From a virus, in the IMG/VR virus record IMGVR_UViG_3300038701_001554, positions 1-29,644 of that record: a stretch of DNA of 29,644 bases. One strand, written 5' to 3'. Below, piece by piece: positions 1 through 29,644 of the stretch (its first letter is position 1; each line of letters starts with the position of its first letter). The notes under the pieces are model-generated. The model had not been told where the DNA came from and did not search any database. It was given only the letters and a program-made list of their open reading frames with translations. Position numbers and translations under genes: made by a program.

Positions 1-1020
1 GCTGAGATCACCACTCTTTCTGATGCGGCCTTTGTGTCCGGCCCGACCATCGACACGCAGCCCGTCAGTGACACGGTAGACGAGAACACCACCGCCAGCT
101 TCACTGTTGCAGCTACCGCGTCTGCCGGATCCCTGAGCTATCAGTGGCAGGAAAACACTGGTGCCGGCTTTGCAGATATCACTGGGGAGACTGGGACCAC
201 CCTCAGCTTCACTGCTGTTGAGGGGGATGATGGCAACACCTATCGCTGCGTGGTCACTGACAGCAACGGCAGCACGAACTCCAGTGCTGCGACTCTCACC
301 GTCACCGCGCTGACGCCAACGATCAGCGCTCAGCCATCGAGTGACACCGTTTTCGATGGCAACCCTGTTTCGTTCACGGTGGTGGCGACCGCCTCAGTTG
401 GGGCGCTGACCTACCAGTGGTACGACGCCAGCGACGACTCGACCCTTGCCGGTGAGGATCAGAGCACCCTATCTTTCACGGCGGCGCTTGCGGATAACGG
501 CAACACGTATTACGTAATAATTACGGATAGCAACGGCAGCGTGCAGTCTGACACCGTGACGCTGACCGTGGAGGCCAACCCGGTCACGATACTGGTCGAC
601 CCTGTCACTCAGGCGATCAGCCAGACGCAGCAGGCAGACCTTGAGGTGTACGCCAGCGGCGTAGGGCCGCTCGCCTACCAGTGGTACGACGCGGCAGACG
701 ACTCTGCAATCGCTGGCGCCACCAGCAACAAGCTCACGGTGCGAGAGGCGATCAGCGTCTACTGTACTGTTACAGATGAGGCCGGGACATCGGCGACGAG
801 CGAGACCGCCGTCATCACGGTGATCGATATCGGTCTGGTGGATGATACGGATCAGCCCGCCGCGGTCACCCTTCCGGGTCCGGGGACGACGAGCTTCAGG
901 AAGTACGAGTGGGATGCGCTGGTGGCTGCTGTTGAGAAGCAGAGCGTGGAAGTGGATGACTACCGGTTCAGCGGTCGGACTTTCCGTCGTCGCGACAATC
1001 TTCTGAACCCCGGGTCCTGA
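1..1020 (+). CDS. Ig-like domain virion or fibre protein, 3' part
   Basis: The frame is open from base 1, so the true start lies left of the window; 339 codons are visible. After a short linker come three consecutive Ig-like beta-sandwich repeats, about 85-90 residues each, at bases 43-309, 316-579 and 583-825. Each carries the core Trp strand (YQWQ or YQWYDA), and the first and third keep the late-strand Cys (YRCVVTD, YCTVTD). Repeats 2 and 3 share YQWYDA followed by a DDS. A non-repetitive tail of about 60 residues follows, ending in an Arg-rich stretch (RTFRRR). Ig-like domains of this sort are common on phage capsid decorations and tail fibres, where they bind carbohydrate weakly. A surface virion protein is inferred; which one cannot be said from the 3' end alone. 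Confidence 0.8.
   Translation, partial: AEITTLSDAAFVSGPTIDTQPVSDTVDENTTASFTVAATASAGSLSYQWQENTGAGFADITGETGTTLSFTAVEGDDGNTYRCVVTDSNGSTNSSAATLTVTALTPTISAQPSSDTVFDGNPVSFTVVATASVGALTYQWYDASDDSTLAGEDQSTLSFTAALADNGNTYYVIITDSNGSVQSDTVTLTVEANPVTILVDPVTQAISQTQQADLEVYASGVGPLAYQWYDAADDSAIAGATSNKLTVREAISVYCTVTDEAGTSATSETAVITVIDIGLVDDTDQPAAVTLPGPGTTSFRKYEWDALVAAVEKQSVEVDDYRFSGRTFRRRDNLLNPGS
411..692 (+). repeat. Ig-domain duplication: 18-bp exact repeat, period 264 bp
   Basis: The 18 bases at 411-428 recur exactly at 675-692, 264 bases (88 codons) downstream, and the following 12 bases are also nearly the same (both end GACGACTC). This is the YQWYDA core of Ig-like repeats 2 and 3. The identity at DNA level, including silent positions, suggests a fairly recent domain duplication or gene conversion within the gene. 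Confidence 0.7.
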
Positions 1021-1147
1021 GTTCTCGGGCGAAGGCCGCGATCTCCTCGCGACACTCCTCCGGGACCCAGAGCCTCACCTGCACGTGGCCGGACTGCTTC
1101 CTGCGGGCCCGGTGATCCTTGTCCCATTCCTTCTGGCTGGGGTGCAT
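968..1147 (-). CDS. small hypothetical protein, possible ribbon-helix-helix type
   Basis: 59 residues, last gene of the leftward cluster. The start ATG shares one base with the TGA of the gene before it (TGATG), and a good Shine-Dalgarno (GGGAGG) lies 7 bases upstream. The N-terminal half is strongly basic. A short strand-like segment (HVQVRLWVPEE) is followed by an amphipathic helix (CREEIAAFARELR), which resembles the strand-helix start of ribbon-helix-helix DNA-binding proteins. That assignment is inference from pattern only. Its 3' end overlaps the Ig-domain gene on the other strand by 53 bases, a tail-to-tail overlap with no terminator visible between the two units. Confidence 0.6.
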   Translation of the reverse strand: MHPSQKEWDKDHRARRKQSGHVQVRLWVPEECREEIAAFARELRTRGSEDCRDDGKSDR

Positions 1148-1365
1148 CAGACATCCTCCCTGCTGCGCGTGTAGTGGATGACGCCATCCTTGCGCTCCAC
1201 AGTCACGGTGTTGCAGCTCCCCTCGTGCAGCCACAGGTGTGCGACGTTGCTCGCCTCGTCTTTCAATGCGTGCCACTCACTCTCCGACGCCTGATTTCCG
1301 TCGTTATCGTACAGGGTTACCCCCCACACCTTCCACTCATCGCACCACCACACCAGCGCGTTCAT
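1147..1365 (-). CDS. small hypothetical phage protein
   Basis: 72 residues, Trp-rich (WWCDEWKVWG near the N-terminus) and mildly acidic. The ATG overlaps the upstream gene's TGA by four bases (ATGA). A purine-rich ribosome site (GAAGAGAGG) sits about 8 bases before the start. The predicted fold is mostly short beta strands with one acidic helix in the middle. I do not recognise a family. Tight coupling to both neighbours supports a real gene of the leftward, probably early or accessory, operon. Confidence 0.65.
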   Translation of the reverse strand: MNALVWWCDEWKVWGVTLYDNDGNQASESEWHALKDEASNVAHLWLHEGSCNTVTVERKDGVIHYTRSREDV

Positions 1366-1745
1366 GACCCATACCTCTCTTCCAGACGCTCCACGATGCG
1401 ACCGCAGAAAGCATTGCAGCTGTAATCCGAAATCACGACCAGTGGGTCGCCATGAGAGCCGTTGCTGTATATCAGGTTGAACTCCCCTAGATAGTCGCCG
1501 ACGTCATCCCGTACCACCAGCACATCCTCCCCAGAGTGGCCTAGCATGCACTTGATGTCGGAGAAGCTCTGGCTGCGCTTCACGACGTACTCCTCGCCGT
1601 CGTACACGCTGATGCGGTTGCCGCCCTCAAGACACCACTTGATCAGCTTTCCCAGCACCGGGCGCTCGTGCTGCGGCACGTATCGGCACCAGCGCTTCGC
1701 CTCGACGTCCGCCAGATACTGCTGTCTTTGCTCTTCGTAGCTCAT
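1362..1745 (-). CDS. hypothetical phage protein, 127 aa
   Basis: 127 residues with a strong Shine-Dalgarno (AGGAGAGAG) directly before the ATG. An N-terminal helical, charged segment (about residues 1-35) precedes a beta-rich body (NRISVYDGEEYVV, then EDVLVVRDD) and a C-terminal helix (VERLEERYGS). Four cysteines are scattered and do not make an obvious metal site. No family is recognised. It is the second gene of the leftward cluster and ends in a four-base overlap with the next gene. Confidence 0.7.
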   Translation of the reverse strand: MSYEEQRQQYLADVEAKRWCRYVPQHERPVLGKLIKWCLEGGNRISVYDGEEYVVKRSQSFSDIKCMLGHSGEDVLVVRDDVGDYLGEFNLIYSNGSHGDPLVVISDYSCNAFCGRIVERLEERYGS

Positions 1746-1764
1746 CTCTCTCTCCTCTGGCCGC

Positions 1765-1983
1765 TTACGCGGCCTTTGTGCCGCGTGCTACGCGGTCTTC
1801 AAAATCTGCGGCAGCTTCATTGATTTCGTCGAAGTAGTGCCCCCAATAGGTGTCCTCTCGGTCGTCTACGAACCACGTGGCGTAACCGCCATACCGCTTT
1901 CCGGGCATCATTGCCAGCACCGTGCGGTTGCCGGTAGCAATTACTGTCCAGCCGTTCTTCAGTGTGTCGCCGTTCTTGATCAT
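1765..1983 (-). CDS. small hypothetical protein, first gene of leftward operon
   Basis: 72 residues. I chose the ATG at 1983 because GAGAGGAGAGAG lies immediately upstream; an open frame continues further but without a ribosome site and across the promoter. The N-terminal part (NGDTLKNGWTVIATGNRTVLAMM) looks like a small beta-barrel or SH3-like unit, followed by an acidic helix with several Asp and Glu residues. Small proteins with this type of start are common in phage accessory regions, but no function is known to me. It is the promoter-proximal gene, transcribed from the sigma70-like promoter at 2055-2027. Confidence 0.7.
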   Translation of the reverse strand: MIKNGDTLKNGWTVIATGNRTVLAMMPGKRYGGYATWFVDDREDTYWGHYFDEINEAAADFEDRVARGTKAA

Positions 1984-2026
1984 GCTCTCTCTCCTCTCAG
2001 GGGTCCGGATGACCCCGACACCCCGA

Positions 2027-2055
2027 ATCTTAGTAGCTACTAGGTGGCACGTCAA
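2027..2055 (-). promoter_or_regulatory. sigma70-like promoter for the leftward cluster
   Basis: Read on the minus strand: TTGACG at 2055-2050, a 17-base spacer, and TAAGAT at 2032-2027. Both boxes are close to the bacterial sigma70 consensus with ideal spacing. The first downstream gene starts at 1983. The palindrome TAGTAGCTACTA overlaps the spacer and the -10 box, so a bound repressor would block RNA polymerase. Probably an early promoter read by unmodified host polymerase. Confidence 0.7.
2031..2042. promoter_or_regulatory. 12-bp perfect palindrome, candidate operator
   Basis: TAGTAGCTACTA is a perfect 12-bp inverted repeat lying across the spacer and first -10 bases of the leftward promoter. 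A half-site CTACTA recurs at 2071-2076, overlapping the CTAAAGT box of the opposing rightward promoter. One dimeric repressor could therefore influence both directions. The binding protein is unknown; the position and symmetry are seen directly, the role is inferred. Confidence 0.5.
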
Positions 2056-2073
2056 GCGATTTGTTTCCGCCTA

Positions 2074-2100
2074 CTAAAGTATTGGTGTGTGGGCTATACT
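2074..2100 (+). promoter_or_regulatory. rightward phage promoter P1 (CTAAAGT-N14-TATACT)
   Basis: CTAAAGT at 2074-2080 and TATACT at 2095-2100, with 15 bases between the hexamers CTAAAG and TATACT. The same two boxes with the same spacing occur at 8318, 9045 and 22520. This copy lies in the only divergent intergenic region and would start the whole rightward unit at about 2107, just before the gene at 2131. Confidence 0.7.
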
Positions 2101-2106
2101 CGAGTA

Positions 2107-2129
2107 AGCTCTATCGCATAGGACGAGCT
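2107..2129 (+). other. short 5'-leader hairpin at the P1 transcript start
   Basis: AGCT and CTAT (2107-2114) pair with ATAG (2118-2121) and AGCT (2126-2129) around a CGC loop, leaving GACG as a bulge on the 3' side. It begins at about the expected transcription start of P1 and ends one base before the GTG start at 2131. It could protect the 5' end or limit ribosome access. The stem is short, so this is tentative. Confidence 0.35.
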
Positions 2130-2130
2130 G

Positions 2131-2322
2131 GTGAATGTCGAGCAAGAAACAGCCATAACCTGCCCGTCCTGTGGAAGTCGCGCACAAGCGATTCTGGCCC
2201 GGGCGGAGTCACACCCCTTCCAGTCAGCAATCCTTCGGCGCAACCCGACATACAGCGTGCTGGTGTTCTGCCTGAAGTGCATGGACACCCACGCAACGGA
2301 GGTCCAGAGGGTGGATGTCTGA
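2131..2322 (+). CDS. small zinc-ribbon-like protein
   Basis: 63 residues from a GTG start directly after the leader hairpin; no ATG lies in frame nearby. Two CxxC knuckles are visible, CPSC at about residues 11-14 and CLKC at about 47-50, separated by some 33 residues. This is the spacing of a treble-clef or zinc-ribbon module that holds one zinc ion. Such mini-proteins in phages may bind nucleic acid or host transcription factors; which applies here is unknown. It is the first gene of the rightward unit and overlaps the next by eight bases. Confidence 0.65.
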   Translation: MNVEQETAITCPSCGSRAQAILARAESHPFQSAILRRNPTYSVLVFCLKCMDTHATEVQRVDV

Positions 2323-2518
2323 GGTTTACTACATCTGTGATGGCAAGCTGGCTTCAGGTGATGACTTGAAGCAGATCCATAAGGACTTAGAATTTGAGGT
2401 GGAGCGCAGGCTTCCGCCGTCGATGCGGGGCATGGCTGGTGATCTCGTGAAGCAGGAGATCGGCCGACGCGTTATGGAAGTGAAATTCGAGATCATTGAG
2501 GGGAGCAGCAACGCGTAA
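2315..2518 (+). CDS. small hypothetical protein, 67 aa
   Basis: 67 residues. The ATG lies eight bases before the preceding stop, and its own stop shares a base with the next ATG (TAATG). The N-terminus (SEVYYICDGKLASGDDL) is followed by two predicted helices rich in Glu, Lys and Arg. No family is recognised; a small helical, possibly DNA- or protein-binding module is possible but unproven. The coupled overlaps on both sides support that it is translated. Confidence 0.6.
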   Translation: MSEVYYICDGKLASGDDLKQIHKDLEFEVERRLPPSMRGMAGDLVKQEIGRRVMEVKFEIIEGSSNA

Positions 2519-2775
2519 TGGAGATCAAGGCCGAGATACCAGAGATGATCGACTTCATGCTCGACATCCAGACCCGACACGGCACCCAGATGGCTGAGGC
2601 CGTGCAGGACCTGATGTCAGACGAGCTGACACTCATCCTGACCCGGCAGATCGTGCCGGAGTGGGTCATCCCCCGGGCTGAGGCTTTTGCGCGGCAGCTG
2701 TTCGACGACAACCGGGAGCAGTTCGAGGAGCTGATCGAGATGGCTCGGCCGGTAGAGGGAGGATCAGTACATTGA
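2518..2775 (+). CDS. small acidic helical hypothetical protein
   Basis: 85 residues, strongly acidic and almost entirely predicted helix: many Glu and Asp residues interleaved with Leu, Ile and Met, with no signal peptide or membrane span. The start is coupled to the previous stop (TAATG) and the stop overlaps the next start by four bases (TTGA). I do not recognise the family. It belongs to the small-gene run between P1 and the small terminase. Confidence 0.6.
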   Translation: MEIKAEIPEMIDFMLDIQTRHGTQMAEAVQDLMSDELTLILTRQIVPEWVIPRAEAFARQLFDDNREQFEELIEMARPVEGGSVH

Positions 2776-3134
2776 GTGGTCCAAATGACACACAAAAGCC
2801 GTCACAGCCCGAGGCGAGGCTTCTGGGTGGCGCAGTGCAGCTGGCGCACGAGATATTCAATCTCGATCCAGAGGTCCGGGTCCCAGTACGGGACACCATC
2901 GTGTACCTGTTCAGCGACGAGTACCTGCAGTACATCTCCGAGGCAGCTGTTGAGGCGAAGATTCTGGAGGACCGCTGCATCGCCACTGAGGGCACTGAGG
3001 GGCACGAAGACGCTGTCCGGGGGCTGGCTGACCACCTGAGGGAGACCAAGCAGCGCGGTATCGACATGCTGGAGCTGTTTTACGCACTGACGCCGAGCGG
3101 TAACCCATTGAATGGAGAGGGAAAAGATGAGTGA
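2772..3134 (+). CDS. hypothetical protein, 120 aa, TTG start
   Basis: 120 residues. I take the TTG at 2772 because it makes a TTGA overlap with the preceding stop and has GGGAGG about 10 bases upstream; the next in-frame ATG is almost 300 bases later. After a polar N-terminal tail (about 20 residues) the protein is helical and acidic, with IVYLFSDEYLQYISEAAVEAK as a likely amphipathic helix (residues about 43-63). No membrane span or known domain. The function is unknown. Confidence 0.6.
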   Translation: MSGPNDTQKPSQPEARLLGGAVQLAHEIFNLDPEVRVPVRDTIVYLFSDEYLQYISEAAVEAKILEDRCIATEGTEGHEDAVRGLADHLRETKQRGIDMLELFYALTPSGNPLNGEGKDE

Positions 3135-3330
3135 GAGGGTGGATAAGGTGGTGAAGTGTGTCGAAAAGCTCGAGCGGTATTACTACTGTGGCTCGGTAAA
3201 GGTAGTAGAGAACTCCCTCGGTGGGTATCACGTGGACCCCAAGGGCAACTGCGAGGGCCGCATCAACGCAGACCGCGAGACCATGCGCGACCTCCGGGCC
3301 GTGCTCAACCAGATGAATCTGGAGGACTGA
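3127..3330 (+). CDS. small hypothetical protein, 67 aa
   Basis: 67 residues from the ATG at 3127, which has GGAGAGG about 7 bases upstream; an ATG at 3112 in the same frame would add five residues but lacks a good ribosome site. The N-terminal helix (VDKVVKCVEKLERYYY) leads into a short beta segment with Gly-Gly and then a basic helix (ADRETMRDLRAVLNQ). No known family. It overlaps the preceding gene by eight bases. Confidence 0.6.
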   Translation: MSERVDKVVKCVEKLERYYYCGSVKVVENSLGGYHVDPKGNCEGRINADRETMRDLRAVLNQMNLED

Positions 3331-3335
3331 CCGCC

Positions 3336-3434
3336 ATGAGGTATCCAAAGCCAATCGACGTCGCCGACGCGTTCATGTACTGCGTTCTGGCGTTCTGCTT
3401 CGGCTCCCTGTTCGGCGTCTGGCTGCCCCTGTAA
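3336..3434 (+). CDS. tiny single-span membrane protein
   Basis: 32 residues starting at ATG 3336 and ending in TAATG, which couples it to the small terminase. A single hydrophobic segment (about residues 12-31, FMYCVLAFCFGSLFGVWL) spans the protein after a short polar N-terminus with two prolines. The length and span fit a tiny phage inner-membrane protein. A holin-type role is possible but one span and no lysis neighbours make that weak. It sits in a six-base gap after the previous stop, so the gene run is otherwise unbroken. Confidence 0.5.
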   Translation: MRYPKPIDVADAFMYCVLAFCFGSLFGVWLPL

Positions 3435-3940
3435 TGGCACGCCGGGAGTGCACAGAGCAGCAGAAGGCGTTCTGCCACGAGTTCGCGAAGGACTTCAATG
3501 GCACGCAGGCCGCTATCCGCGCGGGGTACAGCGAAAAGTCGGCCTCCCGGCAGGCGCATGATCTACTCAAGAATCCCCTAGTGCAGTCATATCTGGCCAC
3601 CGTCACGAAGCCCATCATCGAGGAGGCTATGGAGGCGGCCAGCTACAGCGCCAAGCAGCTGCTGCAGGACCTGCTGGACGTGCAGGCCCGGGTGAAGGCT
3701 GTGCTGGTTATGGATCAGGAGGTGGTCAACGAGGACGGTGAGTACGTGAGCACCCTTGACCCCCAGCTGATCAACGCCTACGCGCGGCTGTGTGAGCAGG
3801 TCGGCAAGCACATCCAGATCGGCGCATTCAAGGAGGTGGTCGAGCACCGCCACGTCGGTCAGGCAGAGGGGCTGGAGGCCGCCATGGAGCGCGCCCTTGC
3901 CCAGAGGGAGGAGTACCGCAAGCAGCTGCAGGTGCATTGA
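3434..3940 (+). CDS. terminase small subunit (Terminase_2-like)
   Basis: 168 residues. The N-terminal third carries the helix-turn-helix signature of the Terminase_2 family: TEQQKAFCHEFAKDFNGTQA, then AIRAGYSEKSASRQA and LLKNPLVQSYL at about residues 7-55. Small terminases form a ring that recognises the packaging site and feeds DNA to the large subunit. The middle is a long helix (oligomerisation) and the C-terminus a charged coiled segment (EAAMERALAQREEYRKQL), expected to contact the large subunit. The start is coupled to the preceding stop. Unusually, about 2.5 kb of small genes separate it from the large terminase. Confidence 0.85.
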   Translation: MARRECTEQQKAFCHEFAKDFNGTQAAIRAGYSEKSASRQAHDLLKNPLVQSYLATVTKPIIEEAMEAASYSAKQLLQDLLDVQARVKAVLVMDQEVVNEDGEYVSTLDPQLINAYARLCEQVGKHIQIGAFKEVVEHRHVGQAEGLEAAMERALAQREEYRKQLQVH

Positions 3941-3942
3941 TC

Positions 3943-4098
3943 ATGGGTTTCGAGGGAGCGATACGGGCATGGATTGTAGGGACGCTGAAGTTTGTGGTCG
4001 CTGTTGGTGCCGGAAGCGCTGTTGCATTACTGGGCGCCAGCTTGGCGACGAGCGTGATGATATTCCTTCTGGTGGGGGCAGCTGTGTGGACCCTATGA
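3943..4098 (+). CDS. small two-span membrane protein
   Basis: 51 residues, ATG three bases after the small terminase stop. A short N-terminal amphipathic segment is followed by two hydrophobic stretches (about residues 17-34 and 36-50) rich in Ala, Val, Gly and Leu. The stop overlaps the next ATG (ATGA). The shape fits a minimal holin or another phage membrane protein. A second small membrane protein follows at once, which is the arrangement of some holin/antiholin pairs, but no endolysin is adjacent, so this stays a guess. Confidence 0.55.
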   Translation: MGFEGAIRAWIVGTLKFVVAVGAGSAVALLGASLATSVMIFLLVGAAVWTL

Positions 4099-4304
4099 GG
4101 GATCTGGGGCTGGTGGTCGCATGGACTCTGGCCTACCTCGCGTTCTGCTGCCTGCTGGCGGCGTTTGTCAACTGGGATGTGACCCTCCCCCATGAGTGGA
4201 GCGACAAGGCCCGCGGCCTGCTTGCCGTGCCGTGGACCGCCGCCATGATCATCTACGGCGGCATCCGGCTCTGGGATTATTTTATGGTGTGGGGCCGAAA
4301 CTAG
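4095..4304 (+). CDS. small two-span membrane protein
   Basis: 69 residues from the ATG at 4095, four-base overlap with the preceding gene. Two membrane spans are visible: LGLVVAWTLAYLAFCCLLAA (about residues 4-23) and LLAVPWTAAMIIYGGIRLW (about 42-60), joined by a polar loop with HEWSDKARG. No family is recognised. With the previous gene it forms a pair of overlapping two-span proteins, consistent with a membrane-acting function such as holin, antiholin or superinfection exclusion; the sequence alone does not decide. Confidence 0.6.
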   Translation: MRDLGLVVAWTLAYLAFCCLLAAFVNWDVTLPHEWSDKARGLLAVPWTAAMIIYGGIRLWDYFMVWGRN

Positions 4305-4345
4305 TGCAAACTGTCTTCGGGATACCCATGCCAGAGGGGAGGGAG

Positions 4346-4747
4346 ATGGACGGACTGCCAGAAGGTGTCACCTACGACGAGCTGACGGAGTGCTTCACCG
4401 TGGATCTGGGCGACGAAACCATTGCCGAGGTGTACGGGCGTCGCCGCTTCACGAAGGCGCGAGAGCTGGCTGCAATGCTCATGGCCCGCAGGAGCGCGGA
4501 TCCGGTGGCGTGGCGCGTTAAAGACTACGCAGACAACTGGATCATGCTCGAAAACGAGGAGGCCGCCAAAGCCTTGTCGCAGTTGATGGGGGCGCTCCTG
4601 CAGCCGCTGTACGCCCGCCACCCAGAGACCCTCGTTCTGCGTGAGGCCTTGGAGTCCATCGCTGGGGGTAGCGATCAGGCAGCACTACTGGCCCGGGATG
4701 CTCTGCAGCGTGCTGGTGTATTCGACACTCAGGGGAGAGAGGTATGA
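4346..4747 (+). CDS. hypothetical protein, 133 aa
   Basis: 133 residues from the ATG at 4346, chosen for the AGGGGAGGGAG tract before it; an in-frame ATG at 4328 would add six residues. The N-terminal 40 residues are beta-like and acidic (YDELTECFTVDLGDETIAEV), followed by a basic helix (RRRFTKARELAAMLMARR) and further helices to the C-terminus. No membrane span or known motif. The stop overlaps the next start (ATGA). The function is unknown. Confidence 0.6.
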   Translation: MDGLPEGVTYDELTECFTVDLGDETIAEVYGRRRFTKARELAAMLMARRSADPVAWRVKDYADNWIMLENEEAAKALSQLMGALLQPLYARHPETLVLREALESIAGGSDQAALLARDALQRAGVFDTQGREV

Positions 4748-4980
4748 GCCAGCCTTGGTACGACGACCCCGAGGAGGGGTTGATCCTGTGCTGGCGCGAT
4801 GGTGTTGGAGCGGAAATGAGTGAGTCCGACATTGTTGCCCGGCTGAATCACCTTGAGTCTAGGCTTCAGGAGGAGCGAAAGGCCTTGAGGTCAATCGCTA
4901 AGCTACCGCACTGTGATGCACACACTGCTCCGCAAATAGCCAGAGATTCCCTCATGGGCGGGGAGTCAGGGGATGAGTGA
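4744..4980 (+). CDS. small hypothetical protein with coiled-coil segment
   Basis: 78 residues. The N-terminus (SQPWYDDPEEGLILCWRDG) is acidic and Trp-containing; residues about 28-50 form a heptad-like helix (DIVARLNHLESRLQEERKAL), probably a short coiled coil. The C-terminal part is polar. It overlaps its neighbours by four and eight bases. No family recognised. Confidence 0.55.
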   Translation: MSQPWYDDPEEGLILCWRDGVGAEMSESDIVARLNHLESRLQEERKALRSIAKLPHCDAHTAPQIARDSLMGGESGDE

Positions 4981-5098
4981 CTGCAAGGCTCTCGCAACGA
5001 CTGACTGCCCGTGCTGCGCGAACACCGGATGGCTGTACCTGTGCGAGCAGATGGAGTGGTGGGTGTGTTGGCACTGCGATGGGTGGTGTCATGACTGA
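4973..5098 (+). CDS. 41-residue mini zinc-ribbon protein
   Basis: 41 residues, ATG at 4973 overlapping the preceding stop by eight bases and ending eight bases into the next gene. It carries CPCC at residues 12-15 and CWHC at 32-35, with Trp and Tyr between, the compact CxxC-N16-CxxC layout of a zinc ribbon. Seven of 41 residues are Cys and five are Trp. Many phages encode orphan zinc ribbons with a similar TGW...W..C..C pattern; their roles are mostly unknown. It is easily missed because of its length. The Cys pairing makes a chance frame unlikely. Confidence 0.6.
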   Translation: MSDCKALATTDCPCCANTGWLYLCEQMEWWVCWHCDGWCHD

Positions 5099-5480
5099 CC
5101 CGACGACGGTGCCAGCGCGACAGCCCATGGAGGACTCGGCCTACGAGAAGAGCCTGAAGCAGCGCATTGCGGATCTGGAGCTAGACGCCCACACCAAGGA
5201 CGCGTTTTACGGTGAGCGCATCGCAGAGTTGGAGACCGAGTTGGTACGCTACCGAGACGGATATAAGGGTAGCTGCTATGCCTGTGAGCCGGTGGGGGAG
5301 GCTAACCAGAGGCTCGAGGACCAGCTTGCGTTGGAGAGGGCAGAGAACAGGCGGCTGCGGGAGGCGTTGGAAGAGCTGGCTGCACTTGAAAAATCAGACT
5401 TAACGGGTGGTGAGTGGAAGCTGAAAATGCACTTGGCGCTCACGCAGGCAGACAAGGCCCTCACGGGCGGGGAGAGGTGA
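5091..5480 (+). CDS. coiled-coil hypothetical protein
   Basis: 129 residues from the ATG at 5091 (the frame extends upstream but the neighbouring zinc-ribbon gene occupies that stretch). Two long heptad-rich helices, about residues 18-55 and 70-105, are separated by a short segment containing CYAC; the second reads LEDQLALERAENRRLREALE. No membrane span, so it is not a spanin. A dimeric rod-like protein is expected. The stop shares a base with the next ATG (TGATG). Confidence 0.6.
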   Translation: MTDPTTVPARQPMEDSAYEKSLKQRIADLELDAHTKDAFYGERIAELETELVRYRDGYKGSCYACEPVGEANQRLEDQLALERAENRRLREALEELAALEKSDLTGGEWKLKMHLALTQADKALTGGER

Positions 5481-5752
5481 TGTACATACTGAGTGCTGAC
5501 CGGGTGCTGGCTGCAGACACAGACAAGCGCCTGCACGACTTCGCAGAGCTGCTGAGCAGTGAGACCGGCGAGAAGGTCATATACCTGCCGCAGCCGCTGA
5601 AGCTGGAGGCTGTGGACGGAGACCTGCGCGACCAGTTCGCGATGGCTGCGCTGACCGGGCTGCTCGCAAGCAGCCGCTACGAAGGTGACTTCGAGGAGCT
5701 GGCGATAGACGCCATGACGATTGCCGACAATATGCTGGGTGAGCGCTTGTGA
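5480..5752 (+). CDS. hypothetical protein, 90 aa
   Basis: 90 residues. The ATG at 5480 is used because the previous stop overlaps it (TGATG) and GGAGAGG sits just upstream. An N-terminal strand (MYILSADRVL) leads into helices, a short proline-containing strand (KVIYLPQPLKLEAV) and a C-terminal acidic helix. No recognised family or membrane segment. The end overlaps the next start by four bases (GTGA). Confidence 0.6.
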   Translation: MYILSADRVLAADTDKRLHDFAELLSSETGEKVIYLPQPLKLEAVDGDLRDQFAMAALTGLLASSRYEGDFEELAIDAMTIADNMLGERL

Positions 5753-5931
5753 CTACCCTGCGCCCCTTCCGTGCGTCACGCTACCGCTACTGCAGGGCGG
5801 GGTTTGCCAAGCACCTGCGGCACCGGGTCTGGTTCAGCCGGCGGAAGAGGCCGCTCACGAAGGCGCGCAACATCGCAAAGACCAGCTGGGCTTACCCCCA
5901 CAACAACGCGAGGGATCTGTGCTATGCGTGA
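5749..5931 (+). CDS. small highly basic protein, GTG start
   Basis: 60 residues with a GTG start overlapping the preceding TGA. It is very basic, about a quarter Arg and Lys, with aromatic residues spread through (RASRYRYCRAGFAKHLRHR, then WFSRRKRPLTKARN). This composition suggests binding to nucleic acid, but no fold is recognisable. The frame is not disrupted and both junctions are coupled, so I favour a real gene at moderate confidence. Confidence 0.45.
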   Translation: MTTLRPFRASRYRYCRAGFAKHLRHRVWFSRRKRPLTKARNIAKTSWAYPHNNARDLCYA

Positions 5932-6343
5932 GGTGAGAGACATCGACCGAGAGCTGCAGCTGGAGGCGCAGATTGCCGACCGGGATCACATCATCGAGAA
6001 GCTGTACGCGCAGATCAAGGGGCACGATCACAGCGTCAGGGATCTCAACAATGCGTATCAGAGCTGCTTAGATATGCTTGGCGCTGCCAACCAGTCCTTG
6101 GAGGAGCGTGATGCTGTGATAGCCACGCTCCGCGAGAAGCAGCGCAGCGTCTGGTGGCGCAAGCCCGCCATCTCTGCCGCCGCGATGATCGGTGTGTGGA
6201 CGTTCTCCCACTACATGGGCGGCGACAACCCGCTCAGCAGGGATCCTGAGACCGGGCTCATGTGGCTTCTTGGGCTCATCACCGCGGGCATGGTGTTCAT
6301 TGGCGTGGCAGCCGTGCAGGCGCTGGATGGTGACCATGATTGA
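5924..6343 (+). CDS. coiled-coil protein with two C-terminal membrane spans
   Basis: 139 residues from ATG 5924 (eight-base overlap with the previous stop). Residues 1-75 form a charged coiled coil (RDIDRELQLEAQIADRDHII and onward). A basic junction WWRKP is followed by two hydrophobic segments, about residues 82-97 and 112-132, separated by a loop with GGDNPLSRDPETG. The topology suggests an inner-membrane protein with a long cytoplasmic coiled-coil arm. The function is unknown; holin-like or exclusion roles are possibilities only. Confidence 0.6.
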   Translation: MREVRDIDRELQLEAQIADRDHIIEKLYAQIKGHDHSVRDLNNAYQSCLDMLGAANQSLEERDAVIATLREKQRSVWWRKPAISAAAMIGVWTFSHYMGGDNPLSRDPETGLMWLLGLITAGMVFIGVAAVQALDGDHD

Positions 6344-6482
6344 GACCCTGAACCTGCTGACCGATCTCGCGCTGAGCGGCATCTCCGTGTACTACCTGAT
6401 CCGGTCTATATCCGGCGACCCGGAGGAGCGCCATGAGTGGCTCGTGCTGGGCGTCCTGTTCGGGATATGGGCAACGGTGTGA
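6336..6482 (+). CDS. tiny membrane protein, 48 aa
   Basis: 48 residues, ATG at 6336 overlapping the previous stop by eight bases. Two hydrophobic stretches flank a polar, acidic centre (SGDPEERHE): TLNLLTDLALSGISVYYLI and WLVLGVLFGIWATV. It is the third predicted small membrane protein between the two terminase genes. The end overlaps the start of the large terminase, so expression is probably coupled to it. No family recognised. Confidence 0.5.
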   Translation: MIETLNLLTDLALSGISVYYLIRSISGDPEERHEWLVLGVLFGIWATV

Positions 6483-7921
6483 CCACAGCCGCCGCAGCGC
6501 AGGACTACGAGCAGCAGCTGCAGGAGCAGGTCGAGCGATTCGTGTTCGACCCGCTGGGCTTCGTGCTGTGGGCGTTCGACTGGGGTAAAGGCGAGCTGGA
6601 GGGCCAGACCGGCCCCGACACGTGGCAGGCAGAGCAGCTGATGTCCATCGGCGAGACCTTCCTCGAGGACCCCGAGGCGACGATTCAGGACGCCACCGCA
6701 TCCGGTCACGGTATCGGCAAGTCGGCCGAGGTGGCGTGGATCATTCTATGGGCGATGAGCACGCGGCCACATCTCGCTGGCTGGGTGACCGCCAACACCA
6801 AGACGCAGCTGAAGTCGAAGACATGGCGAGAGCTGGCGGTATGGTGGAAACGATGCAGGAATGGCCACTGGTTCCACCAGCGAGGCGAGCGCTTCTACCA
6901 CGTCGACCACGAGGACACGTGGGGCATCGACGCCATCCCGTGGAGTGAGCACAACTCCGAGGCCTTCGCCGGGCTGCACGCCAAGTACGTGCTGATGATC
7001 ATGGACGAGGCGTCCGCCATCGCCGACAAGATCAGTGAGGTAGCGGCCGGCGCCATGACCACGCCCCGCGCCATGTGGTTCAAGTTCGGCAACCCCACCA
7101 AGAACACCGGCGACTTCCGCGACTGCTTCGGCAAGAACCGGCACAGATGGGTTACCCGCCGCATCGACAGCCGCACCTGCAAGATGACCAACAAGAAGAA
7201 GCTGCAGGAGTGGGTCGACGATAACGGAGAAGACAGCGACTTCGTGCGCGTCCGTGTCCGCGGAGAGTTCCCGCGCTTCGGCACCAACCAGCTGATCAGC
7301 GCGCAGCACGTGGGCGCCGCCCGGCGCTTCGACATGCCGATCAACGAGTACATCCACTTCACCCGGGTGCTGGGCGTCGACGTCGCGCGCTTCGGTGGCG
7401 ACGAGACCGTGATCACCCTGCGTCAGGGCCGCAAGGTGCACTGGCAGAAGACCTACCGCGGTCTCGACAACATGCAGGTGGCCTCCCGGGTGTTCGAGAT
7501 GATCCGCCAGAACAGCGTGGGCGTGGCCTTCGTGGATGAGGCGGGGCTGGGCGCCGGCGTCGTCGACAGGCTGGTCATGCTGGGGGCGCCGGTGATCGGC
7601 GTTCAGGCTGGTGGCAAGGCGACCGAGGACAAGCAGTTCTACAACAAGCGCGCCGAGTGCTGGTGGAAGATGAAAGAGTGGGTCGAGGGCACCGTGGATC
7701 TCCCGGATGACCCGATCCTCGAGGAGCAGATGTCGGCCCTCGAGTACGAGTACGACCTCAAGCAGCGCGTCAAGCTGGAGCGCAAGGAAGACCTGAAGGA
7801 GCGCCTGCCCGGGCTGGGGTCTCCGGACCGCGCAGATAGTCTGTCTTTGACGTTCGCCGAAATGGTGGCAACATCCAACATGCAGGATTCATTCGAGCCA
7901 GAACCAGAACCAGATATGTGA
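6467..7921 (+). CDS. terminase large subunit
   Basis: 484 residues from the ATG at 6467; a GTG at 6479 (GTGA overlap with the preceding stop) or a GTG at 6437 are alternatives and the ribosome sites do not decide. The ATPase domain shows a Walker A variant SGHGIGKS (about 79-86), a GWVTANT motif (105-111) and Walker B VLMIMDEAS (about 175-183). The RNase H-like nuclease follows: GVDVARFGGDE (303-313) gives the first catalytic Asp, FVDEAG (355-360) the second acidic site and SPDRADSL (452-459) the third. This motor cuts concatemeric DNA and drives it through the portal into the prohead. Confidence 0.95.
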   Translation: MGNGVTTAAAAQDYEQQLQEQVERFVFDPLGFVLWAFDWGKGELEGQTGPDTWQAEQLMSIGETFLEDPEATIQDATASGHGIGKSAEVAWIILWAMSTRPHLAGWVTANTKTQLKSKTWRELAVWWKRCRNGHWFHQRGERFYHVDHEDTWGIDAIPWSEHNSEAFAGLHAKYVLMIMDEASAIADKISEVAAGAMTTPRAMWFKFGNPTKNTGDFRDCFGKNRHRWVTRRIDSRTCKMTNKKKLQEWVDDNGEDSDFVRVRVRGEFPRFGTNQLISAQHVGAARRFDMPINEYIHFTRVLGVDVARFGGDETVITLRQGRKVHWQKTYRGLDNMQVASRVFEMIRQNSVGVAFVDEAGLGAGVVDRLVMLGAPVIGVQAGGKATEDKQFYNKRAECWWKMKEWVEGTVDLPDDPILEEQMSALEYEYDLKQRVKLERKEDLKERLPGLGSPDRADSLSLTFAEMVATSNMQDSFEPEPEPDM

Positions 7922-7967
7922 GAGCAATCGCAGGGATGCGACCTGAGCCCAAGGAGGGGCTTGCACC

Positions 7968-8321
7968 ATGAGCAACGTACTGCAGGTATTCAACGTCGAC
8001 GAGGCAGCCACAGCGCGCAAGCAGCGCTCGATCAGGGATGCGGTGGGTAAGGCGCTTGGTAAGGCGCACCCGACGGTGCCGTGGTACGTGTCGGTCCCAG
8101 AGGACTGCAGCGTCGTGCAGTTCTATTGCCCCACCCTGACGTCGGGGTTCGGGATGACGCTGCACGCTAACCGGCCCAACTTCGAGCTGGCTCGGATGGC
8201 AGTCATGATGGCCGGTGAGTACCTCGAGCGGTTCAATGTGAGCCGGGAGCGCCCGGACATCTCTCACGTGCCGAAGAACATCAAGGGCGTGGCCAGAAAT
8301 GAGGCCAAGGGCGAACTCTAA
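7968..8321 (+). CDS. hypothetical protein, 117 aa
   Basis: 117 residues with a strong Shine-Dalgarno (AAGGAGGGG) upstream of the ATG, 46 bases after the large terminase. The N-terminal part is helical and basic (ARKQRSIRDAVGKALGKAHP), the middle beta-like (PWYVSVPEDCSVVQFYCP), followed by a Met-rich helix (ELARMAVMMAGEYLERF). No family recognised. Its TAA stop is part of the CTAAAGT box of the next promoter. Confidence 0.7.
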   Translation: MSNVLQVFNVDEAATARKQRSIRDAVGKALGKAHPTVPWYVSVPEDCSVVQFYCPTLTSGFGMTLHANRPNFELARMAVMMAGEYLERFNVSRERPDISHVPKNIKGVARNEAKGEL

Positions 8322-8344
8322 AGTGACCCGGGATGCTGTACATT
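8318..8344 (+). promoter_or_regulatory. rightward phage promoter P2 (CTAAAGT-N14-TACATT)
   Basis: CTAAAGT at 8318-8324 and TACATT at 8339-8344, with the same 15-base distance between hexamers as in P1, P3 and P4. The TAA within the first box is the stop codon of the gene ending at 8321. The next gene starts at 8373. The -10 box is the weakest of the four, so this may be a weaker member. Confidence 0.6.
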
Positions 8345-8372
8345 CTGGGCTCCAACACACTGAGGTGATGAC

Positions 8373-8831
8373 ATGAGCACGATCTTCGGATACCTGATCT
8401 CCCTATGGGAGGACATCAAGGCTGCGCTGGGGCTGTATAACCCGGCCAAGCGTGATGAGGCGGACCTCGAGTCCGAGATGGAGTACATCGATGACTCCGA
8501 TTACCCGGCCCCGGCGGTGCAGGAGAAGGACCTCGAGGCCATGGATGACGATGAATTCGAGGCCCTCGGCGAGCAGCTGGAGGCGCAGATTGCCGAGGAG
8601 ACGGCGGCCGAGATGAAGTCCCTCGAGGACCACGGCATCACCTTCGAGCAGTACCGCGAGAACCACCTCGCTGATGTCCGCGACGGGATCGTGATGCGCC
8701 TGCCGGACTACGTCCTGAAGCGCCGCTACAACGGCGACTGGAGTGGAGGCCTGCATGCCAGCGAGATGTTCCGCGACCAGAGCGAAGCCCGCAACCCGAT
8801 CCCGGCGAGCCTGAATCCCCGTGAAGACTAG
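8373..8831 (+). CDS. acidic hypothetical protein, 152 aa
   Basis: 152 residues; GAGGTGATGAC precedes the ATG. A short amphipathic N-terminus (MSTIFGYLISLWEDIKAALG) could touch a membrane or partner. Residues about 25-85 are extremely acidic (long runs of Asp and Glu with EQLEAQIAEETAAEM), then a more neutral helical part and a short C-terminus with ASEMFRDQSEARNP. The acidity recalls scaffold- or portal-associated factors, but nothing more specific is seen. It is the first gene after P2 and overlaps the next gene by 11 bases. Confidence 0.65.
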   Translation: MSTIFGYLISLWEDIKAALGLYNPAKRDEADLESEMEYIDDSDYPAPAVQEKDLEAMDDDEFEALGEQLEAQIAEETAAEMKSLEDHGITFEQYRENHLADVRDGIVMRLPDYVLKRRYNGDWSGGLHASEMFRDQSEARNPIPASLNPRED

Positions 8832-9048
8832 CGAGTCAGGATCCGCAGAGTGCCGGTACTCGTTCGGCGCCCTCGACGGGGGCCCGGACCTGCCGGAGAT
8901 CGAGGTCACGCTCAGGCTCACGGTGAACGCCGAGGGTGTGCCAGCGCACCGCCAGTATGAGCACGTCACTGGCCGGGTAGTGGAGCAGCTGGAAGCAATG
9001 TCGGGGGAGCTTATGGAGCCCCCGGAACTCGACCTTGACGGCGACTAA
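8821..9048 (+). CDS. small acidic hypothetical protein, GTG start
   Basis: 75 residues from a GTG inside the end of the preceding gene; there is no clear ribosome site, so coupling is assumed. The middle has beta-strand character (EIEVTLRLTVNAEGV) and the C-terminus is acidic (MEPPELDLDGD). No family recognised. Its TAA stop forms part of the CTAAAGT box of promoter P3, which supports this reading frame as the true end of a gene. Confidence 0.55.
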   Translation: MKTSESGSAECRYSFGALDGGPDLPEIEVTLRLTVNAEGVPAHRQYEHVTGRVVEQLEAMSGELMEPPELDLDGD

Positions 9049-9071
9049 AGTGTTGGCGTTACAGGTATAAT
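9045..9071 (+). promoter_or_regulatory. rightward phage promoter P3 (CTAAAGT-N14-TATAAT)
   Basis: CTAAAGT at 9045-9051 and a perfect TATAAT at 9066-9071, 15 bases between the hexamers. It overlaps the stop codon of the previous gene (TAA 9046-9048) and drives the head genes starting with the portal at 9188. P1 and P3 also agree in the spacer (TTGGTG and TTGGCG). Probably the strongest of the four copies. Confidence 0.7.
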
Positions 9072-9080
9072 CCGTTCAAC

Positions 9081-9135
9081 GGCGGCCCACCGGTCTCTCT
9101 CTCGGTACTCTCTCTCACCTCGCCGGTGGGTCGCC
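9081..9135 (+). other. 13-bp leader hairpin upstream of portal
   Basis: Bases 9081-9093 pair with 9123-9135: 12 Watson-Crick pairs, mostly GC, plus one GU. The 29-base loop is pyrimidine-rich (TCTCTCTCTC and ACTCTCTCTCAC). No T-run follows, so it is not an intrinsic terminator. It starts about three bases from the expected P3 transcript start. A stem at the very 5' end can shield mRNA from RNase E or pyrophosphohydrolase, as known for ompA leaders; that role here is inferred. This and P3 account for the 139-base gap. Confidence 0.6.
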
Positions 9136-9187
9136 TCCTAAATTCAGCTGCACGGATGCGGCTGTGTGAAGCGCCAAGGAAGGCTGC

Positions 9188-11305
9188 ATGGGTCAGAGAC
9201 AGAGCCATACGATTCACCCCGGCGAGCTGCTGGGGATGGCCGACCTTAGGGACGGTGACGGTTACTGGCTGAGCACAGTCCGCCACGCACACCGGGCCAG
9301 CACCGACTTCCTCGACGACGGCATACGCGAGGAGTGGGAGAAGGCCTTCTACCGGTTCCGCAACCAGCATCCCCCGGGCTCGAAGTACCGCACCGCAGCG
9401 TACAAGCACAGATCCAAGACCTTCCGGCCGAAGACCCGCAGCCTGTCACGGCGCGCCGAGGCGAAGGCAGCAGCAGCACTGTTCTCCAACACCGACCTGA
9501 TCGACGTCCGCGGGCAGAACCGCGGCAGCGCAGAGCAGGCGGCTGCTGCGGCGTTCAACAAGGCGATCATGCAGTACCGCCTCGAGCACAGCATCCCGTG
9601 GTTCCTCACCTGCATGGGTGCGCGTCAGGACACCTTCAACAACGGCGTCTGCATCAGCCTGAGCACGTGGGAGTACGAGGTCCGCAAGACCAAGACGATC
9701 ACGCCGCGGTTCATGGAGGACGGCCGACCGGAGCTGGACGAGGATGGCGATGAGGTAGGCGATGAGGTGGAAGTCGAGGAGGTGATCGTCGACAAGCCGG
9801 TCCTCGATCTGCTGCCGCCGGAGAACGTGCGGTTCGACCCCAACGCAGACTGGCGCAACCCGTTCGAGGACAGCCCGGTCATCAACATCATGCTGCCCAT
9901 GTATGCGCGCGACGTGATGCTGAGGGCGAAGAAGCCCAACCCGGTGACCGGTGAGCCAGAGTGGCGCGAGCACCAGCTGGGGGCGATCCTCGCCGCGGCG
10001 CAGGACAAGAACATCAACGAGATCGTGCGTCAGGCGCGAGTCGGCGACAACCGCCACGACCCCATCGACATCAGCGCATCCAACGAGGACACGCTGGTCT
10101 GGGTGTGGCTGAACATCGTGCGCGACGAGGACGGCGAGGACATGGCGTTCTACAGCCTCGGCGGCCAGCTGATGCTGAGTCAGAAGCCGGTGCCTGTGCG
10201 CGAGCTGCTTCCCCTTGGCCGGGACAGCCTGACCTTCGGCTTCTCTATCCTCGAGTCACACCGCCCGTACCCGACCAGCGCGAACGAGCTGTCGGCCTCC
10301 ATGCAGTCCGAGGTCAACGACATCGCCAACCAGCGCATGGACAACGTCAAGCTGGCGCTGAACCGCCGGTACTTCGTGCGCCGCGGATCTCAGACCGACC
10401 TCGCAGCCCTGTCGCGGTCCGTCCCCGGCGGCGGCGTCATGACTGGGGATCCGGAGAACGACATCAGGGTGCTGGACTTCCCGGACGTCACGGGATCCAG
10501 TTATCAGGAGCAGGACCGCCTCACGCAGGAGCTGGACGAGCTGACCGGCAACTTCAGCAGCAGCAGCGTGCAGGCCAACCGCAGCCTCAACGAGACCGTG
10601 GGCGGCATGAACATGCTGCAGGGCGATGCCACCGAGGTCAGCGAGTACGAGCTGCGCACGTTCGTGGAGACGTGGGTAGAGCCAGTGCTGCGGAAGCTGC
10701 AGAAGCTGTGCGCGATGTTCGAGACCGACGAGACCATCCTCACTGTGGCCGGGGAGAATGCAGAGCTTCAGAAGTACGGCGTGTCACCAGAGATCGACCG
10801 CATGCTGGACGAGGAGATGATCGTCAGCGTTAACGTAGGCATGGGCAACACCAATCCCGCCCAGCGCCTGCAGCGGTTCCAGATGATCATCGCCGCGGCT
10901 GCCAACATCCCAGAGATCGCGCAGCGCATGAACCCCGAGGAGATCGGCAAGGAAATCTTCAGCCTCGGCGGGTTCAACGACACCACGCGCTTCATGATGA
11001 GCGAGGAAGAGTTCGCCCAGAAGATGCAGCAGATGCAGGAACAGATGGCCGCGCAGCAGCCGCAGGACACCTCGCTGCAGGTCGCTCAGTTGCGCGCAGA
11101 GGTCGACCGCTACAAGGCCGACAAGGACTTCCAGATCAAGCTCATGACGCTGCTGGAAGAGCAGGACGCTAAACTGACGGAGCTTACTGCTAGAATGGAG
11201 ACTGAGCGCATGAAAGATCGTACTCAGCGCGACAGTCTGGCGGTCAAGGAAGGCACCAGACTGGAAGAGATGGAAGTCAGGCGAGACACGGGCGCAGGGA
11301 TTTAG
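9188..11305 (+). CDS. portal protein (P22-like class)
   Basis: 705 residues, close to the size of P22-type portals; AAGGAAGG lies 7 bases before the ATG. The portal is the dodecameric ring at one capsid vertex through which DNA enters and leaves. The N-terminal wing and stem region is followed by an acidic insert (about residues 178-195, many Asp and Glu), then a conserved-looking core with SSSVQANRSLNETVGGMNML (about 456-475). The C-terminal 120 residues form a long charged helix (QKMQQMQEQMAAQQ, then KLMTLLEEQDAKLTEL), matching the barrel of P22-class portals. It is the first gene of the P3 unit and precedes scaffold and coat. Confidence 0.85.
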   Translation: MGQRQSHTIHPGELLGMADLRDGDGYWLSTVRHAHRASTDFLDDGIREEWEKAFYRFRNQHPPGSKYRTAAYKHRSKTFRPKTRSLSRRAEAKAAAALFSNTDLIDVRGQNRGSAEQAAAAAFNKAIMQYRLEHSIPWFLTCMGARQDTFNNGVCISLSTWEYEVRKTKTITPRFMEDGRPELDEDGDEVGDEVEVEEVIVDKPVLDLLPPENVRFDPNADWRNPFEDSPVINIMLPMYARDVMLRAKKPNPVTGEPEWREHQLGAILAAAQDKNINEIVRQARVGDNRHDPIDISASNEDTLVWVWLNIVRDEDGEDMAFYSLGGQLMLSQKPVPVRELLPLGRDSLTFGFSILESHRPYPTSANELSASMQSEVNDIANQRMDNVKLALNRRYFVRRGSQTDLAALSRSVPGGGVMTGDPENDIRVLDFPDVTGSSYQEQDRLTQELDELTGNFSSSSVQANRSLNETVGGMNMLQGDATEVSEYELRTFVETWVEPVLRKLQKLCAMFETDETILTVAGENAELQKYGVSPEIDRMLDEEMIVSVNVGMGNTNPAQRLQRFQMIIAAAANIPEIAQRMNPEEIGKEIFSLGGFNDTTRFMMSEEEFAQKMQQMQEQMAAQQPQDTSLQVAQLRAEVDRYKADKDFQIKLMTLLEEQDAKLTELTARMETERMKDRTQRDSLAVKEGTRLEEMEVRRDTGAGI

Positions 11306-11326
11306 CGCCCACACTGAGGCAAGGGA

Positions 11327-11668
11327 ATGCCGGCAGAGTTAGAGCGAATACTTCAGAACGCTGAAGTGCCAGTAGAGTTCGAGAGTCAGGAGGAAGAGAT
11401 CCTGATCCGGACTGCCGTCATGGGCGAGGACGCCCGTGAGTGGATGGTGACCAATCCCGTTGGTCGCTACGTTATTGGCGCCGCCCTACAGGACCAGAGC
11501 GACATCGAGACCGCGATCATGCGGACCCCGCTCTGGCGCAAGCGCAAGCACCATGACCTCAGAGCAAAACACGCTGCCATCGGCAACGCCATTCGCTGGC
11601 TGACCGAGGCGGTACAGGTGGGCATGAGCGCAGAGTCTCAGCTCGAGCAACGCAACGTCAAGGAGTGA
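11327..11668 (+). CDS. hypothetical head-module protein, 113 aa
   Basis: 113 residues between portal and scaffold. The N-terminus is acidic (ELERILQNAEVPVEFESQEE), then helical segments (WMVTNPVGRYVIGAALQ) and a basic patch (LWRKRKHHDLRAKH). It has no membrane span. Small genes at this position are usual in podovirus head modules, where they may be minor head components, but the family is not recognised. The stop is next to the scaffold start. Confidence 0.65.
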   Translation: MPAELERILQNAEVPVEFESQEEEILIRTAVMGEDAREWMVTNPVGRYVIGAALQDQSDIETAIMRTPLWRKRKHHDLRAKHAAIGNAIRWLTEAVQVGMSAESQLEQRNVKE

Positions 11669-11673
11669 CGAAC

Positions 11674-12846
11674 GTGACCGAAGAAACTATCCAGAAGGAC
11701 GTTTCGCAGGCCGAAGGGCAGGATGCCCCGACCACCAGCGAAGCACAGGTGGCCGATACCCCGGAGCAGGAGCGCCCGGTAGCGCGCACCCGTGAAGAGA
11801 AAATGGCTCAGGTGGCAGAGGCCGCCAAGGCGCAGCGCGAGGCCGACCGAAAGTCGATGGCGCTGATCAACAACCCCGACCTGACAGAAGAAGAATACGA
11901 TGCGCAACAGGTCGCAGCATCAGAGTCGACGGATAATGACTCTGCCTCCGATGAAGAGGAGCGCGATGCTGAGGACGCCGGCGAACTTACCGCTGGCGAG
12001 GAATCCGAAGAGGCCGTAACTGCAGAGGCCGAGGAAGAGACCAAGCCGGAGACAGAGAACGGCTGGTACGAGCGTGAGGATGGCGTGCGCGTCAAGCGCA
12101 TGAAGATCAACGGTGAGCTGCGTGAGTTCACCGAGGAAGAATACGACCGCGCTGTGAGCAAAGAGTTCGCAGGCGATCAGAAATTGCGGCTGGCCGCTGA
12201 GCGTCAACGTCAACTGGACGAGCGCGAGCGCCAACTGCAGGAGCGACTGAGCCAGCAACAGGAGCCTCGTGAACTGCCGACAGGGCAGAGCGATGCTGAG
12301 TTTGCTGAGAAGCTCAGTAAGTATCATGACGCCGTGTACGATGGTGACACCGATACAGCCAACAAGCTGATGGCGGAGATGATCGCGGGACGGAGCAATC
12401 CCACCCCCAACATCGCTGCGCTGGTAGATGAGGCTGTTACCGCACGTGCCCACCAAGAAGCGCAAGAGCGTCACGCTGCCAGCGCACGCAGGGGCTGGGA
12501 ACGGTTCGAGAAGGATTATGCAGAGATTGCATCCGACGACCGATACCTCGCCTTTGCGGACGCTAACCTGAAGATAGTTCGTGCAGAGAACCCAGATTGG
12601 GAGCCGGAGAAGGTCATCCTCGAAACAGGACGCCGGACCGCCGAAGACCTCGGGATCTCGAAGAAGCAGGTCAAGGAAGACCAGCCGAGCAAGTCTTCTC
12701 AGAGTGCTGACCGCATGGCGCGGAAGGCAAAACTGAAATCAGTGCCCAGCACGGGCTCCGGCGCTAAGGCCGAAGATCGTGCACCTGTGATCGACATGAG
12801 TCCGAAGGCGAAGATCGCCCGGCTGCGCGCAGGTAGGGCCGTTTAA
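11674..12846 (+). CDS. scaffolding-like protein
   Basis: 390 residues from the GTG at 11674, favoured over GTG 11665 because AAGGAG at 11659-11664 gives normal spacing. Residues 1-130 are disordered and very acidic (Glu/Asp-rich, with EEERDAEDAGELTAGEESEE). A central coiled coil (about 170-205, ERQRQLDERERQLQERL) is followed by helical regions and a basic C-terminal end (KAKIARLRAGRAV). Scaffolding proteins line the inside of the prohead, contact coat through a basic C-terminal helix and leave before DNA fills it. The position directly between portal and coat, and this composition, fit that role; no sequence family is claimed. Confidence 0.75.
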   Translation: MTEETIQKDVSQAEGQDAPTTSEAQVADTPEQERPVARTREEKMAQVAEAAKAQREADRKSMALINNPDLTEEEYDAQQVAASESTDNDSASDEEERDAEDAGELTAGEESEEAVTAEAEEETKPETENGWYEREDGVRVKRMKINGELREFTEEEYDRAVSKEFAGDQKLRLAAERQRQLDERERQLQERLSQQQEPRELPTGQSDAEFAEKLSKYHDAVYDGDTDTANKLMAEMIAGRSNPTPNIAALVDEAVTARAHQEAQERHAASARRGWERFEKDYAEIASDDRYLAFADANLKIVRAENPDWEPEKVILETGRRTAEDLGISKKQVKEDQPSKSSQSADRMARKAKLKSVPSTGSGAKAEDRAPVIDMSPKAKIARLRAGRAV

Positions 12847-12860
12847 TAGGAGCAAGAGCA

Positions 12861-13802
12861 ATGCAGCTTTGGAGTAATACAGGCCAAGGTTACATGGCGT
12901 CCGACATTCTCTCCGAGAATTGGCGGGTCAGCCAGCAGCCGCTCACGCGCTTCCGGCAGTTCTGTGACGTCGAAGAAGCGGTGGGTAAAAATCAGGGCGA
13001 GAAGTTTATCTGGACTGTGTACGGGGACATCCCGGACACCGGTACTGCTGAGCTTCAGGAGAACCAGCCGATGCCGACTGGCAGCTTCCCCGTGTACGAC
13101 GCGGAAGTTGTGATGACGGAATACGGTAAAGCGGTTCCCCACACGCTGAAGTACGAGACGATGTCCGAGCACAACGTCCCGAACGTCATCAGTGTGACGC
13201 TGAAGAACCACGCGAACAAGACGTTCGACCGGAACGCGCATGCGCAGTTTGACGCTACTATTCTCCGCGCAGTTGGCGGAGCATCGGGGGCCCTCACGCT
13301 CACCGATAATGGTACGCCGAGCGGCACGAACAACATCGCTATGTCCAAGGATCACGTGAAGACGTTCCGCGACACGATGGAAGAGCGCAACATCCCGGTG
13401 TTCGATGGCGAGGATTACGTTGGCATCATGCGTCCGACCACGATCCGCCCGGTCCAAGACGATCTGGAGTCTGTATTCCAGTACGTCGACGAGGGCTACA
13501 AGCGCATCGTGAACGGTGAGCGCGGTCGTTACGAAGGCATTCGATTCGTGACGCAGACCAACATCGCCAGCGAAGGCTGGAGCAACGGTCTGTCTGACGC
13601 GGCGTACTTCTTCGGTGCGGACACCGTGACGGAAGCAATCGCCATTCCGGAGGAACTCCGCGGTAAGATCCCTGATGACTACGGCCGTAGCCGTGGCATC
13701 GCGTGGTACTACCTCGGCGCCTTCAAAATCACCCATGCTGACCAGACTGATGCCGCGAGCAAGCTTCACGCCCGCATCATCAAGTGGGACAGCGCAGCCT
13801 AA
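12861..13802 (+). CDS. major capsid protein (N4-gp56-like family)
   Basis: 313 residues with TAGGAGCAAGAGCA before the ATG. The sequence has the features I associate with N4-gp56-type coat proteins: an N-terminal part ending in GEKFIWTVYGDIP (about 52-64), a Pro- and Gly-rich strand region, a central DATILRAVGG segment, and the C-terminal signature GRYEGIRFVTQTNIASEGW (about 220-238) followed by DAAYFFGADTV and YGRSRGIAWYYLGAFKI. The HK97 fold is expected. It forms the icosahedral shell and lies directly downstream of the scaffold gene. The opposite strand is also open over this gene, a by-product of GC-rich codon use. Confidence 0.9.
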   Translation: MQLWSNTGQGYMASDILSENWRVSQQPLTRFRQFCDVEEAVGKNQGEKFIWTVYGDIPDTGTAELQENQPMPTGSFPVYDAEVVMTEYGKAVPHTLKYETMSEHNVPNVISVTLKNHANKTFDRNAHAQFDATILRAVGGASGALTLTDNGTPSGTNNIAMSKDHVKTFRDTMEERNIPVFDGEDYVGIMRPTTIRPVQDDLESVFQYVDEGYKRIVNGERGRYEGIRFVTQTNIASEGWSNGLSDAAYFFGADTVTEAIAIPEELRGKIPDDYGRSRGIAWYYLGAFKITHADQTDAASKLHARIIKWDSAA

Positions 13803-13817
13803 GGGGGGCAATCGATC

Positions 13818-14207
13818 ATGTACACTTACGATCAGCCGTTTCTCGCTGCCTACACGGTCAACGCTGCGGCGCTTGATACGGCAGGCGAGATCCTCAATGT
13901 TGCTGGCCCGGATGGCTACGTTGGGCGTGTCGTCGACATCGCTGTCAACGTCACCACCGGTGTCACTGTTGCAGCGTCCAATCTCCAGCTGGGTTCAGCT
14001 GGTGACGCAGACGCATACGCTACGCTGGAGGTGCCTATCACCGCCGCGGATGGCGTAGTCAACGGCGCAACTGTCCTGACCACCGACGACAACGTCATCC
14101 CTGATGGCGGTCCGGTGGTCCTCACCTGCGGCGGCGAAGCTACTGCCGGCGACGGCACGGTTACCGTGTTCATCGCTTGGTATCAAGCCGGTCCGGTCGC
14201 GAGCTAA
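13818..14207 (+). CDS. probable capsid decoration or head-stabilising protein
   Basis: 129 residues, with AAGGGGGG upstream of the ATG. It is Ala-, Val-, Thr- and Gly-rich, low in charge and almost all predicted beta strand (VGRVVDIAVNVTTGVTVAAS and later VTVFIAWYQAG). This looks like a small beta-sandwich. Genes directly after coat with this composition often encode trimeric decoration or cement proteins, so that role is inferred from position and composition only. Confidence 0.6.
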   Translation: MYTYDQPFLAAYTVNAAALDTAGEILNVAGPDGYVGRVVDIAVNVTTGVTVAASNLQLGSAGDADAYATLEVPITAADGVVNGATVLTTDDNVIPDGGPVVLTCGGEATAGDGTVTVFIAWYQAGPVAS

Positions 14208-14220
14208 GAGGAGTTAACGC

Positions 14221-14358
14221 ATGTCCCTGAAGGAAGGCGTAACCATGAAGAAGGGCTTCAAGCCCGAGGCATCGAGCCCCCCGGCCACTAAGGTCGGTCG
14301 CCCGAAGCCTGACGACCCGAACATCAAGCGGAAGAACACTTCTGTTCCGAAGTGCTGA
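14221..14358 (+). CDS. 45-residue basic protein after the coat gene
   Basis: 45 residues with a strong ribosome site (AAGAGGAG) 8-9 bases before the ATG. It is rich in Lys and Pro (KEGVTMKKGFKPEASS, then VGRPKPDDPNIKRKN) and predicted disordered. The strong Shine-Dalgarno and its place between the decoration-like gene and the terminator argue that it is translated, possibly to high level. The function is unknown; a minor head or DNA-contacting peptide is possible. Confidence 0.55.
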   Translation: MSLKEGVTMKKGFKPEASSPPATKVGRPKPDDPNIKRKNTSVPKC

Positions 14359-14367
14359 TGTTCATCC

Positions 14368-14390
14368 CCCGGGCCTTCGGGTCCGGGTTT
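14368..14390 (+). terminator. intrinsic terminator-like hairpin with UUCG loop
   Basis: CCCGGGCC at 14368-14375 pairs with GGTCCGGG at 14380-14387 (seven Watson-Crick pairs and one GU) around a TTCG tetraloop, an exceptionally stable loop. TTT and then ACCTAATT follow, so the U-tract is short. It lies 10 bases after the last head gene. Probably a partial terminator that lowers transcription of the tail genes relative to coat. Confidence 0.65.
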
Positions 14391-14419
14391 ACCTAATTCC
14401 CTGAGGAGGGCGAACAGCC

Positions 14420-14611
14420 ATGCCGCAGATCAAGAACGTAGAGCGGGACTACACACCGCGACGTGAACGCAATGTTGAGGAGCGCATGGATCAGGGCGCC
14501 AGCCTCAAAGAAGGTCTCTCGGGTAGAACCGAGGTGACGAAGCGCAAACCTTTCTATCGTGAGTACCCGGGTCAGGAAGACCAGATGGGTCCGATGATCG
14601 ATATTTTCTGA
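14420..14611 (+). CDS. small hypothetical protein, 63 aa
   Basis: 63 residues with GAGGAGGGCG before the ATG, the first gene after the terminator. It is charged and mostly disordered (IKNVERDYTPRRERNVEER, then GRTEVTKRKPFYREYPGQED), with a hydrophobic end (MGPMIDIF). No family is recognised. The excellent ribosome site and clean junctions support translation. Confidence 0.6.
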   Translation: MPQIKNVERDYTPRRERNVEERMDQGASLKEGLSGRTEVTKRKPFYREYPGQEDQMGPMIDIF

Positions 14612-14623
14612 GGAGTGAGAGCA

Positions 14624-14902
14624 ATGTCAGAAGTACAAGAGCTACCGGGTGAAGATCCGTCTGAGGATGGCGCTGGCGCACCTGCTGCTGCTGATAGCGG
14701 CGATGCTGCTGCTGCCGGGAGTGATGGCGCTGCTGCTGGCGAGGGTGATCAGCCCAAGCCCGAGCCCAAGCGCAAGGCCAAGCCCAAGTTCGACCCGAAG
14801 AAGGACTACGCCACGCTTATCGCTCCGGGTGCTACGAACCGCTTTATCCAGAACGGCGAGGTGTTCAACCTCAGCGGCAAGCACATCGGAAAGGCTGATT
14901 AA
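14624..14902 (+). CDS. Ala-rich hypothetical protein with conserved-looking C-terminus
   Basis: 92 residues from the ATG at 14624 (GAGGAGTGAGAGCA precedes it). Residues 1-45 are low-complexity, Ala-, Asp- and Gly-rich; a Lys/Pro hinge (KPEPKRKAKPKFDPKKD) follows; and the last 35 residues look folded (DYATLIAPGATNRFIQNGEV). Small proteins with a disordered acidic start and a compact C-terminal unit appear in head-completion regions. The specific role is unknown. Confidence 0.6.
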   Translation: MSEVQELPGEDPSEDGAGAPAAADSGDAAAAGSDGAAAGEGDQPKPEPKRKAKPKFDPKKDYATLIAPGATNRFIQNGEVFNLSGKHIGKAD

Positions 14903-14905
14903 CCA

Positions 14906-15574
14906 GTGACCCTGCTGGAGCTTGTACAGGCGCTCTGGAGGGAGTCTGGCTCCGGCGGCCCCATGCCCACCACTACGGTGAGTCAGGTCGGCGAGGCCCA
15001 GCGCCTCGTAAGCTGGATCATCAAGGCCGACCTCGAGATCCAGCAGAAGCACTCCGACTGGAAGTTCCACTGGGGTCAGGACGACTTCGACACCGCGAAC
15101 GGCACGGCGACCTACGACGACCCTGTCGCAGGCGGCGTGTCCACGTTCGACGAAGACTCGTTCTACCTCGACTCCACCAGCCGTATCAGCTGCGTCTACT
15201 ACGAGAGCGTGAAGGGTTTCGCCCGGCCAACCGGGACGAGCCAGCCCTCGCAGGTGGTCATCATGCCGAACGGCAAGCTGCGCTGCGACCCCACGCCGAA
15301 CGGCGTGTACACGATCTCGTTCGACTACTGGATGAAGCCGGTCGCGATGGCGCTGAACACCGACGTGTCGATCATCCCCGAGGAGTTCCACGACGTCATC
15401 CTCGGCAAGGCACTCATGCACTACGCAGAGTATGAGAACGCGGCCGAGACCATGCAGAAAGGTCAGCGCATGTACGCCGACTGGATCCTGCCCCTTGAAT
15501 CGAAGCAGCTGCCGGGCGACCGCAACCAGCATCGTCAGGCGGAAGGCAACGAGTACGTGGTCCGTGTTGAATGA
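14906..15574 (+). CDS. head-tail adaptor-like protein
   Basis: 222 residues from a GTG three bases after the preceding stop. The N-terminal helical part (LLELVQALWRES, then AQRLVSWIIKADLEIQQ) leads to the DWKFHW motif (about 50-55) and a beta-rich middle (TISFDYWMKP), then a helical C-terminus (MHYAEYENAAETMQKG). A helix followed by a D-W-x-F/L-x-W motif and a strand domain, at this position, is typical of podovirus connector or adaptor proteins that extend the portal ring. Assignment rests on pattern and position. The stop overlaps the next start (ATGA). Confidence 0.65.
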   Translation: MTLLELVQALWRESGSGGPMPTTTVSQVGEAQRLVSWIIKADLEIQQKHSDWKFHWGQDDFDTANGTATYDDPVAGGVSTFDEDSFYLDSTSRISCVYYESVKGFARPTGTSQPSQVVIMPNGKLRCDPTPNGVYTISFDYWMKPVAMALNTDVSIIPEEFHDVILGKALMHYAEYENAAETMQKGQRMYADWILPLESKQLPGDRNQHRQAEGNEYVVRVE

Positions 15575-17649
15575 GAGAGACCCCATATTTCACCCTCGGC
15601 GGTGGCCTCGATCTGGTGACCCCGATCATCCAGATGCCGGACGGCCGCATGATCGCCGGAGACAACTTCGAGCCTTGGATCAACGGCGGCTACCGCCGGA
15701 TGCGGGGCTTCGAGCGATTCGACGGCAGGCCTAAGCCATCAGCCTCAACGTGGGCGTGGTTCACCCTCGCGGATGCCAGCAGCTACAGCGTTGGCGACGT
15801 CATCACTGGCGACACCTCGGGTGCGACCGGCACCATCGTCGCCATCGGCACCGACACATACGTCAACGAGGTCGCGGTCACAAAGATCACCGGGACCTTC
15901 ACTGACAGCGAGGCCATCGACACCGCCACCACCACGATCTCGAACATAGCGTTCGCGTCAGGGCCTACGGTTCCGCTCGAGGAGGCGTGGCGCCTCGCGG
16001 CGGAGGACGACTACCGAGACGACATTACCGCCGTCCCCGGGAGTGGCCCGGTGCGCGGCTGCTTCCAGTGCCGGGACCGGGTCTACGCCATACGCGACAA
16101 CGCCGGCGCGACTGCTGGCGTGATTCACAAGGCCACATCATCTGGCTGGGACGACACTCAGCTCACGATGACCACCACCCTGTACTTCGACAGTGGATCC
16201 ACGGAGCCCACAGTGGGCGAGACGGTGACGGGGGCCACCAGTGCGGCCACAGGTGTCGTGCATCGCGTAGTGCTGCACAGCGGCTCATACGGCGGCGGAG
16301 ACGCGGCAGGCTACATCGCCATGACCACCGTGACCGGAACATTCCAAGACAACGAGATTCTGGACGGATCCACGGCGGGCGCAGACTTCGCGACAGCAGC
16401 AAGCGACCCCGACGCATTCTCCCTGCCAGTGGGCGGGCACTACGATTTCCATGTCGCGAACTTCTTCGCGGGATCCGACACGTATCGCCTGTACGCGTGC
16501 GCTGGCAACGGTCCTGCGTTCGAGATCGATGAAGACGACATCGTCACACCGATCCTGCTCGACCTTTCACTGGGCGACTCCCCGGACGAGAACAACCCCT
16601 ACCTCGTAGAATCCTTCGATGGCGCGCTGTGGCTGATGTTCCCCGGCGGCAGCCTGCAGAAGTCCGCGGTCGGGCTGCCACTCACGTTCAACGGATTCCT
16701 CGGGGCCGCAGAGTTCGGACTCGGCGATGAAGGCACCGGGCTGATCAACTCCGCGGGCCGCGTTCTGGTGGCGTTCACACGCAGCCAGACGCACGGCTTC
16801 TTCCCGGACGGCACCGGCAGCGGCTACGTGAAGCGCCTGATATCACAGCGCAGCGGCTGCATACAGTGGTCTGAGGGCGCGCTCGGTACAGTTCTGGCGG
16901 TCGACGACTCAGGCCTCATCAGCCTCGCCCGTGTCGAGCAGTTCGGTGACTTCGCCAACGCCACGATATCCGACCTCGTGCAGCCCCTGATCGTGAGTCA
17001 GCGTGAGGCCATCATCGGCACTCAGCTGATTCGAGAGTCCAACCAGTACCGCGTGCTGTTTGCCTCTGGCACCGGGATCATCGCCCGCATCCTACCTGAC
17101 GGCGGAGCAGAGTTCGCCAGCTTCAATATGGACATCGGGATAAACCAGACTCTTTCCTGCGCGTACTCGTGTGAAGATGAATCGAGCGTTCCTCGTTACT
17201 ACATGGGAAGTAGCGATGGCTTCGTTTACGAGTGCGAGAAAAGCAGGAGCTGGGACGGCCGAGACATCGAGTCCTTCATGCGCCTGCCGTTCAACCATCA
17301 GGGGTCTCCGGCTGTTCACAAGCGTTACCGTCTCGCCGAGGTGGAGCTGAAGGCGGAGCGCCGTGTCGTCCTGCTGTGCGCTCAGGATAGAGACTTCGGA
17401 GACGCGTCGACCGGCACTTCGAGCTTCAACGAGACCGTCGACACCACCTACGCCGGCGGCGCCCTGTTCGACATCTCTGAGTGGGATGAGTCCTACTTCG
17501 ACGCCAACGAGTTCGACGTCGCGCGATTTGAGCTGCGCGGCACCGGGCGCAACGTCAGCCTGCTTCTGTACCACAAGTCGGCGTTCACAGAGCCCTTTAT
17601 CGCGCAGGGCGTGATCCTTCATTTCGACCCACGTAGGGTGAGCCGCTAA
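15571..17649 (+). CDS. large tail or stabiliser-type structural protein
   Basis: 692 residues. The N-terminus (MRETPYFTLGGGLDLVTPII, then NFEPWINGGYRRMRGFERFD) is a pattern I associate with tail-tube or stabiliser proteins of short-tailed phages. Two related beta modules are inserted, about residues 70-132 and 206-277, each with a V-T-G-(D/A)-T-S-(G/A)-A-T-G turn and an (I/V)TGTF.D.E end. The rest is beta-rich, with propeller-like repeats around GGSLQKSAVGLPLTF and the C-terminal third. It overlaps the previous gene by four bases and the next by one, in a tail operon. A virion component at the tail hub is inferred. Confidence 0.65.
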   Translation: MRETPYFTLGGGLDLVTPIIQMPDGRMIAGDNFEPWINGGYRRMRGFERFDGRPKPSASTWAWFTLADASSYSVGDVITGDTSGATGTIVAIGTDTYVNEVAVTKITGTFTDSEAIDTATTTISNIAFASGPTVPLEEAWRLAAEDDYRDDITAVPGSGPVRGCFQCRDRVYAIRDNAGATAGVIHKATSSGWDDTQLTMTTTLYFDSGSTEPTVGETVTGATSAATGVVHRVVLHSGSYGGGDAAGYIAMTTVTGTFQDNEILDGSTAGADFATAASDPDAFSLPVGGHYDFHVANFFAGSDTYRLYACAGNGPAFEIDEDDIVTPILLDLSLGDSPDENNPYLVESFDGALWLMFPGGSLQKSAVGLPLTFNGFLGAAEFGLGDEGTGLINSAGRVLVAFTRSQTHGFFPDGTGSGYVKRLISQRSGCIQWSEGALGTVLAVDDSGLISLARVEQFGDFANATISDLVQPLIVSQREAIIGTQLIRESNQYRVLFASGTGIIARILPDGGAEFASFNMDIGINQTLSCAYSCEDESSVPRYYMGSSDGFVYECEKSRSWDGRDIESFMRLPFNHQGSPAVHKRYRLAEVELKAERRVVLLCAQDRDFGDASTGTSSFNETVDTTYAGGALFDISEWDESYFDANEFDVARFELRGTGRNVSLLLYHKSAFTEPFIAQGVILHFDPRRVSR

Positions 17650-18380
17650 TGCCGAATCCTTATTACAACTACAACGATGACTTCGTTCCCTTCAGCAAGG
17701 TCCCGTCTCAGCGCCTCGATGACCAGTTCGAGGCCATCGAGGACGGGTTCGATAAGCTGGGCCCGTTCGACGGCATCAACTCCGGATCCATTCTGGGAGG
17801 GGATGACACCGGTACGGTGAACACCGTGGTCGTGGATAACGACGGCCCTGACACCCTTCAGGACTTCCACATCGTAACGTGGCGTCCGGTGGCGACCAAC
17901 ACCGGGCCGTCCACCCTCGCGCTGAATGGCAACACGCCGCTTCCCATCACTCGGAACAACGGGCTGCCGCTGGAGGCCGGCGACCTCATCGAGGGCGTGA
18001 TGACGGCCGCCATCCATGACGTCGATGAGTCTCGATATACCCTGATCGGTTCCACCCACGTGCAGACTATCGGCCGGCCGCCCGTGAAGACCATCACCGC
18101 CAACTACACGCTCACCGCGGCAGACGAGGGGTACATCATCCGCTGCAACAGCTCGAGCGATATCACGGTGACCATCCCGCCGCACTCCACCGCGGCGCTG
18201 CCCAACGGCTTCCTCGTTCACCTGTACCGCTATGGCACCGGTGAGGTGATCGTTTCCGCCGGCGCTGGGGTGGCCCTGAGGACCGCCATCGGCGCCAAGG
18301 CGCGCAACCGTTACAGCAGCGTTTCGCCGTCACAGGTCACTCAGGACGACTGGCTGCTGCTGGGTGACGCCAAGGTATGA
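17649..18380 (+). CDS. tail fibre or tail-associated structural protein
   Basis: 243 residues, start coupled by TAATG. The N-terminal part (PYYNYNDDFVPFSKVPSQRL followed by DDQFEAIEDGFDKL) is a short tail-attachment motif seen at the beginning of many phage tail proteins. The remainder is beta-rich, with repeated Thr-, Asn- and Gly-rich strands and a C-terminal small beta domain (about 150-243, TITANYTLTAADEGYIIRCN) resembling fibre-tip or lectin-like modules. A minor tail or adaptor-fibre protein is inferred. Overlaps the next gene by four bases. Confidence 0.6.
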   Translation: MPNPYYNYNDDFVPFSKVPSQRLDDQFEAIEDGFDKLGPFDGINSGSILGGDDTGTVNTVVVDNDGPDTLQDFHIVTWRPVATNTGPSTLALNGNTPLPITRNNGLPLEAGDLIEGVMTAAIHDVDESRYTLIGSTHVQTIGRPPVKTITANYTLTAADEGYIIRCNSSSDITVTIPPHSTAALPNGFLVHLYRYGTGEVIVSAGAGVALRTAIGAKARNRYSSVSPSQVTQDDWLLLGDAKV

Positions 18381-21250
18381 CTTACCCGTTCTTCGTTCAC
18401 AACTGGCGCGGATACCCTGAGGAGGGGGTGTTGAGAGATGCGGTGGTGCCTGACGCTGCGACGATATGCTTTGTCGCCGCCGGCGATCAGGGGTCGATGG
18501 ATCACGCAAATGCTGCTCAAGCCTTGTTTTACGACACCGGGCTCTGCAGCTCTGATGACGGCCAATACGTACTGAGCTGCATCAGCAACAGCACGGCGAA
18601 TGGTGTCGAGGACTTCGGCTTCTTCTTTTCCGACGACTTCGGCGAGAACTTTACGTACACGGCGTGGCAGGACGTCGCCAACAACGAGGAGATTCTTGGC
18701 GACTCAGATGCCTTCGATGGGGGGTCCTTCACGTACCCAGCCAACTGCATCTGGGAGCCTTTCTATGAGCGGTTCATTGTCATGTTCCCCAATAATGGCA
18801 ACGACACCACGTTCTGGTGGATGGACCCCACCGTGGATCCTGTTACTTTCAATCAGTTCACGGTTGGCGGCGCCTCAAGCTTTGGCTTTAGGACGTGGGC
18901 GGTAGCCGCCGACCTGCAAGGCGGGCTGGCGATCATGGGTCGCTTCAATGGTGGCGGCAACCTTGGGCGCAACACCATCACCAGCGGTCCAGACTGGAAT
19001 GGCGCCGGCAGCATTTCCGACCCCCCGGGGACAGACCCTGAGCCCAACGCTCTATACGTTCAGATCGGGTTCGATGGCACGCTCGTGGGTGGGGAGTATA
19101 TCTGGAGGGTCTCGTATCGAGAGCCCTTCACGGACGCCACTGGTATCAACGGCCGCCTTGTCGCCGGAATGGGGAACACTCTTCGTGTCGGCGCGCGCAG
19201 CGCGGCAGATGGCTATTTCACCAACCTGTGTGGAAAGAGACATCCCACACTCGCATTCCTAATTGAGGGTGGAACGGATCGAAGGGTGTGGCCTGTCGTC
19301 GCTGGAATGAACCTTGATGCCCCCACCAACACCTTCCAGCTTCCGTCGCACCCGGATGAAGATATCCGGCTGTCGGTGATGGAATACAACCCGACTGCGG
19401 GGTGGTGCGCTGTTGGAACTCAGGCGTCGGAGGACTCCGTCAACGAGGGCGTCAAGAGAATCTACGTCTACACCTCCGAGACTGGAATCGAAGGCACTTG
19501 GAACGGACCTTTCCAGCTGACAATACCGCTCGTAACGTACCCCGGTCAGGGCACTTCATACTTGGATGAGGATCGCCCGGATCACCGCGGCCTCGCGTAC
19601 CTCGGAAGCGGCACGCACTGGGGGCTTATGGCTCGCCGTCAGGGAAACCAGAACCCGGTGCTGATATGCTTCGATGCCACCGCCGGCGGTGCCGCCATCA
19701 TCGAGGATGGCTCAATAGAGTTCAACGCCAACACGCTCGCGTGGCTCGCCCTTCAGCCTAAAATATTCATGCCGCTCAACGACAACGGATCTCCGGCCAC
19801 CGTGCTGGACTACGGATCTCGCGGCTACACGAACAACACGGACACCAGTGACCTGACGTGGGGCGAAACCGGCCCGTATGAGGGAACTGGAATGCTGCCT
19901 GCCACAGAAGACGACCACATCCGCATGATCAACAGTCGCATGGGTGGCGACTACGTGATCATCTTTGCAGACGTAAGCAGCCGCAGTGGCGACGCCGTGC
20001 TGCTGGAGTTCAACTACCTGCTGGCCCCAGACACTCAGGTCAAGGTCACCTGCACTGATGACGGCTGGGTGCTGTCTGTCAGGGGTCAATATGAATTCGG
20101 TGGCGTACCATCCACGGTAGAGACCTTCGACGCGATACCGTACAACGGCGACGTGGCGGAGGTGATCTTCCGGGTGCAGGACCGCAAGATATCCACGTTC
20201 ACCTTGGGGAGCACGACGCCATCCCAGACCAAGGACTCACCCGTGATCGGTCGGTTCGGCCTGAAGCGCGCCGGCGGCCCCGCGGAGGATGACCCCACAG
20301 AGATCCTGATCGGCGGGGCCAACCTGATCGTAGATAACTTCGTCGTTGTAACCGCGGACGGCGACATATCGACCGAGGAGATTCTGGAACTCATGGGTGG
20401 GTCCAGCATCACGCTGCCCGCCCCGGCCACCCCGACGGCGTCCAACGTCAAGTGCCTGATCAACGCAGAGGGTACGCCGACCGATCTCGGCACCGGCTTC
20501 TTTGATGTCGGAAATGACATATCCGGCCTGTCGAGCCCGGTCTCAGATGTGTGGGCGCCGTCCGCCGCGAACGTGACGACTGCTCAGGCGAAGTTCGGAA
20601 GCCAAAGCATCGCGGTTCCCGCAAAGGACTACGGTGGAGACCGGGAGCCGGCATCCGCATTCTGGCGAGGGATGCACGACACCAGTATCAACAACCGAGA
20701 CTTCACGATAGAGGGGCATATCAAGCCTCAGGCCAGTGGCAACCTGTGCGCTCTCGGCAGCTCGCAGCAGTTTGTGCGAGACGGGATCCGGCACTGGCGG
20801 TACGGCGGACTGACTATCACCATACTGGGGTCGGCGGGCGCCGGCACGATGATTTTGTCCGTGGGCGCTGACTCGGCTACGGCCAGAGCATCGAAGAGCA
20901 ACGCGATCTCCTCGAACGCCTACTACGTGCTGGCCAGATTTGACACCTTCAACGACGCCGACTGGAACCATGTCGCGGTGTCGCGCGAGGACAACCAGTT
21001 CCGCCTATTCATAAACGGCCAGCTCCCCACTAGCACGACGGTGAACGGCAGCGCCTCCGCCCCGGTGCTGGATGGTGGAGACTTCACCCTCGGTGCGCAG
21101 CTCGAGGAGTGGGCTCTCACCATAAACAACGAGACCCGCTACGGAGTGGGAATGGTGGCAGACCCGTGCTTTATAGACGGATTCCGATTCATCCTCGACG
21201 AGGCAGTATTCACAGAACCTTTCACAGTGCCGGCAGCAGCGTACTCATGA
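18377..21250 (+). CDS. tail fibre / receptor-binding protein with propeller-like and LamG-like domains
   Basis: 957 residues. The first ~440 residues look like a beta-propeller: one Asp-box SDDFGENF fits S-x-D-x-G-x-x-F/W at about 85-92, and Trp- and Gly-rich strands repeat. A LamG/concanavalin-like sandwich follows (about 455-635; PKIFMPLNDNGSPATVLDYG). A second one is at about 765-955, with FTIEGHIKP, WNHVAVSREDNQFRLFINGQ and a closing FIDGFRFILDEAVFTEPF, the classic LamG order. Such modules bind sugars, so host-surface recognition or glycan processing is inferred. No catalytic residues can be assigned. It is last of the tail genes and overlaps the next gene by four bases. Confidence 0.7.
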   Translation: MTYPFFVHNWRGYPEEGVLRDAVVPDAATICFVAAGDQGSMDHANAAQALFYDTGLCSSDDGQYVLSCISNSTANGVEDFGFFFSDDFGENFTYTAWQDVANNEEILGDSDAFDGGSFTYPANCIWEPFYERFIVMFPNNGNDTTFWWMDPTVDPVTFNQFTVGGASSFGFRTWAVAADLQGGLAIMGRFNGGGNLGRNTITSGPDWNGAGSISDPPGTDPEPNALYVQIGFDGTLVGGEYIWRVSYREPFTDATGINGRLVAGMGNTLRVGARSAADGYFTNLCGKRHPTLAFLIEGGTDRRVWPVVAGMNLDAPTNTFQLPSHPDEDIRLSVMEYNPTAGWCAVGTQASEDSVNEGVKRIYVYTSETGIEGTWNGPFQLTIPLVTYPGQGTSYLDEDRPDHRGLAYLGSGTHWGLMARRQGNQNPVLICFDATAGGAAIIEDGSIEFNANTLAWLALQPKIFMPLNDNGSPATVLDYGSRGYTNNTDTSDLTWGETGPYEGTGMLPATEDDHIRMINSRMGGDYVIIFADVSSRSGDAVLLEFNYLLAPDTQVKVTCTDDGWVLSVRGQYEFGGVPSTVETFDAIPYNGDVAEVIFRVQDRKISTFTLGSTTPSQTKDSPVIGRFGLKRAGGPAEDDPTEILIGGANLIVDNFVVVTADGDISTEEILELMGGSSITLPAPATPTASNVKCLINAEGTPTDLGTGFFDVGNDISGLSSPVSDVWAPSAANVTTAQAKFGSQSIAVPAKDYGGDREPASAFWRGMHDTSINNRDFTIEGHIKPQASGNLCALGSSQQFVRDGIRHWRYGGLTITILGSAGAGTMILSVGADSATARASKSNAISSNAYYVLARFDTFNDADWNHVAVSREDNQFRLFINGQLPTSTTVNGSASAPVLDGGDFTLGAQLEEWALTINNETRYGVGMVADPCFIDGFRFILDEAVFTEPFTVPAAAYS

Positions 21251-21696
21251 CAGACAATAATCACGAAACAGCAGACCGCCTCATTCATCACGTTCTCGGC
21301 GAGTTCGACCGCCGGGCGACGGAAAGTGAGCGCAGGACGGCGGAGAACGAGACCTCGATCTCTGAGCTTCGCACCAACATCTCGGAGATTGGTGCGCAGC
21401 TTTCCGCGCACGGTAGCGTGCTTCAGCAGATAGCCACAAAGGTGAACACTCCGAGTACGTTCAACGTATGGGCTGCCATCAGCGCCATCGTTGCGCTCGC
21501 CGTCATGGGTGCGGGCTTTGTGGCGCTCAACACCATGCCGCTGAACTCCGATATCTCTGAGCTGCAAACCTCGGTCGTTCGAGATCAGGAGTGGCGCATG
21601 GAGGAGCAGTATAATCAGGGTCGTCAGGACGCCTTTATCGAGATTCTGGGCGACCGGGTTGAGGTTCTGGAGCGGCAGCTGAATGAGCATGAATGA
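21247..21696 (+). CDS. coiled-coil protein with one central membrane span
   Basis: 149 residues. A charged coiled coil (residues 1-72, with ERRTAENETSISELRTNISE) precedes a hydrophobic segment (about 76-97, WAAISAIVALAVMGAGFVAL), and a second helix (about 104-149) ends in EVLERQLNEHE. It opens the membrane and lysis cassette. It may be a pinholin-like regulator, antiholin or membrane adaptor; the single span with two large soluble arms is not a standard holin. The stop overlaps the next gene by 14 bases. Confidence 0.6.
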   Translation: MTDNNHETADRLIHHVLGEFDRRATESERRTAENETSISELRTNISEIGAQLSAHGSVLQQIATKVNTPSTFNVWAAISAIVALAVMGAGFVALNTMPLNSDISELQTSVVRDQEWRMEEQYNQGRQDAFIEILGDRVEVLERQLNEHE

Positions 21697-21877
21697 AGAT
21701 TGGATAGAGCGCCACAGGATGATGCGCAGGGCTGTCCTGCTGTGGAGCCTGTACATCATCACGCTGACGATTCACCACTACCTGCCGAGGATCGGTCAGG
21801 TGCAGAACCCTGATAGCGTGATCATCGTGGGCGTTATCGGGATACTTTCCGTGGTCATAGGGTTCTACAAAGAATGA
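21683..21877 (+). CDS. putative holin, two membrane spans
   Basis: 64 residues from ATG 21683; an in-frame ATG at 21689 would drop two residues. A basic N-terminus (ERHRMMRR) precedes span 1 (about 16-30, AVLLWSLYIITLTI) and, after a loop (HHYLPRIGQVQNPD), span 2 (about 45-62, VIIVGVIGILSVVIGF). Size, two spans and position directly before a spanin pair fit a class II-like holin, which would form inner-membrane lesions timed to the end of infection. The family was not recognised, so this rests on context. Confidence 0.6.
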   Translation: MSMNEDWIERHRMMRRAVLLWSLYIITLTIHHYLPRIGQVQNPDSVIIVGVIGILSVVIGFYKE

Positions 21878-22263
21878 TGAAGATCGTGACAATGATACTT
21901 CGCCGGCCATGGATTATTGGTCTGGTAGGGATGGCTGCCGTAATCGGTTTCCAGCAGTACCGTGTGTCGAGTGCGCTCACCAATCTCGCCGACTGCAAGA
22001 TCGAAAGCGTGCATCAGGAGCGCGAGCTGATCGCCGCCAAGTCATCGATACGCTCGCTGCTCGCCGCGGTGGAGAACCAGAATCGCCAGATCCTCGAGTA
22101 CAAGCGGAGGATGATAGAGCGCGCCAGTGCGCAGGATCAGGCACAGAAGGATGCAGAGGATGCAATGCGGAGAGCACAGTCAGAGATCGATCAGCTGGCT
22201 GCAAGCGATGGCGCTTCGTGCAGTGAGGGCATCGCGCTGGTGGACCGGGAGCTGGGCCTATGA
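21874..22263 (+). CDS. Rz: i-spanin (Rz-like)
   Basis: 129 residues. One N-terminal transmembrane anchor (about residues 12-26, PWIIGLVGMAAVIGF) is followed by a long periplasmic coiled coil (about 40-115; NQNRQILEYKRRMIERASAQ), the layout of Rz-type inner-membrane spanins. With the outer-membrane lipoprotein encoded next, it bridges the periplasm and fuses the membranes at the last step of lysis. The start overlaps the holin candidate by four bases, and the stop overlaps the lipoprotein gene by four bases. Sequence similarity to lambda Rz is weak; topology and pairing carry the call. Confidence 0.75.
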   Translation: MMKIVTMILRRPWIIGLVGMAAVIGFQQYRVSSALTNLADCKIESVHQERELIAAKSSIRSLLAAVENQNRQILEYKRRMIERASAQDQAQKDAEDAMRRAQSEIDQLAASDGASCSEGIALVDRELGL

Positions 22264-22523
22264 GGGCGCTCGCAATAGCGATGCTTGCCCTGCTGTGCGG
22301 GTGCACGACGACGGAGTACGTCGACCGGCCGGTGGACGTGTACGTCCCTGTGCCGACGCCGTGCGAGGTCGAGGTCCCTGCTCAGGTGCTGTACGCGACC
22401 GACAAGCTGCGCGCCAGCGACACCGACTTCGACAAGATTAAGGCGCTGCTGGTTGAGCGGCGCCAGAGGGCGGCAACGGAGGAGGCATTGCGCCTTCTAC
22501 TTGGTGCATGCATTGAGGGCTAA
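22260..22523 (+). CDS. Rz1: o-spanin lipoprotein (Rz1-like)
   Basis: 87 residues with a lipoprotein signal: MRALAIAMLALLCGC gives an L-C-G-C lipobox with the modified Cys at residue 15. The mature part starts TTTEYVDRPVDVYVPVPTPC, Pro- and Val-rich as in Rz1-type outer-membrane spanins, followed by a helical region. It overlaps the i-spanin gene only at the ends (ATGA), so this is an overlapped rather than an embedded pair. Presence of an outer-membrane spanin implies a Gram-negative host. Its TAA stop lies within the CTAAAGT box of P4. Confidence 0.8.
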   Translation: MRALAIAMLALLCGCTTTEYVDRPVDVYVPVPTPCEVEVPAQVLYATDKLRASDTDFDKIKALLVERRQRAATEEALRLLLGACIEG

Positions 22524-22546
22524 AGTAAGGCCGCGGCTGGTAAAAT
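22520..22546 (+). promoter_or_regulatory. rightward phage promoter P4 (CTAAAGT-N14-TAAAAT)
   Basis: CTAAAGT at 22520-22526 and TAAAAT at 22541-22546, the same 15-base hexamer spacing as P1-P3. The box includes the TAA stop of the o-spanin gene. The next gene starts at 22572 after AGGAGA. It would start the internal-virion-protein unit. Confidence 0.65.
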
Positions 22547-22571
22547 CGAGCCACGACAGGAGACACACCGG

Positions 22572-24815
22572 ATGCTAAGCGGACAACAATATCAGGATGC
22601 GCTGGAGCAGTATCGCAACTTCCAGACCGGAGGTCAGCGTACTGGTGGCGGAACTTCGCCTGTAAGCAGCACGCAAAACCAGACCACGATCAAGCCCACG
22701 GCTCCTCGATCACCGTCCACGCCGACTGCGCCGTCAGCTCCGTCGACGGATTACAGCCTGTCCGCACTGAAGAATATCGGCATGCCAAGCGCACCTACCG
22801 CGCCGTCTGCGCCGAACGCACCGGCCGTGCAGCCCGGGCAGACCGCGCTGCCTCAGCCCACCGCATCGCCTTCCGCACAGACTGCTGTGGCGCCAGCTAC
22901 CGCGGCTACCAGCCCGTACATGACTTCGCTTCTGCGCGCAGGTGCCAACCTTTCGGGCACGCAGCTGCAGAACTTCCAGAGGAATCTCGAGAAGGGTTAC
23001 TTCAGCGACGCCGAGCTTCAGCAGCTGGCTGCCGCAGGCATAGACATCAACCGTGGGCAAAATTCACCCACCCCTACCACCCCTTCACCCACCCCCACGG
23101 CAGCCCCTCAGGCGGGCTCCTATGTCTCACCGGACATTCAGGCAGCGATTGATCAGTACGGTCCGATCAACACGCCTGAGGATCAGGCTCTGGGCCTGTA
23201 CTTCGACCCTGACGACGCGTACAGCTACCAGAGTGCGGCACAGCGCCGGGAGCAGCGTCGTCAACAGCTCGAGCGACAGGCGGTCAATCCGTCCAGCACC
23301 ACCGTGGGTACGTCTGGCGCAGGCGCCCAGATCCAGCAGGACGTCGCCGATCAGCAGGCAGCCCAGAACCCCCCGGCTGCTCAGACCCCCGGGGCGCCGG
23401 CCACCGGCGGCACGCAGACCGGCGGCAACCAGCCTCCGGTTACCCAGCCCGGCGGCTCACAAGGCGGCCAAACTGGCGGCCAAACTGGCGGCCAAGTTCC
23501 CGGTCAGGGTACGACTGTACCCAATTCGGGTACGCAAACAGGCGGCCAAACTGGCGGACAGACTGGCGACAACAATCCTCTGGTAGGGAGCAACGGGGAC
23601 GGCGGAACCGCATTCAACCCGGGCGGTGGAACGAACCCGGATGGCACCAACCCGACCGTGCCTCAGGGAAACCAGAACAACGGCACCTCGCCATCGGTGT
23701 ACCAGCTCCGACCTCAGGGCCAGACCGAGTCGCCGTACACGGTCACGGACAACATGCGCCAGCAGGTGCAGAACAGCCTCGCCAATGGCGACCGCTGGCA
23801 GGACCTGAACGGCGCTCAGCAGGAGAACATGCTGGAGGTTATCCGTCAGGGAACAGAGGACGGCACCTTCGACTGGTTCCAGCTGCGCAACCGCGCTGAC
23901 ATCCGTGACGCCTACATCGCGCGCTACGGAGACCCCATTGACAGCCTGTCTGGCGCAACCGACAACACGGTCCGCGAAGACGGCGGCGTGCAGGGTCAGT
24001 TCGAGGGTGAGCAGGGTCGCGCGTTTCAGGCGATTTCCAGCGACGCCGCAGAGAACAACCGTGACGTAGGCGACAACGAGCTTTCCAGCACGCGCATGAC
24101 CGACATCCTGTCTCAGGACGGCGCGCTCATGCAGCTCGCCCAGCAGCGCGGCGTTGAGGCAGCGAACGCGCGCGGAATGCGCAACAGCTCGATCTCTGCC
24201 GGCGCACAGATGCGCGCCATGGCGGACGCAGCAACCCCGCTGGCGCTGCAGGAGGCCGACGTCTACAACCGCACCGGCATGCAGAACCAGAATCTGGAGT
24301 CGATGCGCCGCGACTCAAACGCCAACCGGCAGACGCAGACCAGCGTCACCAATGCTGGCATGGCGAACGACTTGATGAACAGCGACCGTCAGCGGGACCT
24401 GAGCTACAACCTGCAGCAGCTCGCCGGCGATCAGGACTACGCGAAGCAGGAGCTGGCAGGTCAGCTGGCCGCCGACATCGCGAACATCGAGGGTCAGTAC
24501 AAGCAGATCATCAGCGACAACGACACCGCGGCACGGCTGTTCGACAGCTACTACGACACGGTGGCCGAGGTGGTGGGCAACTCGGAGTTCGGGCCGGATG
24601 AGGCCAACGGTCGCGTGCAGACCGCGCGCCGTGAGTTCGAGGCCGGGATGGAGATGATCCTCGGGTTCGAGAACTTCGACCTCGCAACCCCGACGTCCGG
24701 CGGCCCCGGCGGATCTGGGGGTCAGATCCCGCCATTCGGTACGCCAGAATACGCTCAGTGGCTGCAGCAGATTCAGGCCGACTTCAATATCTCAAACCTC
24801 GGTCTGCAGCCGTAA
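22572..24815 (+). CDS. large low-complexity structural protein, probable internal or ejection protein
   Basis: 747 residues. The first ~130 residues are Pro-, Ser- and Thr-rich with repeated TAPSAP units. Residues about 165-205 (QAAIDQYGPINTPEDQALGL) look folded. A Gly/Gln/Thr-rich hinge follows (about 255-375), including tandem GGQT repeats. The C-terminal ~350 residues are helical (LEVIRQGTEDGTFDWFQLRN; NRQTQTSVTNAGMANDLMNS), ending in a Gly-rich linker and a short helix. I do not recognise a family. The first position after P4, followed by similar helical and low-complexity genes, suggests internal virion proteins that leave the particle with the DNA, as in other podoviruses. Confidence 0.6.
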   Translation: MLSGQQYQDALEQYRNFQTGGQRTGGGTSPVSSTQNQTTIKPTAPRSPSTPTAPSAPSTDYSLSALKNIGMPSAPTAPSAPNAPAVQPGQTALPQPTASPSAQTAVAPATAATSPYMTSLLRAGANLSGTQLQNFQRNLEKGYFSDAELQQLAAAGIDINRGQNSPTPTTPSPTPTAAPQAGSYVSPDIQAAIDQYGPINTPEDQALGLYFDPDDAYSYQSAAQRREQRRQQLERQAVNPSSTTVGTSGAGAQIQQDVADQQAAQNPPAAQTPGAPATGGTQTGGNQPPVTQPGGSQGGQTGGQTGGQVPGQGTTVPNSGTQTGGQTGGQTGDNNPLVGSNGDGGTAFNPGGGTNPDGTNPTVPQGNQNNGTSPSVYQLRPQGQTESPYTVTDNMRQQVQNSLANGDRWQDLNGAQQENMLEVIRQGTEDGTFDWFQLRNRADIRDAYIARYGDPIDSLSGATDNTVREDGGVQGQFEGEQGRAFQAISSDAAENNRDVGDNELSSTRMTDILSQDGALMQLAQQRGVEAANARGMRNSSISAGAQMRAMADAATPLALQEADVYNRTGMQNQNLESMRRDSNANRQTQTSVTNAGMANDLMNSDRQRDLSYNLQQLAGDQDYAKQELAGQLAADIANIEGQYKQIISDNDTAARLFDSYYDTVAEVVGNSEFGPDEANGRVQTARREFEAGMEMILGFENFDLATPTSGGPGGSGGQIPPFGTPEYAQWLQQIQADFNISNLGLQP
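23463..23564 (+). repeat. 12-bp tandem repeats coding GGQT
   Basis: GGCGGCCAAACT occurs at 23463 and 23475, with a variant copy at 23487; a second block has an exact copy at 23541 and a variant at 23553. Both blocks are in frame and encode GGQT units in the hinge of the 747-residue protein. Copy number at such perfect short repeats usually varies by slippage without breaking the frame. Confidence 0.75.
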
Positions 24816-24833
24816 AAGTAGAGGATTTGTAAC

Positions 24834-25790
24834 ATGGGAATTTTCGACAAGATTGGTGACGTACTCGGTGATGTGGTCGACGGGGTCGTTGACTTCGTTG
24901 ACGACGTCATCGGTATCGATCTGGCCAAGGTGCTGGATAACGACATCGTGAAGTACGGCCTCATGGCGGCATCGATCTTCACGGGCGGGGTGGCCATCGT
25001 GAACGGCGTCATGCAGGGGGCCGGCACATTCGCCGGCACCGCGGGCACGTTCATGAACAAGTTCGTGGCCGGTGCCGGGTCCTTCGTTAAGGGCGTGGCC
25101 AGTGGCTTCATGGCGCCGGGCGACACCGTGGGCAGCATTCTGGACGGCACCGCATACAGTGGCGCCAAGGCTGCGGCGACCACCGGCGGCGAGCTGCTGA
25201 CTGAGGCCGCCAATCAGGGCACCAGCGCGATGGATGTGCTTTCCCCGGGGACGGAGGAGGCTACCGCAGCTCTGGAGAGCGCAGACGAATTGTCTCTTCA
25301 GGCCCTCAAGGAACAAACTGCCACCGGGCTCACCCCGCAGAATGAAGCGCTGTCGAATCAGGCGCTGGACGGTGTAATCCCCAACCCCAACCAGATGGAC
25401 ATCAACGCCCCCGACTTCGATATGGCTGGCGCGGCTACCCGGGGCCCGGCTGGTCCGGCGCCGATTCAGGTGACCGGTGCCAGCAGCGGCGCGCCGGGGG
25501 CGGCCGGTGGCGGCGACTTCCTCAGCAAGATGGGGACCGCGGTCAAGGACTTCGTGACCTCACCGAAGGGCATTCAGACCGGGCTCGGCGCCATCCAAGG
25601 GTGGGCAGAGGGCGAGCAGATGAAGGCGATCTTCGAGGAGCGCCGCAAGCTTCGCGAGCGTAACGCCGGGGCATGGGGTGCCGCCGGTCAGGGGTACGCA
25701 CCGCGCACCTACTCCATCCCCTCTCTTTCAGAGCTGCGTAACACCGTTAATACGCGCGGTAACGCAGCTCAGGCCAAATACGGGTACTAA
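24834..25790 (+). CDS. membrane-active internal virion protein candidate
   Basis: 318 residues with AGAGGA upstream of the ATG. The first ~45 residues are an acidic amphipathic repeat of V/D/I (IGDVLGDVVDGVVDFVDDVI). They are followed by a long glycine/alanine-rich hydrophobic region (about 47-105, KYGLMAASIFTGGVAIVNGV, then GTFAGTAGTFMNKFVAGAGS). The C-terminal half is Pro/Gly-rich with a basic helix (about 262-285, EGEQMKAIFEERRKLRERN). Amphipathic and Gly-zipper segments of this kind are found in ejection proteins that cross the host envelope. That role is inferred; no family is assigned. Confidence 0.55.
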   Translation: MGIFDKIGDVLGDVVDGVVDFVDDVIGIDLAKVLDNDIVKYGLMAASIFTGGVAIVNGVMQGAGTFAGTAGTFMNKFVAGAGSFVKGVASGFMAPGDTVGSILDGTAYSGAKAAATTGGELLTEAANQGTSAMDVLSPGTEEATAALESADELSLQALKEQTATGLTPQNEALSNQALDGVIPNPNQMDINAPDFDMAGAATRGPAGPAPIQVTGASSGAPGAAGGGDFLSKMGTAVKDFVTSPKGIQTGLGAIQGWAEGEQMKAIFEERRKLRERNAGAWGAAGQGYAPRTYSIPSLSELRNTVNTRGNAAQAKYGY

Positions 25791-25792
25791 GC

Positions 25793-26338
25793 ATGCAGCA
25801 GCCACCTTTTGAGCAGAAGATGCCGATGGAGGGCGCAGGCCCTCAGCAGCCGGCCGCGTCACAGGGCGCTCCTCAGGCGAAGGCACAAGCCGACCGAAAG
25901 GCCACTCGGGAGGTTCCTCGTGACCAGATCCAGAAGGCCATGCAGGTGGCTTCCGAGGCGATGTACACCGCGCTGTACAAGACCAAAGGCATCGGCCGGT
26001 CGGTAATGAAGATGATCTCCCCGGAGGACAAGGTAGGGTCCACGGCAAAGGCGGCCACTGCTTTCCTGTCCAACCTGAGCAAGCAGACCGGGATGCCGGA
26101 GCGGATCGCCGTCCCGATGGTGGCGCTGGCGGCCGATGAGATCATGAGCCTCGCGGAAAGCGCCAACGGTATCACGTACAGTGAGCAGGAGGCCAAGCAG
26201 GTGGTGATCACCGCGGCCGAGCTGACCATGAGCGCATACGGGGTGCCTCCGGAGCGCGCTGAAGAGCTGGCGCGCAACTCCGACAAGGGTACGCTACAGA
26301 AGGCGGAGAGCGCCTACAAGGAGACACTCGATGGCTAG
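25793..26338 (+). CDS. hypothetical virion-module protein, 181 aa
   Basis: 181 residues, ATG two bases after the preceding stop and no strong ribosome site, so coupling is likely. A disordered, Gln/Pro/Ala-rich N-terminal 40 residues precede a helical body (about 45-160) with alternating Ala, Met and Leu helices (QIQKAMQVASEAMYTALYKT). It ends in a charged helix. Small size and helical composition suggest an accessory internal protein or chaperone of the neighbouring large proteins. Overlaps the next gene by eight bases. Confidence 0.6.
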   Translation: MQQPPFEQKMPMEGAGPQQPAASQGAPQAKAQADRKATREVPRDQIQKAMQVASEAMYTALYKTKGIGRSVMKMISPEDKVGSTAKAATAFLSNLSKQTGMPERIAVPMVALAADEIMSLAESANGITYSEQEAKQVVITAAELTMSAYGVPPERAEELARNSDKGTLQKAESAYKETLDG

Positions 26339-27371
26339 TCTTGCGCTTGCTGGCGCGGTAGGGGGTGCGGCTCGCGGCCTCGGCAGCTTCCTTTCTGCTG
26401 AGATGCAGGCTGAGCGCGCCGCTGCGCTGGAGAACATCAAGAACCAGAACAAGATTGCCAGCGATGAGCGCGGGCATAAGTATGATATGGAGCGCCTCGA
26501 CAAGCAGGGCGAGAACCAGTTGAGCCTCGAGCGTCTGCGTCAGGAGGCACCGAGTCAGGGTCAGGATCCGGCCGCTGTTGCGACCGCGAAGTTCCTGCAG
26601 CTGCCGCCTGAGAAGGGTGGCCTCAGTTTATCTCCGGATGAGGCTTGGAGAGAGGCCAGAGCCAAATCCGGCATGTCGCGTCGTGACTACTTCGGCAGCA
26701 TGGCGTCCACGTATGCCGAGGCTGGTTACGAGCCCGCGGAAGCGGCCAGCATGGCGCGACAGGTCACAGAGGAAATATACGGCCCGGAGGCTTCGCAACC
26801 GCCCGCACCCGGCGAGCCGCAGGATCAGGGCGCTGGGCCAAAGATCCCTGAGGCCGCCATCACGCAGTTCAAGGCCATGGGCGATACTCCAGAGACACGC
26901 GCCCAGTTCGACGAGGTGTTCGGCCCCGGTGCTGCTGAGGCGCAGTTCGGGCCGCCGCAGGATGGCGGGCAGCAGCCTGCCGCAGATCCGCAGGCATCCG
27001 CCGCGCCACCGGTGGAGGAGGAGTTCACTTTGGCCGGGATGAAGGGGGGATCTTCGTTCACGCCTCAGGGCGGCTATAGCGCGAACGCGGCACCGCTGCG
27101 GGAAACGCTTGGCAATGTGGCGGACGCTGCATCGAATGCTTGGGATAGCGTGAAAGGCAAAGCCGGTGATATGATGGACGCAGGGCGCCGGCGTCAGGAT
27201 TCGATCCAGATGGTCACTCAGGCGGCGCGCATGGGTGCATCGATATCGGAACTCCCCACAGATGTACTTCGAGACTACCTCGATGTGCTGGAGCAGGGTA
27301 CGGAGAAATACGACGAGGTCGCTATGGTCCTCGAACGACGCGGCCGAGAGCAGATGCTCGCAGGCAGTTAA
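26331..27371 (+). CDS. hypothetical internal virion protein candidate, 346 aa
   Basis: 346 residues with AAGGAGA before the ATG. The N-terminus is hydrophobic and Gly/Ala-rich (LALAGAVGGAARGLGSFLSA). It is followed by a coiled coil (about 25-68, EMQAERAAALENIKNQNKIA). The middle is disordered and Pro/Gln-rich, then come a possible amphipathic helix (AASNAWDSVKGKAGDMMDAG) and a C-terminal helical part. Predicted soluble and mostly extended. It precedes the giant gene and probably belongs with it in the virion interior. No family is recognised. Confidence 0.55.
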   Translation: MASLALAGAVGGAARGLGSFLSAEMQAERAAALENIKNQNKIASDERGHKYDMERLDKQGENQLSLERLRQEAPSQGQDPAAVATAKFLQLPPEKGGLSLSPDEAWREARAKSGMSRRDYFGSMASTYAEAGYEPAEAASMARQVTEEIYGPEASQPPAPGEPQDQGAGPKIPEAAITQFKAMGDTPETRAQFDEVFGPGAAEAQFGPPQDGGQQPAADPQASAAPPVEEEFTLAGMKGGSSFTPQGGYSANAAPLRETLGNVADAASNAWDSVKGKAGDMMDAGRRRQDSIQMVTQAARMGASISELPTDVLRDYLDVLEQGTEKYDEVAMVLERRGREQMLAGS

Positions 27372-27395
27372 GCACACAGCATAGGGAGGCCACGG

Positions 27396-29644
27396 ATGGC
27401 CGACAACCCGTTCTCGCAGTTCGCCGACGAAGCAAATCCCGAGCGAGCTGGTAGCGGAGACAACCCTTTCTCCCAGTTCAAGCAAGCGACTGCGGAGACC
27501 AACCCATTCTCAGAGGCCGGCCCCGAGCCAGCCGAAGAGGGCGGGCTGGGTAAGGATCTTCTCGCATCATTCGGCAAGGGCAGCAACATGCTGCTCGAGA
27601 CTGTGGGCAACGCCTACGGTCTGTTCACCGGCGACTTCGACAACTGGGCCACCCGTCAAGGGAAGAGCGGCCAAGAATTCTACGAGGGCATGGAGTCCGA
27701 CACCCTGCGGGGTGAGCGGGACGAGCGCTCGCGCGCCATCGAGGGCGCAGACGGCGAGTGGTCAAAGATGGGTGCCGCAGTCTGGGAGACCGTCACCAAC
27801 CCCCGCCTGTTCGCCGCCACGCTGGCCGAGCAGATACCCATGTTCGTGGGGCCGGCAGGCGCCGGCGCTGCGGCTGGTCGCGCGCTGGGCAAGGCCGCGG
27901 GCACGGTAGCCGGCGTCGGCACCGGCGCGGCCCTGCAGTCGTCTGACATTGGTGGCACTGCATACGGCGAGCTGATGCGCCTCCCGGATCAGGTGTGGGC
28001 GCAGAACCCTGAATACGCATCGATGGTGGCCGACGGCGTTGAGCCTGAAGTCGCCAAGCAGCAGATCGCCACGAACCTGTCCCGCATGGCTGCAGCAGAG
28101 GCTGGCGGTGCTTCTCTGGGATCTCAGCTGGTGCCCGGTGGCCGCGCACTCGAGCGTGCAACAGCGGGCGCCTCAACGCGCCTTAGGGGCAACCGCCTCG
28201 GCCGCGGCGTAGGCGGCGCCACCGGTGAGGGCCTTCAGGAGGGTATCGAGGAGGGCTCCGGTCAGGTCGCGGTCAACCGCGCCGTTCAGGAGCTGGATGG
28301 TTCACGTGGAACATTCGAGGGTGCGGGCGAGGCCGCCGGCATGGGCGTGCTGCCCGGCGCTACCCTCGGTGGCGCGGTGGGCCTCACATCCCCGGCGCCA
28401 GAGGCGCAACAGGAGCCGGTCGACCAGTACGAGATCGACGATGCGCTGAAAGAGTTGCAGGACGAGATCGGCGGCACCACCGAGGCTGACTTCGGTGCCT
28501 CCGAGCAGCGCTCGGGCGCGACTCAGGGGAGCGTTTTCGGCCCCATCGGCAACGAGGTGGACGCTCAGGATCGCGCGCGCGCGGAGGGCGAGGAGCTTAT
28601 CCGGCAGCGTGCAGCCGAGGCAGCAGCTCAGGCTGAGGCAGCAGGCGAGGACCCTCTGGGAGTCCTGCAGGCCCGCCTTGACGCTCAGCGCGACGGCAGG
28701 CGAGAGCTTGACCAGCTGGTGCCGCCGGTTACCTCCGAGCAGCGCAGGCGCGCTCAGGAAGAGCGCGAGCTGGCTGAGCGCGAGCAGGAAGTGCAGAGCA
28801 AGCTCGACGAGCGGAAAAAAAGTACACTCGACGCGAAGATCGCTGAAGAGCAGAAAATCGAGGAGCGCCGGCAGGCCGCCGAGCAGAAGGCAGCAGAGCA
28901 GCGAGCAAAGGCCGCTGAGGGCGCCGGAGAGGGCGGCGCCACAGCAGAGCAGCTGGGCGTCACCTTCCCAGAGGGAGGCGACCAGCCGGGAACAGATGCA
29001 GCTCAGGCGGCACAGGAAGCCGAAGACGATGCCATCGATGACGCCATAGCGGACGCAGACGCCCGCGGCGATAACCAGAAAGGCATCCGCCTGCGCAACA
29101 TGAAGCGCATGATAGTGGGTGCCAGAGCGCTCCGGAATCAGGGTAAGAACGAGCAGGCCGCCCGGCAGCAGGAGCGCGCCGACAAGATTTACCGTGAGCT
29201 TATCGGCGAGCGCCGGGTGGTCCCGTATCAGGAGCCGGCCCCGCTGGAGGGTGAGTACCAGAAGGCTGAGCAGGTCACCGCCACAGAGGCACCTCAATCT
29301 TCTTCGGTGACCATTACTCAGCAGCCGGCACGCATCGGCCGAGAGACAGATCCCAACACCATCCGCATGCCGGAGCCCGATGACGTTAAGCAGCGGCGAG
29401 AGCGCTTCCGAGCAGCTGATCCCGTGGCCCGGGAAGGGGTTATTCAGGGCAATCAGTCACGCCCCGCGCAACCGCCTACGCCCGATGTCATGGAGCAGGA
29501 TGTCGAGGAGATAACCGACGAGAGCTACAGCCGCCCCACCCAGATCAGTGACGCCAACTACCCGACCCCACCCGATGCCGACCCCGTGGTCGACGAGGAG
29601 CTGGATGACGACAGTTACTCCCGTCCGACCCAGATCAGCGATCC
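27396..29644 (+). CDS. giant polyvalent-type internal virion protein, N-terminal 749 residues
   Basis: The start at ATG 27396 has GGGAGG 6 bases upstream. No stop occurs before the window ends, so the gene is truncated here. The first 45 residues hold three NPFS(Q/E) motifs (residues 4, 23, 36). Next comes an Ala/Gly-rich membrane-like stretch (about 140-190), then EGLQEGIEEG (about 277-286), an E-G repeat I associate with phage internal and polyvalent proteins. A long charged coiled coil follows (about 430-520), then acidic, Gln/Ala-rich disorder, then a 30-residue tandem repeat from residue 710. Giant ejection proteins of this kind often carry lytic, protease or DNA-modifying domains further on; none is visible here. 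Confidence 0.7.
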   Translation, partial: MADNPFSQFADEANPERAGSGDNPFSQFKQATAETNPFSEAGPEPAEEGGLGKDLLASFGKGSNMLLETVGNAYGLFTGDFDNWATRQGKSGQEFYEGMESDTLRGERDERSRAIEGADGEWSKMGAAVWETVTNPRLFAATLAEQIPMFVGPAGAGAAAGRALGKAAGTVAGVGTGAALQSSDIGGTAYGELMRLPDQVWAQNPEYASMVADGVEPEVAKQQIATNLSRMAAAEAGGASLGSQLVPGGRALERATAGASTRLRGNRLGRGVGGATGEGLQEGIEEGSGQVAVNRAVQELDGSRGTFEGAGEAAGMGVLPGATLGGAVGLTSPAPEAQQEPVDQYEIDDALKELQDEIGGTTEADFGASEQRSGATQGSVFGPIGNEVDAQDRARAEGEELIRQRAAEAAAQAEAAGEDPLGVLQARLDAQRDGRRELDQLVPPVTSEQRRRAQEERELAEREQEVQSKLDERKKSTLDAKIAEEQKIEERRQAAEQKAAEQRAKAAEGAGEGGATAEQLGVTFPEGGDQPGTDAAQAAQEAEDDAIDDAIADADARGDNQKGIRLRNMKRMIVGARALRNQGKNEQAARQQERADKIYRELIGERRVVPYQEPAPLEGEYQKAEQVTATEAPQSSSVTITQQPARIGRETDPNTIRMPEPDDVKQRRERFRAADPVAREGVIQGNQSRPAQPPTPDVMEQDVEEITDESYSRPTQISDANYPTPPDADPVVDEELDDDSYSRPTQISD
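29523..29644 (+). repeat. 90-bp (30-residue) tandem repeat at right edge
   Basis: The codons for SYSRPTQISD at 29523-29552 recur at 29613-29642, 90 bases downstream, with silent third-base differences. The intervening part is ANYPTPPDADPVVDEELDDD. The second copy reaches the window edge, so more copies may follow. Synonymous differences suggest selection on the peptide rather than a fresh duplication. Confidence 0.65.

Follow-up and report, generated by a model that had tools for sequence, protein, structure and literature searches.

A virus record of 29.6 kb (29,644 bases, 62% GC), referred to here as the window, and its nearest relatives, designated G001, G002 and L102, carry 13 sites at which a short box beginning with the invariant YTAAA is followed, after 14 or 15 bases, by a sigma70-like -10 hexamer. 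Most of the sites occupy homologous positions. They stand upstream of the portal, terminase, Zn-ribbon, lysis and 747-aa-gene blocks, and are therefore predicted to be, very probably, late promoters. The reading that we consider probable on balance is that the host sigma70 RNA polymerase serves these promoters together with a phage activator, which would replace the -35 contact and so switch on the late genes. The sites define, from sequence alone, the late regulon of a phage clade that has not been cultured. From one relative to another the box has changed in sequence, with spacing and placement nearly constant, and the natural variants that result can be used to look for its protein reader.

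Motif copies and gene content of the window

The window encodes a small terminase (3434-3940), a large terminase (6437-7921), a portal protein (9188-11305, plus strand, matching SU10_portal) and a major capsid protein (12861-13802, plus strand), the last of which served as the query for relatives. An Ig-like decoration gene lies at the left edge. No Rfam families or tRNAs were found in the window, and the phage collection held no close DNA relative of it. The window and its nearest relatives appear to be temperate-type podophages; G001 encodes a Cro-family protein (E 1.5e-12), and G002 has integrase-like and repressor-like proteins, by reading only.

After the decoration gene comes a pair of minus-strand genes (1362-1745 and 1765-1983) that looks like a moron cassette. 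The pair is served by its own sigma70-like promoter, TTGACG-N17-TAAGAT, at 2027-2055 on the minus strand. One gene of the pair has a homologue in G001 (50461-50838), where it is found across the decoration gene from the place that it occupies in the window. The stretch 27396-29642 is the start of a giant gene; the G001 gene at the matching position (L096:3284-15826) codes for a 4,180-aa protein with polyvalent-protein and RadC-like domains.

The initial annotation of this DNA reported four copies of CTAAAGT-N14-TANANT, and all four are found where it placed them, with no mismatch and with identical spacing. Predicted promoter 1 (CTAAAGT-N14-TATACT, 2074-2100, plus strand) is divergent from the minus-strand promoter just described and precedes the gene for a Zn-ribbon-like protein of 63 aa (2131-2322, plus strand), for which only weak matches were obtained. 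Predicted promoter 2 (CTAAAGT-N14-TACATT, 8318-8344, plus strand) precedes a start at 8373. Predicted promoter 3 (CTAAAGT-N14-TATAAT, 9045-9071, plus strand) precedes the portal gene, and predicted promoter 4 (CTAAAGT-N14-TAAAAT, 22520-22546, plus strand) precedes the gene for a 747-aa protein with no assigned function (22572-24815, plus strand).

These are, as had been claimed, the only plus-strand copies of CTAAAGT: the heptamer occurs four times in 29,644 bases, always on the plus strand. With both strands counted, 0.66 copies would be expected, and 100 shuffled sequences never contained as many as four. The full motif was absent from all 300 Markov-1 genomes. An unbiased bipartite scan, in which each of 4,096 6-mers was tried at 12 spacers before TANNNT on each strand, returned CTAAAG-N15 as the sole significant pattern of the window, on the plus strand only; its Bonferroni-corrected p of ~9e-5 is somewhat optimistic because the TANNNT anchor was picked in knowledge of the claim.

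The placement of the copies close to the starts of gene blocks also holds, at 25-116 nt upstream of gene starts. From the end of the -10 to the start codon the distances are 30, 28, 116 and 25 nt, for starts at 2131, 8373, 9188 and 22572 respectively. The upstream neighbours of promoter 1 are on the opposite strand, as the annotation had implied. Recurrence upstream of gene blocks is a property of operators too, and the sites might be no start sites at all, being instead binding sites for a regulator, such as the operator set of a repressor. The fixed distance to a TAnnaT box, the location of that box, at most sites, 25-60 nt ahead of the start codon, and the AT-rich -10 within DNA of 62% GC all speak for promoters and make the operator reading very improbable.

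Related phages and the stop-codon overlap

The expectation that relatives would share the motif was borne out for the layout, which recurs at homologous places although the box itself has diverged, and failed for the exact string, which is absent from the nearest relatives. A search of 12 relative records with the exact motif gave one chance-like match only, and within this set the CTAAAGT box is private to this phage. When homologous intergenic stretches of the relatives were read, the layout was seen again; the corresponding boxes are TTAAA(C/T)C-N14 in G001, TTAAACC-N15 in G002 and CTAAACC-N15 in L102. Beyond YTAAA, no other strongly conserved upstream block was seen across the 13 sites.

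In G002 (60 kb, with a capsid protein 78% identical to that of the window) TTAAACC occurs five times on the plus strand, each time with a TAnnnT box after a 15-base spacer. These predicted promoters lie at 39728, before a short decoration-like gene; at 43882, before a Zn-ribbon gene, as a counterpart of promoter 1; at 44317, before the terminase block; at 47263, before the portal; and at 59174, before the homologue of the 747-aa gene. The unbiased scan of G002, a replication independent of the window's box, ranked TAAACC-N15 first, with p ~9e-10 after Bonferroni correction and on the plus strand only. Both ends of the G002 record (L098:1-140 and L100:19900-19990) fall inside a GGCGCCGGGGCTGG-type repeat of the 747-aa homologue, as would be the case for a circular map whose assembly was interrupted, probably, within a repeat in coding sequence.

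Three predicted promoters, all with 14-bp spacers, are found in G001 (56.6 kb; capsid protein 80% identical): the one at 5017 precedes the portal, the one at 18327 the 747-aa homologue, and the one at 52116, which has GATAAT as its -10, a lysozyme-like gene. L102, a contig binned with a Rhodobacteraceae MAG (capsid protein 70% identical), has CTAAACC-N15-TACTAT at 7804, before the 747-aa homologue. The sites at G001 5017 and G002 47263 are positional homologues of promoter 3, and those at G001 18327, G002 59174 and L102 7804 are homologous to promoter 4.

In more distant relatives one gene joins directly onto the next at the portal. The class was absent at 57 of their portal loci, read at the portal join, and at 80 tail-protein loci, which were scanned; the first 32 kb of the E. 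coli phage Bas95, a distant relative, gave no significant bipartite pattern. Judged by these loci, the class is confined to the nearest clade, made up of the window, G001, G002 and L102. A fragment of a different phage, L126 (IMGVR_UViG_3300048590_000569), yielded a significant bipartite pattern of its own, TTACGC-N19-TANNNT (4/6 copies, corrected p ~2e-4).

At all three window sites where the preceding gene runs in the same direction, the stop codon of that gene is supplied by the TAA within the box, in agreement with the initial annotation: TAA at 8319-8321 ends ORF 7968-8321, TAA at 9046-9048 ends ORF 8821-9048, and TAA at 22521-22523 ends ORF 22260-22523. For ORF 8821-9048 (75 aa, GTG start) no relative is known, and it is position that speaks for its reality. 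The annotation went on to propose a functional principle, in which the box sits in the stop codon so that the end of upstream translation controls downstream initiation. Besides the three window sites, one in G001 and one in G002 conform to this, and the comparison does not bear the proposal out, with overlap at just five of 13 sites in four genomes. By genome the tally is 3/3 co-directional sites in the window, 1/2 in G001, 1/5 in G002 and 0/1 in L102, and the relatives together show it at 2 of 7-8 sites, namely G001 5017 and G002 47263, the box at the latter being the stop of the homologue of window ORF 7968-8321. At sites without overlap the stop either precedes the box by 10-16 nt, falls within the -10 region, or is not found nearby; the preceding stop is inside the -10 region at G001 18327, the box lies within a coding frame at G002 39728, and it is not at a stop at G002 43882, 44317 and 59174 or at L102 7804.

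A box that bears TAA will in any case terminate a gene that reads into it in one frame of the three, and a compact genome leaves its promoters close up against the ends of genes, so coupling is not needed to account for the overlap, and we hold it to be highly improbable. TAA is the stop of 12 of the 30 late genes in the window. The overlap looks like a packing effect and not a coupling device, an example of how a stop codon within a promoter box can come about as a by-product of packing.

The portal leader hairpin

The predicted start of the portal transcript lies a few nt before a leader hairpin at 9081-9135 (plus strand), with a 14-bp stem, a loop holding two UCUCUCUC runs, and a z of -3.5. 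The G001 hairpin (L095:5053-5107) has a 20-bp stem of unrelated sequence and a similar loop, and is followed by five U, while the G002 portal leader has a hairpin that lacks CU runs and folds no better than shuffles. U-rich sequence follows the portal-promoter hairpin in both G001 (L095:5053-5115) and G002 (L100 near 7308-7380), and in these two phages hairpin and U-rich stretch together resemble an intrinsic terminator set within the leader of the new transcript itself, possibly an attenuator.

In the window and in G001, the CUCUCUC loop of the portal leader could pair with GAGAGAG, the complementary sequence that serves as a Shine-Dalgarno element of early genes. In G001 the ribosome-binding site contains GAGAGAG in 10 of 26 non-structural genes versus none of 23 late genes (Fisher p 8e-4, with gene calls and an early/late split of our own and a test run after the pattern had been seen). 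In the window it is found at both minus-strand genes and at 1 of 31 late genes. Neither GAGAGAG nor CTCTCTC occurs anywhere in G002. Early genes give the stronger predicted duplexes with the loop, a result that largely follows from the motif itself. That loop and Shine-Dalgarno partner co-occur in two genomes and are jointly absent in one is suggestive, and we raise as a tentative and rather doubtful idea that the loop may act as an antisense to the GGAGAGAGAG Shine-Dalgarno sequences of early and accessory genes, such that the onset of late transcription would shut down early translation in trans. If true, the leader would add an RNA-based switch from early to late translation.

Reading of the promoters and known phage systems

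The downstream element is sigma70-like, with TAnnnT at 12 of the 13 sites and GATAAT at one. The box, as the initial annotation stated, is not a sigma70 -35: hexamers 16-18 bp upstream of the -10 have only 1-3 of 6 positions in common with TTGACA, and a scan for the sigma70 pattern, a TTGACA-like hexamer with a 16-18 bp spacer, omitted these sites. If transcription starts 6-7 nt after the -10, the box falls at about -33 to -27, with its centre near -30. Canonical sigma70-like promoters stand opposite the sites at window 2074 and G001 52116, the latter faced on the other strand by a divergent TTGCAC-N17-TAATAT (by reading), and the phages therefore appear to use both kinds.

The annotation named an altered or phage-encoded specificity factor, or an activator, as a plausible reader, and this still appears to be the best interpretation of the pattern. 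As the window spans about half a genome, without the regulator half, we infer the factor. Between the two options an activator is favored over a phage sigma, of which none was detected in G001 or G002. In these two near-complete genomes no sigma region 2 or 4 scored above cut-off (PF04542 gave no match, and PF04545 and PF08281 stayed below cut-off), a search that a very divergent sigma could evade, and gp47, the sigma of Salmonella phage 7-11, had no relative in G001, G002 or the window. PF00940, for phage RNA polymerase, had no match in the three records, and its control matched nowhere either. One match to sigma region 4 in G001 was rejected, being the MarR-like wHTH protein discussed below, for which HTH_24 and MarR score better.

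The main rival is a phage-encoded sigma that reads both boxes, as gp47 does. Phages of the phiEco32-like group offer precedents, with the same kind of bipartite, low-copy motif before late blocks, and the window portal matches a Pfam family named for SU10, a member of that group. The known phage sigma boxes of the group are, however, not sigma70-like, as the -10 is here, and together with the sigma searches this makes such a factor unlikely. The canonical -10 would also suit a host sigma with no phage factor, either the main sigma tolerating an odd -35 or a sigma28-like factor, and TAAAGT does resemble the sigma28 -35 element. We judge this less probable still: the -10 is not of the sigma28 GCCGATAA type, no good TTGACA-like hexamer is found at a spacing of 16-18, and the sites of each phage have a box in common that is not the same from phage to phage (CTAAAGT, TTAAACC), which fits a phage-specific reader.

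Under the activator reading, host RNA polymerase with its main sigma would read the sigma70-like -10 (TAnnaT), a phage DNA-binding protein would read the 7-bp YTAAA(c/g)Y box and supply the absent -35 contact, and the sharing of one box would turn on all late blocks together. The best candidate for the box reader is the small, basic wHTH protein encoded at G001 49335-49568 and G002 39481-39783 (pI 10.8-11.4, with 11.4 in G002; 35% identity between the two). Its best matches are general MarR/HTH_24 profiles (MarR E 6e-8 in G002), and an AlphaFold model (two sequences) is confident only for about residues 1-50, with a mean pLDDT of 65.6. In both genomes helicase, primase, HNH and resolvase-like genes are followed by the wHTH gene. 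The first late promoter of G002 (from 39728) lies within the 3' end of that gene; in G001 the gene holds the same place in the order, with 2.5 kb between it and the next late promoter. A wider scan for relatives of the protein found those of G001 and G002 only, and none in the phage collection. Position and co-occurrence in two genomes are what link the candidate to the box. The window's own copy, if any, would lie beyond its left edge.

P2 Ogr and P4 Delta are likewise phage late activators that work at promoters without a good -35, and a Zn-ribbon gene follows promoter 1 here. The Ogr site of P2 lies further upstream than the present box. The Zn-ribbon gene was considered as an Ogr-type activator and rejected, as PF04606 gave no match at E<=1 in the three genomes. 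With 7-11 and phiEco32 the clade shares the use of few copies of a short motif before late blocks, the late promoters read by gp47 of 7-11 being of the form GTAAtg-(16)-aCTA (PMC8948821). It differs from them in its sigma70-like -10, in its spacing and boxes, and in that no sigma gene was found in the relatives. The resemblance to RinA/Ltr, late transcriptional regulators in temperate phages of staphylococci, is one of position, the place of the wHTH gene matching the description of Ltr (PMC13123087). Ltr binds long repeats before one promoter of one transcript, whereas the promoters here are dispersed and share one 7-bp box. In T4, AsiA is required to remodel sigma. The box of the present clade, YTAAAcC, is a different one, and it precedes late and structural genes in place of the replication genes of T4. 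The likeness to T4 lies in the promoter itself: at T4 middle promoters, a MotA box replaces the -35 near -30 while the sigma70 -10 and the host polymerase are retained, and the class found in the window has, in the same way, a box centred near -30 together with a sigma70 -10 (PMC6755090).
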